Notes under the pieces: model-generated | The model's input: the letters and a program-made list of their open reading frames with translations, nothing else | What the model was told of the DNA's origin: nothing | Database searches by the model: none | Translations under genes and position numbers: made by a program | Origin: Balneolaceae bacterium | GTDB lineage: Bacteria; Bacteroidota; Rhodothermia; Balneolales; Balneolaceae | DNA length: 64,000 nucleotides | Assembly: GCA_006969905.1 (NCBI GenBank) | Contig: CP030887.1 | Coordinates: 2,530,730 to 2,594,729, forward strand | Direction of reading: 5' to 3' | In this document: in pieces, positions 1 through 64,000 of the stretch | Layout of the letters: each line of letters starts with the position of its first letter | Position numbering within the stretch: the first letter of the stretch is position 1

Positions 1-586
1 AGGTTACTTCATTAAGTGAAATGAGCTTTACACGATTGCCAATTTTAATACTTACCTGGGGATTAAGGTTTTGAGTGCCGGAGGCAGAAGAATCGGTTTT
101 CAGGGTTTCTATCTCCAGCCATTGAGCATCTATAACCTGCTCTTTGGATTTATTAAATAAGATTAAAACCAGGAGGCAGTAAGCAAAAAGAAAAGTAATT
201 CCCTTTTGGACGGTAAAGAAAAGCAGTGTTTCTGAAAAGGCATTAATTGAAAACGACATTCCTGAAATGCTTATTAAGCTTATGGATACAATTGCAAGAA
301 TCCAGCATATAAATCCTGTAGCAATTATTTTTGTCCAGGTACTAGCCGGGATATCCATTTTCGTATTCGAAAATATCTTCCATGAAAAAAGAGAAAGAGG
401 AATTGCTGAGGCAGCCCAAACCAGCCATCTTATGAAATGAGTTTGGAACAGATTAGTAAACAGAATTTCAGATCTGTTTTCGACAATATCGAAATTGGTG
501 AGGTAGTAGTATTGCTGAAACGCATCAAATAAAATGATGAGCAACAAAAAGAAGGAGAATGCGATTGTAGTCTTCCTGAAATTCAT
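1..586 (-). CDS. Membrane LytTR-type transcriptional regulator, 3' part outside the window
   Basis: I translated this frame by hand. It is open from an ATG at 586 to the window edge (195 codons, no stop). The first ~150 residues hold about four hydrophobic segments (for example TTIAFSFFLLLIILF near the N-terminus and KGITFLFAYCLLVLILF near residue 145). A short linker follows, and the visible part ends in IKIGNRVKLISLNEV, which matches the start of a LytTR DNA-binding domain. Known family: membrane-bound LytTR regulators of Bacteroidota, usually short and without a receiver domain. The C-terminal DNA-binding domain lies beyond base 1, so the assignment rests on its first ~16 residues. It is divergent from the repeat protein at 771. 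Confidence 0.72.
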   Translation of the reverse strand, partial: MNFRKTTIAFSFFLLLIILFDAFQQYYYLTNFDIVENRSEILFTNLFQTHFIRWLVWAASAIPLSLFSWKIFSNTKMDIPASTWTKIIATGFICWILAIVSISLISISGMSFSINAFSETLLFFTVQKGITFLFAYCLLVLILFNKSKEQVIDAQWLEIETLKTDSSASGTQNLNPQVSIKIGNRVKLISLNEVT

Positions 587-770
587 GTCATAGTATCGTG
601 TGTTTTATTTTCTTTTCAAAAAGCAGTTGAAAACTTTAGCACTATAAAAGGCTTTTCATTTCACCAGGAGTTAAATGGCCTCACTCAAATTGAAAAAAAT
701 CATTTTAATTCGGCATCAGTAATTAGTAAAATAAGCCGGATACAGAAGCACACTTACAAAATGGGTTAGT

Positions 771-1646
771 ATGGCTGAACGAAAAGACCGCGAGCGCGGC
801 AGATTAACGAATGATTTAAATCCTGATGAGCCGGACTTTGACCTGGATCACTTTATTGATGAACAATCAGGAAGTGAAGAAGCCTCACCGTCACCGGGAG
901 CTACTCATATTCCCAAACGAAGTACTTTAAAACGAGATTTTATTGCCATTGGCTTGCTTTCGGTAATCGCCTTTTTGTGGTATTTCGACTGGAACCCTAT
1001 GAATGCTTTTGGAGATTCGGGTAGCAGCCAACAGGTTGTGGTTGTGGGTGAAGGTGCCCAGGCAGGCGCTTCACAACAAGCAACAGCTGGCAGCAGTGCT
1101 TTAGCTTTTTTAGACTATATGCAGGCTGTTCAATCTATGGATTTCAGAAGTACTCCTTCTGAATCTCAGGTTAGGGCACTCTACAATAATGGGGTCCCAA
1201 CAGAGTATATTCAGAAACTGGATAAAATCAATTTTCTGGGTGAAGTAAACTATTCCGGGATAATAGCTTTATACACAAATGGGGTAACCGAGGAGTACCT
1301 GGATGTATTGGTAGAAGTGGATTACCTGGATGAGGTAAACTATTCAGGTATTGTAGGTTTGAGGGCAAATGGTGTTCCTGCTGATTACTTAAAGAAACTG
1401 GATGAACTTGATTATCTCGATGAAGTGAACTATTCCGGGATTATAGGGATGTATGTAAACGGGGTAGATGAAGCGTATCTTGAGGGTTTGGACGAAGCAG
1501 ACTACCTGGACGAAGTGAACTATTCAGGCATTATCGGTTTAAAGGCAAATAATATACCCATTGAGTTTATCCAGGAACTAAAGAATCGTGATTTGCTGGA
1601 TGATATGAACTATTCCCAGATCATCTCGTTGTATAGAAACAACTAG
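771..1646 (+). CDS. Single-pass membrane protein with five and a half 30-residue repeats
   Basis: 291 aa. An acidic, hydrophilic N-terminus of ~54 residues is followed by one membrane segment (about residues 56-73, FIAIGLLSVIAFLWYF) with no cleavage site, then a low-complexity G/S/Q/A linker (80-110). From about residue 130 it consists of 30-residue repeats with core NYSGIIxLxxNGV, then xxxYLxxLxxxDYLDEV, starting near residues 130, 160, 190, 220, 250 and 280 (the last is cut short). The pattern resembles the helical 'GV..eY...l' repeats found near BlaR1/M56-type and anti-sigma-like proteins, but that is only a resemblance. The repeats are probably exposed on one face of the inner membrane as a binding surface. 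Function unknown. Confidence 0.78.
   Translation: MAERKDRERGRLTNDLNPDEPDFDLDHFIDEQSGSEEASPSPGATHIPKRSTLKRDFIAIGLLSVIAFLWYFDWNPMNAFGDSGSSQQVVVVGEGAQAGASQQATAGSSALAFLDYMQAVQSMDFRSTPSESQVRALYNNGVPTEYIQKLDKINFLGEVNYSGIIALYTNGVTEEYLDVLVEVDYLDEVNYSGIVGLRANGVPADYLKKLDELDYLDEVNYSGIIGMYVNGVDEAYLEGLDEADYLDEVNYSGIIGLKANNIPIEFIQELKNRDLLDDMNYSQIISLYRNN
1158..1643 (+). repeat. In-frame 90-bp tandem repeat array
   Basis: Five full units and one partial unit of exactly 30 codons. The phrase encoding NYSGI recurs at 1248, 1338, 1428 and 1518 and as NYSQI at 1608; the first unit is the most diverged. Repeats are similar but not identical at the DNA level, with synonymous differences, so they look selected as protein rather than recently duplicated. 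Confidence 0.85.
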
Positions 1647-1711
1647 CCTGGTTTTTTATATCTCTTCCCCTAAAAACCTGCTTTAGCATAGTATAATCCG
1701 TACTTTTTAAG

Positions 1712-2956
1712 ATGTCTAATTCAAAGAAACTACTCATTATTGGTAAAGTATGGCCTGAGTCAGCGTCATCGGCAGCGGGTAGCCGAATGCTTCAGTTGAT
1801 AGACTTTTTTCTTAAGGCAAGATGGGATATTACGTTTGTATGCCCCGCAAAAAAGAATGAACACTCTGATGATTTATCAGGGATAGATATCGATCTGGCT
1901 GAAGTTAAAATGAACGATTCATCCTTCGATGTATTCATTAAGCAACTGAAACCTGATGCGGTACTTTTTGACCGGTTTATGACCGAAGAACAGTTTGGAT
2001 GGAGGGTTGTTGAACAATGCCCTGATGCTATAAGGATTTTAGACACAGAGGACTTGCATTGTCTCAGAAAAGCCCGCCAGGTAGCTGTTAAGCAAAACAG
2101 AGTTTTCACAAACCAAGATTTGTTCAACGAAGAAGCTAAAAGGGAAATAGCCAGCATATTGCGTTGCGATCTGAGCCTTATCATTTCAGAATGGGAAATG
2201 CAGTTGCTGACTAATGTTTTCAGGATAGAAAAGTCACTGATACACTATACCCCATTCATGGTTTCCAGGGATTCAATTACTTTTGAAAGGTGGAAGAGTT
2301 TCGAGGAAAGAGAGCATTTTATTTCCATTGGTAATTTTTTGCATGAACCTAACCGGGATGCTGTGTTACACCTAAAACAGAATATATGGCCGCTTATCAG
2401 GAAAGAGTTGCCAAAAGCAGAATTGCATATCTATGGTGCATATTCATCTCATAAAGTTGAACAATTGCATAATCCTGGAGAAGGTTTTTTGATAAAGGGA
2501 AGAGTTGAAGATGCTAAAGAAGTAATAAGCATATCAAAAGTGATGTTAGCTCCCTTACGATTTGGAGCCGGGCTTAAAGGCAAGCTCCTGGATGCAATGC
2601 TTACCGGCACACCTTCGGTAACTACAACCATTGGAGCTGAAGGCATGACCGGTGATTATAACTGGCCGGGAGTTGTTTTTGACGACTTCGTTGGCTTTGC
2701 AAAAGCTGCGGTTAGCCTTTATACGGATAAGGTAAAATGGAGCCAGGCCAAAGAGAGCATCAGAGCTTTACTAGAAGAACGGTTTGGTGAAAAAACTCAC
2801 CGGGATACACTGAACCAAAGAATTAGTATGATTCAAACGGGTGTCAAGTCACACAGACAGAAAAACTTTTTAGGTTCAATGCTTCTTCATCACACAACGG
2901 CAAGCACAAAGTATATGAGCAAATGGATCGAGGAAAAGAACAAAAAGCCGGAATAA
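1712..2956 (+). CDS. GT4-type glycosyltransferase (Glyco_trans_1_4-like)
   Basis: 414 aa, no signal peptide. The N-terminal Rossmann half starts with KKLLIIGKVWPE and AAGSRMLQL, typical of GT-B glycosyltransferases. The C-terminal half contains IYGAYSSHK, then LAPLRFGAGLKGKLLDAM and GTPSVTTTIGAEGM, the donor-nucleotide-binding region of the GT4 family. It should transfer a sugar from a nucleotide-sugar to a cell-surface acceptor; neither donor nor acceptor can be read from the sequence. It lies 65 bp after the repeat protein and 18-39 bp before the thioredoxin-like gene, so a loose operon is possible. Confidence 0.82.
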   Translation: MSNSKKLLIIGKVWPESASSAAGSRMLQLIDFFLKARWDITFVCPAKKNEHSDDLSGIDIDLAEVKMNDSSFDVFIKQLKPDAVLFDRFMTEEQFGWRVVEQCPDAIRILDTEDLHCLRKARQVAVKQNRVFTNQDLFNEEAKREIASILRCDLSLIISEWEMQLLTNVFRIEKSLIHYTPFMVSRDSITFERWKSFEEREHFISIGNFLHEPNRDAVLHLKQNIWPLIRKELPKAELHIYGAYSSHKVEQLHNPGEGFLIKGRVEDAKEVISISKVMLAPLRFGAGLKGKLLDAMLTGTPSVTTTIGAEGMTGDYNWPGVVFDDFVGFAKAAVSLYTDKVKWSQAKESIRALLEERFGEKTHRDTLNQRISMIQTGVKSHRQKNFLGSMLLHHTTASTKYMSKWIEEKNKKPE

Positions 2957-2995
2957 TTTAACAGGTTATAAAAGGTGAAACATCTATCTTCGTGC

Positions 2996-4207
2996 ATGAA
3001 AAAATTACTGCTTGTATTCTCTATCTCACTTCTTACCGTATGGTCAGCTGCATCTCAAAATCTTAAGGAAGGAAGCTGGAGAGGGGGCATCATTTACAGT
3101 GATGCAGAAGTTCCTTTCACTTTTGAAGTAGAGCATTCCGAAGACCTGACAAATCCTTATATAGCCATTATCAACGGCTCTGACCGGGCATTAATCAAAG
3201 ATGCGTTTATAATAAACGACAGCCTGATCATTCCCATGTTCGCATTTGATATTACGTTAAAGGCACACCTGGGAGAGAATGAAATGTCAGGAGAACTGAT
3301 CAAACATTACCGAAACAGAAGTTATCCCTTCAAAGCACAGTTTGGGCTTCCCAGGTATGATATTGAGGCAGAAGAAAAACCTTTGGAGATAGAGCCAAGA
3401 TGGGAGATGACGTTAAGGTATGACAGATCTAATCCATCTAAGGTTGTGGGTTTATTTGAACAGAATGGTAACAAAGTAACAGCTACACTATTAACCGAAG
3501 TAAGTGACTTTCGTTTTTTTGAGGGAAAAATAGAAGGGAATACTATGGAGCTTTCTTCTTTTGATGGGGTTCATGCATTTTTAATAAAAGGAACATATCA
3601 GGATGACTCATGGGTTGGTGAAATTGTTTATGATGACGGATACTCTGAGAATTGGAAAGGGAGCTACAACGCAAATGCTGAGATTAGGGATCCGTTTAAA
3701 ATTATTACACTCGGTAAGGAAGAACAGCGTCCTGATTTCAAAGAATTAACTGCTGAAGGGCAGCCCGCTATTGAGTGGGGTGATTATGAGGGAAAAGTAT
3801 TATTGATACAATTATTTGGCACATGGTGCCCCAATAGCTGGGATCAAACTAAGTATCTGGTTGATTGGTATAATGCTAATCAAAGTAAGGAGGTTGAAGT
3901 ACTGGCGGTTAATTTTGAGGCGAATTATTCCAAAGAATATGGCGAGAGGCGGATCAAAGAGTACAAAGATAAAATGGAAATCGGCTATGATGTAATTCTT
4001 GGGGGCAGGTTGAGTAAAAAGGAAGCAGCCAAGGCATTTCCTTTTATGGATAGGATACTGGCTTTTCCCACCCTCGTGATCGTGGATAAGAAAGGGTATG
4101 CACGGTATGTACATAGTTTCTTTACCGGACCCGCTACCGGTGAGTATTACCACGAATTTGACCAGGACTTGAATGCTATTGTTGATAAGCTTTTAAAAGA
4201 ATCTTAA
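2996..4207 (+). CDS. Secreted TlpA/ResA-like thioredoxin-fold protein with a CPNS site
   Basis: Starting at ATG 2996 the protein is 403 aa and opens with a clear signal peptide (MKKLLLVFSISLLTVWSAAS). A GTG at 2975 would add seven residues and is less likely. Residues ~20-235 form a beta-rich N-terminal region as in Bacteroidota TlpA-family proteins; ~250-400 is a thioredoxin fold with LLIQLFGTWCPNSW. The usual CxxC is CPNS: Cys278 is kept and the second Cys is Ser281, so this is a monothiol site. That argues against classic disulfide reduction and for a mixed-disulfide, isomerase or binding role. The ROK kinase gene starts 4 bp downstream. Confidence 0.82.
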   Translation: MKKLLLVFSISLLTVWSAASQNLKEGSWRGGIIYSDAEVPFTFEVEHSEDLTNPYIAIINGSDRALIKDAFIINDSLIIPMFAFDITLKAHLGENEMSGELIKHYRNRSYPFKAQFGLPRYDIEAEEKPLEIEPRWEMTLRYDRSNPSKVVGLFEQNGNKVTATLLTEVSDFRFFEGKIEGNTMELSSFDGVHAFLIKGTYQDDSWVGEIVYDDGYSENWKGSYNANAEIRDPFKIITLGKEEQRPDFKELTAEGQPAIEWGDYEGKVLLIQLFGTWCPNSWDQTKYLVDWYNANQSKEVEVLAVNFEANYSKEYGERRIKEYKDKMEIGYDVILGGRLSKKEAAKAFPFMDRILAFPTLVIVDKKGYARYVHSFFTGPATGEYYHEFDQDLNAIVDKLLKES

Positions 4208-4211
4208 AAGA

Positions 4212-5300
4212 ATGACAGTTATTACGCTGGATGCCGGGGGCACCAATTTTGAGTTCAGTGCCATAAAAGACGGAAAGTTTATAGGCAAGGCAATCCGGCT
4301 TCCTTCGCAGGCAGCAGATTTGAACCGTTGCCTGGAAACCATGAAAAATGGTTTTGCCCAAATTATAGATACGCTTGATGAACCTCCTGATGCCATCAGT
4401 TTTGCTTTCCCAGGTCCTGCGGATTACGAACGTGGTGTTATAGGTGATCTTCCCAACCTTCCTGCATTTAAAGGGGGAGGAATTGCACTTGGGTCTTACC
4501 TGGAGAAAGAATTCAGGATTCCTGTTTTTATCAATAATGATGGTAATTTATTTGCACTGGGAGAATGCCGGCAAGGTTTTTTGAAAGAGCTTAATTCCGG
4601 TTTAAAAGAGAGTGGGAATACTCATCAATACAAAAACCTGGTAGGTATAACCCTCGGAACAGGCTTTGGTGTAGGGGTTTCAATTAATGGTAAAATGCTG
4701 AAGGGGGATAATAATGCAGCAGCTGAAGGCTGGAAACTCAGAAACAGGCATCACAATTATTCCTTCATAGAAGATACAGTGAGCACAAAAGCTTTGCGAA
4801 GAATATATGCTGAACAGATCGCCATAGATCCGGATCAGTCTCCAAGCCCTGAAGAAATCTATCAAATTGCACGAGGAGAGAAGCAAGGGGTACAACCCGC
4901 TGCTATTGAGAGCTACCTGAGGTATGGAAGTGCGTTAGGAGATGCAATTGCCAATATTATAACCATTATTGATGGAGCAGTAGTAATAGGGGGTGGAATA
5001 AGCAAAGCCTATCCGCTTTTTAAAAGAACCATGCTGGATGAGTTAAACGGTCATTTCGATTTACTCAATGGACAAAGAAGTTCACGGCTTGTACAAAAAG
5101 TATTTGATATCGAAGACGATTGGTCAGCAAAGAAATTTTTTGAGCCTTCTATTAAAGAAGTTGAAGTCTCGGGATCGGATGTTAGGGTTCCCTACCAGGA
5201 TGAGAAAAGAATACCTATAGGTATCAGCAGGATTGGGGCTGGAAAAGCGATATCACTAGGGGCTTATTTTTTTGCCAAAGAGGCATTGTCAGGTAAATAA
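4212..5300 (+). CDS. ROK-family sugar kinase
   Basis: 362 aa cytoplasmic protein. The N-terminal phosphate-binding motif ITLDAGGTNFEFSAI, the FAFPGPADY and INNDGNLFALGE segments and the ATP-site motif GITLGTGFGVGV are those of ROK kinases (glucokinase, N-acetylglucosamine or N-acetylmannosamine kinases). The zinc motif CxCGxxGCxE of many ROK proteins is absent, as in some Bacteroidota members. The substrate is probably glucose or an N-acetylhexosamine. It would be a logical hexosamine kinase for the GH20/NagB branch of the glycan locus, but it lies 14 kb away, so that link is speculative. It starts 4 bp after the preceding stop, which suggests co-transcription. Confidence 0.82.
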   Translation: MTVITLDAGGTNFEFSAIKDGKFIGKAIRLPSQAADLNRCLETMKNGFAQIIDTLDEPPDAISFAFPGPADYERGVIGDLPNLPAFKGGGIALGSYLEKEFRIPVFINNDGNLFALGECRQGFLKELNSGLKESGNTHQYKNLVGITLGTGFGVGVSINGKMLKGDNNAAAEGWKLRNRHHNYSFIEDTVSTKALRRIYAEQIAIDPDQSPSPEEIYQIARGEKQGVQPAAIESYLRYGSALGDAIANIITIIDGAVVIGGGISKAYPLFKRTMLDELNGHFDLLNGQRSSRLVQKVFDIEDDWSAKKFFEPSIKEVEVSGSDVRVPYQDEKRIPIGISRIGAGKAISLGAYFFAKEALSGK

Positions 5301-5302
5301 AA

Positions 5303-5322
5303 AAGGCCCCGAAAGGAGCCTT
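5303..5322. terminator. Bidirectional intrinsic terminator
   Basis: Stem AAGGCCCC / GGAGCCTT with a GAAA tetraloop and one C-A mismatch. It lies between the convergent stops at 5300 and 5327. On the minus strand the stem is followed by a run of six T residues, making a strong terminator for the TPR gene; on the plus strand the tail is weaker. Confidence 0.85.
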
Positions 5323-5326
5323 AAAA

Positions 5327-6016
5327 TCATCCGGCTACTACAGCTATGCGCCCCTGCAGGCGTTGGCTTTGTGCAACCTCCTGGCTATTAGGATATTCTT
5401 CTACAACCTGTTCTGCCAATTCCCGGGCTTTTTCGAATTCACCCATTTTAAAATAGACATTTGCAGCTTTAAAGAGGTTATATGGAGTGGTAGTATCATT
5501 TACATCCCACTCAGCCGCTTTTTCATACATACGTGCTGCTTTTTCAAAACTTTCATTGGCTTCTAAGAGTGAAGCATGAAACGAAACAGCCCCAACACCC
5601 ATAATTCCATCAGCAGGTTTAAACTCCTGCATATAAGCCAGTGCTTCTAAGGTATTTCCCAGTTTAAAGTTTGATACCGCTGCATAGTAGCTTGCAAGGT
5701 TGCCGGCATCAGTTCCTGAGTAGTTATCCGCAATTTGTTCAAAGCCAAAAGTAAGTTCAAACTCATCTCCTTTTAACGCCTTCAAATAATCACCCTGGGA
5801 ATATTCAGCTTCTGCAATAGCTAATAAATTCTGCGCTTTTGCTTCCTGGTCAGAAGAATAAAACCCGTAACCGATGAATACAGCGACTACAACCAGTAAT
5901 GTTACCACAATGGATAGAATAGTTACACGGTTTGCAATAAAATAATTGCTGGATTTAACATAAAAATCCAGCAGGGGATCGCGTTCTAATTCTTCTTTTG
6001 TAAATTTTTTAGACAT
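5327..6016 (-). CDS. Single-pass membrane TPR protein (YfgM-like)
   Basis: 229 aa. A short cytoplasmic N-terminus (~25 residues) is followed by one membrane helix at about residues 33-53 (ILSIVVTLLVVVAVFIGYGF) and then a tetratricopeptide region. Its units include ASYYAAVSNFKLGNTLEAL, PYNLFKAANVYFKMGEFEKA and ARELAEQVVEEYPNSQEV. The layout, a TM anchor followed by extracytoplasmic TPRs, is that of YfgM/TPR_21-type proteins that work with the Sec translocon or envelope chaperones. That role is inferred from topology, not from a diagnostic motif. It is followed by a strong terminator and is 74 bp from the lolD end, so it is probably expressed from its own promoter. Confidence 0.78.
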   Translation of the reverse strand: MSKKFTKEELERDPLLDFYVKSSNYFIANRVTILSIVVTLLVVVAVFIGYGFYSSDQEAKAQNLLAIAEAEYSQGDYLKALKGDEFELTFGFEQIADNYSGTDAGNLASYYAAVSNFKLGNTLEALAYMQEFKPADGIMGVGAVSFHASLLEANESFEKAARMYEKAAEWDVNDTTTPYNLFKAANVYFKMGEFEKARELAEQVVEEYPNSQEVAQSQRLQGRIAVVAG

Positions 6017-6090
6017 GATGTTTGATAATAGTCTGCGTTATTTAATAACCTCAAAAATAGGGTTGTTTGAGCTTTTAACCAACCTGCAAA

Positions 6091-6771
6091 TTAACTGATT
6101 ACGCCATTTTTGATCTCTAAAATTCTATCAGATCTGCCAGCAATTGATTCTTCGTGAGTGATAAGTAAAATAGAGACACCATCCCTGTCCCGAAGTTCAA
6201 AAAGCATATCTAAAATGAGCTCAGTATTTTCATCATCCAGGTTACCGGTGGGTTCATCGGCAAGAATGAGTTGGGGGCGGTTCATTAGCGCACGTGCCAT
6301 AGAAACACGCTGCTGCTCTCCCCCCGAAAGCTGGGTAGGTCGATGATTCTTACGCTTTTCTATACCAAAGCGGGTAAGCAAATCCGTAGCTCGTTTAGAT
6401 GCCTTGCTAAAAGATTCACCGGAAATGAGAGCAGGCATACAGATATTTTCCAGGGCTGTAAACTCAGGCAACAGATGATGGAATTGAAATACAAAACCCA
6501 TATTTCGATTCCTGAACTCAGCAAGTTTATCTTCTTTCAGGGAAGCCATGTTTGTGTTGTTCCAAAAAACATCTCCTGAATCAGGCTTATCTAAACCTCC
6601 AAGGATATGAAGGAGAGTGCTTTTACCACTACCACTAGAACCCACAATGGCAGTAACAGTACTTTGGGCTACTTCAAGATTAACACCCCTGAGTACTTCG
6701 AGAGGAGCGCCACCGTCCTGGTCTTGATAGCTTTTATGAATTTCTTTGGCAACTAACAGAGGCTGTGACAT
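6091..6771 (-). CDS. lolD: Lipoprotein-release ABC transporter ATPase LolD
   Basis: 226 aa ABC ATPase of the MacB/LolD group. Walker A is GSSGSGKST, the Q-loop region is [17 protein letters not shown], the signature is LSGGEQQRV and Walker B is [12 protein letters not shown]. The [10 protein letters not shown] segment and the length are typical of LolD, which powers the LolCE complex that extracts lipoproteins from the inner membrane. No lolC/E gene lies beside it. It begins 2 bp after the ymdB stop and is the last gene of the pheS-pheT...ymdB-lolD run. A macrolide-type MacB ATPase would look similar but is normally fused to its permease. Confidence 0.86.
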
Positions 6772-6773
6772 GG

Positions 6774-7586
6774 TTACTCTTCGCTAGAATTAAACTCCGG
6801 ATATGTTACTTGTTCGATGTGAACACATTTTCCGGTTTCTGTATCTACTTTTGCAAATACCCCGCAAATATGGTTATCTCCATTGGCAGGCTGGTATTTT
6901 TGATGAACCCCTGTCATAAATCGTTTGATAGCTACTTTTTTGTCCATACCTAGTGAAGAATTGAACGACCCGGTCATCCCGGCATCGGTTTGGTATCCCA
7001 GTCCATTAGGGAAAATTCGTGCATCACCCGTAGGGATGTGCGTATGGGTGCCTACAAGTACAGAAGCTCGTCCATCAACATGCCAGGCAAGAGAAATCTT
7101 CTCGGCTGTAGCCTCAGCATGGAAATCGATAAATACAAGATTGGTTTCTTCCCGGATTTTAGATAAAGCCCAATCTGCTGAAGAAAAGGGATCATCAATA
7201 GCTTTCATAAATGTTCTTCCCTGTAGATTAAGAACACCTATTTTGTGGGAAGATTCCGGAATTTGATATACGCCAAAGCCATATCCGGCATTCCCTTTAG
7301 GGTAGTTGAGAGGGCGGAGGAGAGTATTGTTTTCCCTCATGTAAGGAAATATTTTCCACTTATCGAAGGAATGATCCCCACCGGTTATTACATGAACACC
7401 CAACGAGTGCAGAGTTTTGCAAATATCTTCATTGATGCCGTGACCTTCATGGGAGTTTTCCCCATTGGCAATTACAAAGTCAGCGCCATATCTCTTTATA
7501 AGACTAGGAAGTACTGTTTCAAGGATTTTTATACCGGGCGTACCAACGATATCGCCAATAAAAAGAATGCCGACTGTTTCAGCCAA
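6774..7586 (-). CDS. ymdB: YmdB-family metallophosphoesterase
   Basis: 270 aa. Motifs follow the YmdB/DR1281 family (cyclic-nucleotide phosphodiesterase-like dinuclear metal enzymes): FIGDIVGTPG (first Asp), VIANGENSHEGHGI (Glu-Asn pair), FIDFHAEATAEK and VGTHTHIPTGDARI (metal-binding histidines). The usual GNH motif reads GGDHSFDK, with Asp replacing the Asn ligand. In other bacteria YmdB affects RNA metabolism and biofilm formation; nothing here shows a role. It is 22 bp downstream of zapA and 2 bp upstream of lolD, so it is probably part of one operon. Confidence 0.88.
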   Translation of the reverse strand: MAETVGILFIGDIVGTPGIKILETVLPSLIKRYGADFVIANGENSHEGHGINEDICKTLHSLGVHVITGGDHSFDKWKIFPYMRENNTLLRPLNYPKGNAGYGFGVYQIPESSHKIGVLNLQGRTFMKAIDDPFSSADWALSKIREETNLVFIDFHAEATAEKISLAWHVDGRASVLVGTHTHIPTGDARIFPNGLGYQTDAGMTGSFNSSLGMDKKVAIKRFMTGVHQKYQPANGDNHICGVFAKVDTETGKCVHIEQVTYPEFNSSEE

Positions 7587-7608
7587 AATAGGGTACCTGT
7601 ATTAAAAG

Positions 7609-7908
7609 TTAAGCTTCCTGGATAGATTCGATGAGCCGCTCTAAGCTTTTATTAACGCGCTGCATCATCAGTTCTTCATTTTTTTCCATTTCGGAACTAC
7701 TTGTGCGAGCTTCGAAAAGCTCCTCAGCTATACTAAGGGCGGCTAATGACATTACAGTAGATTCCGGTTGCTTGCTCAACTGTTCACGATACGTACGAAA
7801 ACGTTCATCTACATACGCACATATACGAAGCATATTCTCTTCTTCATGCTCTTCAACTTTAAGCGGATACTGCTTACCCAGAATAGTTACTTTAATTGAC
7901 TTCATCAT
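7609..7908 (-). CDS. zapA: Cell division protein ZapA
   Basis: 99 aa, the normal ZapA length. The N-terminus SIKVTILGKQYPLKV is the ZapA beta-domain, followed by AYVDERFRTYREQ and a C-terminal helix predicted to form the coiled-coil dimer/tetramer interface. ZapA binds FtsZ and bundles protofilaments at midcell. The start overlaps the end of the coiled-coil gene at 7892 by 17 bp, indicating translational coupling. An alternative start one codon later is equally possible. Confidence 0.88.
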   Translation of the reverse strand: MMKSIKVTILGKQYPLKVEEHEEENMLRICAYVDERFRTYREQLSKQPESTVMSLAALSIAEELFEARTSSSEMEKNEELMMQRVNKSLERLIESIQEA

Positions 7909-8155
7909 TACTTCCTATATGATTATCAATTTTTCTGATTAGCCCCTGGATATGCTGGCGCATGGCTAAACGCTCAGACTCATTGATGGCAGAAAAGATA
8001 TCGGTTTGCTTATCACGGGCTTCTTCAAGCTTGGTTTTAAGCTTGCTGTTTTCCCGTTTTAGTTCCCTGATTTCTTGTTTTAAACCATCAACTTCCTGGG
8101 TAATAATTTCAAGAAGCTCTTTAAACCGCTCGCTTTGTTGTGCAAGTTGATTCAT
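7892..8155 (-). CDS. Short coiled-coil protein upstream of zapA (possible division factor)
   Basis: 87 aa, almost entirely one predicted coiled coil: heptads run through ERFKELLEIITQEVDGLKQ and then ENSKLKTKLEEAR, followed by a C-terminal helical tail. No membrane segment. It sits between pheT (11 bp downstream of the pheT stop) and zapA, which it overlaps. Length, composition and context recall ZapB-like proteins that connect ZapA to the nucleoid, but sequence identity to ZapB cannot be judged by eye, so the role is inference. Confidence 0.7.
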   Translation of the reverse strand: MNQLAQQSERFKELLEIITQEVDGLKQEIRELKRENSKLKTKLEEARDKQTDIFSAINESERLAMRQHIQGLIRKIDNHIGSNDEVN

Positions 8156-8166
8156 AGCTGAAAAAC

Positions 8167-10569
8167 CTAAGATCTTAGTTTAGCGGAGAACTGTTTCTCC
8201 AGTGTTTTTACTACACGTTGGATAATAGGTTCTACTTCTTTGATATTCAAGGTTTTGTTGGGATCAATGAAATTTAGCCTGAAGGCAATACTCTTTTTAC
8301 CCTTGCCGATAGAATCACCCTCAAAAACATCAAAAATATCAATGCTTTTCAAAGTATTACCGGCATTGGATTTGATGACTTTCATAAGTTCACCTGCGGC
8401 TGTATCCTGGTCTACAACAACAGCAAAATCAAATTCAAACTCAGGGAATTTGGGTACGGGTTTAAAGGAAGCTTCTTTTATTTTAGCCTTCGCTTCCGAA
8501 ATACCATTTATAGTAAGCTCAGCAACAAAAGCATTTTCATCTAAATCGTATTTCTTTTGAAGGTTTTCAGAGATTTCTTCGAGCTTACCCAATTGAATTC
8601 CTTTGCAAGTGTAAAGAAGAGCCCCGTCTTTTTCTTCAGATTTGATATTTGTATGTAGCCCAAGTTTGATGAAGAAAGCATCGATTACAGACTTTAAATC
8701 AAAAATGAAGTAGGAGACAGGTTTGCTTGTCCAGTGTTCCTTTTGTTTCAGGCCTGCCAAACCAAACAGAACATGCGTTTCTTCTTTTATGCCCGTGTGA
8801 AAAGATGCATTCTCATTATGGATGAAGACATTTCCTACTTCAAAGAACCTGACACCAGGAGCATTTCTGTTAAAGTTGTACTCTGATGCCCTTAAAAAGC
8901 CATGCATAAGCGAAGGCCTCATCATGCTCATATCTTTGTTTAGCGGATTCAGGGTAGGAATAATCTCATCTTCAGAGGCAAAAACCAAAGCTTCATCCTG
9001 TGATATGAGTGAGTTCGTATAAATCTCCCTGAATCCTAGCTCTACAGCTGTTTCTTTGATCTTTGAAACGATGAGTTCCCAGTCTGTTAATGGTTCAGTT
9101 GATACAAAAATGCCATGCCCCGGAGAGGCAATATTGTTGTAATCATATAAACGGCCTACTTCTTCAATTAAGTCCACTTCGCGTTCCAAGTCAGGGCGGA
9201 AGGTAGGAACCCTGAAAGTCACGGATTCCTCATTTTTAGATATAATATCCAATTCCAGGCCATCAAGAATTTCGATTATTTGGTGTATCTCGAAATCAGT
9301 GCCCAGTAACCGGTTGGTATAGCTTTTCCTTAAAGTGAGTTCGAGTGGTTCTGTCTTTATAGGATGAATATCTACTATATCTTCTTGGGCTGTGCCTCCG
9401 CAAATTTCAACAATCAAATCGGCTGCTCTTTGTGCTGCTATAGCTTGTAAGTTGGGGCCTACTCCACGTTCAAATCTATAAGAGGCATCGGTTTGCAGTG
9501 CTTGGAGTTTAGCAGTTCTTCGAATAGTTCCGGGATCGAAATAAGCACTTTCGATAAGAATGTTCACAGTATCATTACTTACTTCAGAATAAAGCCCGCC
9601 CATTACCCCTGCAATAGCAACAGGGCCTTTGCCATCACTGATAAACAAAGTACCGGGTGCACATTTTCTTTTTACATGATCGAGGGTTTCAAATTCCACT
9701 TCATGATCAAATTCCTGTACAATTATTTTGGAATCATTGAGATTATCAAAGTCGAAAGCATGAAGGGGTTGTCCCAGCTCATACATCACATAGTTTGTTA
9801 TGTCTACTACATTATTTACCGGGCGTAAACCAATAGCTGTCAACTTATTTTGCAGCCATGTGGGGGATTCTTGTATAGAAACGCCTTTTACCAGCTTACC
9901 TGCATAGCGATGACAATTTTTGCTTTCAATTTCAATACTGTACTCTGTGTGTGTTTGAGCAGCTTTAATTTCTGAAATCTCCGGTTTTCTCAAAGGGGTA
10001 TCTAGTGCAGTAGACAAATCTCTGGCCACACCTAAATGGCAGGTAGCATCAGGCCGGTTTGGGGTAATGGCTATGTCAATTACACTATCTTCATATAGGT
10101 CGAATACTTCAGAGATTGGCGTGCCTGTTTTCAAGCTTTCATCAAGCACCATAATGCCTGAGTGATCCGAACCTAAGCCCAATTCATCTTCGGCACAAAT
10201 CATCCCATTAGAAACCTCACCGCGTAGCTTTGTTTTCTTAAGAGTCAAAAAAGAGCCGTCATCTAATTTAACGGGAAGGGTAGTACCAACTAACGCTACA
10301 GGTACTTTTTGGCCGGTAGCAACATTTTTTGCACCACATACAATCTGGACAGTTTCAGTGCCTGTATCAACCTGGCAAAGGGTTAACCTGTCGGCATTAG
10401 GATGTTGTTTGGTTTCCAGTACATACCCAACAACCACACCCTGTAGTGAGCTGCCAAATGACTCAACGTCTTCTACTTCAAGGCCAATCAGGGTAAGTTT
10501 TTCGGCTAGTTCGTCAGGTGATAAATCGAAGTCTATATAATCTTGTAACCAGTTATAGGAAATCTTCAT
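8167..10569 (-). CDS. pheT: Phenylalanine-tRNA ligase beta subunit
   Basis: 800 aa, full length for PheT. In order: N-terminal MKISYNWLQDYIDFD; the tRNA-binding EMAP-like domain (~40-150, VCGAKNVATGQKVPVALVG); the B3/B4 editing region (~210-400, including ITNYVMYELGQPLHAFD); the B5 domain (~405-475); the catalytic-like core (DLIEEVGRLYDYNNI, MMRPSLMHGFLR); and the C-terminal anticodon-binding FDX-ACB domain (KFPEFEFDFAVVVD to the end). It forms an alpha2-beta2 enzyme with PheS, encoded 20 bp upstream. Confidence 0.96.
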   Translation of the reverse strand: MKISYNWLQDYIDFDLSPDELAEKLTLIGLEVEDVESFGSSLQGVVVGYVLETKQHPNADRLTLCQVDTGTETVQIVCGAKNVATGQKVPVALVGTTLPVKLDDGSFLTLKKTKLRGEVSNGMICAEDELGLGSDHSGIMVLDESLKTGTPISEVFDLYEDSVIDIAITPNRPDATCHLGVARDLSTALDTPLRKPEISEIKAAQTHTEYSIEIESKNCHRYAGKLVKGVSIQESPTWLQNKLTAIGLRPVNNVVDITNYVMYELGQPLHAFDFDNLNDSKIIVQEFDHEVEFETLDHVKRKCAPGTLFISDGKGPVAIAGVMGGLYSEVSNDTVNILIESAYFDPGTIRRTAKLQALQTDASYRFERGVGPNLQAIAAQRAADLIVEICGGTAQEDIVDIHPIKTEPLELTLRKSYTNRLLGTDFEIHQIIEILDGLELDIISKNEESVTFRVPTFRPDLEREVDLIEEVGRLYDYNNIASPGHGIFVSTEPLTDWELIVSKIKETAVELGFREIYTNSLISQDEALVFASEDEIIPTLNPLNKDMSMMRPSLMHGFLRASEYNFNRNAPGVRFFEVGNVFIHNENASFHTGIKEETHVLFGLAGLKQKEHWTSKPVSYFIFDLKSVIDAFFIKLGLHTNIKSEEKDGALLYTCKGIQLGKLEEISENLQKKYDLDENAFVAELTINGISEAKAKIKEASFKPVPKFPEFEFDFAVVVDQDTAAGELMKVIKSNAGNTLKSIDIFDVFEGDSIGKGKKSIAFRLNFIDPNKTLNIKEVEPIIQRVVKTLEKQFSAKLRS

Positions 10570-10589
10570 GTGAAGCGAGCTAAAATCTT

Positions 10590-11597
10590 CTAGTTAAATT
10601 GTTCTAAAAAGCGGATATCATTTTCATAAAATGTGCGGATGTCGTCAATTCCATGCCGCAGAATAGCAATGCGCTCTACGCCCATACCCCAGGCAAACCC
10701 GGTATATTTTTCGGGATCAACACCGGCAGCTTTGAATACATTAGGATCTACCATTCCCGATCCCAAAATCTCAAGCCATTTACCTGATCCGTTAGCCTCC
10801 CACCAAATATCGAGTTCCAGGCTTGGCTCAGTAAAAGGAAAGAAGCCGGGTCTTAACCGGTATTTTACATCACTACCAAACATGAGCTTTACGAATGTAA
10901 TGAGTGTTTCTTTTAAATCAGCTACACTTACATTTTCATCAACATACAATGCTTCAACCTGGTGGAATAAGAAATAGGATTTAGGACTCACCGCTTCATT
11001 TCGGTAAACACGCCCTGGCATAATAGCACGAATGGGAGGTTTTTGCTTTTCCATTAACCTGATTTGTACAGGAGAGGTGTGTGTCCTAAGAACCAGGTCA
11101 TCAATGTTGGGATCATCACTTTTCCGTACAAAAAAAGTATCCTGCTCGTCTCTTGCCGGATGATTGGGAGGAAAGTTTAAGGCAGTAAAGTTATGAAAAT
11201 CATCTTCGATCTCCGGGCCATCTGAAATAGTGAAGCCAAGGCGATAGAATATATTCTTCATTTCCTCCAGTGTTTGGGTAAGAGGATGCAAAGAGCCTAC
11301 CGGATAGGAGGGGGCAGTTAACGTGATATCATCTTTTGCACTATTCTCCTGTTGACTGTCGCTTTTCAATTGTGCCTGTAAAGAATCGAACCGGGCTTGG
11401 GCTTTTTGCTTCAGTTCATTCATTCCCTTACCAAAAGCAGCTTTTTGCTCATTGGGAACTTCTCCAATGCGTTTGAACATGGACTGTATCCTGCCGTTTT
11501 TGGAAAGAAATTCGAGGCGGAAATCCTCAAGCTGATTCGGTGTATCTACAACGAAGTCTTCAATTTCAGTATGTAATGCTTTTATTTCTTCAAGCAT
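10590..11597 (-). CDS. pheS: Phenylalanine-tRNA ligase alpha subunit
   Basis: 335 aa, normal length. The N-terminal coiled coil (~1-90) is followed by the class II core: motif 2 region MPGRVYRNEAVSPKS and motif 3 region GFAWGMGVERIAILRHGIDD, with FHQVEALYVDENV between them. It charges tRNA-Phe together with PheT. It is separated from rplT by a strong hairpin terminator, so pheS probably has its own promoter in the short gap 11598-11633. Confidence 0.96.
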   Translation of the reverse strand: MLEEIKALHTEIEDFVVDTPNQLEDFRLEFLSKNGRIQSMFKRIGEVPNEQKAAFGKGMNELKQKAQARFDSLQAQLKSDSQQENSAKDDITLTAPSYPVGSLHPLTQTLEEMKNIFYRLGFTISDGPEIEDDFHNFTALNFPPNHPARDEQDTFFVRKSDDPNIDDLVLRTHTSPVQIRLMEKQKPPIRAIMPGRVYRNEAVSPKSYFLFHQVEALYVDENVSVADLKETLITFVKLMFGSDVKYRLRPGFFPFTEPSLELDIWWEANGSGKWLEILGSGMVDPNVFKAAGVDPEKYTGFAWGMGVERIAILRHGIDDIRTFYENDIRFLEQFN

Positions 11598-11633
11598 GGA
11601 TAAAAAACTTTTACGTGAGTGTAGGGGCTTAAA

Positions 11634-11674
11634 ATAAAAAAACCGGTAAACCTAAATGAACAGATTTACCGGTT
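11634..11674 (-). terminator. Intrinsic terminator after rplT
   Basis: A perfect 10-bp stem (AACCGGTAAA at 11641-11650 with TTTACCGGTT at 11665-11674) closes a 14-nt loop. On the minus strand it is followed by TTTTTTTATTTT. It ends the thrS-infC-rpmI-rplT transcript and separates it from pheS. Confidence 0.88.
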
Positions 11675-11692
11675 ACAATAAGCAAAACTGCT

Positions 11693-12040
11693 TTAAGCTG
11701 TAGCTTCCTTAACAATGGCAGCAAACGCATCGGCATCATGAACAGCTAAATCTGCAAGTACTTTACGGTTAATCTGCATATCCTTTTCTTTCATGGCGTG
11801 CATGAGCTTAGAATAGGAGACACCGTTGATTCTTGCAGCAGCGTTAATTCGGACGATCCATAATCTTCGGAATGTTCGCTTACGATTCTTGCGGTCGCGG
11901 TACTGGTATTGCAGACCTTTTTCTACCGCATTTTTAGCGATCGTGTAAACATTCTTACGCTTGCCCCAGTAGCCTTTCGCTTGAGATAAAATCTTACGGC
12001 GACGGCGACGGGAAGCCACTAAGTTACTTGAACGTGGCAT
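11693..12040 (-). CDS. rplT: 50S ribosomal protein L20
   Basis: 115 aa. It begins [18 protein letters not shown] and contains [21 protein letters not shown] and the [14 protein letters not shown] core typical of bL20. L20 binds 23S rRNA early in large-subunit assembly and, in several bacteria, represses the infC-rpmI-rplT operon. It is last in that operon, 18 bp after rpmI and directly before a terminator. Confidence 0.96.
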
Positions 12041-12058
12041 TTTGTTTAGATCTTAGGG

Positions 12059-12259
12059 TTAAAATTTATAAGGGATAAGCTCTTTTACCTTAGGTGTGTC
12101 TGCGTCTGTTACGATGGTAGACTCGCCGAGCTTTCTCTTGGTTTTACTGCTTTTTTTAGTAAGAATATGGCGCTTAAATGCTTTCTTACGCTTTATTTTA
12201 CCGGTTCCGGTAACCCTAAAGCGCTTTTTAGCACCACTATTACTTTTCATTTTTGGCAT
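12059..12259 (-). CDS. rpmI: 50S ribosomal protein L35
   Basis: 66 aa from ATG 12259 ([20 protein letters not shown]), which matches the standard bL35 length and N-terminus. A longer reading with 23 extra hydrophobic residues from 12328 is not supported by the family. The [16 protein letters not shown] segment is the conserved basic core. It lies between infC and rplT, the usual order. Confidence 0.95.
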
Positions 12260-12335
12260 TGTTAATACACCTGCTTGTGTGAAAAATTTAAAGACAGCAA
12301 AGATAATGAGAATAAGCTGTCTTATCAATAAGTGA

Positions 12336-12875
12336 TTAACCTTTGTTAGGGGATAAAATCATGATCATCCGACGGCCTTCCATGTTGGGTTTAGATTCCA
12401 CTTTGGAAACGTCTTCAAGGCTTTTAGCCAGTTGCAATAAAAGCAGTTCACCTTTCTCGGTGTATAACATGTCACGCCCCCTGAACTGAACAGTAGCTTT
12501 TACCTTATCACCGCCTTCTAAAAACTCACGGGCATGGCGGGTTTTAAATTCCAGGTCATGGTCATCCGTATTAGGCCGGAAGCGAAGTTCTTTTACAGAA
12601 ACAGTATGCTGTTTCTTTTTTGCTTCTTTCTCCTTTTTCTTTTTCTCATACATGTATTTACCATAGTCAATAATTTTGCATACCGGGGGATTGGCATCGG
12701 GTGCAATTTCAACCAGGTCTAAGTTGTATGATTCTGCAATTTGCAGTGCCCGTTCAGACGAAGTAATTTCGTGTGTGTTGTCGGGTTTAATTAAGCGAAC
12801 CTGAGCGGCTCTTACGTCTTCATTAATTCGTATCTTATCAGCAGGTTCTTCCCTGCGGAATTGTCTCTTTGCGAT
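12336..12875 (-). CDS. infC: Translation initiation factor IF-3, starting at an AUC codon
   Basis: 179 aa. The C-terminal domain is obvious ([31 protein letters not shown]) and the N-terminal domain continues upstream in frame ([38 protein letters not shown]). An in-frame TAA lies four codons before the start. Between it and the conserved IRINEDV segment there is no ATG, GTG or TTG, so a non-canonical codon must be used. ATC at 12875-12873 directly follows AGAGGTAGCT and gives (M)[13 protein letters not shown]. Rare AUU/AUC/AUA starts in infC are well known, because IF-3 discriminates against them and so represses its own synthesis. It lies 19 bp after thrS. Confidence 0.92.
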
Positions 12876-12885
12876 AGCTACCTCT
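12873..12885 (-). promoter_or_regulatory. infC ribosome binding site and AUC start codon
   Basis: The AGAGG Shine-Dalgarno stretch at 12885-12881 lies five bases before the ATC codon (12875-12873). This is one of the clearer Shine-Dalgarno sequences in the window, consistent with compensation for a weak start codon. Autoregulation by IF-3 is inferred from the well-studied E. coli gene. Confidence 0.8.
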
Positions 12886-12894
12886 TAAATTTAG

Positions 12895-14835
12895 TTAGTC
12901 TTCAGGAAGTTGTTTGGTTTCAATTTCATTTTTAATGGTCGAAAGAAAATCAGAAAATGTGAAAGTTCCAATATCTCCCTTACGATGTCTTCGAACAGAT
13001 ACTGTATTATTTTCTTGCTCCTTTGCACCGGTAATTAACATATACGGTACTTTGCTCGTTTCAGCATCCCGTATCTTTGCACCAATTTGTTCACTGCGGT
13101 CATCAATTTCTACCCGAACACCAATTTCTTTTAATGCTTGTACACATGTTTTGGCATATTCATTCTGATCATCGGAAATAGGAAGTACCTTTACCTGTAG
13201 CGGGGAGAGCCAGACAGGGAAGTTTCCGGCAAAATGCTCAATTAATATACTGGTAAACCGCTCCATAGAACCAAAAGGGGCGCGGTGTATAATAACCGGC
13301 CGGTGTTTGTCATTATCAGAACCGATATAAGTAAGGTCAAATCTTTCCGGCATTACATAATCTACTTGTACCGTACCCAGTTGCCATTTTCTACCGATAG
13401 CATCTCTGATAATAAAGTCAATTTTAGGTCCGTAAAAGCTGGCTTCACCCAGAGCAATAGTGTAGTCTAGTTTCATTTCATCAGCTACTTCCTGTATTTC
13501 GGTTTGTGCACGATTCCAATACTCCATTTCGCCACCATATTTTTCAGCATTGTCATCACGGAAGGATAAGCGTATGTCAACAGGCATGCCAAAAGTATCA
13601 AACACAAAGTTAGTAAGGTTGATAGTGTGCTTTATCTCCTGTTTAAGCTGATTGTGTGTACAGTAAATATGGGCATCGTCCTGAGTAAATCCACGAACAC
13701 GCGAAAGGCCGCTCAATTCACCGGATTGTTCATAACGGTATACAGTGCCAAATTCGGCTAAGCGTAAAGGGAGGTCTCGATAGCTCCTCATTTTATTAGA
13801 ATATACTCTGTGATGATGAGGGCAATTCATCGGTTTTAGCATGTATTCTTCATCATCAACCTGGATGGGATCATATTGTGAATCAGAATAATAAGGGTAG
13901 TGTCCAGAAGTCTTGTATAGCTCAATATTACCGATATGAGGAGTTATTACTTCTTTGTAACCTCGTTCAAATTGCTCATCTCTTAAAAAAGATTCTAAAG
14001 TTCTTCGAAGTCTTGCACCTTTAGGCAGCCAGATTGGTAAACCACTGCCCACCATTTTATCAATCATGTAGATGCCAAGCTCTTTCCCAAGCTTACGATG
14101 ATCTCTTTTCTTGGCCTCCTCTACCATTTCTAAATACTCTGTCAGCATTTTCTGCTTAGGAAAGGAAATACCATAGATCCGGGTTAGCTGTTTACTTTCG
14201 TTATCACCGCGCCAATAGGCACCAGCAATACTGGTTAGTTTAACTGCTTTTATTACCCCTGTGCTTGGCACATGCGGCCCCCGGCATAAGTCAGTGAAAT
14301 TCCCCTGGGTATAGAATGTAATAGAACCATCTTCCAGGCCTTCAATAAGGTCAACTTTATACTCATTTCCTTTTTCTTTGTAATGAGAGAGTGCCTGGCT
14401 TTTGCTTATCTCTTGGCGTTCAAATGAATTTTTATGGCGGGCCAGTTCTAAAAACTTCTGTTCAATTTTTGTTAAGTCTGCTGCGGTAATTGCATCATCC
14501 CCAAAATCTATATCATAGTAAAATCCATTCTCGATGGGAGGGCCTATTCCGAATTTTGCCTGTGGGTACAACTCCTGAACTGCCTCAGCTAAAATATGCG
14601 CAGATGAATGCCAGAATGTATATTTACCATCTTCAGAATCCCAGGTATTTAAAGTAATGCTTGCATCTTCATTAATAGAACGATCGAGATCAATAATCTC
14701 GCCATTTACAGTAATGCTTAATGTAGCCCTCGCAAGCCCTGATGAAATAGATTCCGCTATTTGTAACCCTGTAATCCCTTTATTGAAAGATCGTACTGAT
14801 CCATCAGGTAAAGTGATACTAATACTTTCTGACAT
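12895..14835 (-). CDS. thrS: Threonine-tRNA ligase
   Basis: 646 aa from ATG 14835, preceded by AGAGGATAATAAATTA; a longer reading from 14919 adds 28 unconserved residues. In order: TGS domain (ISITLPDGSVRSF, ~1-65); the editing domain with the zinc-like FWHSSAHILAEAVQ and TDLCRGPHVPSTG motifs (~70-230); the class II catalytic core with MNCPHHHRVY, YRYEQSGELSGLSRVRGFTQDD and HRAPFGSMERF (~240-540); and the C-terminal anticodon-binding domain. It heads the thrS-infC-rpmI-rplT operon. No T-box or other leader structure is evident upstream. Confidence 0.96.
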   Translation of the reverse strand: MSESISITLPDGSVRSFNKGITGLQIAESISSGLARATLSITVNGEIIDLDRSINEDASITLNTWDSEDGKYTFWHSSAHILAEAVQELYPQAKFGIGPPIENGFYYDIDFGDDAITAADLTKIEQKFLELARHKNSFERQEISKSQALSHYKEKGNEYKVDLIEGLEDGSITFYTQGNFTDLCRGPHVPSTGVIKAVKLTSIAGAYWRGDNESKQLTRIYGISFPKQKMLTEYLEMVEEAKKRDHRKLGKELGIYMIDKMVGSGLPIWLPKGARLRRTLESFLRDEQFERGYKEVITPHIGNIELYKTSGHYPYYSDSQYDPIQVDDEEYMLKPMNCPHHHRVYSNKMRSYRDLPLRLAEFGTVYRYEQSGELSGLSRVRGFTQDDAHIYCTHNQLKQEIKHTINLTNFVFDTFGMPVDIRLSFRDDNAEKYGGEMEYWNRAQTEIQEVADEMKLDYTIALGEASFYGPKIDFIIRDAIGRKWQLGTVQVDYVMPERFDLTYIGSDNDKHRPVIIHRAPFGSMERFTSILIEHFAGNFPVWLSPLQVKVLPISDDQNEYAKTCVQALKEIGVRVEIDDRSEQIGAKIRDAETSKVPYMLITGAKEQENNTVSVRRHRKGDIGTFTFSDFLSTIKNEIETKQLPED

Positions 14836-14988
14836 TAATTTATTATCCTCTTTTATGCAAAAACGTAAGATAGGAATATTTAGAACTTCCTTCCCAAAAT
14901 ATAGAAGATAAACGCACAATTAATTGGATATCGAAAGCAATAAAGCGCATATTCTGCAGGCAATAAAAACCCGAATAACTTTAAAAAA

Positions 14989-17109
14989 TTGGAAGTGACT
15001 TTTTTTGAATCGCAGTGTTTATTTATCTGCGATCAAATCTCTCTTGAGATTTTGGACCTTAATGAGGTTGCGGTGAAAAGACTAGGATATTCCAGAGAGG
15101 ATATTATTGGGAAAAAAATTACCAAGCTTGCAAGGCCCATTTCGAGATCTGCTTTAGATATTGACTTCAAGAACCCATTTCAAAATAAGGAAGATATATG
15201 GGTATTTACCACCAAAACGTCTGAGAAAATGGTGGTTCAGTTTACTTCTCATATGATTAATTACGCGGAAAGGCCGGCTAAGTTTGTTGTTGCCCATTAT
15301 CTTAATACAAAAGGCAACAAGTCTTTTAGCGACCCTATTATATCCAGTAAACTTGGTATAACCAATTTTCCGCTGGCAGAAATAGAGTGGACCCCTGATT
15401 TAAAAGTAGTGCGTTGGTCAAAAAAAGCGGAAGAGCTTTTTGGATGGTCAGAACAAGAAGCCATTTCCTCTGATACACTTCTGGTGGACTTTGTATATCC
15501 CGATGATCTTGAACTGGTAAGAAATAATCTGGAAAACACTTTGTCAAATAAGCAACTTGATCTGTCTATTATAAATAGAAATATCACAAAACAGGGCAAA
15601 GTGATTCATTGCGAATGGTATAACTCACTGCTATACAACTCAAAAGGGGAATTGTCGTCGGTATACTCTTTGGTGCATGATGTGACAAACAGGATAGAAG
15701 CCAGAGAAAAATTAACCCGTAGTATGAAGAGTTATTTAGACCTGTTTAACTCCATAAACGAAGCAATTTATTTACTTAATAAAGATGGTGAGATTCTGGA
15801 AGTAAATGATGGGGTTAAGTTTGTTTTTGGATATGAACCCGATGAAGTGCTTGGTAAGAATTATAGAGTATTAGGTGCACCAGGTAAGTTTGACCCAGGA
15901 CGCTTGCAAAAACTGATCAGGAATAGTACCGATAGAAAGAACATAAAGTATGAAGGTTGGGGGAGGAAAAAGAACGGCGAGGTATTTCCAACGGAGTTTT
16001 CTGCTAATCCAGGTACGTATTTTGGTCAGGATGTATTAATCATTATCGAGAGCGATGTCTCAGAACGAAAGCAAGCCGAGGAAAACCTGAAACACAGGGA
16101 GGAGTTATTCAGTGAGCTCTTCAAGTCATCTCCGATTGGCATTGCATTACTTAATAATCATAAAGAAGTGGAGATGATCAATGATGGTTTTGAACATATC
16201 TTTGGCTATTCTGAACCGGAGATAAAAGGGCTGGAACTGGATAAGGTAATTGTTCCGGAAGATGAGTATGAGAAAGCCCAGGTTTTTTCTTCTACGGTCA
16301 AAGTCTCTCATTTTACTGGCAAAAGGAAAACCAAAGATAACCGGTTAATTGATGTTTTGATATATGCTGTTCCGGTAATAGTTGATGGAAAAGTAATCGC
16401 TCTTTACGGCATTTATGTTGACATAACCGAAAGAAAGCAAACTGAAGAAGAGATAAAGAAATCGTTAAGAGAAAAAGAAGTTCTTCTTGCTGAGATTCAT
16501 CACAGGGTAAAAAATAATCTTGCTGTTATAACTGGATTATTAGAATTACAGTCGTACAATACAAAAAATAATGACGCCAGGATGGTTTTAAGAAACAGCC
16601 AAATGCGTGTCAATTCTATAGCCCTGGTGCATGAAAAACTGTATCAGAATGAAAACCTCTCAAGGATCGATATCCATAATTACATTGAAGAGTTAAGTAG
16701 TGTTATCCAAAACACTATCAGTACCGAGATAAGAGATGTGAAACTGCACCTGGATTTAGATCCTATTGAGTTGGCTATAACACAGGCTATTCCTTGCGGG
16801 CTTTTATTGAATGAAATATTGACTAACTCCTATAAACATGCTTTTGAGGGTGAATCAAAAGGCAAAATCTGGATATCATTTAAAGAAATTCATGACGAAC
16901 TGGTCTATACTATAAAAGATAATGGTAGGGGGCTTTCAGCTGAAGATATACCCAAGGGAAAAACTTCTTCTTTGGGTATGAAACTCATTCAGACTCTAGG
17001 CAAACAACTTAATGCCAAAACTTCTATTACATCTGAAGAAGGGGCTCGCTTTGAATTTAGATTTAAAAGAGCTTCAAACCCTACCTTTATGATAAACAAT
17101 AGCTCTTGA
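14989..17109 (+). CDS. Multi-PAS sensor histidine kinase (HisKA_2 type)
   Basis: 706 aa, no membrane segment, so a soluble sensor. Four PAS modules can be made out (about residues 5-105, 120-235, 245-365 and 375-490), several ending in the PAC-like phrase DVTNR, DVSERKQAE or DITERKQ. The kinase module begins at ~500 with LLAEIHHRVKNNLAVITG (His504/505), the HisKA_2 signature, followed by the ATPase domain with the N box LLLNEILTNSYKHAF and G box DNGRG. No receiver domain is fused. The start is uncertain: there is no ATG between the in-frame stop at 14941 and the first PAS; TTG 14989 or GTG 14995 must serve. Its kinase half closely resembles that of the frameshifted kinase at 59426-61614. Confidence 0.85.
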   Translation: MEVTFFESQCLFICDQISLEILDLNEVAVKRLGYSREDIIGKKITKLARPISRSALDIDFKNPFQNKEDIWVFTTKTSEKMVVQFTSHMINYAERPAKFVVAHYLNTKGNKSFSDPIISSKLGITNFPLAEIEWTPDLKVVRWSKKAEELFGWSEQEAISSDTLLVDFVYPDDLELVRNNLENTLSNKQLDLSIINRNITKQGKVIHCEWYNSLLYNSKGELSSVYSLVHDVTNRIEAREKLTRSMKSYLDLFNSINEAIYLLNKDGEILEVNDGVKFVFGYEPDEVLGKNYRVLGAPGKFDPGRLQKLIRNSTDRKNIKYEGWGRKKNGEVFPTEFSANPGTYFGQDVLIIIESDVSERKQAEENLKHREELFSELFKSSPIGIALLNNHKEVEMINDGFEHIFGYSEPEIKGLELDKVIVPEDEYEKAQVFSSTVKVSHFTGKRKTKDNRLIDVLIYAVPVIVDGKVIALYGIYVDITERKQTEEEIKKSLREKEVLLAEIHHRVKNNLAVITGLLELQSYNTKNNDARMVLRNSQMRVNSIALVHEKLYQNENLSRIDIHNYIEELSSVIQNTISTEIRDVKLHLDLDPIELAITQAIPCGLLLNEILTNSYKHAFEGESKGKIWISFKEIHDELVYTIKDNGRGLSAEDIPKGKTSSLGMKLIQTLGKQLNAKTSITSEEGARFEFRFKRASNPTFMINNSS

Positions 17110-17196
17110 TAATAAATACAGTAAAGACTTGTACCAGTCTAAAAAATCCCACATTTTCAGCGCGTTAATTTAAATGAACAACCAAATAAAGTAAGT

Positions 17197-18774
17197 ATGG
17201 CCGAATCTCAAACTCCAAATCAGGGTGAAGCAGTAAAGAAGAAAACCTTTTTCGATCGCTTTCTGGATGGAATTGAATATGCAGGTAATAAACTGCCTGA
17301 TCCGGCCATTTTATTTCTTTTACTACTGGGGATAGTATGGTTACTGTCTTTGATTTTATCGCCCTTTGATTTTGGTGAGATTGACCCTCGCTCTGGAGAA
17401 GCCCTTAAAGTTATAAACTTACTCACCGGTGCTCAGTTGGCGAACTTTTTAGCCACTATGGTAAATACCTTTATCACTTTTGCACCGCTGGGTATTGTAT
17501 TGGTTGCTATTCTGGGTGTAGGTGTAGCTGAGCATTCAGGATATATAAATACAGCACTTAAATACGTGCTTAGCTTTACACCAAAAATGCTGCTAACTCC
17601 GGTACTTATTTTAGTAGCTATTGTAAGCCATACCGCTGCCGATGCCGGTTATGTATTGGTTATACCCCTTGGGGGAGTAATATTCTACGCTGCGGGTAGA
17701 CACCCACTGGCAGGTATCGCCGCAGCTTTTGCAGGTGTTTCAGGTGGCTTTAGTGCTAATTTCATTCCCTCAGGAATAGATCCGCTTATCCAAGGATTTA
17801 CACAGTCTGCGGCACAGATTATTAATCCTGAAATGATGTTAAATCCACTGAATAACTGGTTTTTTACTAGTGCCTCCAGCATTTTAATTATAGTAGTAGG
17901 TTGGTATATAACCGATCGGATTATTGAGCCAAGACTCCAAAAAGTAGAACTGGATGATGATATAGAAATACAATCCGCAGATGACCTCGGAAATATTTCA
18001 GATAGGGAAAAGAAGGCATTCTGGGCAGCTACCGGAGTAATGTTTGCCGGCTTGGTGGGACTTTTTCTTTGGGTATTCCCAACAGATTCGGCAATGCGTT
18101 CTCCGGATGGTGAGATTACTGCATTTGCGGCCCCTTTGATGCAGTCTATTGTACCGCTAATCTTCTTGATGTTTTGGGTCCCGGGTTTGCTTTACGGATA
18201 CCTCTCAGGAGCGTATTCAAAATCAAAAGACATTATTGATGGAATGAGTAAGTCGATGGGGGATATGTCTTATTACATTGTAATGGCCTTCTTTTGTGCG
18301 CTATTTATTGATGCTTTTGCCAAATCAAACATTGGAGTATTAATTGCTTTAAAAGGAGCTCACTATTTACAAGCACTGGACCTTCCCGGGCAGGTGACTA
18401 TAGTAGGTATTGTCATTTTAACCGCTTTTGTAAATCTCCTGGTAGGTTCAGCTTCAGCAAAATGGGCATTGATAAGCCCGATTTTTGTACCGATGCTAAT
18501 GGGGCTTGGTATTTCCCCGGATCTTACACAGGCAGCTTACAGGGTAGGGGATTCTGTTTCAAACATTATTACGCCATTGATGCCTTACTTCCCATTAGTG
18601 GTGGTTTTCTGTCAACGCTATGTTAAGAAAACAGGTATAGGCACTCTTGTGTCAGTTATGCTGCCATACTCCATTGTATTCCTGGTTACATGGACGATAT
18701 TCCTGCTTATATATTGGTACTTAGGAATTCCACTGGGTTTACAGGCTTCCTATACTTACCCGTCTGGAATGTAG
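17197..18774 (+). CDS. AbgT-family transporter
   Basis: 525 aa with about 11-13 hydrophobic segments. The N-terminal FLDGIEYAGNKLPDPAILF and the conserved VSHTAADAGYVLVIPLGG, FANFIPSG-like (SANFIPSGIDPL) and VGSASAKWALISPIFVPM motifs define the AbgT family. Members import p-aminobenzoyl-glutamate or export antifolates using the ion gradient; which applies here cannot be told. No folate-related gene is adjacent. It is 87 bp downstream of the histidine kinase. Confidence 0.88.
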   Translation: MAESQTPNQGEAVKKKTFFDRFLDGIEYAGNKLPDPAILFLLLLGIVWLLSLILSPFDFGEIDPRSGEALKVINLLTGAQLANFLATMVNTFITFAPLGIVLVAILGVGVAEHSGYINTALKYVLSFTPKMLLTPVLILVAIVSHTAADAGYVLVIPLGGVIFYAAGRHPLAGIAAAFAGVSGGFSANFIPSGIDPLIQGFTQSAAQIINPEMMLNPLNNWFFTSASSILIIVVGWYITDRIIEPRLQKVELDDDIEIQSADDLGNISDREKKAFWAATGVMFAGLVGLFLWVFPTDSAMRSPDGEITAFAAPLMQSIVPLIFLMFWVPGLLYGYLSGAYSKSKDIIDGMSKSMGDMSYYIVMAFFCALFIDAFAKSNIGVLIALKGAHYLQALDLPGQVTIVGIVILTAFVNLLVGSASAKWALISPIFVPMLMGLGISPDLTQAAYRVGDSVSNIITPLMPYFPLVVVFCQRYVKKTGIGTLVSVMLPYSIVFLVTWTIFLLIYWYLGIPLGLQASYTYPSGM

Positions 18775-18792
18775 TATTTAAAAATACTTTTT
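18773..18792 (+). terminator. Weak AT-rich terminator after the AbgT gene
   Basis: AGTATT / AATACT stem of six pairs with a TAAA loop, overlapping the stop codon and followed by TTTT. It is weak, but its position fits the end of the AbgT transcript. Confidence 0.4.
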
Positions 18793-18952
18793 AGACTAAA
18801 TACTCATAGAGCTGGGTTCAGATTTTGTTTCAAATCAAGTATAGTTTTGCATGGGATCATGCACAACTTTTTGGCTCTTTACTTTTCTTAGATAGCCTCA
18901 GGTACATTTTTTAACACTTAAAGAAGGGAAAAAAACAAAAAGAAATATTGCA

Positions 18953-18979
18953 TATATAAAGTATACCTAGCATATTGAG
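18953..18979. promoter_or_regulatory. Candidate operator: three 9-bp units, receptor operon
   Basis: TATATAAAG, TATACCTAG and CATATTGAG lie end to end, 49 bp before the TonB-receptor start. The central unit matches the central unit of two other sites in the locus (41203-41229 and 49556-49582). The GntR/LacI-hybrid regulator encoded at 40034-41176 is the obvious candidate binder. This is inference from position and similarity. Confidence 0.6.
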
Positions 18980-18989
18980 CATGTTATTT

Positions 18990-19000
18990 GAAAGCGCTTC
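18990..19000. promoter_or_regulatory. AAGCGCTT palindrome before the TonB receptor
   Basis: GAAAGCGCTTC is a near-perfect palindrome with an 8-bp perfect core (18992-18999), ending 28 bp before the start codon. CG-centred palindromes of this kind are typical LacI-family operators. A related site (AAAAGCGCTCTTTT) lies at the same distance from the mannonate oxidoreductase gene. Confidence 0.45.
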
Positions 19001-19027
19001 TATAACTCAGCAAAGGAAAAAGGATCG

Positions 19028-21868
19028 GTGATAGTTTTGTCTCAATACTTCGGTTTTAAATCTTTTAAAAAATATCTGACAACTGGCTTATTTGCTCTGC
19101 TTCCCATTTTAGGTCTCAACGCTCAAAGCCCTGGCACTATAGAAGGGACTGTTCTAGACTCATTATCCGGGGAAGTTATTATTGGTGCCAATATTTTTAT
19201 TTCAGATTTAGGAAGAGGTGATGCCACAGATGTCGATGGCAAATATTCTATCAGAAGTGTCCCGGTGGGTACGTATAGGTTAACCGTTTCTTATTTAGGT
19301 TATGCTACAAAAAACATTACCGCTGAAGTTGGTTCTGGCGAGCTTCTTGTCCTTGATATAGTTTTGTCTCCGAACATTATACAAGGTGAAGAGATCACAG
19401 TGCTTGCCCAGGCTGCTGGACAGATAGCAGCCCTTAAACAGCAAATGGAGTCCAACACCATTGTTAATGTAGTTTCAAAAGAAAGATTGAACGAGCTACC
19501 CGATCAAAATGCTGCGGAATCTGTTGCCAGGTTACCAGGTGTTTCAGTTCAAAGGGATGCAGGAGAAGCTTCGAAAGTAGTTGTAAGGGGATTATCTCCC
19601 AGATTTAATTCAATTACCGTTAATGGTGTAAGGTTACCCTCAAGTGGAAATGATCGTTCAGTTGATTTGAGCTTATTGCCATCGGATGTATTAGATGGTA
19701 TTGAAGTTTTTAAAGCACTTACCCCGGATAAAGACGGTGATGCTGTTGGGGGAACGGTTAACCTTCTTGTAAAAAGAGCACCTGATGGATTCAAGAGTAC
19801 TAGTAGCATTGAAACAGGTTATAATGACATACGATCGGAATTTGGTCAGTATAAAATTCAAACTAACGGAAGTAATAGGTTTTTTAATGACAAATTAGGC
19901 ATCCTTTTATCGGGAAGTATTCAAAGAGTAAACCGCTCTTCAGAATTATTTGATGATGATGCTATTGAAGAGCAAAGTGATTCTGTTCTAATTACAGAAA
20001 ACTTAAACTTTACCGATAACCGAGAAATTAGGGATAGGTATGGACTAAGTGCCAGTATTGATTATAAGATAAATGAAGGAAATAATTTGTTTTTTTCATC
20101 GCTGTTTGGGAGAACAAATCGTGATGAAGTCAGATACAGAAAAAGGTTTAGGGTAGGTAATAATAGAACAGAGTATGATTCCAGGGATCGAGAACGATTT
20201 GAGGCTATATACACAAATTCTTTAGGGGGTCGTCACAATTGGAATTTGATAGAATTGGATTGGCAGTCTTCGTACTCATTCACATTGGGGAAAACACCAT
20301 ACTCTAATTATGCGAGATTTATAGAAAGAGGGTCCTTAGGAACTCTTTTGGATGACACTAATCCCGATAGTGTAGTTGCTGCTGCTACCGATAATCTTGA
20401 TGAGACTTTTTTCCAGTATGGAACATTTAATACGAACAGAAGAACAGAGGATGACCTCACTTTAGCTCTGAATACGAAATTGAAATTTGATCTGACAGAA
20501 AAGATTAACGGGTATTTTAAATTTGGAGGAAAGTATATAGCTAAATCCAAGTTTGTGGATGAAGATGAAATCAGAACCGACTTTGGAGTTACAGACGGGA
20601 TAGGGCGGGCCAACCCGGATGAATTCGATCTTACAGATGAAGATCAAATAGCGATCAGTAATTTTCTGAATCCTGATTATGAATCACCGGACATTAAAGG
20701 AAGGTATCAAATACCGGTAGCTTTGGATCATAAGATGTTAGCTTCTTTTTACGATCGATTCAAATCATTCTATGATCCCAATAGATTTATTGACCTAACT
20801 GATTATTCAGCATCAGAAGCTGTTTCCGCTGTATATGCAATGGGAGAACTGAACATTGGTGATAGGTTCTCAATTATACCCGGTTTTCGATATGAATATA
20901 CTGACAATTCCTATGACGGTAATTTTGGAAAACTGAGTAATAATTTAGGAAGAACAGGTATTATCTCTGATACAACGGGTGGGCAATCTTATGGAGAGTT
21001 CTTACCACAGGTACATGTCAGGATAAAAGTTCTTGAAGGCGTAGATATTCGTTTTGCGTACACTCACAGTTTATCAAGACCTAATTATAGTAATCTGGTA
21101 CCTTTTGAAAACATAAATGAAAATACACAAATTGTACTAAGAGGTAATCCAAATCTTATTCATTCAACGGCTGTTAATTACGATGCATTCCTTTCCCTGT
21201 ATAAAAACAGTATCGGATATTTTTCTGTTGGCTTTTTCTATAAAGAGCTTGAAAATATAGACTACATACTAAGGACAAGAATACAAGGAGGACAATTCGA
21301 TAGCTATCAGCTTATCTCACCTGTAAATGCAGAAGGTACTTCTACCGTAAAAGGTATGGAATTTGATCTTCAGACAGATTTTAGATTTTTGCCCAAGCCC
21401 TTAAATGGATTAATACTCTCTACAAATGTAGCTTTTATTGAATCAGAAACATTTTTCCCAATCTTACTAATTGGTGATAGAAGCCCTGATCCGCCATTTA
21501 GACCAGTTTTAATTGATACGGTTCGGTCCGGGCGGTTACCTGGCCAGCCTGATCTGACCGCAGCATTTACTATTGGCTATGAAGTAGGGCTTTTTTCAGC
21601 AAGGCTTTCGCTTTCTTACCAGCAGGCAATAATTGAAGATGTAGCAGTTACATCATTTACAGATCAACTTTCAGATGGATTTAGTTTTTGGGATTTCAGG
21701 TTAAATCAATCATTTAAAAGTCTTCCTGGGTTAACATTCTTTGTGAATATGAATAATGTTACGAGTGAGAGTGAACGCGAATTTCTAGGATCGGGTGATG
21801 ATTCCAGAAACACAAGAGACTTCAGTTATGGCTTCACAGCAAGTACAGGGGTGAAATTTAAATTTTAA
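19028..21868 (+). CDS. TonB-dependent receptor with carboxypeptidase-regulatory-like domain
   Basis: 946 aa. GTG start preceded by AAAGGAAAAAGGATCG. Signal peptide to about residue 33 (FALLPILGLNAQS). Residues ~36-115 are a CarboxypepD_reg-like beta-sandwich (IEGTVLDSLSGEVIIGANIF, DVDGKYSIRSVPVGTYRLTV). The plug domain (~135-250) has LPDQNAAESVARLPGVSV and VVRGLSPRFNSITVNG, and the rest is the outer-membrane beta-barrel ending in FTASTGVKFKF. It should import oligosaccharides across the outer membrane at the expense of TonB/ExbBD. No SusD gene follows; the partner position is taken by the beta-helix protein at 21912. It is the first gene of the glycan operon, behind two candidate operators. 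Confidence 0.9.
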   Translation: MIVLSQYFGFKSFKKYLTTGLFALLPILGLNAQSPGTIEGTVLDSLSGEVIIGANIFISDLGRGDATDVDGKYSIRSVPVGTYRLTVSYLGYATKNITAEVGSGELLVLDIVLSPNIIQGEEITVLAQAAGQIAALKQQMESNTIVNVVSKERLNELPDQNAAESVARLPGVSVQRDAGEASKVVVRGLSPRFNSITVNGVRLPSSGNDRSVDLSLLPSDVLDGIEVFKALTPDKDGDAVGGTVNLLVKRAPDGFKSTSSIETGYNDIRSEFGQYKIQTNGSNRFFNDKLGILLSGSIQRVNRSSELFDDDAIEEQSDSVLITENLNFTDNREIRDRYGLSASIDYKINEGNNLFFSSLFGRTNRDEVRYRKRFRVGNNRTEYDSRDRERFEAIYTNSLGGRHNWNLIELDWQSSYSFTLGKTPYSNYARFIERGSLGTLLDDTNPDSVVAAATDNLDETFFQYGTFNTNRRTEDDLTLALNTKLKFDLTEKINGYFKFGGKYIAKSKFVDEDEIRTDFGVTDGIGRANPDEFDLTDEDQIAISNFLNPDYESPDIKGRYQIPVALDHKMLASFYDRFKSFYDPNRFIDLTDYSASEAVSAVYAMGELNIGDRFSIIPGFRYEYTDNSYDGNFGKLSNNLGRTGIISDTTGGQSYGEFLPQVHVRIKVLEGVDIRFAYTHSLSRPNYSNLVPFENINENTQIVLRGNPNLIHSTAVNYDAFLSLYKNSIGYFSVGFFYKELENIDYILRTRIQGGQFDSYQLISPVNAEGTSTVKGMEFDLQTDFRFLPKPLNGLILSTNVAFIESETFFPILLIGDRSPDPPFRPVLIDTVRSGRLPGQPDLTAAFTIGYEVGLFSARLSLSYQQAIIEDVAVTSFTDQLSDGFSFWDFRLNQSFKSLPGLTFFVNMNNVTSESEREFLGSGDDSRNTRDFSYGFTASTGVKFKF

Positions 21869-21911
21869 TAATCCACATTTGATAAAAATGTGATAACCAA
21901 AACAAAAAAAC

Positions 21912-23465
21912 ATGGAAATAAAAAAAGATACAAAGCACAAAGTAGGTAAAACTGTACAATGCTTTAGCGTTTTCTTGTTGCTTGCATTTATTGCGACAAC
22001 TAGCATTAACGCGCAAAGAACAGTTATGGTAGAGGAAGGTGTAGGAACACTTAATGACGCAATATCCAGTGATACTACTGCAACAGGAGAAAGAGTAGAT
22101 TCAAGTACTGTTTATGTATTGTCGAGCGGAGGAACATACTTGTTGGATGGAAGCATTCAACACAGAGACTTTCATCTAACTATAGTTGCGGAAGATGACG
22201 CTGCCGAAAAGCCTATGTTAATCCCAGCTGTTGATAATGGCGGAGAATCATCCCGTGCATTTCGTCCTAGGGGTAGCTTAACCTTAAAGGGCCTATATGT
22301 TACTAATGAGGATGAACTGGGTGGAGTAAATGACAGGATTATTCGAATTAGTTCGGATGATGTTACTATCAGTATTGATGATACTCATCTGGACAAGTCC
22401 AGTCAGTCAGCTTTTAGGGTTGATGGTGAAAATGTAAATATCTTTTTGACTAATTCTACTGTTAGTAACATTGGATTTACAAGTAGCCCGGATAATGGTC
22501 GGGGTGTAGATGACAGAGGTAATGATATTGATACTCTTTGGCTCGAAAATAATACTTTTTATAATCTAACAAGTCAGGTACTAAGAGATGATGGTGGTAT
22601 CATTAAGTATGCCTATATAAACCAGAATACCATGGTAAATATTGGTAAGAATGGAGCAGTAGAATTTGGATCGGTTGTAGAAGCGCACTTCACCAACAAT
22701 ATGGTATACAATGGCTCTTTTTATGGATATGACAACGATGATGATCCAATTGCTGTGGTAAGCCTGGATTCATTATCAGAAAATGATATTTCAGAATTCG
22801 GAGCTCAAAGCTTTACACTAAACAATAATAATTTCTATACATCGCCAGATGTTGTAAGTGCATATCCTGATACGGTAGAACAGGCAGTTACCTATAATGC
22901 AACAGTGCAGGCATATGTAACAGAGCAGGGAAGTGCACCTACTAATCTAAATGAAGCTGTTGTATTTACTGATGGACCTGCACAACCTGCAAATGTTGTT
23001 ACTGCTTTTTGGGCACTATCAGAAGACCCACCTTCCTTCCCAACAGCTGGTGAGCCATTTGATTTTGGGTACGCAGGGACATTCTCTTCCAGCACTGGTG
23101 GTGATGAAGGCCAGCAAATTGGTTCATTATTCTGGCATGGTGGAATTTTCATTAGTAATGAAGATGAAAGTTTAGCGGATACTCCAACTGCATTTCAGTT
23201 GAAAGGAAATTACCCGAATCCATTTAACCCATCTACCAACATTGCATTTGATCTTAATGAGCCTTCAGAAGTAAGTGTGGATGTGTACAGCATAGTGGGT
23301 CAAAAAGTGATGACTATACCTGCTCAGCGAATGAGTGCAGGGCAAAATCAAAGCATTTTGCTCGATGCATCCGGTCTTGCATCCGGTATTTATATTTACA
23401 GGGTTACTGCAAGAACTGCCAGTAATGTTATGGTGAATACCGGTAGAATGACACTTATTAAATAA
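21912..23465 (+). CDS. Secreted beta-helix protein with C-terminal (T9SS-type) sorting domain
   Basis: 517 aa. Signal peptide to about residue 34 (CFSVFLLLAFIATTSINA). Residues ~40-330 show the short repeating beta-strands of a right-handed parallel beta-helix (VNIFLTNSTVSNIGFTS, IDTLWLENNTFYNL, IKYAYINQNTMVNIG, VEAHFTNNMVYNG), as in chondroitinase-B/pectate-lyase-like folds. I see no convincing catalytic Lys/Arg pair. Residues ~430-517 carry the sorting module NYPNPFNPSTNIAFDL ending in GIYIYRVTA and a basic tail. The protein is probably displayed on the cell surface and binds or cuts the glycan before uptake by the receptor 43 bp upstream. It could replace SusD functionally; that is inference. 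Confidence 0.84.
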   Translation: MEIKKDTKHKVGKTVQCFSVFLLLAFIATTSINAQRTVMVEEGVGTLNDAISSDTTATGERVDSSTVYVLSSGGTYLLDGSIQHRDFHLTIVAEDDAAEKPMLIPAVDNGGESSRAFRPRGSLTLKGLYVTNEDELGGVNDRIIRISSDDVTISIDDTHLDKSSQSAFRVDGENVNIFLTNSTVSNIGFTSSPDNGRGVDDRGNDIDTLWLENNTFYNLTSQVLRDDGGIIKYAYINQNTMVNIGKNGAVEFGSVVEAHFTNNMVYNGSFYGYDNDDDPIAVVSLDSLSENDISEFGAQSFTLNNNNFYTSPDVVSAYPDTVEQAVTYNATVQAYVTEQGSAPTNLNEAVVFTDGPAQPANVVTAFWALSEDPPSFPTAGEPFDFGYAGTFSSSTGGDEGQQIGSLFWHGGIFISNEDESLADTPTAFQLKGNYPNPFNPSTNIAFDLNEPSEVSVDVYSIVGQKVMTIPAQRMSAGQNQSILLDASGLASGIYIYRVTARTASNVMVNTGRMTLIK

Positions 23466-23488
23466 GTTTTTAAAGCATAACACCAATT

Positions 23489-23519
23489 GGAGAACCGGTG
23501 AAACGGTTCTCCTTTTTTT
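23489..23519 (+). terminator. Strong intrinsic terminator within the glycan arm
   Basis: GGAGAACCG / CGGTTCTCC, a perfect 9-bp stem with a GTGAAA loop, followed by seven T residues. It lies between the beta-helix gene and the first GH2 gene, so surface-protein transcripts can be made in excess over the enzyme genes. Confidence 0.9.
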
Positions 23520-23539
23520 AATTCAACTTTTCAGTTGCC

Positions 23540-25345
23540 GTGAAGTTTTTATATCGCTACTCTTTTTTCCTGCTACTCAGTGTTTTATTCATTCAAAGCT
23601 CTCAAGCTCAATACAATAGCCTTGTTGAGAACATTTATGACAGGGAAAGAATAGACCTAAATGGTACATGGAAATTCTTGTTAGACCCTATGGAAACAGG
23701 GATTATAAAGAGAAAGTACCGGAGAGATTTTCCGGCTGATGAAGTTGCTAAACTAAATGAAGGCCCTCTGATTGAATATGAGTGGGACTCATCATGGGAT
23801 ATACAAGTCCCGGGAGACTGGAACAGCCAATACAAAGAACTGGAATGGTATGAAGGTTTAGCCTGGTACCGGAAAAAGTTTGAGGCTAAAAAGGAAACAG
23901 GCTTTAGATACTTCCTGTATTTCGAAGCAGTCAATTATAAAAGTGATGTATATCTGAATGGCGAAAAACTGGGGATGCACGAAGGAGGCTTCACACCTTT
24001 TCAGTTTGAAATTACCGACAAAATAAAGTCCGTAAACTCATTAGTACTCTCGGTAGATAATAAAAGAGTAACCGATGGTATTCCCGCTGCCGATTTTGAC
24101 TGGTGGAATTACGGAGGCATTACCAGGCCGGTCTGGGTAATTAAAGTACCCAATGAGTTTATCGAAGAATACACTTTTGAATATGATGGGGAAAAAATAA
24201 ACGGAAGTGTTGTCCTAAACTCAGCTTCTACAGGGAAAAAGAAAATTAGGATTGAAATCCCGGAGCTTAGGATCAAGGAAACTGTTGAAACAGATAAAAA
24301 TGGTTATGCGGAGTTCGTATTCTCTCCCCAAAAAATAACTACATGGTCGCCAACGAACCCTAAACGTTATGAAGTATCAGTTTCTACGAGTAATGATAAA
24401 GTCTCCGAGTTAATTGGTTTCAGAACCATCGAAACCAAAGAAACAGAAATACTTTTAAACGGAGAGTCTGTTTTTCTTCGAGGCATTTGCTTGCATGAAG
24501 AAGCCATTGGCAAACCTACACGCACATTAAACTGGGAAACGGCTGAAGAGTTATTGCTTTCAGCTAAAGGAATGAATGCTAATTTCGTAAGACTGGCTCA
24601 TTATCCCCATACTGAAAAAATGACTCGTCTTGCTGATAGCTTGGGGTTAATGGTATGGAGTGAAATTCCTGTGTACTGGGAAGACATGGATTATAAAAAC
24701 CCTAAAACCCTTGCACTAGGGAAGCAGATGATAACTACCAATTATAAAAGAGATAAGAACCGTGCATCTATCATAATCTGGAGTATCGCTAATGAAACCC
24801 CAATTACAGATCATAGAAATGCCTTTCTGAAAGAATTGATTACAACGGTTCGCGAGAATGATCAAACACGACTGGTTTCAGCGGCTCTTAAAGTCTCTCA
24901 TGATGGTGGGGTTAAAAACATTGACGATCCACTAGGTAAATATCTTGATGTACTTTCGATAAACCAGTATGTGGGCTGGTACGGCAATGATTATCCGGAT
25001 AAAATTACAGATGTGGAGTGGGAATCGAACTACAACAAGCCGATGCTTTTAAGTGAATTCGGAGCAGGAGCACTTGCAGGAAATTATGGCGATAGAATGA
25101 CCCGCTGGACTGAAGAATTCCAGGCATATTTCATAGATGAAACCATGAAGATGGGAACATCTATTCCATTCTTAAGAGGAACAATGCCGTGGGTACTCAA
25201 AGATTTCCGAACGCCGAGAAGATATCACGGAGCATTTCAAAACTACTGGAACCGAAAAGGGTTTATAGATGAGAATGGCGTTCATAAACAAGCATACGAT
25301 GTGCTCAAAAACTGGTATATAAAAATAGAGGACGAGGCTAATTGA
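23540..25345 (+). CDS. Exported GH2 beta-glucuronidase
   Basis: 601 aa with a signal peptide (FFLLLSVLFIQSSQAQ), GTG start. GH2 layout: N-terminal sugar-binding jelly roll (~30-200, GDWNSQYKELEWYEGLAWYR), immunoglobulin-like domain (~200-300) and (beta/alpha)8 barrel. The acid/base is Glu419 in IIIWSIANETP and the nucleophile Glu506 in MLLSEFGAGAL. Asn571-Arg-Lys573 (NYWNRKG) matches the N-x-K motif that binds the uronate carboxylate in beta-glucuronidases and is missing from beta-galactosidases. It should release glucuronic acid from oligosaccharide ends outside the cytoplasm. Its stop is 1 bp from the next ATG, implying translational coupling. Confidence 0.87.
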   Translation: MKFLYRYSFFLLLSVLFIQSSQAQYNSLVENIYDRERIDLNGTWKFLLDPMETGIIKRKYRRDFPADEVAKLNEGPLIEYEWDSSWDIQVPGDWNSQYKELEWYEGLAWYRKKFEAKKETGFRYFLYFEAVNYKSDVYLNGEKLGMHEGGFTPFQFEITDKIKSVNSLVLSVDNKRVTDGIPAADFDWWNYGGITRPVWVIKVPNEFIEEYTFEYDGEKINGSVVLNSASTGKKKIRIEIPELRIKETVETDKNGYAEFVFSPQKITTWSPTNPKRYEVSVSTSNDKVSELIGFRTIETKETEILLNGESVFLRGICLHEEAIGKPTRTLNWETAEELLLSAKGMNANFVRLAHYPHTEKMTRLADSLGLMVWSEIPVYWEDMDYKNPKTLALGKQMITTNYKRDKNRASIIIWSIANETPITDHRNAFLKELITTVRENDQTRLVSAALKVSHDGGVKNIDDPLGKYLDVLSINQYVGWYGNDYPDKITDVEWESNYNKPMLLSEFGAGALAGNYGDRMTRWTEEFQAYFIDETMKMGTSIPFLRGTMPWVLKDFRTPRRYHGAFQNYWNRKGFIDENGVHKQAYDVLKNWYIKIEDEAN

Positions 25346-25346
25346 T

Positions 25347-27884
25347 ATGAGCATATTAATGCTGTTTTTTGGTTTTATAGTATTCAGTTGTGCGGGTGTA
25401 CAGCAAGAGCCTATTCAGTTCACAGCCAAGCCGTATTACTTTGATGCCGGTGGAAGTGATTCAGAATTACATCAAAATTCAATTTTGCTGACACCTGATT
25501 TTACATACTCTGAAGGAAGGGGATATGGCTGGACAACACCAGGGCACAAAGAGTTTTATAATGAAGGAGCTGAAGATGCACGAAACAGCTTTCTTGTTGA
25601 TGGTATTGTAGCCAAAGAAATAAGCTTTAAAGCGGATGTTCCGGAAGGTGAATGGTGGCTGGCCATTTGGTTTGAATCGGGAATGGAAGATTCTAGTACT
25701 ACACAGCTTTTCATCAATAATGAAAATGCAAATTTAGAAGTGCAGTCGTTTACACCGCCAGCAGAACCCAGGGATAATATCCAAAAGATTTACCGGGTGA
25801 TTCAGAGAAGAGTCAGCGTTTCAGACAAGGGTCTGGCATTTTCAATGAAAGGAGTTGAAGATGATGTTTACTTGCTTGGCATTTCATTGATTCCAAATGC
25901 AACTGAGTTCGTTGATGAGAAAACCTCATCCATTCTGAAACACATTGAAAAATTAGGTAATTACAAAAGCACGGACGATTTTCAACCGGTAATTGATCGG
26001 TTAAAAGAAATAAGAACTGACAAAAAGCATCGGAACTTTGCAGCTTACTGGATCCAGCAATTAGAGATTATTCGTGATTCAGAAATGTATTTTGATTATC
26101 GAGGCTGGGGTTGGGCTACTGATAAGACGGGACTGGGGCTATTTGGACATCTTCATCAGTCGGTAATGCTATATGATGGTGTTTTGAACTTTGAAAATGT
26201 CGAAGAATCTCCTCTTTATGAGCGGGCACTTTGGTATCGGGGGAGAGTACTTTACTGGCTACACCTGGAAAGAGGTATTTATGCTGAGCTCAATGGGGCA
26301 AAAAGGGATTTAGCAAAAATGTATAAGCTTCATCCCACTGATGAGCTTGTCCGGATGTATAACGGAGAACAGATTGACACCCCTGATGAATTTGATAACA
26401 TAACAAAACCTGCCAACGCACCGCAATGGGCATTCTCACAATGGGAGCTCACAAATCGCCTCAAAAAAGTAGTTGATTGGTGGGTGAATGAACAGCAATC
26501 AGAAAACGGGGAGTTTGGTGGTAAATTCGGAGATGATGTCGAGATTTTACGGTGGTGGTCACCATTAATCCTGTCAGGTGATGAAACGACTTATAAAGGT
26601 TGGAAAAAACTTGCTGATGGAGTTTGGAACAGTAATAAGGTAAAAAACGGGTATGCGAAAAAGCCGAGTGATGTAGAGCATTCTTCTGAATTTATCTCTG
26701 ATACTGCACCATTGCTGGTGTTGTTTAATGACGACCCAAAATATGCTGAAAGACTGGCTTATTCTGCAGATTATTTTCAAAATTTATGGACGGGATATAA
26801 CGATAATGGAAATAGGTTTTTCAAGTCTGCATGGTTCAGTTCTTCCGAAATCGAAACAGAAGAGCCTAAAAACAGGGATGTAATTTATAATGGCAGGGCA
26901 GTAAAAGCAGTCCGGTATTATGCATGGAAGACCGGGGATACACCTACTAAGAAAGCTTTAATTGAATGGGCTGATTCCTGGTACAAAGTTTCACAGGAAA
27001 CGAGTAAAGGCAAACCCGTTGGTATCATTCCTCCTTCTGTAGAGTTTCCAACAGAAAATATTAATGGTGATGAACCAACATGGCATGAAGCGAATATGTA
27101 CTGGTCATATTTTGACTGGAGGGATGGGAAAGCGATTCTGGATCAACTTTTATATACCTGGACATTTACTGCTGATGATAAATACCTGAAGCCTATTTTC
27201 CAGAGCCTTGAACTTGTTCGAAAATATGCTTCGGACATTGATAAGCCTCAAAGCCCTCACGCAATAGGTTCCGAAGGATGGGCTGCCCACAGGCTGGGTA
27301 ACAGAAGCGGGTTTTGGAATGTTGTAGAAACATGGAGAACACTTACAGGGGATGATTCTTACGATGATTTGATACTCAAATATGGAACCCCATACACCCG
27401 CTATCGCATCACTAAAGATGAACAGCACTTAGTAGATGCTTTAGAGCCTTATCTGGAAACTGTACGCTATAACGAACCGATGCGGAGCAGCGAAGCCATA
27501 CATACCGATCGTGTCTTCATTAAAGGAATGAATACTCGTGAAGCTACTATCCTGCTAGGAATGATCACGGGTTTTGCAATTGAAGAAAGCGCGTCTCCCT
27601 ACATCGCAACATCATGGGAAAATACAAGTCGTGATCTGACTTATTTGGTATCAAATAATGACTCTACTAGTCTGGATGTAAAGCTGTATAACTTTGCAGA
27701 TGAACGTGAATCAGCTATAATGAGAGTTTGGCAATTGAGATCAGGAGAGTATACGCTCACCAAAAAAGTAGATGGGAAAGAAGAAAAAAAACAAATCACG
27801 GTAAAGAAGGGTGGAGATCGATTTAAAATTTACACAGAGCCTAAAAAGCTTATCGAAATATCCATTCAACCCACAAATAAATAA
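25347..27884 (+). CDS. Unclassified lipoprotein with a beta-domain and alpha-helical toroid; candidate polysaccharide lyase or hydrolase
   Basis: 845 aa. A lipoprotein signal ends at about Cys15 (FIVFSCAG). Residues ~25-180 look like a galactose-binding/malectin-like sandwich (FDAGGS, then SEGRGYGWTT, and GEWWLAIWFESG), as found N-terminal to pectin-active enzymes. Residues ~200-780 are aromatic-rich and helical (YFDYRGWGWATDKTGLGLFG, EANMYWSYFDWRDGKAIL, GSEGWAAHRLGNRSGFWNVV), the look of an alpha/alpha toroid as in PL8, PL12 or GH88-type enzymes. A small beta-domain ends the protein. I recognise no named family. The locus contains a GH105 enzyme and the 4-deoxy-ketouronate pathway but no known lyase, so this protein is the best candidate to make the unsaturated ends. 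Candidate general acid/base residues cannot be fixed by eye. Confidence 0.72.
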   Translation: MSILMLFFGFIVFSCAGVQQEPIQFTAKPYYFDAGGSDSELHQNSILLTPDFTYSEGRGYGWTTPGHKEFYNEGAEDARNSFLVDGIVAKEISFKADVPEGEWWLAIWFESGMEDSSTTQLFINNENANLEVQSFTPPAEPRDNIQKIYRVIQRRVSVSDKGLAFSMKGVEDDVYLLGISLIPNATEFVDEKTSSILKHIEKLGNYKSTDDFQPVIDRLKEIRTDKKHRNFAAYWIQQLEIIRDSEMYFDYRGWGWATDKTGLGLFGHLHQSVMLYDGVLNFENVEESPLYERALWYRGRVLYWLHLERGIYAELNGAKRDLAKMYKLHPTDELVRMYNGEQIDTPDEFDNITKPANAPQWAFSQWELTNRLKKVVDWWVNEQQSENGEFGGKFGDDVEILRWWSPLILSGDETTYKGWKKLADGVWNSNKVKNGYAKKPSDVEHSSEFISDTAPLLVLFNDDPKYAERLAYSADYFQNLWTGYNDNGNRFFKSAWFSSSEIETEEPKNRDVIYNGRAVKAVRYYAWKTGDTPTKKALIEWADSWYKVSQETSKGKPVGIIPPSVEFPTENINGDEPTWHEANMYWSYFDWRDGKAILDQLLYTWTFTADDKYLKPIFQSLELVRKYASDIDKPQSPHAIGSEGWAAHRLGNRSGFWNVVETWRTLTGDDSYDDLILKYGTPYTRYRITKDEQHLVDALEPYLETVRYNEPMRSSEAIHTDRVFIKGMNTREATILLGMITGFAIEESASPYIATSWENTSRDLTYLVSNNDSTSLDVKLYNFADERESAIMRVWQLRSGEYTLTKKVDGKEEKKQITVKKGGDRFKIYTEPKKLIEISIQPTNK

Positions 27885-27896
27885 GCCAGGCATTCA

Positions 27897-29150
27897 ATGA
27901 GCGATACAAATTCGTTAAGTTGGTTCAAGAAATTTCAACTATTCATTTTATCCATTGGGCCGGGACTTTTTATAATCGGGTACAACATTGGAACGGGTAG
28001 TGTAACTTCAATGGCATCAACCGGTGCGGAATACGGGATGATGCTTACTCTACCTTTACTACTGTCCTGTATTTTTACCTATATCCTTATTGTTGTTTTT
28101 GGAAAGTATACCATTGTAACCGGGGATACGGTTATCCACAGCTATAAGCGGCATTTTGGAAAGCCTGTGGGCTTGTTCGTTTTGATTGCTTTGATATTTA
28201 CAGAAGCAGTAGGAAGTGTAGGGGTGATGGCCATTGTTACTCAGGTTACCCAGGAATGGACCCGGCCATTAACCAGTTCCGGGAACGGGATCGATCCTTT
28301 GTATTCCACTATAGCCTATGGTGCGATTTTGTATACCCTGCTTTGGAATGGGAAGCAGAATTTTTTCGAAAAAGTACTTGCCTTCTTTGTTGGGGTAATG
28401 GGTGTCAGCTTTTTGGTAACCATGGTAATGGTTATACCGGAGCCTTCTGAAGTGATTGCAGGCATTGTATCGGGTATACCAAACGAGTCAGGAGCTTTTT
28501 TACTTGTGGCAAGTATGGTGGGTACTACGATGGGGGCTGTAATTTATGTGGTCAGGTCCGTGCTGATAAAAGGAAAAGGCTGGGGCCTGGAGCAATTGAA
28601 CCTGGAAAAAAGGGATGCTAAAGTTTCAGCAATTGTGATGTTTGTTTTGAGTATTTCAGTTATGGCTGCAGCTGCCGGTACATTATACCAACAAGGCCTT
28701 AAAGTTGATAATGCCATAGATATGGTGAAGCTACTGGAACCTTTTGCAGGCCGTTTTGCGCTTTCTATTTTTGTAGGTGGTATCCTGGCAGCAGGGCTCT
28801 CATCTCTTTTCCCACATATCATGTTGGCACCTATACTGCTTGCAGATTATAAAGGTGAAAACCCAAATTTCAAATCTACTACTAATCGGTTGATCTCGCT
28901 CAGTATTATCCTTTTAACGCTCGTGGTACCACTTTTTGGTGGACGACCTGTTTTTATCATGATCATGTCTCAGGCGTTTATTGCGGTAATTACACCGGTT
29001 GTCATTTTCCTGATGATGATTCTTATGAACAGAAAGGACTTAGTAGGCAAACACAGCTTATCCCCGATGAAAAACATTTTGGTTGGGAGTATAGTCATCT
29101 TTTCAGTGATAATGGCTGTGCTTGGGTTGATCGGAATTTTCTCAATTTAA
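27897..29150 (+). CDS. NRAMP-fold transporter lacking the DPGN and MPH metal motifs
   Basis: 417 aa, about 11 membrane segments. Alignment by eye to NRAMP proteins is clear in TM1 (LSIGPGLFIIGYNIGTGS for the family's GPGL..GYMDPGNW) and TM6 (VGTTMGAVIYVVRSVLIKG for GATVMPHVIYLHSSL). The metal-binding Asp and Asn of DPGN and the Met-Pro-His of TM6 are all replaced, so Mn/Fe transport by the known mechanism is unlikely. It is encoded between an orphan enzyme and a cytoplasmic beta-glucuronidase (12 and 28 bp gaps), which suggests that it moves a sugar, uronate or oligosaccharide across the inner membrane. The family call is firm; the substrate is inference. Confidence 0.78.
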   Translation: MSDTNSLSWFKKFQLFILSIGPGLFIIGYNIGTGSVTSMASTGAEYGMMLTLPLLLSCIFTYILIVVFGKYTIVTGDTVIHSYKRHFGKPVGLFVLIALIFTEAVGSVGVMAIVTQVTQEWTRPLTSSGNGIDPLYSTIAYGAILYTLLWNGKQNFFEKVLAFFVGVMGVSFLVTMVMVIPEPSEVIAGIVSGIPNESGAFLLVASMVGTTMGAVIYVVRSVLIKGKGWGLEQLNLEKRDAKVSAIVMFVLSISVMAAAAGTLYQQGLKVDNAIDMVKLLEPFAGRFALSIFVGGILAAGLSSLFPHIMLAPILLADYKGENPNFKSTTNRLISLSIILLTLVVPLFGGRPVFIMIMSQAFIAVITPVVIFLMMILMNRKDLVGKHSLSPMKNILVGSIVIFSVIMAVLGLIGIFSI

Positions 29151-29178
29151 AGTCAAAAACTAACTATAAGAGCTATTA

Positions 29179-31026
29179 ATGCTTTACCCACAACAAAATA
29201 ACTACAGAGCAACTTTTGACCTTTCAGGATACTGGAGATTTAAAGCAGACCCTAAACAGCAAGGCCATGCAGAAAAATGGTATGCAAAGAAACTGGATGG
29301 AGATGCACATTCTATTGCAATTCCGGGTTCGTGGAATGAGCAGCTAACAGAACAAGGATTAAGGAACTTTGTCGGAAAAGCATGGCACGAAACCACATTT
29401 AAAATTCCGGGTGTTGTTCAGGAAAACAACAGAATATGGATACGTATTGCAGCAGCTGATCATGCTGCTGAAGTCTGGCTAAATGGAAATTATGTGGGAG
29501 ATCATTATGGTGGTTATATGCCATTTGGATTTGAACTTACTGAGTTCCTGAATAAACCTGGAGAAGAAAACCATCTTTCTGTTTGCGTGGATAGCACATT
29601 AACCATGCATACTCTTCCCCAGGATGTTGATCCTGAATCCGAGCAGTACAATACCCCGGGCTACGAGCGGAGGCATTTGTTTCCGGCTACCCGTTTTGAT
29701 TTTTTTCCGTATGGAGGGTTGACCAGGTCCGTAAATATTGTAGCAACACCGAAAGAATATATTTCGGATATAAAAATTGAATCAACCCTGGATGGAAAAG
29801 TAAGGGTAGGTGTTTCTTCATCAATAGATAAAGAAATTACAGTACAGATTTTGGATGCTGAAGGAGTTGAGGTTGGCTCTGGCAATTCAGCAGGTGCTAC
29901 GGTAGAACTTAAGATTGATCATCCAAAGCTTTGGGGTCCCTCACAACCCTACTTATATATAGCGAGGGTATCTCTTAAAGATGGAGATGCTATTCTGGAT
30001 CAATATGATGAAGATTTTGGGATCCGCGAGATTAAAGTGGAGGGAGGTAAAGTGCTTTTTAATAACGAACCGTTGTTCATGAGTGGTTTTGGAAAGCACG
30101 AAGACTTTCCAATTGTAGGCCGGGGGCAATTTCGCCCTGCTTACCTTCGGGATTATGAATTAATGCGCTGGATTGGGGCAAACTCTTATCGCACCAGCCA
30201 TTACCCATACGATGAAGAAATGATGCGTCTAGCTGATAGAATGGGTTTTTTAGTGATCGACGAAGTCGCTGCGGTAAGCTTAGGGTTTTGGTCAAACGAT
30301 TTTGATGACTTAAAACCTTTGCTTGATAATCATAAAAAAGCCATCAAGGAATTGTACGAACGGGATAAGAACCATCCTTCCGTAATCTCATGGTCAATAA
30401 CCAATGAGCCGAATCTTTGGGCAGAAGAATATTATCAGAATGAGGCAAGCAGCAGGTATTTCAAAGAGGTTTACGAATACACCAAATCCCTGGATAGTTC
30501 CCGCCCGGTAATGTCTATTTCTATGGCGGCGCATAAAGAGAATGATGTGGTTCTGGAATCCTGCGATGTAATAGGTATCAACCGTTACTATGGCTGGTAT
30601 ACCAAACCTGTTGATTTAGAGCAGGCTGGAAAAGACCTGGGGGATGAGCTGGACCGGACGTTTAAAAAGTATGGTAAGCCGATAATGATTACTGAATTTG
30701 GAGCCGATACTGTAGAAGGGATGCATTCTACCACAGCCCAAATGTTTACCGAGGAGTTTCAAACAGCATTTACACTGAAATACCTGGAAGTAATGACAGC
30801 CCGTGATTTTGTATTTGGATCACACGTGTGGAATTTTGCTGATTTCATGACCCCTCAACATTTCAGACGGGTTATTCTTAACAAGAAAGGTGTATTCACA
30901 AGGGACAGAAATCCAAAAAGTGTGGCATTTAAACTCCGTGAATACTGGCATGATTTAGATAAGATTTCAGACGAACACCGTCCCAAAAAGTCGAAGCCGG
31001 GATTTTTAGTCCAAGATGTAAAATGA
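29179..31026 (+). CDS. uidA: Cytoplasmic GH2 beta-glucuronidase (GusA-like)
   Basis: 615 aa without a signal peptide. N-terminal jelly roll (FDLSGYWRFK, IPGSWNEQ), Ig-like domain and TIM barrel as in E. coli GusA. Acid/base Glu410 in SWSITNEPN; nucleophile Glu506 in IMITEFGADTVEGMH; the family phrase INRYYGWY; and Asn568-Lys-Lys570 in LNKKGVFTRDRNPKS, the N-x-K uronate clamp. It should hydrolyse imported beta-glucuronides to glucuronic acid for the mannonate/KDG route. Together with the exported GH2 at 23540 it gives two glucuronidases in different compartments. Confidence 0.9.
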   Translation: MLYPQQNNYRATFDLSGYWRFKADPKQQGHAEKWYAKKLDGDAHSIAIPGSWNEQLTEQGLRNFVGKAWHETTFKIPGVVQENNRIWIRIAAADHAAEVWLNGNYVGDHYGGYMPFGFELTEFLNKPGEENHLSVCVDSTLTMHTLPQDVDPESEQYNTPGYERRHLFPATRFDFFPYGGLTRSVNIVATPKEYISDIKIESTLDGKVRVGVSSSIDKEITVQILDAEGVEVGSGNSAGATVELKIDHPKLWGPSQPYLYIARVSLKDGDAILDQYDEDFGIREIKVEGGKVLFNNEPLFMSGFGKHEDFPIVGRGQFRPAYLRDYELMRWIGANSYRTSHYPYDEEMMRLADRMGFLVIDEVAAVSLGFWSNDFDDLKPLLDNHKKAIKELYERDKNHPSVISWSITNEPNLWAEEYYQNEASSRYFKEVYEYTKSLDSSRPVMSISMAAHKENDVVLESCDVIGINRYYGWYTKPVDLEQAGKDLGDELDRTFKKYGKPIMITEFGADTVEGMHSTTAQMFTEEFQTAFTLKYLEVMTARDFVFGSHVWNFADFMTPQHFRRVILNKKGVFTRDRNPKSVAFKLREYWHDLDKISDEHRPKKSKPGFLVQDVK

Positions 31027-31047
31027 TTTTTCACTCAGGAGTTTTAG

Positions 31048-31956
31048 ATGGAAATTATGATACATGAGAGAATTACATGTTGTTATCTACATACCATTAC
31101 TAAGTACGGATATCCACCTGCCGCCAAAGGTACATTGGAATACCTGGATGAGTATAAAAGTATGGGCTTTCAATCGGTTGAGTTAGAAGGGATTCGCAAA
31201 GATCACTTACTGGAAGTATATGAGATGCGAGACTCTATAAAGCAAAAGGTAAAAGAGCTGGAGCTTAATGTACCTTATTTTTGTGTAGTGTTGCCCGGAC
31301 TATCATCGGCAGATGAGGAAGAACGAGAACAAAATCTAGAGCTCTTTAATAAGGGATGTGAAATTGCATCGGGCTTAGGATCTAAGGGGGTATTGGATAA
31401 TGCTCCATTACCACCGTACCGGTTTCCCGAAGATATTCCTGTTGTGAGGCATTATCATGAAGAAGTTATTCTGTCCGCAAAATTTCCAGATAACCTGAAT
31501 TGGAATAACTATTGGGAGCAGCTTACTTCCGCGTACAGGCGAGCATGTGATATTGCTGCCGTTTTTGGGCTCACTTACCAGATGCATCCCGCCTTAGGTG
31601 TTCTGGCTTCTACCACAGATGCTTTCCTTTATTTTCATGATGCCATTGGACGAGATAATCTTCGGTTCAATTTTGATACCGCAAACCAGTATTTCCTCAA
31701 AGACAATCTCCAGCTTTCACTAAGAAGATTAGCTGACTATATCGATTATATTCATATCTCAGATAACAGGGGAAGCCGGGTAGAACACCTTGCCATAGGT
31801 GATGGTGAAATTCGTTGGGATGATTTTTTTGAAACGGTGGACATGATTGGTTTTAAGGGTCATTTCGGAATTGATATCGGAGGAGCCGAATCAGGGGTAG
31901 AAAACCTTGATGATGCTTATGTAAAAGCCGCAGAATTTATAACTCAAAAACTGTAG
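31048..31956 (+). CDS. TIM-barrel sugar isomerase/epimerase family protein
   Basis: 302 aa, preceded by CAGGAG eight bases before the ATG. It is an AP_endonuc_2/xylose-isomerase-like TIM barrel: GFQSVELEGI (Glu on strand 2), YQMHPALGVLA, NFDTANQYF (Asp/Asn metal-site strand), YIHISDNRGS and LAIGDGEIRWDDFF. Such proteins isomerise or epimerise ketoses and keto-sugars using a divalent metal, and many in PULs are uncharacterised. Placed between a beta-glucuronidase and a hexosaminidase, it probably acts on a released monosaccharide; uronate isomerisation would fill a gap in this locus but is only a guess. Confidence 0.78.
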   Translation: MEIMIHERITCCYLHTITKYGYPPAAKGTLEYLDEYKSMGFQSVELEGIRKDHLLEVYEMRDSIKQKVKELELNVPYFCVVLPGLSSADEEEREQNLELFNKGCEIASGLGSKGVLDNAPLPPYRFPEDIPVVRHYHEEVILSAKFPDNLNWNNYWEQLTSAYRRACDIAAVFGLTYQMHPALGVLASTTDAFLYFHDAIGRDNLRFNFDTANQYFLKDNLQLSLRRLADYIDYIHISDNRGSRVEHLAIGDGEIRWDDFFETVDMIGFKGHFGIDIGGAESGVENLDDAYVKAAEFITQKL

Positions 31957-31961
31957 TTGGA

Positions 31962-34538
31962 ATGAAATCTACAAAATCTATTACCTCAGGTTTATTTTTA
32001 CTGTTCGCATTCTCAGTATTGGCTTATGCGCAAGATCGGAAACTGTTCTTGGTACCCAACCCTCAGCAAATTGAATTCGCCGAAGGGGCATTTCCCTTTG
32101 ATGATGAGTTTTCCGTGCACTTATATCTGGATGATGAGAAAGAAGAAGAATTCATATTTAATCAAATCCAGGATGAGCTCAGGATTATTTTTGGTAAGGA
32201 TTACCAATTAAAGGAGAAAGGTTCACCCCGTGAAATAGTAGTAGGGGTTAAGGGGGCTTCAAAAAGAATTGACCGGCTTATTAAAAGTGAAAACCTTAAT
32301 GTTTCTGAAGAATTAGGTAAAGAAGGATATGTATTAAAAGCTACTGATAAGCACATAGTGATAGTTGCTAATACAGTTCGGGGTGCTTTTTATGGAGTGC
32401 AGACACTAAAACAACTTATAAGAACCCATAGAGATAAAAAGCGAATTCCCGGGTTAACTATCAGGGATTGGCCCGATTTGGAAATCCGTGCAATGATGGA
32501 TGACATAAGCCGGGGCCCTGTTCCCACAAAAGCATATATGCGACAGCAGATCGAGCGCCTGTCTGAAATGAAGATCAATATGCTAACTTATTACACAGAA
32601 CATGTTGTGAAAACAAAAAGCCATCCTGCATTTGCTCCCGAAGGAGGGTCTTTAGATATAGAGGAATGGGCAGAATTAGCAGATTATGCAAAAAAATATC
32701 ATATTGATCTTGTAGGGAATTTTCAGTCATTTGGACATTTCAGTGAAATATTGAAGCATCCGGAGTACGCTCATTTAGGTGAGAGCGGGATGCTTTTATC
32801 ACCGGCTTTTGAAGAGAGTTATGAACTTCTCGAAGATATTTATTCTGAGATGATCCCCGCCTTCCATTCTGATTATTTTCATATCAACTCAGATGAGACT
32901 TTTGACCTGGGGACAGGAGCATCCAAAGCCATGGTGGATAGTTTAGGCAAAGCCGTTGTTTATGCAAATCATATTAAGAGGCTACATAAGATTGTCACAG
33001 GTTTGGGCAAAAAGATGTTTATGTGGGGAGACATTGTATTGGAGAACCCTGAAATACTAGACATGCTTCCCAAAGATATTATACAGGTTACCTGGGGCTA
33101 TGACATTATGGATGATTATGCCCCGAGAATCACTCCTTTTATGGAGAAAGACTTTAAACTGTTGGTATCCACAGCAGTCCTGAACTCGTTTGCCATTATG
33201 CCTGATTTTAATGTTTCGCTTGGGAACATTGGTGGTTTCATGGCTGAAACAGTTAAACAAGGTGCCTGGGGAATGTTGAACACCGTTTGGGATGACGAAG
33301 GATTCGCTCTGTTCTCAAGGGATTGGTATGGAGTTTCTTACGCAGCAGATCAATCTTGGAATAGTGCGCCTGAGGATGAAAGCTACCATGCCAGGTTTAA
33401 TCGTGCATTATATGGTGCAACAAATGATGGTTTATCAGAAGCTATTTCTACACTTAATGAACTGGCTAAGCTCAAATCCACAGAAAAGATGAATGAAGGA
33501 ATCCTATGGGATAAAGTAATACCTGAGAAAGGTAAGAGCGTTTTAATGAATATCCAGGACTGGCCCAAAGTGATGAAGCTTGCCAATAAAGCTCAAATGG
33601 AGTTAAACAAATATGATCCGCTAAAGCATAAACTGGATGTTCGATACATCCAGCAGGTTATTGACTTATATAAATATATGGCATCAAGCAGGCCCGGTTT
33701 AATACATGCAGCCCAGTATTACAGGGAGGCGAAAGCGACTGAGATTGATAATAAGATCAAAGCAAGGAAGAACTTAGTAAAAGCCTATGATTTGATTTCT
33801 GAAAACTTCAGCGAGTTAACCAGGTTAAGAGCCGAAAATCAAACTTTGTGGATTAAAGAAAACCGGGTGCATGCACTTGATCATATAATTGGCAAGTACG
33901 ATCAACAGCTGAGTGCTTTAGAAGAGGTCAAAGAACTTCTTTTGAGTACAATATTTGAATTTGATAAAGGAAATCCATTGCCTGATATATCCGAAATTCG
34001 ATTAGATATCCGGGAATCTGAAGGATGGTACTTTCAGGGATGGTTGATGATAAATCCCATTCCTAATGAAGGCGGTTTCGAAGATCCGGGAATGGATCAC
34101 CTCGAGGATATGCAGGGTATTGAAAATACATTTCCCAAAGTGACCCAGGAATTTTACTTCGATAATGTGAAATACCGGTGGAGGCGGGTAAACACCCCAT
34201 ACTTTGCAAAAGTAGACCTGGATGAGATTCATGAAGAAAGCGAAAATGTTGTGATGTACTCGTTTGCTCATATCGACATTGAAGAAGATCGCGAAGTAAG
34301 GGCACTTGCAGGGAGCAGTGATGGGATTGAAGTATTTGTGAATGGTAAACAGGTTCACAAGAACTATGTAGAGCGGGAGTTCAAGCTGGACGAAGATGAG
34401 ATGATACTACCGCTAAAGGCCGGGCGAAATCATTTGATGATAAAGGTTACGAATAAAGAAGGGGACTGGGCATTTAGTTTCAGGTTACCGGATTCTGAAA
34501 TGAGAAGTTACAAAAACAGGTACAAGATCATCAAGTAA
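31962..34538 (+). CDS. Exported GH20-like beta-N-acetylhexosaminidase with C-terminal extension
   Basis: 858 aa with signal peptide (GLFLLFAFSVLAYAQ). Residues ~25-145 are the GH20b-like domain that ends in IVANTVRGAFYGVQTLKQL. The catalytic barrel (~155-480) has the substrate-assisted pair Asp311-Glu312 in HINSDETFDLGTG. Beyond ~500 are helices and, from ~660, a beta-rich domain with EVFVNGKQVHKNYVE resembling a sugar-binding jelly roll. It should remove terminal N-acetylhexosamine residues in the periplasm. The Asp-Glu pair supports a true GH20, but the barrel is divergent elsewhere (for example TYYTEHVVKTK), so a related activity is possible. The next gene overlaps its stop by one base. 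Confidence 0.8.
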   Translation: MKSTKSITSGLFLLFAFSVLAYAQDRKLFLVPNPQQIEFAEGAFPFDDEFSVHLYLDDEKEEEFIFNQIQDELRIIFGKDYQLKEKGSPREIVVGVKGASKRIDRLIKSENLNVSEELGKEGYVLKATDKHIVIVANTVRGAFYGVQTLKQLIRTHRDKKRIPGLTIRDWPDLEIRAMMDDISRGPVPTKAYMRQQIERLSEMKINMLTYYTEHVVKTKSHPAFAPEGGSLDIEEWAELADYAKKYHIDLVGNFQSFGHFSEILKHPEYAHLGESGMLLSPAFEESYELLEDIYSEMIPAFHSDYFHINSDETFDLGTGASKAMVDSLGKAVVYANHIKRLHKIVTGLGKKMFMWGDIVLENPEILDMLPKDIIQVTWGYDIMDDYAPRITPFMEKDFKLLVSTAVLNSFAIMPDFNVSLGNIGGFMAETVKQGAWGMLNTVWDDEGFALFSRDWYGVSYAADQSWNSAPEDESYHARFNRALYGATNDGLSEAISTLNELAKLKSTEKMNEGILWDKVIPEKGKSVLMNIQDWPKVMKLANKAQMELNKYDPLKHKLDVRYIQQVIDLYKYMASSRPGLIHAAQYYREAKATEIDNKIKARKNLVKAYDLISENFSELTRLRAENQTLWIKENRVHALDHIIGKYDQQLSALEEVKELLLSTIFEFDKGNPLPDISEIRLDIRESEGWYFQGWLMINPIPNEGGFEDPGMDHLEDMQGIENTFPKVTQEFYFDNVKYRWRRVNTPYFAKVDLDEIHEESENVVMYSFAHIDIEEDREVRALAGSSDGIEVFVNGKQVHKNYVEREFKLDEDEMILPLKAGRNHLMIKVTNKEGDWAFSFRLPDSEMRSYKNRYKIIK

Positions 34539-35299
34539 TGAGATCAATTTTTCAACATAAAGCTGGTAAACTTGATGTTTCCATTTACGCAGACAGAGAT
34601 GTATTGGGATTAGCTGCTGCGCACTATGTAAGAAGGAGGATTAAAAGGGTTCTTGAAGAAAAGGATGAAGTCCGGATAGTTTTTGCTGCTGCTGCCTCTC
34701 AAAGGGAATTCCTTACAGAACTCTTGAATCTCGTTGATATTCCCTGGAATAAGGTAGTTGCATTTCAAATGGATGAATACCATATGTTGCCTAAATCAGC
34801 TCCCCAGAGGTTTGGGAATTTCTTAGATAAGCTTCTTTACCGGTTCAGAGATTTTAAAGCGATTCATTTCATGGGTGAGGATATCGAGATTTATGAGCAG
34901 CTTATTAATGAAGCACCTATTGATATTGTTTGTATGGGAATCGGAGAAAACGGACACCTTGCATTCAATGACCCTCCCGTAGCAGATTTTGATGATCCTG
35001 AAACTATTAAAGAGGTGGAACTGGATGAGGTATGCAGGCAGCAACAGGTCAATGACGGGGAATTTGCACGTATAGATGACGTTCCCAAACGAGCTGTTAC
35101 ATTGACTATCCCTGCACTTCTAAGCGCTACTTATCTTTCGGTTGTAGTTCCGGCATCCGCAAAAGCAGATGCGGTTGAGCAAACTCTGTTTGGTGAAATT
35201 TCTACCAAGTGCCCGGCAACTATTTTAAGGACACATCCTGATGCAAAACTGTTTTTAGATATAGATTCTTCAAAAAACATCATGGAGAAGTTCAAATGA
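34538..35299 (+). CDS. Glucosamine-6-phosphate deaminase/isomerase family protein (NagB-like)
   Basis: 253 aa, cytoplasmic. NagB-type Rossmann domain: FAAAASQREFLTELL (phosphate loop), VVAFQMDEYHML (catalytic Asp of the family) and GIGENGHLAFNDPP. In E. coli NagB the last motif is GVGNDGHIAFNEP; here the Asp is Asn and the Glu is Asp, so catalysis may differ from canonical deamination. The expected step is glucosamine-6-phosphate to fructose-6-phosphate, using hexosamine freed by the upstream GH20. No NagA deacetylase or dedicated kinase is encoded in the locus. ATGA-type overlap with GH20 and a 4-bp overlap with the next gene indicate tight coupling. Confidence 0.8.
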   Translation: MRSIFQHKAGKLDVSIYADRDVLGLAAAHYVRRRIKRVLEEKDEVRIVFAAAASQREFLTELLNLVDIPWNKVVAFQMDEYHMLPKSAPQRFGNFLDKLLYRFRDFKAIHFMGEDIEIYEQLINEAPIDIVCMGIGENGHLAFNDPPVADFDDPETIKEVELDEVCRQQQVNDGEFARIDDVPKRAVTLTIPALLSATYLSVVVPASAKADAVEQTLFGEISTKCPATILRTHPDAKLFLDIDSSKNIMEKFK

Positions 35300-36123
35300 G
35301 TAATATTAATTCAAAATTGAGGGAATCTTATTCATTAACACAAGATGATATCAGGTATTATCAAAAGAACGGTTTTATTAAACTCAAACAGGTTCTTGAT
35401 GAGGAAACACTTGCTTACTTCAACGAAGAGATCACAAAAGTAGTAATAGAGAAAAATCCTCTTTTAGGAAAACCTATTGAAGAACGAAATGTTTTTGAGC
35501 AGGCATTTATACAAATCGGTAATCTCTGGCGCACAAATGATCTTATAAAAAAACTGGTGTTAAGCGAGCGACTTGGAAAAATTGCTGCCGATTTGATGCA
35601 GGTTGAAGGAGTCAGGCTATACCATGACCAGGCATTGTATAAAGAGCCTGGCAAAAAAGTAAAGAATATCACTCCCTGGCATGCTGATCAGTATTATTGG
35701 CCTTTGGATACCGATAATACTATTACGGCCTGGATTCCCCTTCAGAAAACAACCCCGGAAATGGGTCCTCTTGCTTTTAGCATGGAAAGCCAGAAGCATG
35801 ATTTTGGACGTGATCTCGAAATAAGTGATGAAAGTGAAGCCAAAATTCAAAAAGCTCTTTCTGATGCTAACTTGGAATTAGTAGACGAAGGTTTTGATGC
35901 AGGGGAAATTAGTTTTCACGGAGGCTGGACATTCCACCGTGCCAGCGCCAATGTCTCAAATAAAGTCCGGGCTGTGATGACCATTATTTATATGGAAGAT
36001 GGCATAAGGTTAAGTGAGTTTAAGAACGAAGCTCACCCAAATGACAGAGATGCTTTTTTGCCGGGTCTTGAACCCGGTGATATCGCACAAACTGAACTCA
36101 ACCCACTTATTTACAAACGATAA
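35296..36123 (+). CDS. Phytanoyl-CoA dioxygenase (PhyH) family protein
   Basis: 275 aa, no signal. Fe(II)/2-oxoglutarate dioxygenase of the PhyH family: the N-terminal YYQKNGFIKLKQVLDEETL, iron ligands His129 and Asp131 in TPWHADQYYW, and the distal His214 with a following Arg in FHRASANVSNKVRAVM. All three iron ligands are present, so it should be active. It overlaps the NagB-like gene by 4 bp. PhyH proteins hydroxylate varied small molecules; here a modified sugar or a methyl/acyl group on the glycan is the most economical idea, without direct evidence. Confidence 0.82.
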   Translation: MSNINSKLRESYSLTQDDIRYYQKNGFIKLKQVLDEETLAYFNEEITKVVIEKNPLLGKPIEERNVFEQAFIQIGNLWRTNDLIKKLVLSERLGKIAADLMQVEGVRLYHDQALYKEPGKKVKNITPWHADQYYWPLDTDNTITAWIPLQKTTPEMGPLAFSMESQKHDFGRDLEISDESEAKIQKALSDANLELVDEGFDAGEISFHGGWTFHRASANVSNKVRAVMTIIYMEDGIRLSEFKNEAHPNDRDAFLPGLEPGDIAQTELNPLIYKR

Positions 36124-36146
36124 ATACTTTTAAAAGAGTAACAATT

Positions 36147-37931
36147 ATGAAGTTTTCAAAGTACCCACTGTTAGCTGCAACCTTTCTACTATTTTCTGTT
36201 TCGTGCAGTACAACACAAGAGCAGGAGATGACCCCAAAAGAATTTGCAAAGCATGTTTCTGATGTAATTGTAAAAGGAACAAATTTCAGCTTTGAACCGG
36301 CCATCCAGGAGTTTGAACAGGACGGTGTGTACTTATTTGATTTTCCATCAGATGAAAGAGGGGTGTTTTATGCCCGTTCAGTCATTGAAGCTGAAAAGGT
36401 TTCTGAAAATGATTTTGGAACACACCTGGCGGTTAGCCATCAGGCGGGGGAAATAGAGATTATGCTTAATGGTGTAAGTATTTACAAAAATTCTTCCACT
36501 AAAGACGGGCACCTGAATCATGTGGATTACGGGCTATTCGAATTTGAAGAAAAAGTACCTGTTTCAATAACTGATGATGAGCATCAGCTTCTTATTAAGT
36601 ATACACCCAGAAAAGCAGGAGAGAACCGTGTCCATATCAGTTTTATTCGTTCCGATAATGCACTTCCGTTTCCTAATCTTGAGCTACGGTCTCCATCAAA
36701 AAAAGAAGAACTGGAACATTACGGGTACTGGTGGATTGGTCCTTTGGCAAACAATGCTAATAGCCAGGCCCTTACAGATCCTAACAAAACAGGAGCTGAA
36801 TTAGTGGCGCAGGAAGTAAAAAGTATATCAGGTAATACAATTCGTTGGGATATTCCAAAACTTCATTTGGTAAAAAGTCTGCCCGGTTGGTTAACCTATC
36901 AAAACTGGCATTATTCAGGCGGAACATTCCTTGATGCTATGAGACAAGTGGGAGATCAATTCTCAGAATTAGACTATAGCAACTATATCGAAGATCACAT
37001 GGCGTTCCTGGCAGACAATATTGACGATATAGAACAAATGCGCGAAGATTACGGGGTAATTGAAGGTCCGTTCGGACATTACTTTAGGGCTTCACTTCTT
37101 GATGATGTTGGCATGCAAACTGTGCCCTACACCAATAAACTTATTGCTATGGATCCTGAAGATCGTGATCCAAATTCATACGGATACCGGCTTACCAACC
37201 GGGTAGTTGATCATATCATGAATGATGCTTCAAGGCTGCCAGATGGAACATGGGCACGTTTTACACCTGATACCATGTCAGTTTGGGCGGATGATCTTTT
37301 TATGGGAAGTATCGTTCTTTTGAAAATGGCTGAGTTGACCGGGGAGCAAAAGTATCTTGATGAAGTGGTTAAGCAGGTTATCCAGTTTGATAGGCATTTA
37401 ATTGATGCCCCATCCGGGTTGTACTGGCATGGCTGGTTCTCAAGAAATGATGAATATTCTTCTTCAAAATGGGGAAGGGCTAATGGATGGACAATGATGG
37501 CTAAAACTGAACTGTTAAAAGCTATGCCGTCAGATCATCCTAAAAGAGCAGAGATACTCGAGATTTTTGAACGGCACTCGGCAGGGTTACTTGCTGTTCA
37601 ATCTCAGGATGGAAGATGGCACCAGGTTTTGGATAAAACTGATACTTATCTCGAAACTTCTGCCACAGCAATGTTTGTACGGGCTTTTGCTGCGGGAATA
37701 AATGAAGGCTGGCTTGATCGTGAAACCTATGAAGCTGCTACTATTAAAGGATGGAATGCAATTACAAAGCAGATTGATGAAAATGGAGATATTACCGGGA
37801 TAGTCCGGGGAACCCCCATCTTATTCTCTGATGAAGAATACGACAACTGGGGTACACGGCGAAGCGACCCAAGAGGGCTAGGTGCTTTACTCTATGCTTC
37901 TGTAGAAATGGACAAATTGATTAATAATTAG
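36147..37931 (+). CDS. GH105-type unsaturated uronyl hydrolase, lipoprotein
   Basis: 594 aa. Lipoprotein signal with Cys at about residue 20 (LLFSVSCSTTQ). Residues ~35-175 form a beta-sandwich (ARSVIEAEKV, EIEIMLNGVSIY) and the rest an alpha6/alpha6 barrel: GPFGHYFRAS, VWADDLFMGSIVLLKMAEL with Asp382/Asp383, and WGRANGW starting at 442. These match the GH88/GH105 clan, where an Asp in the ADD motif protonates the enol ether. The enzyme removes 4,5-unsaturated uronic acid from lyase products, which spontaneously becomes 4-deoxy-5-ketouronate, the substrate of the isomerase/KduD pair on the other arm. Its presence implies that a lyase acts on the glycan. Confidence 0.87.
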   Translation: MKFSKYPLLAATFLLFSVSCSTTQEQEMTPKEFAKHVSDVIVKGTNFSFEPAIQEFEQDGVYLFDFPSDERGVFYARSVIEAEKVSENDFGTHLAVSHQAGEIEIMLNGVSIYKNSSTKDGHLNHVDYGLFEFEEKVPVSITDDEHQLLIKYTPRKAGENRVHISFIRSDNALPFPNLELRSPSKKEELEHYGYWWIGPLANNANSQALTDPNKTGAELVAQEVKSISGNTIRWDIPKLHLVKSLPGWLTYQNWHYSGGTFLDAMRQVGDQFSELDYSNYIEDHMAFLADNIDDIEQMREDYGVIEGPFGHYFRASLLDDVGMQTVPYTNKLIAMDPEDRDPNSYGYRLTNRVVDHIMNDASRLPDGTWARFTPDTMSVWADDLFMGSIVLLKMAELTGEQKYLDEVVKQVIQFDRHLIDAPSGLYWHGWFSRNDEYSSSKWGRANGWTMMAKTELLKAMPSDHPKRAEILEIFERHSAGLLAVQSQDGRWHQVLDKTDTYLETSATAMFVRAFAAGINEGWLDRETYEAATIKGWNAITKQIDENGDITGIVRGTPILFSDEEYDNWGTRRSDPRGLGALLYASVEMDKLINN

Positions 37932-37992
37932 TTGATCAGGTCTTGTTAAGTTGGAAGCCGTACTATTAGAATAACTTGTAGCTAAAATAATC

Positions 37993-39732
37993 ATGGAAGG
38001 ATCATTTTTAGGTTTAAATACACTCGATTGGATTGTAATCATCTGTTACATACTGTTGATAACTGTAATCGGTTTATGGGCTAATCGAGGTGTAAAATCC
38101 ACCGGTGATTATTTTATGGGAGGTCGCAAGTTTGGTAAACTTTTGATGATTGCTCAGGCTTTTGGTGCCGGAACCCGAACAGACCAGGCTGTTGCTGTAA
38201 TCGGGGCTTCTTCTCAAATTGGGCTTGCAGGAATCTGGTACCAATGGTTGTACCTGTTTTCTACACCTTTTTTCTGGTTGATAGCACCTATTTATCGAAG
38301 GCTAAGATACATCACTATAGGCGACTTCTTTGAACAGCGTTACGGGACGGGCATGGGCGCAGCCTATGCTTTTATTGGATTGTTGTGGTTTGCAGTAAAT
38401 ATTGGTGTTGTACTAAAAGGTACCGGAGTCACTATAGAAGCAATTACAGGTGGAGTAATTTCTACGGAAGCTGCTGTAATTGGAATGATGCTGTTCTTTG
38501 TAATTTATGGCTCCCTGGGTGGCTTGGTAGCTGCTGCAACTACTCAGCTTATCCAGGGTTTTTTTATTCTATTGCTATCATTTCTTTTAATTCCCTTTGC
38601 TCTCGATTATGTGGGCGGATTACAAGCAGTGCATGAAGCATTGCCTGAAGAATGGTTTAACCTAATTGCCAATGAAGAAGTGACACTCTTTTTCATTGCT
38701 ATGGCCGTTTTGAATGGCTTGATCGGTGTGGTAGTGCAACCGCATCATATGTCAATTAATGGTTCAGGCAAAACAGAGATCAGCTGTCGTTCAGGATGGA
38801 CATACGGAGTTTTTATCAAACGATTTGCAACATTAGGGTGGGCTTTCTCTGGAATTTTTATCGCTGTTGTTTTCCCACAAATTATGGATGCAGATTCTTC
38901 TGAGCGGGAATTAGCCTTTGGATTGGCAATAGTTGAATTATTACCCAGTGGATTTGTGGGCCTTATGATTGCTGCGATGGTGGCAGCGGTAGTATCAGCT
39001 TGTAATAATTTTATGGTAAATGGTTCTGCATTATTTACCCGTAATTTTTATCGCCGGTTTTTGAATTCTGATGCTGATGAAAATCACTACTTAACTATTG
39101 CCCGTATCAGTTCATTTTTCGTAGTGGCTGCCGGGGTGGCAATTGCCCTTTATATTCCGTCAGTTGTTGAAGGATTATTATTGATCTGGAAGATTACAGC
39201 ATTTCTTGGGATTGCTTTCTGGATGGCTATTTTCTGGAAGAAAGCAAATCGGTACGGAGCATGGTCTTCAATGATTATAACCGCAATTCTGGCTTTTACT
39301 ACGGATGCGATGGGCTGGTCATTCCCGGAACAAGTGGCCCTGTATTTACCAATAGGCTTTGCCACTATGATAACGGTTAGTTATTTCACAAAAAGAGAAG
39401 ATGAAGCCATAATAAACCGCTTTTATTCACTCCTGAATACACCTGTGGGACAAGAAGAGCGTTTGGAAGCAGTTGGGATTTCAGCCAGCGATTTCGAAAT
39501 ACCTAATTCGGAACAACGCCAAAAAGAAAGAGAAACTAACAATATTCCTCCAATGCTGGATAATAAAGCTGCCCTGAAAACAGGGGAGGGCTTGATGCTG
39601 GTTGACCTGCTGAAGCTAAATAAGACATTCAGCTTTAAGAACTACAAAGTTGACCTGAAAGGCTTTGGGATTTCCTGGGGAATTGTATCCGGGTACTTAG
39701 TGCTTGCCTGGGTTTTAAGTAATGTAGTTTAG
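37993..39732 (+). CDS. Sodium:solute symporter (SSS family)
   Basis: 579 aa with about 13 membrane segments. The first segments (LDWIVIICYILLITVIGLWA, GDYFMGGRKFGKLLMIAQ) and GAGTRTDQAV are typical of the SSS family, which imports sugars, sialic acid or other small solutes with Na+. Last gene of the plus-strand arm, 61 bp after GH105. It probably takes up a monosaccharide or disaccharide product; a 45-residue soluble loop precedes the last helix. Confidence 0.85.
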   Translation: MEGSFLGLNTLDWIVIICYILLITVIGLWANRGVKSTGDYFMGGRKFGKLLMIAQAFGAGTRTDQAVAVIGASSQIGLAGIWYQWLYLFSTPFFWLIAPIYRRLRYITIGDFFEQRYGTGMGAAYAFIGLLWFAVNIGVVLKGTGVTIEAITGGVISTEAAVIGMMLFFVIYGSLGGLVAAATTQLIQGFFILLLSFLLIPFALDYVGGLQAVHEALPEEWFNLIANEEVTLFFIAMAVLNGLIGVVVQPHHMSINGSGKTEISCRSGWTYGVFIKRFATLGWAFSGIFIAVVFPQIMDADSSERELAFGLAIVELLPSGFVGLMIAAMVAAVVSACNNFMVNGSALFTRNFYRRFLNSDADENHYLTIARISSFFVVAAGVAIALYIPSVVEGLLLIWKITAFLGIAFWMAIFWKKANRYGAWSSMIITAILAFTTDAMGWSFPEQVALYLPIGFATMITVSYFTKREDEAIINRFYSLLNTPVGQEERLEAVGISASDFEIPNSEQRQKERETNNIPPMLDNKAALKTGEGLMLVDLLKLNKTFSFKNYKVDLKGFGISWGIVSGYLVLAWVLSNVV

Positions 39733-39824
39733 GAGTACTTGAAATTTAGAAGCAGACTGGTAAATATCCTATCTCTTTGAAAATCAAAAAGTATCTCATG
39801 GAATAGGTTCTGGGCTTTGAAAAA

Positions 39825-39935
39825 GAGATTACTTTAGTTTGGCTTTGCGATAAACTTCGCAATGGCGAGATAGTCATCGCGAGGAGGTAGGAGAGGAGTA
39901 AAGGGGAAACAATGAGACCGAAGTGGCGATCTCCC
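39825..39935 (-). repeat. 111-bp dispersed repeat, copy A
   Basis: The reverse complement begins GGGAGATCGCCACTTCGG and ends AGTAATCTC, with GCGATGACTATCTCG in the middle. It aligns over its whole length (111 bp, no net gap) with copy B at 54414-54524. It belongs to the widespread 'CATTGCGA...GCAATCTC' class of intergenic repeats. It fills much of the 300-bp gap between the convergent symporter and regulator genes; nothing else is recognisable in 39733-40033. Confidence 0.82.
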
Positions 39936-40033
39936 TGAATTAAAATGAGGCTTTGTTAGACAGGTGGCAGACAGACTTTACTTTGTTAGCAAAGAGAAAA
40001 GCATAGATTTTCTTAGGTCTTCTTATAGTACAA

Positions 40034-41176
40034 TCAGGGTTCTAACCTGGAAAGACTTCCCATTTTTGCAGAAGATCGGTTTTTGGCACCGCAGGACTCC
40101 CGGATAACTAATCTGGGTTCAAAATTGGTTCTTACTTCAGGGGTCTCTCCCTCGATAATTTTTATAAGCTTATCGATTGCGGCAGTACCAATTTTCTCAA
40201 TAGGCTGATGTATAGTAGTAAGAGGTACCTTTGCGTACTTAGCCTGGTCAATATCATCAAACCCAACAATACCTAAATCATCAGGAACGGTATAACCCAA
40301 TTCATGAATTCGTTTGATAAAACCTAAGGCTGATGAATCGTTATAGACTAAATAAGCTTCTGGTTTGTTTTCCAGTTTATCGAAAGTATCACCTAAATCG
40401 TAACCTGATTTATAACCGTATGAGGATTCTCCTTCCGCAAGTTCCAAAGTAAATGCTGGGTCATAGCTCAAACCTGCCTCCTCTAGTGCTTTTTTATAAC
40501 CTTTAAGGCGAATATTACCAAGTGAGTTCTCTTTTGAACTATTGATATACCCGATTTTTTTGTACCCAAGCTCAATCAGATGTTGAGTACCCATCTTAGC
40601 ACCGGCTTCATGATTGGTTCCCACATACCAAATATCCTGGTCAGCTGTATAGGAAACCATTACATAAGGAAAACCTTCTTCATGGAGATCCCTTATAATT
40701 TTTGGGGCGTGTACTTCTTTTCGGAGGGTAGCTACAATCAAACCTTTAACTCCCAACTCTTTGAAATGCTTTATCTGGCTTTCTTCTTTTTTTGTCTGGC
40801 TGGAGCTATTTGACAGTAGAATATTATAACCTTTAGCGTATGCTGTTTCTTCTACCATGTGGGCAATCAAAGAGAAGAAAGGGTTTTTTAAATCCTGGAG
40901 TACCAGCCCGATAGAATCATGCCGGGTAACACTTCCATTCTTCATTCTTTTAGCTACAAAAGTCCCTTTTCCTACCCGGCTGTATAAATAGCCTTCATCA
41001 ATTAGAGTAGAAAGAGCACTCTTAATGGTAATTAAGCTCACATCGTATTCAGAAGCGAGTTCTTTATGCGAACTTAGTTGTTCACCAATAGGTAATTCCT
41101 TATTTGCTATTTTTTCTTTTATATCCTGAATAATCTGGACATAAAGTGGTGTAGAATCCTGAAAATCTATTGGCAT
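40034..41176 (-). CDS. GntR/LacI-hybrid transcriptional regulator (AraR-type)
   Basis: 380 aa. Residues ~1-75 are a GntR winged helix (TPLYVQIIQDIKEKIANKEL, SLITIKSALSTLIDEGYL, GKGTFVAKR); ~85-360 are a LacI/GalR-type sugar-binding domain (SIGLVLQDLKNPFFSLIAH, GIVGFDDIDQAKYAKVPLTT). This fusion is that of AraR, which is released from DNA by its sugar effector. Here the effector is probably a uronate or KDG-pathway intermediate. A candidate operator lies in its own upstream gap and at both promoters of the glycan locus, so it likely controls all three and itself. Confidence 0.87.
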   Translation of the reverse strand: MPIDFQDSTPLYVQIIQDIKEKIANKELPIGEQLSSHKELASEYDVSLITIKSALSTLIDEGYLYSRVGKGTFVAKRMKNGSVTRHDSIGLVLQDLKNPFFSLIAHMVEETAYAKGYNILLSNSSSQTKKEESQIKHFKELGVKGLIVATLRKEVHAPKIIRDLHEEGFPYVMVSYTADQDIWYVGTNHEAGAKMGTQHLIELGYKKIGYINSSKENSLGNIRLKGYKKALEEAGLSYDPAFTLELAEGESSYGYKSGYDLGDTFDKLENKPEAYLVYNDSSALGFIKRIHELGYTVPDDLGIVGFDDIDQAKYAKVPLTTIHQPIEKIGTAAIDKLIKIIEGETPEVRTNFEPRLVIRESCGAKNRSSAKMGSLSRLEP

Positions 41177-41202
41177 TTGAAAATTTTAGTGAAAAAAAGC
41201 CG

Positions 41203-41229
41203 TATACCCAATATACCTAATAATCCTAA
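41203..41229. promoter_or_regulatory. Candidate operator: three 9-bp units, regulator gene
   Basis: TATACCCAA, TATACCTAA and TAATCCTAA in tandem, 27 bp before the regulator start and after the stop of the DUF1961 gene. This is the most regular of the three copies and shows the 9-bp period most clearly. Autoregulation is inferred. Confidence 0.62.
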
Positions 41230-41262
41230 TTTTTGCTAATAATTGAATCATTAAGTTTTGGC

Positions 41263-42027
41263 TTAAATCCTGAAAACATTCAGGTTTGAATACTCTGCAA
41301 TCAATGGCGCCATCTGGCGAAATCCTATTTTACCATCAGTTAAAATTTTTCCGTGTGCTTTATCATCCTGCCATTCCAATACTATCAAATCATTTATTGA
41401 AAAAGCTATAACCCCATCATGCTTTACCAGCTTTAACTTATATGGCGCAATGGAATCTGCAACAGAAGGAATTGGGTCAGCACCTTGCGCAACCATATGA
41501 AATCCTTTGCTTTTTCTTAGGTTACAGGTTTGAAATCCCCGTTCGCTTTTATGCTTTCTTCGGAAATAGGAGAGGTGATAGGTATTTATATCGCCGCTGT
41601 GGTATCGGGGATATATACCTTCCCGTTGCTGAAGCGAAGAATCAAAAATACTTTCTCCATTGATACCTTTTGCACCAAAAAAGAAAACACATAGCCCGGG
41701 TTCCCTTAAAGGATAAAACTCCCATTCTACACGAATATTTTTTGGAAAATCTTTTGGGCACCAATATACAAAATTAGCCCTTTTCCCTTCAGAAGCGGGT
41801 AGCTTATTCTCCATTTGTAATCGCCGATTTGGAAATCTTATATATGCCTGACCTTCCAGCCTGAAATCCTCAGTGTCACGCTCTTTTGAAAAAGGGTTCT
41901 GATAGATCAACTCGCCACCTGAAAAAAGATCCAGATTTGAGGCTTCTTTTCTGAAGTCGGGGAGAAATCCTCCGGCTAAAAACGAACCCATTAACCGGAG
42001 ATAAGTTTTCCTGTCAAAAGTATTCAT
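41263..42027 (-). CDS. DUF1961/YesU-like protein
   Basis: 254 aa. The N-terminus has a weak twin-Arg-free hydrophobic stretch (RLMGSFLAGGFLPD), possibly an uncleaved or secretory signal. From ~60 it follows the DUF1961/YesU family: ANFVYWCPKDFPKNIRVEW, EPGLCVFFFGAKG, YPRYHSGDINTYHLSYFRR, NLRKSKGFHMVAQGADPIP and IGFRQMAPLIAEY. The fold is a concanavalin-like beta-sandwich; B. subtilis yesU lies in the rhamnogalacturonan operon. It is probably a glycan-processing or binding protein. It is last in the minus-strand arm, 13 bp after kdgK. Confidence 0.82.
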   Translation of the reverse strand: MNTFDRKTYLRLMGSFLAGGFLPDFRKEASNLDLFSGGELIYQNPFSKERDTEDFRLEGQAYIRFPNRRLQMENKLPASEGKRANFVYWCPKDFPKNIRVEWEFYPLREPGLCVFFFGAKGINGESIFDSSLQQREGIYPRYHSGDINTYHLSYFRRKHKSERGFQTCNLRKSKGFHMVAQGADPIPSVADSIAPYKLKLVKHDGVIAFSINDLIVLEWQDDKAHGKILTDGKIGFRQMAPLIAEYSNLNVFRI

Positions 42028-42040
42028 GTATAAAGGCTAG

Positions 42041-43075
42041 TTATCGTTCTACGCGTCCGCTACCTCCGCTTGCAAGAAGCTTTTCAACTTCTTCAGTGCT
42101 TACTAGGTTAAAATCTCCCGGAATAGTTTGCTTCATGCAGGATGCTGCTACCGCAAATTCAAGTGCGTCACTGGTGTTTTCCTTGCTTAAGAGTCCATAG
42201 ATCAATCCACTGGCGAAAGAGTCACCTCCGCCCACACGATCCACAAGCTGTATTTCATATTGCCTGGAACGCACAGGTTTAGCACAATCTTTATCATCAT
42301 GTAAAAGGGCACTCCAGCCATTTTTTGATGCCGAATGGCTTTCTCTTAGTGTAATAGCCACGGTTTCAAAATCATAGGTGGTCTTTAATTTCCTGGCAAG
42401 ATTGAAATAACCTTCTTCGTCAAGATGTGCAGACTCCACGTTAGTATCTCCGGCTTTTAAACCCAGGCTTTTGTCGGCATCTTCTTCATTTGCAATACAA
42501 ACATCAACATATTCCATCAGGGGATTCATAACTGACTGGGCTTCTTCCGTAGTCCAGAGTTTACTTCTGAAATTCAGATCGCAACTTACGGTTACACCAA
42601 GCTCTTTTGCAGTTTTACAGGCTAATAGCGTATTCTCCTGGGCTTTTTTGCCTAAAGCAGGGGTAATGCCTGTCCAGTGAAACCAATTTCTTCCTTCAAA
42701 AACTTTGTGCCAATCAACTTCTATTGAATCCATAGCAGTAACTGCTGAATCCGCACGATCATAGATTACTTTAGAAGGCCGTTGGCTTGCCCCGGTCTCA
42801 AGGAAGTAAATGCCCAGACGGTTACCACCACGTACAATGAAGTCTGTATTAACTCCGAATTTTCTGAGTTGGTTTACAGCTGATTGTCCAATTTCATGTT
42901 TTGGGATTTTTGAAACGAAATAGCTTTTAAGGCCATAGTTGCTGAGCGCGGCTGCTACGTTAGCTTCTCCACCTCCATAATTGATGTCAAAAGTCTGAGA
43001 CTGAACAAATCTTGAAAACCCAGGGGTTGAGAGTCTTAGCATTATCTCTCCAAATGTAACGACTTGTTTTTGCAT
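42041..43075 (-). CDS. kdgK: 2-keto-3-deoxygluconate kinase
   Basis: 344 aa PfkB-family kinase. N-terminal FGEIMLRLSTPGF, the GGGEANVAAALSNYG sugar-binding loop, and the C-terminal ATP/catalytic motif VDRVGGGDSFASGLIYGL with its base Asp. In this position, between eda and a YesU-like gene, it converts KDG to KDPG, joining the lyase and mannonate routes. The 5-bp gap to eda indicates an operon. Confidence 0.92.
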   Translation of the reverse strand: MQKQVVTFGEIMLRLSTPGFSRFVQSQTFDINYGGGEANVAAALSNYGLKSYFVSKIPKHEIGQSAVNQLRKFGVNTDFIVRGGNRLGIYFLETGASQRPSKVIYDRADSAVTAMDSIEVDWHKVFEGRNWFHWTGITPALGKKAQENTLLACKTAKELGVTVSCDLNFRSKLWTTEEAQSVMNPLMEYVDVCIANEEDADKSLGLKAGDTNVESAHLDEEGYFNLARKLKTTYDFETVAITLRESHSASKNGWSALLHDDKDCAKPVRSRQYEIQLVDRVGGGDSFASGLIYGLLSKENTSDALEFAVAASCMKQTIPGDFNLVSTEEVEKLLASGGSGRVER

Positions 43076-43080
43076 GATAT

Positions 43081-43731
43081 TTAAGATGTTGCCTGACGAA
43101 TATTATCCATCAGTATTTTTGCATTATCAGTTAGTATGTTGAAATTCTTTGTCTCAATTGCGGTTTTATCCATTAAGGCACTTCCAATTCCGACTGCAAA
43201 TGCTCCTTTCTGAATCCACTCTCCGGCGTTGATCAGGGAGACTCCCCCGGTAGGAATGAGATTCAGATGGGGTAAGGGAGCTTTTATACTTTTGAAATAA
43301 CTCATACCTAATCTGTCTGCAGGGAATACTTTAATCACTTCAGCCCCGGCTTCGTAAGCCGTTTGGATTTCAGTAGGAGTGAAGCAACCGGGTACAGTAG
43401 GTACTCCCAGTTCTTTAGTAAAAGCGATGATTTCCGGCTTAAAAACAGGACAAACCACATATTTGGCACCGGCTTTGATAGCTTGTTCTGCCTGGTCAAT
43501 ATTTGTTACTGAACCAATCCCTACCAGTGCATCGTCTGCAAACTTTGAACTAATCTCTTCAATCACTTCATAAGTATTTGGTGTAGAAAGAGTAATTTCA
43601 ATGGCAGAAACACCACCTTGCAGCAATGCCTCTGTTACAGGAGCGGCATCAGCCGATTCAGGCAGCCGTACAACCGCCAGCACAGCTCTTTTCTTGATGT
43701 CTTGTACAATGGTGGGTGTTAGGTTACTCAT
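43081..43731 (-). CDS. eda: KDPG aldolase
   Basis: 216 aa class I aldolase. AVVRLPESADA, EITLSTPNTYEV, GIGSVTNIDQA, the Schiff-base Lys in VVCPVFKPEI, VPGCFTPTEI and IPTGGVSL are all typical of KDPG/KHG aldolases. It splits KDPG into pyruvate and glyceraldehyde-3-phosphate, the end of the uronate pathway encoded here. 8 bp downstream of the isomerase gene. Confidence 0.93.
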   Translation of the reverse strand: MSNLTPTIVQDIKKRAVLAVVRLPESADAAPVTEALLQGGVSAIEITLSTPNTYEVIEEISSKFADDALVGIGSVTNIDQAEQAIKAGAKYVVCPVFKPEIIAFTKELGVPTVPGCFTPTEIQTAYEAGAEVIKVFPADRLGMSYFKSIKAPLPHLNLIPTGGVSLINAGEWIQKGAFAVGIGSALMDKTAIETKNFNILTDNAKILMDNIRQATS

Positions 43732-43739
43732 TATTTATC

Positions 43740-44678
43740 TCACCATTCGTTGTCATAACCCGGCTTATTCAGTACTTCAGCCCAATCTCTCCGGCCTTCT
43801 GTAAATGAAGCAAGGCACCATGTAAACATAAACTCAATGGCAGGAGGGGCGATTGTGTCGTGATAGCCGTGCGTAACATTAATAGCCTGTTCATCAAAAA
43901 TGTGCGTATAAATTCCTACTTCTTCGCCAGGACGGGAGCAATTTTGAAGTACATAAGGTGTATCGCCTTCAATAGTGGATTGTACCCTGAAATGGTAGAT
44001 CTCTTCTTTTGCATCGTTTCCAAAACCAAACGGCCCGTCGGGCCCGTGAAAGTGAGGAGGGTAGCTACCTACAGCACCTGGCTGTTTCATGAATGTATCC
44101 CCAAAAAGTAACCTGCAGGCTTGCACGTTTGCTCCATCAACCATCTTGAAAACCGTTCTGACACTCATAGGTCTTTTTGAGCCAACGGTAGCCGCTAATT
44201 CTGTTTTCTCCAATTCCTTGTGCCGGATCACCTGGATAGGGTAGGAAGTATTGCAATCGATGGCCTTGTATTCACTCACATCCGTAAAGCCATCAGAAGA
44301 AATTTCTGCGGTTTGATTGGTTCCTATATAAACAACATCTCCTGTTCCCAATGTCACAGAATCATCACCAATAGTGACGGTTGCAGAGCCGCGGTTTACA
44401 TATAAAATCAACTCTTCGTTGCCTGTAGTAATCTCTTGGGGTGTATAACCTTCCTTGGATGGATCTAAAACAATTCTCACCAATCGTAAAAAGCTAAACG
44501 TAGAGTTCTCTCCTGTAATAATAGGCTCTCTTTTGTTCATAACCGGTACCGCATCGAAAGTCTCTACCAGCCTTACTTCGTCTGATAAAGGGATTTGAAC
44601 TTTTGCATCAAAGCGTCTTTCTGCCGGGGATTTTGATTCTCCGTTTCTGTTAGGGCCTATTATTTTTGGTTCAACCAT
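43740..44678 (-). CDS. KduI/IolB-family cupin isomerase
   Basis: 312 aa with two cupin halves. The second half carries metal-type motifs GSYPPHFHGPDGPFG, AKEEIYHFRV and VTHGYHDTIAPPA, which match IolB (5-deoxy-glucuronate isomerase) more than classic KduI. The position directly next to kduD, eda and kdgK shows that its substrate here is most likely 4-deoxy-L-threo-5-hexosulose uronate, giving 3-deoxy-glycero-2,5-hexodiulosonate. No inositol genes are nearby. So the family is firm and the reaction is inferred from context. Confidence 0.83.
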   Translation of the reverse strand: MVEPKIIGPNRNGESKSPAERRFDAKVQIPLSDEVRLVETFDAVPVMNKREPIITGENSTFSFLRLVRIVLDPSKEGYTPQEITTGNEELILYVNRGSATVTIGDDSVTLGTGDVVYIGTNQTAEISSDGFTDVSEYKAIDCNTSYPIQVIRHKELEKTELAATVGSKRPMSVRTVFKMVDGANVQACRLLFGDTFMKQPGAVGSYPPHFHGPDGPFGFGNDAKEEIYHFRVQSTIEGDTPYVLQNCSRPGEEVGIYTHIFDEQAINVTHGYHDTIAPPAIEFMFTWCLASFTEGRRDWAEVLNKPGYDNEW

Positions 44679-44719
44679 TTTTATGCTGTGTTTTTATTTT
44701 CAAATTAACTTCTGAGATA

Positions 44720-45487
44720 CTACCTGGACATCCAGCCGCCATCTACGGTTAGTACATGCCCATTTACGTAATTGCTTGCCTGCGATGCCAGAAATACAAC
44801 TGCACCGCCAAGGTCGGATGGATTGCCCCATTTCCCTGAAGGAATACGCTCTGTAATTTGTTTATTACGTTCCGGGTTATCCTGTAAAGCCTGTGTGTTG
44901 TCTGTTTTGAAATAACCGGGAGCTATGGCATTAACCTGTACACCATCTTTTGCCCACTCATTGGCCAAGGCTTTTGTCAGTCCTGCAATACCATGTTTAC
45001 TGGAAGTATATGCGGGTACAGTAATTCCACCGGAATAAGAGAGAAGAGAGGCTACATTTATGATTTTTCCATTTCCTCGTTTAATCATTTCTTTGCCGAA
45101 TGCCTGGCACATCTGGAACACGGAAGAAAGGTTTACCTGTAAAACCATATCCCATTCTTCAAGGGGATATTCAGTTGCCGGGTGCCGGGTAATAGTCCCC
45201 GCATTGTTTACCAGGATATCTATAGTCTCTGAAATGGAGTAAACGCGTTTTATAAATTTCTCAACTTCGTTCCTGTTACTCAGATCAGCTGCCACCTGGC
45301 TTGCTTTTCCACCTTTTGATTCAATCAGGGAAACGGTTTCTGCACATCCGTTTTCTGAAGAACTGGAACAGATTACATGGGCTCCGGCTTCAGCAAGTGC
45401 AACTGCCATACCCTGTCCTAATCCCCGGCTTGCCCCGGTTATAAGGGCTGTTTTTCCTTCTAATAAAAATTGGTTTAAAATGCTCAT
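44720..45487 (-). CDS. kduD: 2-dehydro-3-deoxy-D-gluconate 5-dehydrogenase
   Basis: 255 aa SDR. Cofactor motif TGASRGLGQGMA, NNAG motif, catalytic Ser in VASLLSYSGG and YxxxK in YTSSKHG, followed by VNAIAPGYFKTDNTQAL, which is typical of KduD. It reduces the diketo product of the neighbouring isomerase to KDG. 41 bp upstream of the isomerase gene and 4 bp downstream of the DUF4861-like gene. Confidence 0.9.
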   Translation of the reverse strand: MSILNQFLLEGKTALITGASRGLGQGMAVALAEAGAHVICSSSSENGCAETVSLIESKGGKASQVAADLSNRNEVEKFIKRVYSISETIDILVNNAGTITRHPATEYPLEEWDMVLQVNLSSVFQMCQAFGKEMIKRGNGKIINVASLLSYSGGITVPAYTSSKHGIAGLTKALANEWAKDGVQVNAIAPGYFKTDNTQALQDNPERNKQITERIPSGKWGNPSDLGGAVVFLASQASNYVNGHVLTVDGGWMSR

Positions 45488-45491
45488 AAAT

Positions 45492-46715
45492 CTATTTTTT
45501 AGTGACAGAAAGTGGTTTTTTCCACTGTTTTGCTACTTGTTCGATGTACGTTTCAAAATCGTTCACATCATTAATGCGAACTTGCTCAGGTTCTAATTCC
45601 CACGCTGCTAAAAAGCGATACTTGATTGATGAATTAACAGGGTTTAAACTGAATGTATAAGTATCCTGTAATTCGCCTTCATAACCCGGATTGTATTTTT
45701 CAGGAATGATTACAGCCATTCCAAGTCCTTCATCTAGATCGGTTTGGTCTCCCCAGGTATATCCATAGGAATAGGAGGGTGAATCTTTGAGGATGATCTC
45801 ATCAATATTAGGATGCATAACCAACCCGGTAGCAAATGTCATATCATCAGAATCAGTGGATAACCGGAGTTCCGTATAGCGGTGATTGGCATGAATTTCC
45901 AGTTCCATTTCCACATCAACAGTTTTGCCATCAATTTCCCATTCCGGATAATTTACTTTCAATATAGATCGCAGTGGGCCGTCTGCAAGAATTTCCATCG
46001 ATTTGGTGCCGGTTTTCTCTATGGTATAAAATTTCCCCTCTTTGAAATAAGCTGGTGTACCGATTCCCAGTGTGGAACTTACTTTCAGTACATCGGCACC
46101 CCAATCCCTGCGGTCATGATAGTTTTCGGTTATCTTTGAGAGGGAAAGTTCTGGTGTACTCTTTCCGAAAATGTCGAAACGATTACGGTCATCAAAATAA
46201 AAGCGGTAACCTACCAGATCAGACTCCCAGCCCGGGCCTTCCAGGAAAATTAGCCCATTATCCTGCTTGTAATCATAGGTTTCAGTATACTTTTTAACTG
46301 ACTCAAAGTCACTGCCTACCTGCATGTTATCGGGATCAACTTCATTCCGTACTTTTATGGTGAAATCAGTTTTAGGCTCGAATATTTGATCTTCACTCGT
46401 TTCCTGTATTGCCAGTGTTTTGGAAGAATTAGCATCCAGTGAAATCTGCAAGAATAGCTCTTCAGTGCTTCCATTTTTGTCTAAGTCATCTAACTGATAT
46501 GGGTAAGAGTTTCCGTCATTATCAACAATTCTAAAATGGGCCGGTAGTTCTGTTCCATCTATCGAAATTGTAACAGCAGCATTTTCAACTGCAAAGTCAT
46601 TCGGGTTTGATATTTCAAACTCAACATGATCAATTGCAGAGCATCCATTCAGCATATATAAAAGCAAAATAATGCTTACCAGTTTCGAAGAAGAATGATA
46701 TAGATTTAATTTCAT
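45492..46715 (-). CDS. DUF4861-like secreted lipoprotein
   Basis: 407 aa, lipoprotein signal with Cys at about residue 25 (IILLLYMLNGCSAID). Early residues (ISNPNDFAVENAAVTISIDG) form a small beta-domain. The main beta-rich part (KTDFTIKVRNEVDP, GLIFLEGPGWESDLVGYRFY, DRRDWGADVLKVSSTLGIGT, YSYGYTWGDQTDLDEGLGMA) recalls DUF4861, a family of unknown function common in uronate-type PULs. The many aromatic and acidic residues suit carbohydrate binding or catalysis. It lies 21 bp after the TRAP permease and 4 bp before kduD, within one operon. Confidence 0.72.
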   Translation of the reverse strand: MKLNLYHSSSKLVSIILLLYMLNGCSAIDHVEFEISNPNDFAVENAAVTISIDGTELPAHFRIVDNDGNSYPYQLDDLDKNGSTEELFLQISLDANSSKTLAIQETSEDQIFEPKTDFTIKVRNEVDPDNMQVGSDFESVKKYTETYDYKQDNGLIFLEGPGWESDLVGYRFYFDDRNRFDIFGKSTPELSLSKITENYHDRRDWGADVLKVSSTLGIGTPAYFKEGKFYTIEKTGTKSMEILADGPLRSILKVNYPEWEIDGKTVDVEMELEIHANHRYTELRLSTDSDDMTFATGLVMHPNIDEIILKDSPSYSYGYTWGDQTDLDEGLGMAVIIPEKYNPGYEGELQDTYTFSLNPVNSSIKYRFLAAWELEPEQVRINDVNDFETYIEQVAKQWKKPLSVTKK

Positions 46716-46736
46716 GTCAAGATCAATTTGAAGTTA

Positions 46737-48032
46737 TTAGTACCCAAAGAGTCTGGGTAGAAACAGGCTTAATTCAGGTATAAAAGTGATTAACACCAAA
46801 CTCACCAGCATTACTATAAACATAGGCAGGAGAGGCTTGATGACCTTGGTAATGGGTACATCAGCAACCGAACATCCTACAAAAAGAATAGTTCCTACAG
46901 GAGGTGTACAAAGGCCTACTGTTAAGTTGAAAACTATGATAATCCCAAAGTGAACAGGATCAATCCCAAGTTCCATAGCTACCGGTAGGAAAATAGGTGT
47001 AAAAATCAGGATTGCAGGAGTTATGTCCATAAAAGCACCTACAAAAAGCAATATCATATTAATGATGAGTAGAATGGCTATCCCATTATCTACTGTTGCC
47101 AATAACCCTTCTGATATAGCCTGGGGAATATTCTCAAACGAAAGCACCCAAGACATTGCAACCGAAGTAGCAATCAGTAACATTACAATGGATGTAGTTT
47201 TTGCCGAGTCTAATAATACTCCCGGTAGCTTTTGGAGGTTAATCTCTTTATAAATGAATGAGAGTACCAATGCGTATAAAACAGCTATGGCAGCAGCCTC
47301 AGTAGCCGTAAAAATTCCTGCTATAATTCCACCTATAACAACAAAAATAAGAAACAGGCTTGGAATGGCATCAAAAAAACGGAAAAGAGCAGTTTTTAAA
47401 GGTACACGCTCTGCAATTTTATATTTCCTGCGAAAGGCCACGTATCCTGCAGTTAGCATAAGTCCCAGCCCCACAATAATTCCAGGTAGGTAACCTGCAA
47501 GGAATAAGGCTGCAATGGAAACACCACCGCTCGCTAAAGAATAAACGATCAAAACATTACTTGGGGGAATAAGGAGCCCCGTAGTTGATGAAGTGATATT
47601 AATAGCCGCCCCGAATTCCGGTTCGTAACCTTCTTTCTTCATTTGGGGAGCCATAATTCCGCCAATTGCGGAAGCAGCAGCTACTGCAGAACCTGAAATA
47701 GCCCCAAAAAGCATAGCAGCGATTACATTAACATAGGCCAATCCGCCAGGAAGCATCCCAACCAATACTTTTGCAAAATCAATAAGCTTTTTTGCTATTC
47801 CACCCTGATTCATCAATTGCCCGGCCAGAATGAAAAAGGGGATAGCCAGAAGTGTGAAGCTGTCAAGGCTGGTAGCCATTCGCTGGGCAATAGTAGTTAC
47901 AGCGGGGATGGAATCTACATTCAATAATATGGTTGCTAAAGTTGCCAGTCCTATACTGAATGCAATAGGTACTCTCAAGGCAAGTAATACAACAAAAACT
48001 AGTACAAGAACTAAAATGCTTTCAAAACCCAT
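46737..48032 (-). CDS. dctM: TRAP transporter large permease (DctM family)
   Basis: 431 aa with about 12 membrane segments. Conserved features of the large TRAP subunit are seen: LVFVVLLALRVPIAFSIGLA, LLAIPFFILAGQLMNQGG, MKKEGYEPEFGAAINITSST and NLTVGLCTPPVGTILFVG. It forms the Na+-driven channel with DctQ and takes ligand from DctP; glucuronate or galacturonate is the likely cargo given the locus. Confidence 0.92.
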   Translation of the reverse strand: MGFESILVLVLVFVVLLALRVPIAFSIGLATLATILLNVDSIPAVTTIAQRMATSLDSFTLLAIPFFILAGQLMNQGGIAKKLIDFAKVLVGMLPGGLAYVNVIAAMLFGAISGSAVAAASAIGGIMAPQMKKEGYEPEFGAAINITSSTTGLLIPPSNVLIVYSLASGGVSIAALFLAGYLPGIIVGLGLMLTAGYVAFRRKYKIAERVPLKTALFRFFDAIPSLFLIFVVIGGIIAGIFTATEAAAIAVLYALVLSFIYKEINLQKLPGVLLDSAKTTSIVMLLIATSVAMSWVLSFENIPQAISEGLLATVDNGIAILLIINMILLFVGAFMDITPAILIFTPIFLPVAMELGIDPVHFGIIIVFNLTVGLCTPPVGTILFVGCSVADVPITKVIKPLLPMFIVMLVSLVLITFIPELSLFLPRLFGY

Positions 48033-48034
48033 GT

Positions 48035-48547
48035 TTATTCCCCGGAATTAGCTTGTTGAGACTTCAGTTTGTTGATCCCTGCCACATTTTCAATTAAGAA
48101 ATGAGTACAATAAAGGCACATTATGAGGCCGCTTAACGGAATAGCAGCATATACATATCCTAGCTCTATACCCAGTGCTGCAGATGTCTGATTCAAATAG
48201 AGGGTCACAAATACAAGCCTTGATCCGCCAATCATAAGAACAGCAATCACAAAAATAAGAATGACAGATTGAACAACAGTATCCAGGTATAATATCTGTC
48301 GTTTGTCCAGTCTATGAGTAATAAGATCAATGGCCAGGTGCTGTTTTTTACCTAACATATATGCACCTCCAAACAAGCTCAGCCAGATAAGAAGAAAACG
48401 GGCAAGCTCGTCTGTAAATGAACTTGGATCAGATAGTATAAAGCGGCTGAAAACCTGCCATAGCACATCAATAACAAGGATACCCATCAAGGTGATGATA
48501 ACGATCTCTAAAGCCCTATCAAGTTTTTTAATAAAAGTTTTCATCAT
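48035..48547 (-). CDS. dctQ: TRAP transporter small permease (DctQ family)
   Basis: 170 aa with four membrane helices, the normal DctQ form: IVIITLMGILVIDVLWQVFS, then ELARFLLIWLSLFGGAYMLG, the family's most conserved stretch. It overlaps the dctP stop by 4 bp and ends 2 bp before dctM. Confidence 0.9.
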   Translation of the reverse strand: MMKTFIKKLDRALEIVIITLMGILVIDVLWQVFSRFILSDPSSFTDELARFLLIWLSLFGGAYMLGKKQHLAIDLITHRLDKRQILYLDTVVQSVILIFVIAVLMIGGSRLVFVTLYLNQTSAALGIELGYVYAAIPLSGLIMCLYCTHFLIENVAGINKLKSQQANSGE

Positions 48548-49530
48548 CCTTCAACTTGTTGAATTCGGGTAATCAGATCATTCATCATAGGGTCTTTTCT
48601 GTACTCTTCATATAGATCCTGAACTTTATCCTGGAAGTATTTTTTCTCCGGATAGATAATCTGGACACCGGCTTCTTCTACTTTTTTAAGGGCCTCATCA
48701 CTTGCTTTCTTCCATAGTATCTTTTGGTATTCTGCAGATTCAGTGGCTGCTTCTTCCAGCATTTGTTGCTCTTCTTCACTCAGATCATCCCAAATATGTG
48801 TGCTTATGATTAAAACATCAGGTACAGAAGTATGTTCATTGATTGTGTAATAATTGCTTACCTCGTAATGCCTGGAGGTATAAAAACTTGGAGGATTATT
48901 TTCAGCCCCATCCACAACCCCTTGTTGCAGAGCGGTGTAGAGTTCTCCGAAGGAAATGGGAGTAGGAGAGCCACCCAAAGAGCGTACCATGTTCATTGCT
49001 GTCTGGCTCTCCATTACTCTTATCTTTTGTCCTTCCAGGTCTTCCGGTTTATAAACAGGCGTATCTTTGGTGTAAAAACTTCGACTTCCGGCATCATAAA
49101 AGCACAACCCATGGAACCAAAACTCCCTGCCATCATCCAGTATTTCCTGCCCGATTTCCCCCTCCAGTACATTGAAACGATGTTCTTCACTGTTAAAGAT
49201 AAAAGGCAGGCTAAGAACCCGGTAAGAAGGTGCAAAATTCTCGAGCACACTTGCAGATACTTTGGTGATTCCCACACTTCCGATTTGAAGAAGCTCCACC
49301 AGTTCTCGCTCAGTTCCTAATTGCTGGCTGGGATAGATCTGGATTTTCATTTTACCTGAAGACTTCTCTTCCAGTCGTTCCGCCATATACACCATGCCTT
49401 CATGTACAGGATGGGAGATGTCTAATCCATGCCCGAGTTTTATTACTTTTGTATCGGTTGTATTATCGCAGCCAACAGCAATAAGAAATACTAAGGATAA
49501 TAAAAAGAATCTTTTCGGGAAGGTTGTCAT
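48544..49530 (-). CDS. dctP: TRAP transporter substrate-binding lipoprotein (DctP family)
   Basis: 328 aa. Lipoprotein signal (LLSLVFLIAVGCDN, Cys at ~21), so anchored rather than free in the periplasm. DctP hallmarks: MKIQIYPSQQLGTERELVELL, SLPFIFNSEEHRF, KIRVMESQTAMNMVRSLGG (with the substrate-carboxylate Arg) and GELYTALQQGVVDGAENNP. Likely binds a uronate. First gene of the minus-strand arm; its promoter region also serves the mannonate oxidoreductase gene and carries the candidate operator. Confidence 0.92.
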   Translation of the reverse strand: MTTFPKRFFLLSLVFLIAVGCDNTTDTKVIKLGHGLDISHPVHEGMVYMAERLEEKSSGKMKIQIYPSQQLGTERELVELLQIGSVGITKVSASVLENFAPSYRVLSLPFIFNSEEHRFNVLEGEIGQEILDDGREFWFHGLCFYDAGSRSFYTKDTPVYKPEDLEGQKIRVMESQTAMNMVRSLGGSPTPISFGELYTALQQGVVDGAENNPPSFYTSRHYEVSNYYTINEHTSVPDVLIISTHIWDDLSEEEQQMLEEAATESAEYQKILWKKASDEALKKVEEAGVQIIYPEKKYFQDKVQDLYEEYRKDPMMNDLITRIQQVEG

Positions 49531-49555
49531 GTTTAGTTTTTGAAACAGTATTATA

Positions 49556-49582
49556 TATACTTATTATACCTAATATGCTTTA
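49556..49582. promoter_or_regulatory. Candidate operator: three 9-bp units, divergent promoter
   Basis: TATACTTAT, TATACCTAA and TATGCTTTA in tandem, 26 bp from the dctP start and 75 bp from the oxidoreductase start. The central unit is identical to that of the regulator's own site. Placed to act on both divergent transcripts. Confidence 0.62.
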
Positions 49583-49615
49583 ACCGAACAACATGAATAT
49601 AAGATTTGTTCAAAG

Positions 49616-49627
49616 AAAAGCGCTCTT
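49616..49627. promoter_or_regulatory. AGCGCT palindrome before the mannonate oxidoreductase gene
   Basis: AAAAGCGCTCTT, with a perfect AGCGCT centre (49619-49624) and A/T-rich arms, 33 bp before the start codon. It parallels the AAGCGCTT site before the TonB receptor in distance and orientation to the gene. Confidence 0.4.
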
Positions 49628-49656
49628 TTTATTAAACATTTGTAAAAACAAAAACT

Positions 49657-50463
49657 ATGGAAAGATATAAAGACAAAGTAGTACTGATAACCGGGGGCGG
49701 GGGAATGCTTGGCGGCAGTTTTGCCAGGAGCTTTTTGGCAGAAGGAGCAAAAGTTGTGCTTCTTGGGATTATACAGGAAGAGCTGGATGAGATGGCTGAA
49801 CAAATTGATCCTGCAGGTAATACTACTTTATGTGTGCTGGCAGATGTACTGGATGAAAAAGATTTAACCAGGGCCAGAGAAGAGATCCTGGAGAAATTCG
49901 GGACCATAGATGTTTTGATAAATGCAGCCGGGGGAAACAAAAAAGGAGCAACCATAGCCCCGGATCAAACTTTCTTTGACCTGGATATGGACGACTTCGA
50001 AAAAGTAACAGATCTTAACCTGATGGGAACTGTGCTGCCATGCTATGTTTTTGGACAGGTATTTGCCGAAAAGAAAGAAGGAGTGATCCTGAATATTTCT
50101 TCAATGGCAGCTGACCGTGTGATAACAAGAGTAATCGGGTATTCGGCATCTAAAGCAGCAGCAGAGAATTTTACAAAGTCTCTGGCAGTGGAAATGGCTT
50201 TGAAATTTGGAGAGGGAATTCGCGTAAATGCCATTGCCCCAGGATTTTTTATTGGAGAACAGAATCGTTTCTTGTTGCTTAATAAAGACGGTTCTTACAC
50301 CGATAGAGGAAAAGATATTATCCGTAACACACCTATGCAACGATTTGGAGAAGGAGAAGAAGTAAATGGTGCGGTATTATTTTTATGTAGCGATGAGGCA
50401 GCTTTTATAACAGGAACCGTACTGGCGATTGATGGCGGTTTCAGTGCATTTAGCGGGGTGTAA
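49657..50463 (+). CDS. SDR-type D-mannonate oxidoreductase
   Basis: 268 aa short-chain dehydrogenase: cofactor loop TGGGGMLGGSFARSF, NAAGGNKKG, Ser in NISSMAADR, YxxxK in YSASKAA, and VNAIAPGFFIGEQNRFLL. The GGNKKGATI and FFIGEQNR phrases are those of SDR fructuronate reductases that pair with UxuA in many genomes, replacing the unrelated long-chain UxuB. It should interconvert D-fructuronate and D-mannonate. UxuA begins 2 bp downstream. Confidence 0.85.
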   Translation: MERYKDKVVLITGGGGMLGGSFARSFLAEGAKVVLLGIIQEELDEMAEQIDPAGNTTLCVLADVLDEKDLTRAREEILEKFGTIDVLINAAGGNKKGATIAPDQTFFDLDMDDFEKVTDLNLMGTVLPCYVFGQVFAEKKEGVILNISSMAADRVITRVIGYSASKAAAENFTKSLAVEMALKFGEGIRVNAIAPGFFIGEQNRFLLLNKDGSYTDRGKDIIRNTPMQRFGEGEEVNGAVLFLCSDEAAFITGTVLAIDGGFSAFSGV

Positions 50464-50465
50464 GT

Positions 50466-51680
50466 ATGAGTTTGATGGAATCCTGGAGATGGTATGGGCC
50501 TAATGATACGGTTTCGTTATCTGATATAGAACAGGCAGGAGCTTACGGAATTGTACATGCCTTGCATCATGTACCGGTTGGAGAAATTTGGGAAGTTCAT
50601 GATATAAAAGCCCGTCAGAATCTGATAGAGCGGGATCAGAAGACAAATAAAGCCCGTAACCTGAAGTGGGTGGTGGTTGAAAGTCTGAATGTTCATGAAA
50701 GTATTAAGCAGGGGTTACCGGAACGGGATGAACTGATTGCTAAATACACTGAATCGCTGAAAAACCTTTCCGAATGCGGTATTAATATAGTGTGCTACAA
50801 TTTTATGCCTGTACTGGACTGGACACGAACCAGCCTTGATTTTATCTATAAAGACGGTTCCAAAGCACTCAGGTATGATGTGAAAGCTCTGGCTGCTTTT
50901 GATCTTTATATCCTGAAAAGAGAAGCCGCCATTGAAGAGTGCTCCGAAGAGCTAAAACAGGAAGCTAAGGAGTATTTAGAAGGCCTCACTGAACCGGAGG
51001 TCAGAACTCTTACCAGTAATATTTTGCAGGGAGTTCCCGGAAGCGGGGATACAATGACTGTAGCTGAATTTTCTAAATACCTGGAAGCGTATGATGGCAT
51101 TACAAGAGATACACTAAAAGAGAACCTGCGGTATTTTCTTGAAAAAGTGGTTCCTGTGGCAGAAAAATATGGAATAAAGCTATGCTGTCACCCGGATGAT
51201 CCGCCCACACCTATATTTGGTTTGCCGCGTATTGTATCATCTGAAGCAGACCTGAATTACCTGGTTGGATCTGTGGAAAGCCCTGCCAACGGGATAACCT
51301 ATTGCACCGGATCGTTAGGGCCTGATGCGAATAATGACCTTTCGGGAATTATTGAGCGTTTAGGACATAAGATTCATTTTGTGCATTTAAGAAATATTCA
51401 GCGGGAGGAGGATGGAAGTTTCCATGAATCGGACCACCTGGATGGGAGCGTGGATATGTACAAGGTTATGGAAGCTTTGGTGAAGGAATCACAACGAAGA
51501 AATAAAGAAGGCAGGACAGATTTTGCCATTCCTTACCGGCCTGATCACGGCCACCAGATGCTGGATGATTTAAACAAAGAAATCAGGTTTCATGGTTACT
51601 CTGCTATTGGCCGTTTGAGGGGACTGGCCGAATTAAGAGGATTAGAACTTGGGATTGAGAGGGGCTTACTGAATAGCTAG
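50466..51680 (+). CDS. uxuA: Mannonate dehydratase
   Basis: 404 aa. UxuA motifs throughout: ESWRWYGPNDTVSLSDIEQAG-type N-terminus (WRWYGPNDTVSL), IVHALHHVPVGEIW, VCYNFMPVLDWTRT, the metal-binding KLCCHPDDPP, ITYCTGSLG and FVHLRNIQREEDGSFHESDH. It dehydrates D-mannonate to KDG, feeding KdgK and Eda of the opposite arm. Same transcript as the oxidoreductase. UxaC (glucuronate isomerase), the preceding step, is not in the window. Confidence 0.95.
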   Translation: MSLMESWRWYGPNDTVSLSDIEQAGAYGIVHALHHVPVGEIWEVHDIKARQNLIERDQKTNKARNLKWVVVESLNVHESIKQGLPERDELIAKYTESLKNLSECGINIVCYNFMPVLDWTRTSLDFIYKDGSKALRYDVKALAAFDLYILKREAAIEECSEELKQEAKEYLEGLTEPEVRTLTSNILQGVPGSGDTMTVAEFSKYLEAYDGITRDTLKENLRYFLEKVVPVAEKYGIKLCCHPDDPPTPIFGLPRIVSSEADLNYLVGSVESPANGITYCTGSLGPDANNDLSGIIERLGHKIHFVHLRNIQREEDGSFHESDHLDGSVDMYKVMEALVKESQRRNKEGRTDFAIPYRPDHGHQMLDDLNKEIRFHGYSAIGRLRGLAELRGLELGIERGLLNS

Positions 51681-51700
51681 GTTGTATGTAATTTAGAATC

Positions 51701-52582
51701 TTACTCTAACGGGTAGTAAGGCTTGCCAATTACCCCTTCATCACTAAACAAAGGTGCGAGTTCAGGATTAGCCAGGATTTCCGAAATGCGATAGGTTTTA
51801 TTGTTGATTAGAACACTATCCTGAATCAACCTGATACCATGGCTGTAATCTGCATACAACTCACCATGTCCGGCATAAACGGGTTGAATCGGGTCGCCAC
51901 TTAAGTAATGCCATCCGTAAATAACTACGCGTCTGGATGGATTACTGTAAATCCTGTTCGAGATGATAACGTCCTTTTTATGTCCCGCCACCAATGCTCC
52001 AAGTGGTTCTTCTGGTAACTTTTCTGTTCGTTGAGCTTTCACGGTAATATTGTGATTCCACAAGACCGGAATAGAAGTCATTTGCGGGCTCGGTGGAATT
52101 GGAGATGGAGATAGTTTTACTGAAGCATTACTCCAAATCTGATCAACCATTTGTTTAGTGGGAAGTATAAACTTCAGGCTATCGGCAATCCTTTGCGCTA
52201 AAACAGGTGTTAACGGCATAAGGAAATAATCGCGATCAGAACCAACAGCTAAATAATCGGGTAGAACGTAATAGGTTACATTATACATCGAATCTCCGAG
52301 TGCCTTTGAAAATGAAATCGGGATTAATTCCCGCAAGAACTCAGGTACATTTCCATTCATAATCTCTTTAAATATTTCCTTTTCCCTATTCTCAACGGAT
52401 AGATTTTCAATCTGAACTTTTACAGCACTGCCTGGAAGGGCATCATTATTCCTGGGAGAAAGTGGAAGTGTTTGTGCATGAAGAATTTTTGATACACCTG
52501 ATAAGAGAAGAATAAGAGACGCTTTTATAAAAAATCTGAGGATGATAGTAAGATTGAATTGTATCCGGAACTTTCTAATCAT
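51701..52582 (-). CDS. Secreted protein of unknown function
   Basis: 293 aa. Starts with a hydrophobic segment at ~15-35 (FFIKASLILLLSGVSKILHA) that looks like a signal peptide. The middle contains DSMYNVTYYVLPDYLAVGSD and a proline-rich stretch (PSPIPPSPQM), and the end is beta-rich (VVIYGWHYLSGDPIQPVY, YADYSHGIRLIQDSVLIN). I do not recognise the family. It is convergent with uxuA (20 bp apart, no evident terminator) and is the gene next to tRNA-Val, so it is not clearly part of the glycan locus. Confidence 0.72.
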   Translation of the reverse strand: MIRKFRIQFNLTIILRFFIKASLILLLSGVSKILHAQTLPLSPRNNDALPGSAVKVQIENLSVENREKEIFKEIMNGNVPEFLRELIPISFSKALGDSMYNVTYYVLPDYLAVGSDRDYFLMPLTPVLAQRIADSLKFILPTKQMVDQIWSNASVKLSPSPIPPSPQMTSIPVLWNHNITVKAQRTEKLPEEPLGALVAGHKKDVIISNRIYSNPSRRVVIYGWHYLSGDPIQPVYAGHGELYADYSHGIRLIQDSVLINNKTYRISEILANPELAPLFSDEGVIGKPYYPLE

Positions 52583-52641
52583 GCGTTGAGATTGGGAATT
52601 GAAGTACAGGAAATATCATACCAAAGAAAAGAATCAGAAAG

Positions 52642-52715
52642 TGCGTTCTGGCAGATTCGAACTGCCGACCTCCACGATGTCAACGTGGCGCTCTAACCAA
52701 CTGAGCTAAGAACGC
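52642..52715 (-). tRNA. tRNA-Val (GAC)
   Basis: Read on the minus strand it folds fully: acceptor GCGTTCT/AGAACGC, D arm GCTC-AGTTGGTTA-GAGC, anticodon stem CCACG/CGTGG with loop TTGACAT (anticodon GAC), five-base variable region AGGTC, and T arm GGCAG-TTCGAAT-CTGCC. Discriminator base A; CCA is not encoded. 74 nt. Confidence 0.96.
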
Positions 52716-52802
52716 ATTAGATAACACAAATATAACGACATTTAGGCTTCTTGGAAAAGCCAGTTTTTGTATATTTGCGCCTCACAAAATTTGTTATTTG
52801 GC

Positions 52803-53267
52803 ATGATAAACCGCAGACTTGTCCGGGAAACCGTCCTCCAATCCCTTTATGCTATCAAGCAAAGCGGGGATTCGGTTCAATACATCACGGACACCATCAT
52901 AAAAGACGCAGTTGGAACCGACAAAGAAATGCGTCGTTTTGCGGAGAAACTCTTCTTTACCACACTCGAGAATGAAACTGAACTCGAGGAGATTATTATC
53001 AAACACATTCAGAACTGGGAAATCGGACGCCTGGCACTTATAGATCGTTTGGTTCTCAAAAGTGCGTTATGCGAGTTTCTGTTTTTTGAAGAAATCCCTA
53101 CAAAGGTAACCATTAATGAAGCTATCGAAATTGTTAAGAAGTTTTCCACGGGTAAGTCGGGCAAATTTGTGAATGGAATTTTAGACGCCTCTTTAGAAGA
53201 ATTGAAAAAAGAAGGCAGGATTAATAAGAAAGGGAGAGGTCTTGTTGATCATTCTCCAAACAAGTAA
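52803..53267 (+). CDS. nusB: Transcription antitermination factor NusB
   Basis: 154 aa from ATG 52803 (MINRRLVRETVLQSLYA); a 12-residue longer reading is not supported by the family. All-helical NusB fold with FAEKLFFTTLENETELEEII, IGRLALIDRLVLKSALCEFL and IPTKVTINEAIEIVKKFST, the family's best-conserved end segment. It acts with NusE on boxA RNA for rRNA transcription. A TATATTTG box at 52770 resembles the Bacteroidota -7 element and could be its promoter. Confidence 0.93.
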   Translation: MINRRLVRETVLQSLYAIKQSGDSVQYITDTIIKDAVGTDKEMRRFAEKLFFTTLENETELEEIIIKHIQNWEIGRLALIDRLVLKSALCEFLFFEEIPTKVTINEAIEIVKKFSTGKSGKFVNGILDASLEELKKEGRINKKGRGLVDHSPNK

Positions 53268-53301
53268 AACTATTACATCAGCTTAATTTAAAAGACGAAC
53301 T

Positions 53302-54396
53302 ATGAGTTTAAAGTGTGGCATTGTTGGATTGCCGAATGTTGGGAAATCGACCTTATTTAATGCATTGAGTAATGCCGGGGCAGAATCTGCAAACTTTCCT
53401 TTTTGTACTATCGACCCTAATGTTGGCTTGGTTCCAGTACCCGATGATCGTTTAACAAACCTGGCAAACCTGGCTTCTTCTGCCAATGTAATACCAACTA
53501 CTATTGAGTTTGTGGATATTGCCGGATTGGTAAAAGGTGCTGCAGAGGGTAAGGGAAAAGGAAATGCTTTTCTGTCCCACATCAGGGAGGTGGATTTAAT
53601 TATTCATGTAGTCCGTTGTTTTGATGACGAGGACATTATTCATGTTGAAGGAGATGTGAATCCTGAGCGAGACATCCGGATTATTGAAGAAGAATTGATA
53701 CTCAAAGATCTGGAAAGTGTTGAGAAAAGAGTAGAAACACTGAAAAAGCAGTCAAAAAGCGGCGATAAAGCAATGAAAGCTCAATTGGAAGTTGTTGAAC
53801 GCCTTCGGGACCATCTTGAGAATGGGAAATCAGCACGAGTATTTGAGGTTGCCGAAGAACAAAAAGAAGCATACCGGGACTTATTTCTGCTTTCCTCTAA
53901 AGCTGTTTTGTATGCCTGTAATGTTGGAGAGCATGAACTCGACTCAGGTAATGCCTATGTTGAAAAGGTAAAAGAGATTGCCGCAGAGCATACTGATGAA
54001 ACAGTAATGTTCTGTGCAAAAATTGAAGCCGAGATTGCTGAACTGGACCAGGAAGAGAAAGAGATGTTCCTGGAAGAACTGGGCCTTACGAGTGCTGGTT
54101 TGGATCGCTTAATTCATTCAGCATATAAAGAACTGGGTTTAATTACCTACTTCACGGTTGGCCCAAAAGAAGCCCGTGCCTGGACGGTTCGTAAAGGAAC
54201 TAAAGCCCCACAGGCTGCTGGGGTAATCCATACCGATTTTGAACGGGGATTTATTCGCGCAGAAACCATTGCCTATTCAGATTACAAAGAACTCAAATCA
54301 GAGAAAGCAGCTAAAGAAGCAGGTAAAATGCGCCAGGAAGGGAAAGAATATGTGGTAGCTGACGGGGATGTAATGCTGTTCAGGTTTAATGTTTAG
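53302..54396 (+). CDS. ychF: Redox-regulated ATPase/GTPase YchF
   Basis: 364 aa. G1 GLPNVGKSTLFNALSNAG, then ANFPFCTIDPNVG and FVDIAGLVKGAAEGKGKGN (G3), followed by a helical coiled-coil insert (~130-200) and a C-terminal TGS domain (TYFTVGPKEARAWTVRKGTK, VADGDVMLFRFNV). Universally conserved Obg-like protein that binds ATP in preference to GTP. 34 bp after nusB. Confidence 0.96.
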   Translation: MSLKCGIVGLPNVGKSTLFNALSNAGAESANFPFCTIDPNVGLVPVPDDRLTNLANLASSANVIPTTIEFVDIAGLVKGAAEGKGKGNAFLSHIREVDLIIHVVRCFDDEDIIHVEGDVNPERDIRIIEEELILKDLESVEKRVETLKKQSKSGDKAMKAQLEVVERLRDHLENGKSARVFEVAEEQKEAYRDLFLLSSKAVLYACNVGEHELDSGNAYVEKVKEIAAEHTDETVMFCAKIEAEIAELDQEEKEMFLEELGLTSAGLDRLIHSAYKELGLITYFTVGPKEARAWTVRKGTKAPQAAGVIHTDFERGFIRAETIAYSDYKELKSEKAAKEAGKMRQEGKEYVVADGDVMLFRFNV

Positions 54397-54413
54397 TGAT
54401 AGGTGTTTCTATT

Positions 54414-54524
54414 GGGAGATCGCCACGTCGGTTTATTATTTTGCCTATAGCTCTTTCTTTACTCCTCGCGATGACTATACTCGTCATTGCGAAGTTTGCA
54501 GCGAAGCCAAACTGAAGCAATCTC
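54414..54524 (+). repeat. 111-bp dispersed repeat, copy B
   Basis: GGGAGATCGCCACGTCGG to AAGCAATCTC, with CTCGCGATGACTATACTCG in the middle. Inverted relative to copy A (39825-39935) and of equal length. A further degenerate stretch (GAGATTG at 54553 and TCTCCTCGCAACGACC near 54596) follows, so this gap probably holds remnants of more than one insertion. It too lies between convergent genes (ychF and the TVP38-like gene). Confidence 0.82.
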
Positions 54525-54631
54525 CTCGTTAAAGTACAAACCTATTTCAAGAGATTGTTTTCCAGAGTTTATTCTCTACCCAATTTATTTCCCAGTCTCC
54601 TCGCAACGACCAGTTTATATCGAAATGATAT

Positions 54632-55309
54632 TTATTTATAAAACTCCCGGAAAGAAGGTAGTTCTTTTCTTTTCACCAGTATGAAAATTCCCCAGAAAAG
54701 AGTTAATACCCCGAACATAGCAATAAAGGTATAAAGGCCTGGCTCAGGATTGTCTACTGTACTGATAGAGCCAGAGTACACAGCTATAATTGCATAAGGA
54801 ATTGTTCCCAATAGATAGTAGAAAAGGAAACGGGGATAGGACATATTAGTAACCCCCGCCAGGCAAGAAGTAATTTCCGGCATCATGGGGGCGGCCCTGC
54901 AAAAGGATAATGCAACAGGGCCGAATCGATTGAACAGGCTTTTCATCTCTTCCACCTCAAGATGATTTTTTGCAATCCGGTTCAGAAGCGCTTCACCTTT
55001 GTACTTACTTATCAAATACCCCATGCTCCCTGTACCTATCATTCCAATGGTTGAATAAACGACACCTAACTCAACCCCCAGGAAAAAGCCGGAGAGAATA
55101 GTCAGAGAAAGTGTGGGAATTGCAATAAACAAATCGACCAATAAGAGTCCAATAATAACCGACCCCACCACCCAATGTGAAGCAGTTTGAGCTTGTGTAA
55201 GCCAGTTTTTGATATCCTCAACTGTCAATAGGTCAAAGGCTTTGAACACCAGTAGTGTAGCTGTAAAAAAAGCACCCAGGATAAATACAAAACGAACTAT
55301 AGCTCTCAT
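54632..55309 (-). CDS. TVP38/TMEM64-family (VTT domain) membrane protein
   Basis: 225 aa with about six hydrophobic segments. The VTT/DedA-like core is visible: LTILSGFFLGVELGVVYSTIG, GSMGYLISKYKG, then FNRFGPVALSFCRAAPMMPE and YLLGTIPYAIIAVYSG. Family members scramble lipids or maintain envelope integrity; the specific role here is unknown. Monocistronic by position. Confidence 0.85.
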   Translation of the reverse strand: MRAIVRFVFILGAFFTATLLVFKAFDLLTVEDIKNWLTQAQTASHWVVGSVIIGLLLVDLFIAIPTLSLTILSGFFLGVELGVVYSTIGMIGTGSMGYLISKYKGEALLNRIAKNHLEVEEMKSLFNRFGPVALSFCRAAPMMPEITSCLAGVTNMSYPRFLFYYLLGTIPYAIIAVYSGSISTVDNPEPGLYTFIAMFGVLTLFWGIFILVKRKELPSFREFYK

Positions 55310-55382
55310 AAAAAAGGAGAAGGGTTAGTTAGGCATCCAACCATTTCGAATTGTGATTTAATTCCATGACATTGAAAAAGCT

Positions 55383-55961
55383 TTAAAAATCACGAGTAGT
55401 GATTTCAGTTGTATCAGCCGGAACACTGAACGGATCAACGGTATCATAAACAACCCACGCATCCCTGAAAACTCGTTTTACAATTTTGGAGAAGGTGAGG
55501 GCACGCTGCCGGTCATGAAAATCACCGATATGAACCCGGTAGAATGGGGTCTTGAAAAAAGTATAGGTTTCTGGTTGATAGCCAACCAAGGTGGTATCAG
55601 ACCACGCCCGAAATCTCATCGCAGCTGTGTCTGCATCATTCAAATCCTGTCCGGAGTAAATCTGGATACGATATCCTTTCGTCAGATCCACCTCAACCTC
55701 TTTTGGAACTTTTATTCGTGCAAAGGCTTCGGGTATTTCATTGCTTTGTGATGCATGTAAATCGGAAAGGGAACTGATCATAAGCAGTTCTTCTTCGCTT
55801 TGAGATTTGGAAGTTTCGTTAGCTTGGTTGGATCCTTGATCTGAACTGTTGTTACCAGGATCCTGGGTTGTTCCCGGATCGGTATAGGACTCTGAAGACC
55901 CGCAAGCCCAAATCGACAAGGCCAAGAAAAACAGAAATATTTTTAAAAAGCCGTATTTCAT
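55383..55961 (-). CDS. SPOR-domain lipoprotein
   Basis: 192 aa from ATG 55961, which overlaps the stop of the preceding pseudo-ALDH gene; the reading from 55982 would place seven residues before a perfect lipoprotein signal. Signal LFFLALSIWACGSS (Cys ~19), a Ser/Gln/Asn-rich linker (~25-60), then a C-terminal SPOR-like module with YRIQIYSGQDLNDADTA, FYRVHIGDFHDRQRAL and DAWVVYD. SPOR domains bind denuded peptidoglycan at division sites. Its coupling to aldehyde-metabolism genes is unexpected and may only reflect position. Confidence 0.8.
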   Translation of the reverse strand: MKYGFLKIFLFFLALSIWACGSSESYTDPGTTQDPGNNSSDQGSNQANETSKSQSEEELLMISSLSDLHASQSNEIPEAFARIKVPKEVEVDLTKGYRIQIYSGQDLNDADTAAMRFRAWSDTTLVGYQPETYTFFKTPFYRVHIGDFHDRQRALTFSKIVKRVFRDAWVVYDTVDPFSVPADTTEITTRDF

Positions 55962-56827
55962 CAAAATCCTACGGGATGCCAAGTGGTTTTAGTTTCCTGA
56001 AAATCCATAATAAAATAGGGGGTTTCTGCATCCGAAGCATACCAGTCTTCAACAGGTTTTTTAACCACTCTTTTTACATTGTTTGAAGCCAGTTCATCAA
56101 TTTGTTTTGCCATTTCATTATCGAGTTTATCGGTATAGAATATGGCATTTACATCCATATGGGATGCAAAATGTTCCGCAAGATCCGATTTCTTCCCGGT
56201 CAAAATGTTTATCACGCCTCCGGGAACATCTGATGAATGTAAAACCTCAGCAAAACTGATAGAAGGAAGTGGATATTGCTCAGATGCCAGAACCACACAA
56301 ACGTTACCTCCGGCTATAACAGGGGCAATTACCGAGACCAAACCTAATAATGGACTGTTTTCCGGAGCCATAATAGCTACTACACCGGTAGCATCCAGAA
56401 GGCTGAAATTGAAATGCGAACTGGCAACGGGATTCACTGATCCAAACACCTGCTGGTATTTATCGGTCCAGCCTGCATAATAGATTAACCGGTCAATGGA
56501 AGCATTTACATCGGCTTTGGCTTCTTCAGCAGTAAACCCGATTTTACTAAGTTCTTCTTCAAACTGACCTCTTCGGGTTTCCATCATTTCGGCAATACGA
56601 TACAGGATTTGCCCTTTATTGTAGGCAGTACGGCTATTCCAGCTTTTAAAAGCTCCTCGTGCAGCCTTTACCGCATCCCGAACATCTTTTCGGCTGCACA
56701 TACAGGCATTAGCCAGTAAATCGCCTTCACTATCAAATACTTTGTAGTAATGGCCGGATTCACTTCTTGGAAAAGCTCCACCTACATAAGTTTTGTACGT
56801 TTTTAAAACTTCAATTCTTTCTGACAT
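55961..56827 (-). CDS. Truncated aldehyde dehydrogenase paralogue lacking the active site
   Basis: 288 aa, against ~480-500 for ALDHs. It aligns with the N-terminal NAD-binding half (DVRDAVKAARGAFKSWNSRT, GVVAIMAPENSPLLGLVSVI, SDVPGGVINILTGKK) and then with a short terminal tail (TTWHPVGF). The catalytic Cys region and the ELGGK Glu are missing. It is not a decayed gene: the frame is intact and the gene is packed 7 bp after a full-length ALDH. Arrangement and defect resemble ALDH16, in which a second, inactive ALDH domain is fused to an active one; here they are separate genes. Probably a structural partner of the 56835 product. Confidence 0.82.
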   Translation of the reverse strand: MSERIEVLKTYKTYVGGAFPRSESGHYYKVFDSEGDLLANACMCSRKDVRDAVKAARGAFKSWNSRTAYNKGQILYRIAEMMETRRGQFEEELSKIGFTAEEAKADVNASIDRLIYYAGWTDKYQQVFGSVNPVASSHFNFSLLDATGVVAIMAPENSPLLGLVSVIAPVIAGGNVCVVLASEQYPLPSISFAEVLHSSDVPGGVINILTGKKSDLAEHFASHMDVNAIFYTDKLDNEMAKQIDELASNNVKRVVKKPVEDWYASDAETPYFIMDFQETKTTWHPVGF

Positions 56828-56834
56828 CTCTTTC

Positions 56835-58340
56835 CTATTTCAGATTTACGTATGCAGCAAGTCCATGCAGTCCGCCTTCGCGTCCCACTCCGCTTTCTTT
56901 ATATCCGCCAAACGGGGAGGTTGGGTCAAACTTATTGTAGGTATTGGCCCAAATCACTCCAGAGCGAAGTTCTTTACCTACACGGAAAATCTTTGAGCCT
57001 TTATCTGTCCATACACCTCCTGCTAAACCAAAGGGAGTATTATTGGCTTTTTCAATAGCTTCGTCTGCAGTACGGAAGGTTTGAATGGTAAGTACAGGTC
57101 CAAATATTTCTTCTTGTACCACACGATTTGATTGAGATACATTGGTGAAAAGTGTTGGACGAATAAAGTATCCGCTATCAGGTATTTCGCATTTGCTTTG
57201 ATATACATCAGCGCCTTCATTAACGCCGATTTCGAGGTACTGGTTAACCGTCTCAAACTGTTGTTTGGAGTTTATTGCTCCAATATCTGTGTTTTTATCC
57301 AGCGGATCTCCAACAATCAGGCTTTCCATCCTGTCCCGAAGCTTCATTATTACTTTATCAGCAATTCCTTCCTGTACCAACAGTCTTGATCCGGCACAGC
57401 AAACATGACCCTGGTTGAAGAAAATGGCATTTATGATTCCTTCCACAGCCTGATCAATAGCCGCATCTTCAAAAACAATAAGTGCGCCTTTACCGCCTAA
57501 TTCGAGTGTGTACTTTTTGTGAGTTCCTGCTAAAGACTTCTGTATGATCTTACCAACTGTTGTCGATCCGGTAAAAGCTATTTTATCAATGCCGGAATGA
57601 TTTACAATAGCAGCACCTGTCTGGCCGGCACCGGTAATTATATTAACCACTCCATCGGGCAGGCCCGCATCTTTAACCAATTCAGCAAAAAGCATGGCAG
57701 TTAGTGAGGTGGTTTCTGCAGGCTTAAGAACTACGGTATTACCGCAAGCAAGGGCAGGGGCAATTTTCCAGGCTAACATCAATAATGGGAAATTCCAGGG
57801 GATTATCTGACCACAAACCCCTAAAGGTTCAGGTTTTTTACCGGGGAAAGCATAATCCAGCTTATCCGCCCATCCTGCATAATAAAAGAAGTGAGCTGCT
57901 ACTAATGGAATATCCACATCACGGGATTCACGGATAGGTTTGCCGCCATCCATACTTTCGGCAATAGCAAATTCACGTGCGCGTTCCTGGAGCATTCGCG
58001 CAATGCGGTAAATATATTTACCACGTGTTTTCCCTGATATCTTAGACCACTCACCTTCGAAAGCTTTTCGGGCAGCTTTCACTGCTTTGTCCACATCTTT
58101 TTGTGTAGCCTCAGCAAATTCCGTGATTTCTTCTTCTGTAGCAGGGTTAATGCTTTTGAAATATCGGCCTTTCTCTGGTTTTACAAATTTACCGTTTATA
58201 AACAGTTGGTATTGGTCTTTGATCTCCAGGTTTGCTGAACTTTCAGGTGCTGAGTCATATTCCCAAACGGATTGGAAGTCTAACTTTGAATTAGGAGAGG
58301 TCGGCTTGTAGGTTTTTTCTTCTGTAATTGATTCGGACAT
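56835..58340 (-). CDS. Aldehyde dehydrogenase, NAD(P)-dependent
   Basis: 501 aa, full length. Rossmann half with GQIIPWNFPLLMLAWKIAPAL and FTGSTTVGKIIQ; general-base Glu in TLELGGKGALIVFED; catalytic Cys in FFNQGHVCCAGSRLL; C-terminal EEIFGPVLTIQTF and NKFDPTSPFGGYKESGVGREGG. It follows deoC by 87 bp; acetaldehyde from deoxyribose-5-phosphate cleavage is the natural substrate, giving acetate. Confidence 0.92.
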   Translation of the reverse strand: MSESITEEKTYKPTSPNSKLDFQSVWEYDSAPESSANLEIKDQYQLFINGKFVKPEKGRYFKSINPATEEEITEFAEATQKDVDKAVKAARKAFEGEWSKISGKTRGKYIYRIARMLQERAREFAIAESMDGGKPIRESRDVDIPLVAAHFFYYAGWADKLDYAFPGKKPEPLGVCGQIIPWNFPLLMLAWKIAPALACGNTVVLKPAETTSLTAMLFAELVKDAGLPDGVVNIITGAGQTGAAIVNHSGIDKIAFTGSTTVGKIIQKSLAGTHKKYTLELGGKGALIVFEDAAIDQAVEGIINAIFFNQGHVCCAGSRLLVQEGIADKVIMKLRDRMESLIVGDPLDKNTDIGAINSKQQFETVNQYLEIGVNEGADVYQSKCEIPDSGYFIRPTLFTNVSQSNRVVQEEIFGPVLTIQTFRTADEAIEKANNTPFGLAGGVWTDKGSKIFRVGKELRSGVIWANTYNKFDPTSPFGGYKESGVGREGGLHGLAAYVNLK

Positions 58341-58370
58341 AATGGTCTTCTTTAATAATATCTTACAGTA

Positions 58371-58390
58371 TTCCCCTCCACGGAGGGGAA
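58371..58390. other. Perfect short hairpin between deoC and ALDH genes
   Basis: TTCCCCTC / GAGGGGAA with a CACG loop. There is no T run on the minus strand beyond ATT, so it is not a convincing terminator. It may be an mRNA-stability or processing element, or a member of a dispersed G/C-rich hairpin family. Confidence 0.5.
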
Positions 58391-58427
58391 ATTATGCATA
58401 GAGCTATTTCTGTTCTTCTTTCTCATA

Positions 58428-59327
58428 TCAATCCAGTGAAAAATAATCACCGCTTTGGTAGGATCCGGTTTGTTGTTTCACAATTTGCATGAGTACATCG
58501 TTGGCGAGAGAGCTTGCACCAAAGCGAAAATAATCAGGGGTCAGCCAGGCTGCACCTAATGTCTCTTTTACCAATACCAGGTACTGTAAAGCCTGTTTAG
58601 CCGTGCGGATTCCACCTGCCGGCTTCATACCAATCATTTTATTGGTTGCATAATAATAATCTCTGATAGCTTCCAGCATAACTAAGGTAACAGGTTGAGT
58701 AGCAGCCGGACTTATTTTACCGGTCGAGGTTTTAATGAAATCGGCTCCGGCTTGCATCGCAATATCACTGGCTAGTCTTACATTTTCGTAAGTGTGAAGT
58801 TCCCCGGTTTCTAAAATTACTTTAAGATGGGCTTTGCCACAAGCTTCCTTTATAGCTGCAATCTCATCATATACCTGTTGATATTCACCCTGCAAAAAGG
58901 CTCCCCGGCTGATTACCATATCCACTTCATCTGCTCCTTCATCCACAGCAAAACGGGTATCATCAATACGAACCGACAGGGGGGCCATTCCGCTGGGGAA
59001 AGCGGTTGCCACACTTGCTACATTTATATCACTGCCTGTTAAAGCCTTTTTGGCTACCCGAACCATGCTTGGATATACACATACTGCAGCTACATGTGGC
59101 AGATCGGGCATAGCAGGGTGGGGTTGTTTTGCTTTTTGGCAAAGCTGACGAACCTTGCCTTCTGAGTCTTTTCCTTCTAAAGTGGTCAAATCCATCATAC
59201 TTAACGCCATTTTAAGTGCAAGTACTTTGGATTCTTTTTTGATACTACGTTTATTAAGTCGTCCTACTTTTTCTTCAACGGCAACGTGGTCAATAGGGGT
59301 AATGGATGGTAACTGGATAGTGTTCAT
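58428..59327 (-). CDS. deoC: Deoxyribose-phosphate aldolase
   Basis: 299 aa, longer than E. coli DeoC (~259) and closer in size to the eukaryotic-type enzymes. Class I aldolase motifs: AAVCVYPSMVRVA, VIRGAF-like MVISRGAFLQGEY, VILETGELHTYENVRLA and the Schiff-base Lys in DFIKTSTGK, then MKPAGGIRTAKQAL. It splits 2-deoxyribose-5-phosphate into glyceraldehyde-3-phosphate and acetaldehyde. First gene of the deoC-ALDH-pseudoALDH-SPOR run. Confidence 0.93.
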   Translation of the reverse strand: MNTIQLPSITPIDHVAVEEKVGRLNKRSIKKESKVLALKMALSMMDLTTLEGKDSEGKVRQLCQKAKQPHPAMPDLPHVAAVCVYPSMVRVAKKALTGSDINVASVATAFPSGMAPLSVRIDDTRFAVDEGADEVDMVISRGAFLQGEYQQVYDEIAAIKEACGKAHLKVILETGELHTYENVRLASDIAMQAGADFIKTSTGKISPAATQPVTLVMLEAIRDYYYATNKMIGMKPAGGIRTAKQALQYLVLVKETLGAAWLTPDYFRFGASSLANDVLMQIVKQQTGSYQSGDYFSLD

Positions 59328-59425
59328 TTAATCTTAAAAGCTTCATACATAAACTCAGTAAAGGTAATCAAGATTTAGGTAAAAAAGCAGGAGTAGTTAA
59401 TTAAGAAGAAGGGTAGATAGTATAC

Positions 59426-60034
59426 TCAAAGCCGGCTATGAGCCCCACTGTTAGTTGGTTTAAACTTAAAGTGTAATTCAAATTTCCCTTCTGTCACAAA
59501 ACTTGGTTTCGCCCCCAGTTGATTTAGCGTGGTTTTAATCAGTGTATATCCAAGGTATTTAGGATTTTCTATGTTCTGTTTATCAAACCCTGGTCCGTTG
59601 TCACAATAACAGAACCAGTAGTTTTCGTTTTCACATTTGAATTCTATCTGAACTTTTGGATCAGCATTGACCTGATCGAAAGCATATTTAAATGAATTAG
59701 TCAATAGCTCATTCAAAAGCAGGCCTAAAGGAACAGCCTGGTTAATATTCAGCGTAATATTTTCCTGTATATTTACTTTTATTTTTACTTCCTTCCTGTT
59801 TACGACTTTATTAATAGCTTTTGTAAGCTTTTGAACATACAGTTTGAAAGGTATATCTGAGAAGCTGTCAGAGTTATAAAGTAGCTCATGAACTCCGGCA
59901 ATAGATTTAATACGCCGGGCAGTTTCGTCCAGTATACCCTTAGTCCGATCATCACTGGTTTCAAATGACTGAAGTTCAAGTAAACCGGAAACTATAGCCA
60001 GGTTATTCTTCACCCTGTGATGAATTTCAGCCAA
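59426..60034 (-). CDS. HisKA_2 histidine kinase module, 3' part of a frameshifted hybrid kinase
   Basis: 202 aa if read from TTG 60034, but that is not a convincing start: there is no ribosome site and the codon sits inside the HisKA_2 signature (AEIHHRVKNNLAIVSGLL). The rest is a complete dimerisation/phosphotransfer helix pair and ATPase domain (PLGLLLNELLTNSFKYAF, CDNGPGFD). The same frame continues upstream as KKSIESSLKEKEFLL, which joins smoothly to the preceding PAS gene if one base is added in the A6 run at 60071-60076. Read as one gene (59426-61614) the product would be 729 aa. Confidence 0.82.
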   Translation of the reverse strand: MAEIHHRVKNNLAIVSGLLELQSFETSDDRTKGILDETARRIKSIAGVHELLYNSDSFSDIPFKLYVQKLTKAINKVVNRKEVKIKVNIQENITLNINQAVPLGLLLNELLTNSFKYAFDQVNADPKVQIEFKCENENYWFCYCDNGPGFDKQNIENPKYLGYTLIKTTLNQLGAKPSFVTEGKFELHFKFKPTNSGAHSRL

Positions 60035-60051
60035 TAAAAACTCTTTTTCTT

Positions 60052-61614
60052 TTAAGGAGCTTTCAATGGATTTTTTAACTCAGTTTCTGCCGTTATATCC
60101 ATTAAGGTTCCATAAAGTTTGAAGCACTTTCCATCCTTGAATTCTGTTTGCCCCCGGCTTCTTACCCATCTTGTATTCCCTTTTGCAGTGATGATCTGAA
60201 GTTCTTCATTATAAGGGGTTCCGTTTTTTATCGCTTCTTCTATAACTTTGCGTTTTCTGTCCCTGTCATATCCTTCTTTAAAAAAGTTCAAGCCTTTTTC
60301 TATATCGAAACCATACTCCGGATCTACTTCATGGATTTCTTTAATAACTGGTGACACATAAGTTATATCTTTTTCAAAATCGATCAGGAAATCCCCTAAA
60401 TGGGCAATATGCTGTGCTTCCATAAGGCGGGAGTTCATTTCCTGGATTTCAGTTTCATACTGTTTCTCCTTTGTAACATCCAGTATAAGAGAACTCCATT
60501 CTGTAGTTCCGTCTTTATTCTTTGATGGGGTTCCCGCTCCCCGCAACCATTTTATACCGGTTTTTGTATTTATTCTCCAGGTATAATTCCAGGTTGTTAA
60601 ATGCTTAGCCGAGTGCATGATACTATCTCTTACTCCCGAAATATCTTCGGGAAGTACCGGCTTCCATAATAAAGAGAGGTCATTCAGTGCTTCTTTAGGC
60701 GATATATCATACAGATATTTTACACCGTCACTAACATATTTAACACTGTCGGTACCATCCGGATGTAATAGGTATCGAAGCACCATTCCGGGAACGTTGT
60801 TTGTTATGGATTGAAGAAGCTTTTCACTTTCCTCAATTATACGGGTATTGTTTAACCTGTCTGTTATGTCTTCCTGGATTCCAATAAAATTAACCAGCTT
60901 TCCTTGTTCAAAAATTGGAATTATATCTAGCTGAATCCAATATTCCCTTCCTGTTTTGGTATAGTTGAGAATATTGGTTTTAACAGGCAGATTTCGGGAT
61001 AGCTTATCTCTAACAGCCCTAACAGTTTCATCATCAGTTTTTGGACCCTGCAGAAAGTGTCCCGGATTTTTTCCTATAACCTCTTTTTCTTTGTATTCAC
61101 ACATTTTTAGGAAAGCCTTATTGACCCACACTATTTCTTTTTTCTCATTGGTGATTATAACACCACTATGAGTATGGGTTGCAACCATAGAGAGACGGTT
61201 TAGTGCAAACTCTTTCTGTTTCAACTCCTGTTTTATTTTAAAGGTGCTGAGCGCACGGATTATGGAAGGGTTTAGCCGAAGCAGGTTATCCTTTAAAACA
61301 TAATCGTCAACTTTCTCTTCTACTATAAGCCGTACAGCTTCTTCTTCTCCTATAAAACCTGAAACTATAATGAATGGAATGTCTTCAAAATCCCGGCGGG
61401 CGATTTCAATGGCTTGCTGGCTGTTAAAACTAGGTAAATTATGGTCGGAGAGTATCAGGTTAGGCTTGAATGAGCTAAGTAACCGGGTAAATTCCTGTTC
61501 CAGCATACAGTGTTCAATTTCGACATTTAAGTCAGCCTTTTTTAATTCTCGTTTTATTAATTCAAGGTCCCTGAGATCGTCCTCAAGAATTAATATCCTT
61601 ATGGGGTTATCCAT
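60052..61614 (-). CDS. Receiver-PAS-PAS-PAS protein, 5' part of a frameshifted hybrid kinase
   Basis: 520 aa. Residues ~5-125 are a response-regulator receiver (ILILEDDLRDLELIKREL, phospho-acceptor Asp in LILSDHNLPSF, Lys in DDYVLKDNL). Three PAS/PAC modules follow (~145-255, 270-385, 395-510), each ending in a phrase such as GIQEDITDRLN, ILDVTKEKQYE or LMDITAETELK. The last reads straight into the frameshift and ends after NPLKAP. The downstream gene carries the missing kinase. Receiver-first, PAS, HisKA_2 order is a known hybrid-kinase type. Confidence 0.86.
   Translation of the reverse strand: MDNPIRILILEDDLRDLELIKRELKKADLNVEIEHCMLEQEFTRLLSSFKPNLILSDHNLPSFNSQQAIEIARRDFEDIPFIIVSGFIGEEEAVRLIVEEKVDDYVLKDNLLRLNPSIIRALSTFKIKQELKQKEFALNRLSMVATHTHSGVIITNEKKEIVWVNKAFLKMCEYKEKEVIGKNPGHFLQGPKTDDETVRAVRDKLSRNLPVKTNILNYTKTGREYWIQLDIIPIFEQGKLVNFIGIQEDITDRLNNTRIIEESEKLLQSITNNVPGMVLRYLLHPDGTDSVKYVSDGVKYLYDISPKEALNDLSLLWKPVLPEDISGVRDSIMHSAKHLTTWNYTWRINTKTGIKWLRGAGTPSKNKDGTTEWSSLILDVTKEKQYETEIQEMNSRLMEAQHIAHLGDFLIDFEKDITYVSPVIKEIHEVDPEYGFDIEKGLNFFKEGYDRDRKRKVIEEAIKNGTPYNEELQIITAKGNTRWVRSRGQTEFKDGKCFKLYGTLMDITAETELKNPLKAP
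60071..60076 (-). other. Homopolymer A6 (minus strand) at the kinase frameshift
   Basis: The minus-strand reading is GAG TTA AAA AAT CCA. One added A, or a -1 ribosomal slip on A-AAA-AAT, restores TTA AAA AAA TCC and fuses the PAS gene to the kinase. It may be a mutation, a phase-variable tract, programmed frameshifting, or a sequencing error. Confidence 0.75.
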
Positions 61615-61901
61615 TAAGCTATCCTAAATTAATTGGAGCGACAGAAGTACCCGGTCTTCATTTTTTTAATTGTCGCTGTTTGCTAGTCCTTAATACTGAT
61701 CGGCTATAATTTTCATTTTTTAAGCGTGAATCAAAAATAGATTGTTCTAATTATTGAATTGATAGGTGTATTCTTCTGACTTTTCTGTGTTTACATAACC
61801 CTATAGGGGAATTCCTTAAACATTAGTATTTATTTATGCCCTTTAAGAATCATTGGCTATACGGTATATTCATGCGGTAAAAAAATCAGAATCTTCTTTG
61901 C
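61615..61901. other. Divergent intergenic region without a recognised gene
   Basis: 287 bp, AT-rich, between the hybrid kinase (minus) and the PD40 lipoprotein (plus). It must hold both promoters. I see only a short palindrome CCCTATAGGG near 61800 and no open frame of significance. Confidence 0.5.
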
Positions 61902-62861
61902 ATGAATATCAGATCAATTACTTGCTTATTTGTCGGGCTTTCCGTTTTAATCGGTTGTTCCTCTGGTCCAAAAGGATGGGATTATAAAATAGCTTATAAC
62001 GTGCTTTATGATGGCTATGCAGATGATTACGAGATCTTTATTATGAATCCTGATGGCTCAGGCCAGGTCAATATTTCGAATAACCCGGGTGTTGATTGGG
62101 TTTATCATGCCTATGAGGATAAGTTGTATTTCATTTCGGACCGGGATTCAACCAAGCGAAAATATTTTCTTTATGAAATGAACTGGGATGGCACCGAAGT
62201 GAGAAAGGTTACCGATTTCCTGGTACACGATTCATGGTTCAATAGCAGGAATGATGGGAAGGAGCTATTGGTGGTACCAAATTTTGGTGAGGAAGCGCCC
62301 AGGGATATTTTCATTATTGATTTAGAAGGGAATGTTCTTGATCGGCTAACTGATGATGAGCATCATAACAATGATCCTGCTTTTTCACCGGATGGAAAGC
62401 ACATAGCATTCAGATCGTATCGTACAGGTCTGGACGAATTGTTTATAATGAACGCAGATGGAAGTGAGCTTCGGCAGGTTACAACTTACCCGGAAGACGA
62501 TACCACATCGCTGGATTGGGAATACCATGCAGGCCCCCCGCAATGGGCAGATTCAACAACACTGAGTTATGTTTCTAAGAAAAAAAATAACTACAGCATT
62601 TTCACAATAGACATTAATACTCTTGAAGTTTCACAGATTACCCCTGATACAACGGATAGGGGTAACTTTACGAATGAAGGGTGGCACAGTTGGTCAAAAG
62701 ACGGGAGTAAGCTGGTACTAAATTCTACCGACTGGAAAGGGAACTACGACATTTACTCTATGGATAAAAATGGCAATGACATGGAGCGCCTGATGGAAAC
62801 TGAATGGTATGAACAGGCACCTCTTTTTGTATATCCGACCAAACCTACAAGTGAAGACTAG
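61902..62861 (+). CDS. TolB/PD40-type beta-propeller lipoprotein
   Basis: 319 aa. Lipoprotein signal with Cys at 19 (LFVGLSVLIGCSSG). The rest is a beta-propeller of PD40-like blades: YEIFIMNPDGSGQVNISN, AFSPDGKHIAFRSYRTG, DELFIMNADGSELRQVT, YSIFTIDINTLEVSQITPD and YDIYSMDKNGNDMERL. Such proteins bind peptides, proteins or glycans in the envelope. TolB itself is longer with an extra domain, and no tol-pal genes are nearby, so the role is open. Confidence 0.84.
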   Translation: MNIRSITCLFVGLSVLIGCSSGPKGWDYKIAYNVLYDGYADDYEIFIMNPDGSGQVNISNNPGVDWVYHAYEDKLYFISDRDSTKRKYFLYEMNWDGTEVRKVTDFLVHDSWFNSRNDGKELLVVPNFGEEAPRDIFIIDLEGNVLDRLTDDEHHNNDPAFSPDGKHIAFRSYRTGLDELFIMNADGSELRQVTTYPEDDTTSLDWEYHAGPPQWADSTTLSYVSKKKNNYSIFTIDINTLEVSQITPDTTDRGNFTNEGWHSWSKDGSKLVLNSTDWKGNYDIYSMDKNGNDMERLMETEWYEQAPLFVYPTKPTSED

Positions 62862-62917
62862 CTGGCTTTGCTGTAGATTTTAGCTAATTCATTGATAATT
62901 TCAGCTATGAAATGAAT

Positions 62918-62962
62918 AGGGTCATCCTGAATCAAGTTCAGCACATGGTTCAGGATGACCCT
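62918..62962. repeat. 14-bp inverted repeat, GTCATCCTGAA class
   Basis: AGGGTCATCCTGAA and TTCAGGATGACCCT flank a 17-nt loop. The arms resemble the common dispersed bacterial repeat around GTCATCCTGAA. Located between convergent genes, it could also act as a bidirectional terminator, though no T run follows. Confidence 0.75.
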
Positions 62963-63059
62963 GTCTGATTTTGTTTGAGTTATTATAACAGCTCCCTCAT
63001 CGAATTGGCAAACATTTAGAGCGATGAGAAAATAGTATCCAGGTTGTAACTTGAACCGG

Positions 63060-63671
63060 CTAAAGCTTTAGGTCGAGGTTAATTCTTTCTGCTTCTTCTT
63101 TTTGCGTGAGAGGCCACAAAATCCCCGCTAACAATATTAATATACCAATGCCAAACATAATCCAGGCTATGGTTTTATAACTGTCCATAAGCCCTGTCAT
63201 ACTTAACATGTTGTTAAAGTCATGGGCAGATTTTGGAAGGTTTCCTATCAGCGGAAGTTGTCGTAAGAAAGCATCGGCACAATAAGCAGCGCTATCCAAC
63301 CAGCAAAAGCCTAACCAGTAAAGGGAAAACTGTGCAGTGAACTGTTGCTTGTTGATCCATGCGACCACAAAAATGGCAAAAGGGATGAGCATCTGAAGTA
63401 AGGTTCCTCCCAAAATGGTCAGGAACCTCCATCCAAATAAGCCAAAAATGGTATGTCCTGCTTCATGGATAATTAGGGTAAGGTTATCCATCAGGAAGTA
63501 GAGAATATTGAATAGTGCTACATGATCGTAGTTAACCGCAAAGAATACATTAAAGCGTAATGCCCACCAAAATTGCTTTATAATAAACCAGCTGCAAAAT
63601 ACCAGCAGGATGGATAACCACCATTTCTTTAAGAACCCGAATATCTGATCAGAATCAATCTTCCGGTTCAT
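63060..63671 (-). CDS. Multi-pass membrane protein with an HEAGH motif (M50-like)
   Basis: 203 aa from ATG 63671, which overlaps the stop of the upstream glycosyltransferase by 17 bp; a start at 63710 would overlap more. Five to six hydrophobic segments. LTLIIHEAGHTIFGLFGW carries HExxH inside a membrane segment, as in site-2-protease-like (M50) proteins. The second metal ligand of M50 enzymes (an Asp in a later helix) is not certain; WLDSAAYCAD is a candidate. A membrane-embedded peptidase is possible but unproven. Confidence 0.75.
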   Translation of the reverse strand: MNRKIDSDQIFGFLKKWWLSILLVFCSWFIIKQFWWALRFNVFFAVNYDHVALFNILYFLMDNLTLIIHEAGHTIFGLFGWRFLTILGGTLLQMLIPFAIFVVAWINKQQFTAQFSLYWLGFCWLDSAAYCADAFLRQLPLIGNLPKSAHDFNNMLSMTGLMDSYKTIAWIMFGIGILILLAGILWPLTQKEEAERINLDLKL

Positions 63672-64000
63672 GCCCTGGTAGTTGATGGAAATATTTTTTG
63701 CCACGTACAAAGTAGTTCCAGATAACAGAAAAACGGGTTTTTCCTGGAAGATTTTTTGGCTTGGGAAGTTTAATGGCTTGCCTTTTAGAATGAACCTTCA
63801 ACAAACCTGATACAAAATGAAGATGGGCTTCAGCTATAGCTCCAACATTCCTGAAATCCTTACTAAACATAGTTTTGAAAGCGGCAATTATATCCAGCAA
63901 GAATCGAACAGGAAACCGGAAGAAGAGTTCAGAGGTACTGTAGTTCTTCCAAAGCATAAACAGGTTGTTACGGAAATTGTAGTATACCTTACGGGGTGAA
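63655..64000 (-). CDS. GT2-family glycosyltransferase, C-terminal part only
   Basis: The frame stays open to the window edge. The visible 114 codons read RKVYYNFRNNLFMLWKNYS, then FRFPVRFLLDIIAAFKTMF and FHFVSGL-like AHLHFVSGLLKVHSKRQA, which is the C-terminal region of family-2 glycosyltransferases (after the catalytic GT-A domain). The 5' part lies beyond 64000. A methionine at 63957 is internal, not the start. Confidence 0.85.
   Translation of the reverse strand, partial: SPRKVYYNFRNNLFMLWKNYSTSELFFRFPVRFLLDIIAAFKTMFSKDFRNVGAIAEAHLHFVSGLLKVHSKRQAIKLPKPKNLPGKTRFSVIWNYFVRGKKYFHQLPGHEPED

Follow-up and report, generated by a model that had tools for sequence, protein, structure and literature searches.

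A TonB-dependent receptor and a T9SS-tagged beta-helix protein form a recurrent gene pair with a possible SusCD-like role in Bacteroidota

A receptor, a beta-helix protein and a terminator

We analyzed a 64,000-nucleotide window from the genome of a Balneolaceae bacterium (assembly GCA_006969905.1, contig CP030887.1), which is a single contig of 3.49 Mb. The gene at 19028..21868 on the plus strand starts with GTG and encodes a 946-aa TonB-dependent receptor with an N-terminal CarbopepD_reg_2 extension (PF13715, 71.7 bits), a plug, and a barrel. The NCBIfam profile TIGR01782 (TonB-Xanth-Caul) places the receptor in that class, at 383.9 bits against a cut-off of 310. It scored 62.8 bits against the SusC/RagA model TIGR04056 (cut-off 368.25), and this match covers N-terminal residues 37-190 alone.

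After a gap of 43 bases, the same strand carries a gene (21912..23465) for a 517-aa right-handed beta-helix protein. The N terminus looks like a signal peptide by eye (residues ~1-34) and is followed by the beta-helix (~37-310), caps to ~410, and a T9SS type A sorting domain (~434-517) that begins with NYPNPFNP. This tag scored 39.8 bits with PF18962 (cut-off 27) and 37.2 bits with TIGR04183 (cut-off 23), so that the protein resembles known type A cargo in having both a signal peptide and a sorting domain above the two curated cut-offs. The host genome has 47 further tag sites, which resemble the window protein in the C-terminal part only. The tag was its only match above cut-off in Pfam and NCBIfam, and a sequence search of the PDB likewise returned the tag only. 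The T9SS translocon protein SprA is present in the host genome (1464 bits). Among named organisms, Balneola sp. EhC07 gave the closest match to the beta-helix protein, with 72% identity over aligned residues 1-517.

The pair is closed by an intrinsic terminator on the plus strand (23489..23519), a hairpin with a 9-pair stem and a 6-base loop (23489-23512) and then seven T, the run ending at 23519. Its folding energy is -17.3 kcal/mol (z -3.8), and none of 200 shuffles did as well. We thus confirmed the order of receptor, beta-helix gene, and terminator, including the strong terminator described in the initial annotation.

The sequence GAAAGCGCTTCT at 18990-19001, a few tens of bases 5' of the receptor start, is similar to a LacI-type operator. 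Loose matches to this operator type numbered 20 in the window versus 8.9 expected. The candidate was dropped; with a stricter script, one of 10 other receptors had such a site upstream, and the site in the window itself was missed.

The surrounding locus

Genes for the breakdown of uronate-containing sugars lie behind the pair. The first, on the plus strand at 23540..25345, encodes a GH2 exo-uronidase-like glycosidase of the beta-galacturonidase/glucuronidase class, whose best solved relative is the GH2 beta-galacturonidase AqGalA (PDB 7vqm, E 4.6e-164). Farther along the same strand (27897..39732) is a co-oriented cluster encoding an Nramp-like transporter, a second GH2 enzyme, an AP_endonuc_2 TIM barrel, a GH20-like protein, a glucosamine-6-phosphate isomerase-like protein, PhyH, GH88, and an SSF symporter. 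Uronate catabolism genes occupy 40034..51680 and include a GntR/LacI-type regulator, DUF1961, a KDG kinase-like PfkB protein, KDPG aldolase, KduI, an SDR, DUF4861, TRAP DctM/DctP, another SDR, and UxuA; the regulator, KDG/KDPG enzymes, KduI, TRAP transporter, and UxuA are on the strand opposite to the glycoside hydrolase cluster. The locus is for a uronic-acid-containing glycan; which glycan exactly is a matter of interpretation.

Between the first GH2 gene and the cluster lies a plus-strand gene (25347..27884) for an 845-aa protein of unassigned family. It had no match in Pfam or NCBIfam and nothing convincing in a PDB sequence search. It is 57-58% identical across six orthologous loci among those that we fetched, and in close orthologous loci its gene is the first or second behind the pair. 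Based on this conservation, the protein may represent a new family of uronate-glycan enzymes. Its structural model was poor (pLDDT 63.9) and helical in the middle. The core was too poor for its fold to be identified, and only the N-terminal part matched known folds, those of CBM35 and malectin (Z up to 14).

Recurrence of the pair

A survey for recurrent pairing had been set beforehand as a test of the initial annotation. We searched with residues 32-410 of the beta-helix protein, leaving out the tag, and found matches in 45 of the 394 genomes sampled from the phylum, representing 31 of 170 genera, and in 17 of 92 genomes of the family. The distribution is patchy even in the window's own genus (2 of 8 genomes). 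With a profile built from 42 bodies, the phylum count rose at E 1e-20 to 50 of the 394 genomes, belonging to 35 of the 170 genera.

We fetched 60 beta-helix loci, two of which start at a contig edge, leaving 58 with readable upstream sequence. A TonB receptor lies directly upstream in 56 of these 58, whereas among the 436 other genes of the loci a single one has a receptor there, which rules out pairing by chance; the pair does recur. The median gap between the two genes is 57 bases, and TIGR01782 matched all 45 aligned receptors. The two exceptions are L220 and L222. A script identified 52 of the 56 receptors, and four were added on inspection (L192, L194, L197, and L212). A spurious 90-aa ORF intervenes in L194, and a long antisense ORF masks the receptor in L197 and L212. 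In L192, two IS-like ORFs split off the end of the receptor, leaving a remnant that scores 124 bits with the receptor profile. By eye this ORF pair (L192:7366-8540) resembles an IS3-type transposase inserted in the 3' end of the receptor gene, and the last 123 codons precede an intact beta-helix gene.

The reverse search used the receptor as a query in 89 genomes of the family and gave 46 matches at E 1e-80; 30 of these were taken further as loci, of which 27 were readable downstream. The beta-helix gene is next in 17 of the 27. Among receptors scoring at least 355 bits it is next in all 15 loci examined, compared with 2 of 12 for weaker receptors; by eye, the genes behind several of the latter resemble phytases or phosphatases.

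As a hold-out, we examined 20 of the weakest, most divergent profile matches, none of them used before. A receptor lies directly upstream in 12 (in L337 with an overlapping small ORF), one ORF intervenes in 2 (L327 and L341), and no adjacent receptor was found in 6 (L325, L329, L330, L333, L335, and L340). The link to a receptor is therefore tight among core members of the family and weaker among the most divergent ones, some of which work without an adjacent receptor. The PNP motif of the tag occurs near the C terminus in 19 of these 20, and all 56 aligned family members carry a T9SS tag. Eight of the 56 also contain CBM35, an established carbohydrate-binding module. Neighbors of the pairs include GH88, GH2, GH130, sulfatase, UxaC, SusE, and alginate lyase genes. 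Our search of the open-access literature, which excluded subscription papers, turned up no recognizable description of the pair.

Terminator-like hairpins also recur. Of 54 beta-helix genes whose next gene has the same orientation, 20 have one within 80 bases downstream. The corresponding figure for other genes is 12 of 364 (Fisher p 3.8e-12, an optimistic value since loci of related genomes are not independent), and none of 55 pairs has one between its two genes. This excess supports the suggestion in the initial annotation that the pair forms a unit of its own, separated from the genes behind it, probably at the level of transcription.

Co-diversification of the body and the receptor

Distance matrices of the beta-helix bodies and their receptors are strongly correlated (51 pairs, the window's plus 50 others; Mantel r 0.91, p 2e-4, 5000 permutations). 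The correlation between tag and receptor over all 51 pairs is 0.36. In the 1192 comparisons with body identity below 40%, r was 0.72 for body and receptor and 0.03 for tag and receptor. On the other side, nearest neighbors outside the genome agree for body and receptor in only 24 of 51 cases (15 of 51 for the tag). The tag is a weak control because it is short and nearly saturated. When partners were swapped between paralogues of one genome, the cognate combination fit better in 16 of 17 swaps, which counters shared species history as the sole cause. Joint inheritance of linked genes can still yield such a signal without physical contact.

These data bear on whether the beta-helix protein acts in adhesion or as part of a surface matrix, being co-regulated with the receptor but not directly involved in uptake. 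In favor of this are the often adhesive nature of T9SS cargo, the 47 further tag sites of the host genome, and the six hold-out members that lack an adjacent receptor. A generic adhesin, however, would not need to co-diversify with a receptor within single genomes or to be tied to one receptor clade. We therefore give the adhesin explanation very little credence.

Fold and relationship to PL6 lyases

We modeled the beta-helix protein with AlphaFold2 from 56 sequences, obtaining a mean pLDDT of 90.3. The best solved fold match was the PL6 alginate lyase BcAlyPL6 (7dmk; Z 32.9, 2.2 A over 294 residues), and it falls in residues 426-747 of that chain. The next matches (7o77 and 7o7t, Z 25; 8bwk, Z 24.7) are likewise to C-terminal halves. 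PL6 chains of single-domain length (7o84, 6qps, and 7o79) scored Z 17-18, as did many other beta-helices. A Foldseek search with the model gave nothing at E <=0.001, the list being filled by the Ig-like sorting domain; the PL6 match came from the VIA comparison. The right-handed beta-helix, at first a guess from sequence, is now supported by the model and the closest solved folds. Together with the tag profiles, they bear out the initial description of a beta-helix protein with an NYPNPFNP sorting domain.

Sequence profiles point to the same part of the PL6 enzymes. The body profile matched C-terminal parts of PL6 proteins in L260 (residues 506-726, 51.9 bits), L267 (50.6), and L257 (33.5), and with lower scores in L255 (27.7), L249 (21.3), and L252 (15.3), compared with at most 3.3 bits for the N-terminal part of these six. 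No domain of the remaining PL6 proteins, out of 29, exceeded 8.7 bits. Four of the six proteins with full-length PF14592 (L250, L251, L253, and L254) gave no useful C-terminal match, so the sequence homology is clear for only part of PL6. The window protein thus resembles, in fold and by profile match, the C-terminal domain of two-domain PL6 alginate lyases, a group that includes BcAlyPL6, Patl3640, and AlyGC; unlike these lyases, it stands alone without a catalytic domain, has a signal peptide and a T9SS tag, and is linked to a receptor.

The PF14592 catalytic domain was not found in the window protein at E 0.1 or anywhere in the host genome. All 16 aligned PL6 catalytic domains keep K251, R272, H273, E244, and E246. 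E244 and E246 are presumably the calcium-binding glutamates. Lys, Arg, and His are given as PL6 active-site residues in PMC6879350. No such conserved set occurs in the 56 family members, where the best column reaches 48% for Lys, 70% for Arg, and 82% for His. Conservation is highest at positions occupied for the most part by Asn, Tyr, and Gly, which recalls the asparagine ladder that PMC6879350 describes for alginate-acting beta-helices. Membership in PL6 as a plain lyase was rejected based on these three results: no PF14592, homology to a noncatalytic domain, and no catalytic set. The objection that the protein is a plain PL6-like lyase is weakened, because its homology is to the noncatalytic C-terminal domain of those enzymes.

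A surface lyase or hydrolase could still use another site on the beta-helix, with the receptor merely importing its products. Most solved proteins among the fold matches are lyases, hydrolases, or epimerases, and many of the pairs adjoin glycoside hydrolases. In addition, Q165, R169, N195, R197, D200, R202, D207, and R225 are invariant in the 15 closer members, and the Gln, Arg, and Asp residues among them could form an active site of another kind. The NGR-DxRG-DTL cluster that the window protein carries is absent from the aligned PL6 C-terminal domains and is therefore specific to the family. The column conservation across the 56 members and the C-terminal position of the matched PL6 domain, the catalytic N-terminal domain lacking a convincing profile match, argue against an enzyme, and we consider this explanation unlikely.

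DUF4957 relatives and SusD

DUF4957 (PF16318) was found in 2 of 56 family members at E 0.01 and not in the window protein. Four of the PL6 proteins above match it in their C-terminal part, and stand-alone proteins of ~530 aa match it too. DUF4957/DUF5123 proteins of Bacteroides-type utilization loci are similar in size to the family and end in GDPRW, compared with GDLNWFP in the family consensus. In a listing in PMC10434189, B. thetaiotaomicron BT1025-26 appears as a receptor and a DUF4957 protein, consistent with the link between DUF4957 and the beta-helix.

Four of the stand-alone DUF4957 proteins (L279, L280, L281, and L288) are encoded directly behind SusD, the classic third place, and by eye are lipoprotein-like, two features in which they differ from the window protein. 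As distant relatives, they suggest a role as an accessory glycan binder of the SusE/SusF (SGBP) type, the receptor working alone and the beta-helix protein raising efficiency only; SusE is also among the downstream neighbors of the pair in 3 of 84 cases. The window beta-helix gene, however, comes directly second after the receptor. Furthermore, PF07980 SusD was found in 26 of 50 carriers and in none of the other 24, and in the latter the beta-helix protein cannot be an add-on to a SusCD pair. An accessory role is fairly unlikely by this reasoning.

The initial annotation had proposed a substitute for SusD in lineages without SusD. The 24 carriers without PF07980 agree with this, but the other 26 do not, and the host itself is ruled out as such a lineage by four PF07980 proteins above the Pfam cut-off, each directly behind a receptor other than the window's. 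At the pairs themselves SusD is rare: of the 60 loci, one (L212) has it within about 9 kb.

Among 29 plug matches in the host genome, the next gene was examined for 27; by Pfam these include four SusDs and two T9SS-tagged partners, the window beta-helix protein and a 971-aa protein. The latter (PF18962, no other family) follows a second receptor with a weaker TIGR01782 match (L244:3118-6030) and is possibly another type of partner. Directly behind the host's other TIGR01782 receptor is a gene for a purple-acid-phosphatase-like metallophosphoesterase fused to Polysacc_lyase (PF14099; L227:677-2740). Four receptors of another class are each followed by a repeated cassette, at host genome positions ~3127005, 2058256, 1712478, and 2026331 (L237, L240, L246, and L248), in which a 700-1280 aa protein with a sorting-tag-like end precedes a ~340 aa protein. 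The tag-like end had no Pfam match in the three that we scanned.

Discussion

The pair resembles SusCD in that a receptor gene is followed by one for a surface protein, each receptor with one partner, among genes of glycan degradation, and also in the CarbopepD_reg_2 extension of the receptor. It differs in that the receptor is of the TIGR01782 rather than the TIGR04056 class, and the partner is a beta-helix with a T9SS tag and no lipobox (by eye), whereas SusD is alpha-helical. Two defining features of SusCD were tested, a PF07980 partner and a TIGR04056 receptor, and neither was found; the pair is therefore not SusCD.

We lean slightly toward the view that the pair nevertheless works like SusCD, with a T9SS-exported beta-helix like the C-terminal domain of PL6 in the place of SusD. 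The two genes would then form one surface uptake unit. Its signal peptide would take the beta-helix protein across the inner membrane, and the type IX system, reading the C-terminal tag, would carry it on across the outer one. At the surface it would catch glycan for its receptor, as the SusD lipoprotein does for SusC, and the TonB-powered receptor would import an oligosaccharide freed from a uronate-rich glycan. This model is based directly on the anatomy of the genes, their recurrence and co-diversification, the tag, the fold and homology of the beta-helix, loci from which SusD is absent, and the lack of a conserved catalytic set. From these we infer that the beta-helix protein binds glycan, contacts the receptor, and stays at the surface, and also what the substrate is. 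T9SS cargo may instead be released. The capture role proposed in the initial annotation gains from the recurrence, sugar-gene setting, co-diversification, and hairpin; its premise of a SusD-free host did not survive.

The beta-helix body and the noncatalytic C-terminal beta-helix of PL6 enzymes would, on this model, descend from one domain family. A wider version, which we offer tentatively as a possibility, is that this is a second, independent solution of the SusCD kind. An accessory beta-helix of PL6 type would have evolved into a lid or capture protein that reaches the surface by T9SS and not as a lipoprotein. It would have co-evolved across Bacteroidota with a single clade of TonB receptors, and would replace SusD altogether in about half of the carriers.

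Because the pair recurs in many Bacteroidota without a SusD partner, it may represent a second mode of sugar capture at the surface of the cell. Polysaccharide utilization loci are usually sought by way of a SusC-SusD pair, so SusD-free loci of this type would be missed. A TIGR01782 receptor followed by a T9SS-tagged beta-helix would be a simple marker with which to predict glycan uptake loci in genomes that lack SusD. If the model holds, the C-terminal domain of PL6 enzymes, whose role has been described as unknown, would be a glycan-handling module of the same kind.

Follow-up and report, generated by a model that had tools for sequence, protein, structure and literature searches.

The L-rhamnose-α-1,4-D-glucuronate lyase BACCELL_00875 (5no8), of family PL27, acts by β-elimination at GlcA (PMC8377490). 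In PL33 and its kin, the catalytic His and Tyr are carried on a large C-terminal β domain (PMC11848413; for PL40, PMC12915356). This His-bearing domain comprises about 230 aa in PL33 and about 410 aa in PL40 (PMC11848413, PMC12915356). In early 2025, the lyase families listed by CAZy numbered 44 (PMC11848413). In this study, we analysed a 64,000-nucleotide stretch of DNA from a Balneolaceae bacterium (GCA_006969905.1 CP030887.1:2530730-2594729), called the window below, and an 845-aa protein encoded in it. The fold of this protein and its general role, that of a carbohydrate-active enzyme in a polysaccharide utilisation cluster, are already known. A preliminary description had proposed it as a candidate for a new family of polysaccharide lyases or hydrolases.

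As shown in Table 1, the protein is encoded by an intact ORF on the + strand, running from ATG to stop. A chance ORF was ruled out, because the opposite strand is stop-rich in this stretch and more than 20 full-length homologues exist. The stop codon TGA of the upstream GH2 gene occupies positions 25343-25345 and the ATG lies at 25347, leaving a gap of 1 base. The preliminary description had stated that the gene is translationally coupled to this β-glucuronidase gene; the close spacing was borne out, and it is compatible with coupling. In Chitinophaga cymbidii and two Pedobacter, the start of the homologous gene overlaps the GH88/GH105 stop via ATGA. The protein had also been called a lipoprotein. 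Its N-terminus, MSILMLFFGFIVFSC, has a cysteine at a lipobox-like place and an n-region without positive charge, and this lipobox taken alone is a weak signal. However, close homologues carry clean lipoprotein signals, such as MKLFNFLLLGIFLLSC.

We compared the 845-aa protein with Pfam, NCBIfam and PHROGs and found 0 families, even at E<=10 or E<=1. A phmmer search against the PDB gave chance matches only. By sequence, the protein belongs to none of the Pfam, NCBIfam and PHROG families tested, in agreement with its earlier designation as an orphan, and a recent CAZy family could already contain it. A literature search, with subscription papers and CAZy outside its scope, found no description of the family. 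The gene was present in 8 of the 394 genomes of the window's phylum. A wider scan of bacteria and archaea with one genome per species yielded 24 loci. The hosts were Balneola and relatives, Neomarinimicrobiota, Melioribacter, Bythopirellula, Pseudokordiimonas, Microbulbifer, Agaribacillus, Chitinophaga and Pedobacter, and the phyla were Bacteroidota, Neomarinimicrobiota, Planctomycetes and Proteobacteria. The family is rare among bacteria. Its members share 28-59% identity over most of the length. A remote branch, with about 25% identity in the barrel region, consists of proteins of about 1250 aa from Alphaproteobacteria that are annotated as LamG-domain proteins. Two of these remote relatives adjoin KduD/KdgK genes, and one of the two also adjoins an annotated kduI. 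Three of the LamG-type relatives (L009, L010, L011, L051-L053) are plasmid-borne. A phage origin of the gene was ruled out, as no relatives were found in viral contigs and the model had no match to viral folds below E 0.001.

Structures were predicted with AlphaFold2 on a 24-sequence alignment, for the full protein (pLDDT 89, pTM 0.86) and for residues 188-845 (pLDDT 91.9, pTM 0.89). The N-domain of the model matched 2o14 (YxiM) with Z 15.9 and the malectin-like FER/ANX ectodomains with Z 12-13. The family profile also matched 2o14 (E 4.1e-6), and PF21254, the AGA-YXIM galactose-binding domain, was found in 10 of 24 homologues; the window protein alone gave no PF21254 match. The malectin-like N-domain of the preliminary description was therefore confirmed, and its helical toroid was recovered as the (α/α)6 barrel of the models. 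Among the best 50 fold matches listed, those closest to the barrel were 7tkv (Z 15.6), GH76 (Z 15.4, rmsd 4.0 over 284 residues), GH88 (1vd5, Z 14.7, rmsd 4.0 with 311 residues aligned) and GH105 (4xuv, Z 13.7). AprG, GH47 and sugar epimerases were further matches among these 50. PL27 was the sole lyase among them (5no8, rank 49, Z 11.8), and residues 335-694 of 5no8 aligned with the barrel at an rmsd of 3.9 Å over 260 residues with 13% identity. All barrel matches had about 10% identity, and the barrel profile found none of the PDB sequences, 5no8 included, at E<=10. Since helical models can reach high Z values without true kinship, the fold was used as a class and not as a function; a shared fold by itself shows no function. 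Cellodextrin phosphorylase and Cry toxins, which filled the top rows of Foldseek, were dismissed as spurious on account of very long alignments with rmsd >20 Å.

The preliminary description had named PL8, PL12, PL15, PL17 and PL21 together with GH88 as folds for comparison. GH88 was indeed among the nearest folds. In contrast, the expected lyase folds failed to appear: no PL8, PL12, PL15, PL17 or PL21 chain was among the best 50 matches of either fold comparison, an absence that by itself excludes nothing, and the nearest matches were GH76, GH88, GH105 and sugar epimerases. Fold identity with PL8/12/15/17/21 was rejected on this ground and because the His-bearing β-sheet domain is missing. The 24-sequence alignment contains no conserved His in the C-terminal domain (755-842). 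The 845-aa protein had no Pfam match at E<=10, and heparinase II/III-type and alginate-lyase models were not among the families that the 24 homologues matched.

We then aligned 23 full-length sequences. The invariant residues include E389, K393, D396, D397, E399, R402, D442, E444, H445, E448, D452, D511, R517, K556, W579, Y588, N709, D721 and R722. By the secondary structure of the model, most of them fall in loops alternating along the barrel, an arrangement that would be consistent with a single active-site face. With six LamG relatives added, D396, D397, D442, H445, E448, D721, R722, Q384 and several Trp were still kept, and changes were seen at D452 (Asn), D511 (Gln/Ser), Y588 (Ala) and E399 (Asp). 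D452 and D511 sit at sequence offsets matching D88/D149, the catalytic Asp pair of the GH88 enzyme UGL; this is a match of offsets and not a superposition. That the LamG branch has lost both residues speaks against the superfamily as a whole using a GH88-type mechanism.

Table 1. Features of the 845-aa protein and of the gene cluster around it, in positions of the window. Numbers of loci refer to the 26 loci compared and are lower bounds.
Feature	Position	Strand	Basis or remark
TonB-dependent receptor	19028..21868	+	conserved with the 845-aa protein
Orphan β-helix-like protein, T9SS sorting domain, second lyase candidate	21912..23465	+	Pfam PF18962 only; 9/26 loci
GH2, probable β-glucuronidase, NRKG motif	23540..25345	+	Pfam; motif read from sequence
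Orphan 845-aa enzyme candidate	25347..27884	+	intact ORF; no library match; homologues in several phyla
Its signal peptide, lipobox-like FSC, residues 1-15	25347..25391	+	sequence; typical lipoboxes in homologues
Its N-terminal β-sandwich, YxiM/malectin-like galactose-binding domain, residues ~30-183	25434..25895	+	PF21254, 2o14 profile, fold
Its helical region ahead of barrel, residues ~191-339	25917..26363	+	AlphaFold2 models
Its (α/α)6 barrel, predicted catalytic domain, residues ~360-741	26424..27569	+	models, fold search, conservation
Its C-terminal small β-sandwich, residues ~755-842, 8 strands	27609..27872	+	AlphaFold2 models
Nramp-family transporter	27897..29150	+	Pfam; 11/26 loci
GH2, probable β-glucuronidase, NKKGVFTRDR motif	29179..31026	+	Pfam; motif read from sequence
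Xylose-isomerase-like TIM barrel protein	31048..31956	+	Pfam; 11/26 loci
GH20-like hexosaminidase	31962..34538	+	Pfam; Asp-Glu pair in 6yhh alignment; 18/26 loci
Glucosamine-6-phosphate deaminase-like protein (NagB)	34538..35299	+	2ri0 E 3.5e-20; 20/26 loci
PhyH-type oxygenase	35296-36123	+	
GH88/GH105 unsaturated uronyl hydrolase, sole one in genome	36147..37931	+	Pfam, genome search, co-occurrence
KDG kinase, KDPG aldolase, KduI, KduD (unsaturated uronate catabolism)	42041..45487	-	Pfam

In addition to the genes of Table 1, the cluster contains an SSF symporter on the + strand. Also encoded on the - strand are a GntR/LacI-type regulator, DUF1961, DUF4861 and a TRAP uptake system; beyond these, the + strand carries a reductase and UxuA. 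Both GH2 proteins have the N-x-K glucuronidase motif, and the closest relatives of the NagB-like protein are glucosamine-6-phosphate deaminases. DUF1961 and DUF4861 (41263-42027 (-), 45492-46715 (-)) adjoin KDG kinase and KduD, and no described role for either was found in the searchable literature. The PhyH-type dioxygenase is conserved in Balneolaceae clusters, where its gene separates NagB from GH105, and some other clusters have it close to NagB. An Nramp-family "metal ion" transporter is odd inside a uronate cluster; its homologues in 11 of the 26 loci have 53-84% identity, and this transporter may take up a sugar or uronate, or provide metal for an enzyme of the cluster. The β-helix nature of the protein at 21912-23465 is a reading of its sequence. 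Compared with Pfam, this protein showed nothing beyond the PF18962 tail, and no PL6 match and no solved relative or lyase was found. It adjoins the TonB-dependent receptor in the nine loci that have it, and may act as a further lyase or bind glycans at the surface. Its assignment to PL6 was rejected, as the whole-genome PF14592 search was negative too.

To compare the neighbours across genomes, we used flanks of 10-20 kb at 26 loci from several phyla that were chosen for having the gene of the 845-aa protein; several contigs were short, so the counts are lower bounds. NagB and a TonB-dependent receptor were each present in at least 20 of these loci, and the GH20-like and GH88/GH105 genes each in at least 18. 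All of these genes co-recur in distant phyla. The gene of the 845-aa protein nearly always has neighbours for the use of unsaturated sugars of the kind that polysaccharide lyases produce. The Balneolaceae relatives have the same gene order from receptor to symporter, differing in that the GH2 gene directly before the gene of interest is mostly missing and an extra SSF-like gene is present. Bythopirellula and a Rhodothermaceae MAG have the gene and no strong GH88 match, a point against reading the protein as a lyase. GH28 and PL22-like genes occur in some loci. A family of 620-640 aa (L035:12757-14637, L028:3845-5713 and relatives), with weak PL10, PL5 and C5-epimerase matches, is present in 12 of the 26 loci, is absent from the window, and is another α/α enzyme candidate. 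A 627-aa α/α protein of Chitinophaga/Pedobacter was rejected as PL27, having no PDB sequence match. A family of about 420 aa (L035:3305-4573, L056:11734-13038 and relatives), with weak GH88, GH127 and C5-epimerase matches, occurs in 11 of the 26 loci.

The association with GH105 was also examined independently of this choice of loci. Of the 394 phylum genomes, nine have the full-length, two-domain GH105 of the cluster. All eight genomes with the gene of the 845-aa protein carry it, at a distance of 0.9-14.3 kb (hypergeometric 7e-16 with relatedness ignored; the true significance is lower, since six of the eight genomes come from one family). In the ninth genome, G392, the cluster is likewise present but this gene is missing. 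In its position between the neighbours, G392 has a 584-aa β-helix ORF (L056:13042-14793) that was found in none of the loci with the 845-aa protein, and a PL22-like oligogalacturonate lyase gene (L057:2622-3800) lies two genes past its GH105. This arrangement is as expected if a lyase had been replaced. PL22-like genes also follow the gene of interest in two loci, which makes that part of the replacement argument weaker.

A GH88/GH105 gene together with KduI/KduD is the signature of lyase products. In the whole genome there is one GH88/GH105 gene, and it lies inside this cluster; with KduI, KduD, KdgK and KDPG aldolase in the same window, unsaturated uronides are expected as intermediates. We searched the genome for lyases with PF07940, PF05426, PF14592 and PF02278. 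PF07940, PF05426 and PF14592 (heparinase-II/III-, PL5- and PL6-type) found none, each of these models having matched in control genomes. PF02278 (PL8) gave no match, but no control matched either, so that this search was uninformative. The earlier statement that the locus requires a lyase that is otherwise absent thus holds as far as tested, with the protein at 21912-23465 as a second candidate. NagB, the receptor, the GH20-like enzyme and GH105 cannot make an unsaturated uronide, and the 845-aa protein is therefore the only candidate common to the Balneola-type and the Chitinophaga/Pedobacter-type clusters. From this gene neighbourhood, and not from the structure, we infer that it is a lyase of a new family acting on a uronate/hexosamine glycan, with a probability of roughly 0.55. 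The preliminary interpretation is supported in part: its domains, orphan status and context were borne out, and its missing-lyase argument has become stronger; the specific lyase folds first envisaged were not borne out. As the GH20-like enzyme keeps the Asp-Glu pair and the NagB-like protein is nearest to deaminases, the substrate is likely a glycan that contains glucuronic acid and N-acetylhexosamine, for example one of glycosaminoglycan-like type or a bacterial polymer. A galacturonate polymer is possible, given the GH28 and PL22-like genes of some loci.

According to this proposal, the 845-aa protein would be a lipoprotein-anchored polysaccharide lyase at the cell surface or in the periplasm. 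Glycan binding would fall to the N-terminal galactose-binding-like domain. The barrel would cleave the chain by β-elimination beside a uronic acid, probably glucuronic acid, that is (1,4)-substituted; the new non-reducing end would then bear a 4,5-unsaturated uronic acid. The GH88/GH105 of the cluster would then take off the unsaturated residue, and the GH2 β-glucuronidases and the GH20-like enzyme would trim the remainder. KduI/KduD/KdgK/KDPG aldolase would consume the unsaturated uronate and NagB the amino sugar. The base and acid may be provided by the invariant H445 and R722 together with a second group, which in this subfamily would be Y588, and the carboxylate cluster of D396, D397, E/D399, D442 and E448 may bind metal or position the substrate.

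The main rival to a lyase is a new (α/α)6 glycoside hydrolase, endo- or exo-acting on the same glycan with D397/E448 or D452/D511 as acid/base, another protein making the unsaturated uronides. It holds this place because the nearest folds (GH76, GH88/UGL, GH105, GH47) are hydrolases and carboxylates dominate the invariant residues, D396, D397, D442 and E448 being invariant even in remote relatives. In the models, the closeness to GH76, GH88 and GH105 would count against a lyase, and the barrel shared with the lyase PL27 (5no8) would count for one. D452/D511 at the offsets of the GH88 Asp pair could likewise indicate hydrolase chemistry, yet the LamG relatives have Asn and Gln/Ser at these positions. 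We rejected a diverged GH88/GH105, since hhalign against the alignment of the cluster GH88/GH105 gave a probability of about 1%, and this lack of profile similarity speaks against the hydrolase as well. Other secreted orphans of the clusters could provide the lyase that a hydrolase would require; two further α/α proteins in the Chitinophaga/Pedobacter clusters could do so, and a lyase may already be there where PL22-like genes lie beside the gene in two loci. However, no other lyase candidate is common to all cluster types, and we regard the hydrolase as rather unlikely.

It is improbable, in our view, that the lyase of the locus is instead the β-helix T9SS protein at 21912-23465, with the 845-aa protein as an accessory binding or trimming enzyme. 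β-Helix folds are common in lyases, and this protein is secreted, adjoins the receptor in nine loci and has no other assigned role. It matches neither PL6 nor solved lyases, though, and is missing from the Chitinophaga/Pedobacter clusters that keep the 845-aa protein with GH105. A non-hydrolytic (α/α)6 enzyme, for example a polymer-level uronate epimerase, seems very improbable. AGE and cellobiose epimerases have the same barrel and a neighbouring family in Chitinophaga clusters matches C5-epimerase models, but the 845-aa protein itself matches no epimerase model and cleavage fits the degradative context better.

Confirmation of the activity would make the protein the founder of a new carbohydrate-active enzyme family. 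It would also provide the entry enzyme for a cross-phylum cluster in which current annotation recognises no depolymerase. The logic of the cluster, with a single GH105, the GH20-like enzyme, NagB and KduI/KduD, makes the substrate class testable. The fuller reading, a new lyase family on a hydrolase/epimerase-type barrel without the Tyr/His β-sheet apparatus, as the entry enzyme of a conserved, undescribed uronate/N-acetylhexosamine glycan system common to Bacteroidota, Neomarinimicrobiota and Proteobacteria, is put forward tentatively, at slightly less than even odds.

The 845-aa protein resembles PL12, PL15, PL17, PL21, PL33, PL39 and PL40 in having a helical toroid followed by a β domain and in its uronate context. 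Its β domain measures about 90 aa and lacks a conserved His, unlike that of the PL12/15/17/21/33 toroid lyases, whose apparatus is absent. The barrel fold is shared with the GH76 α-1,6-mannanases (Aman6), whereas neither the protein nor its homologues match PF03663 and no mannan genes were seen in the cluster. With the GH88/GH105 unsaturated uronyl hydrolases it has in common the barrel fold (Z 14.7 for GH88 and 13.7 for GH105) and the cluster; it differs from them in having no PF07470 match or profile similarity and in its flanking domains. PL27 also has an N-terminal β-sandwich and an (α/α)6 barrel, and the domain arrangement may be similar, the comparison having covered the barrel (Z 11.8). 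Unlike PL27, it adds a helical region and a C-terminal β-sandwich, and it has no sequence-profile match to 5no8. Its N-domain resembles YxiM (PF21254; 2o14) by both profile and fold, but YxiM runs on into an esterase-like domain, and the 845-aa protein into an α/α barrel.
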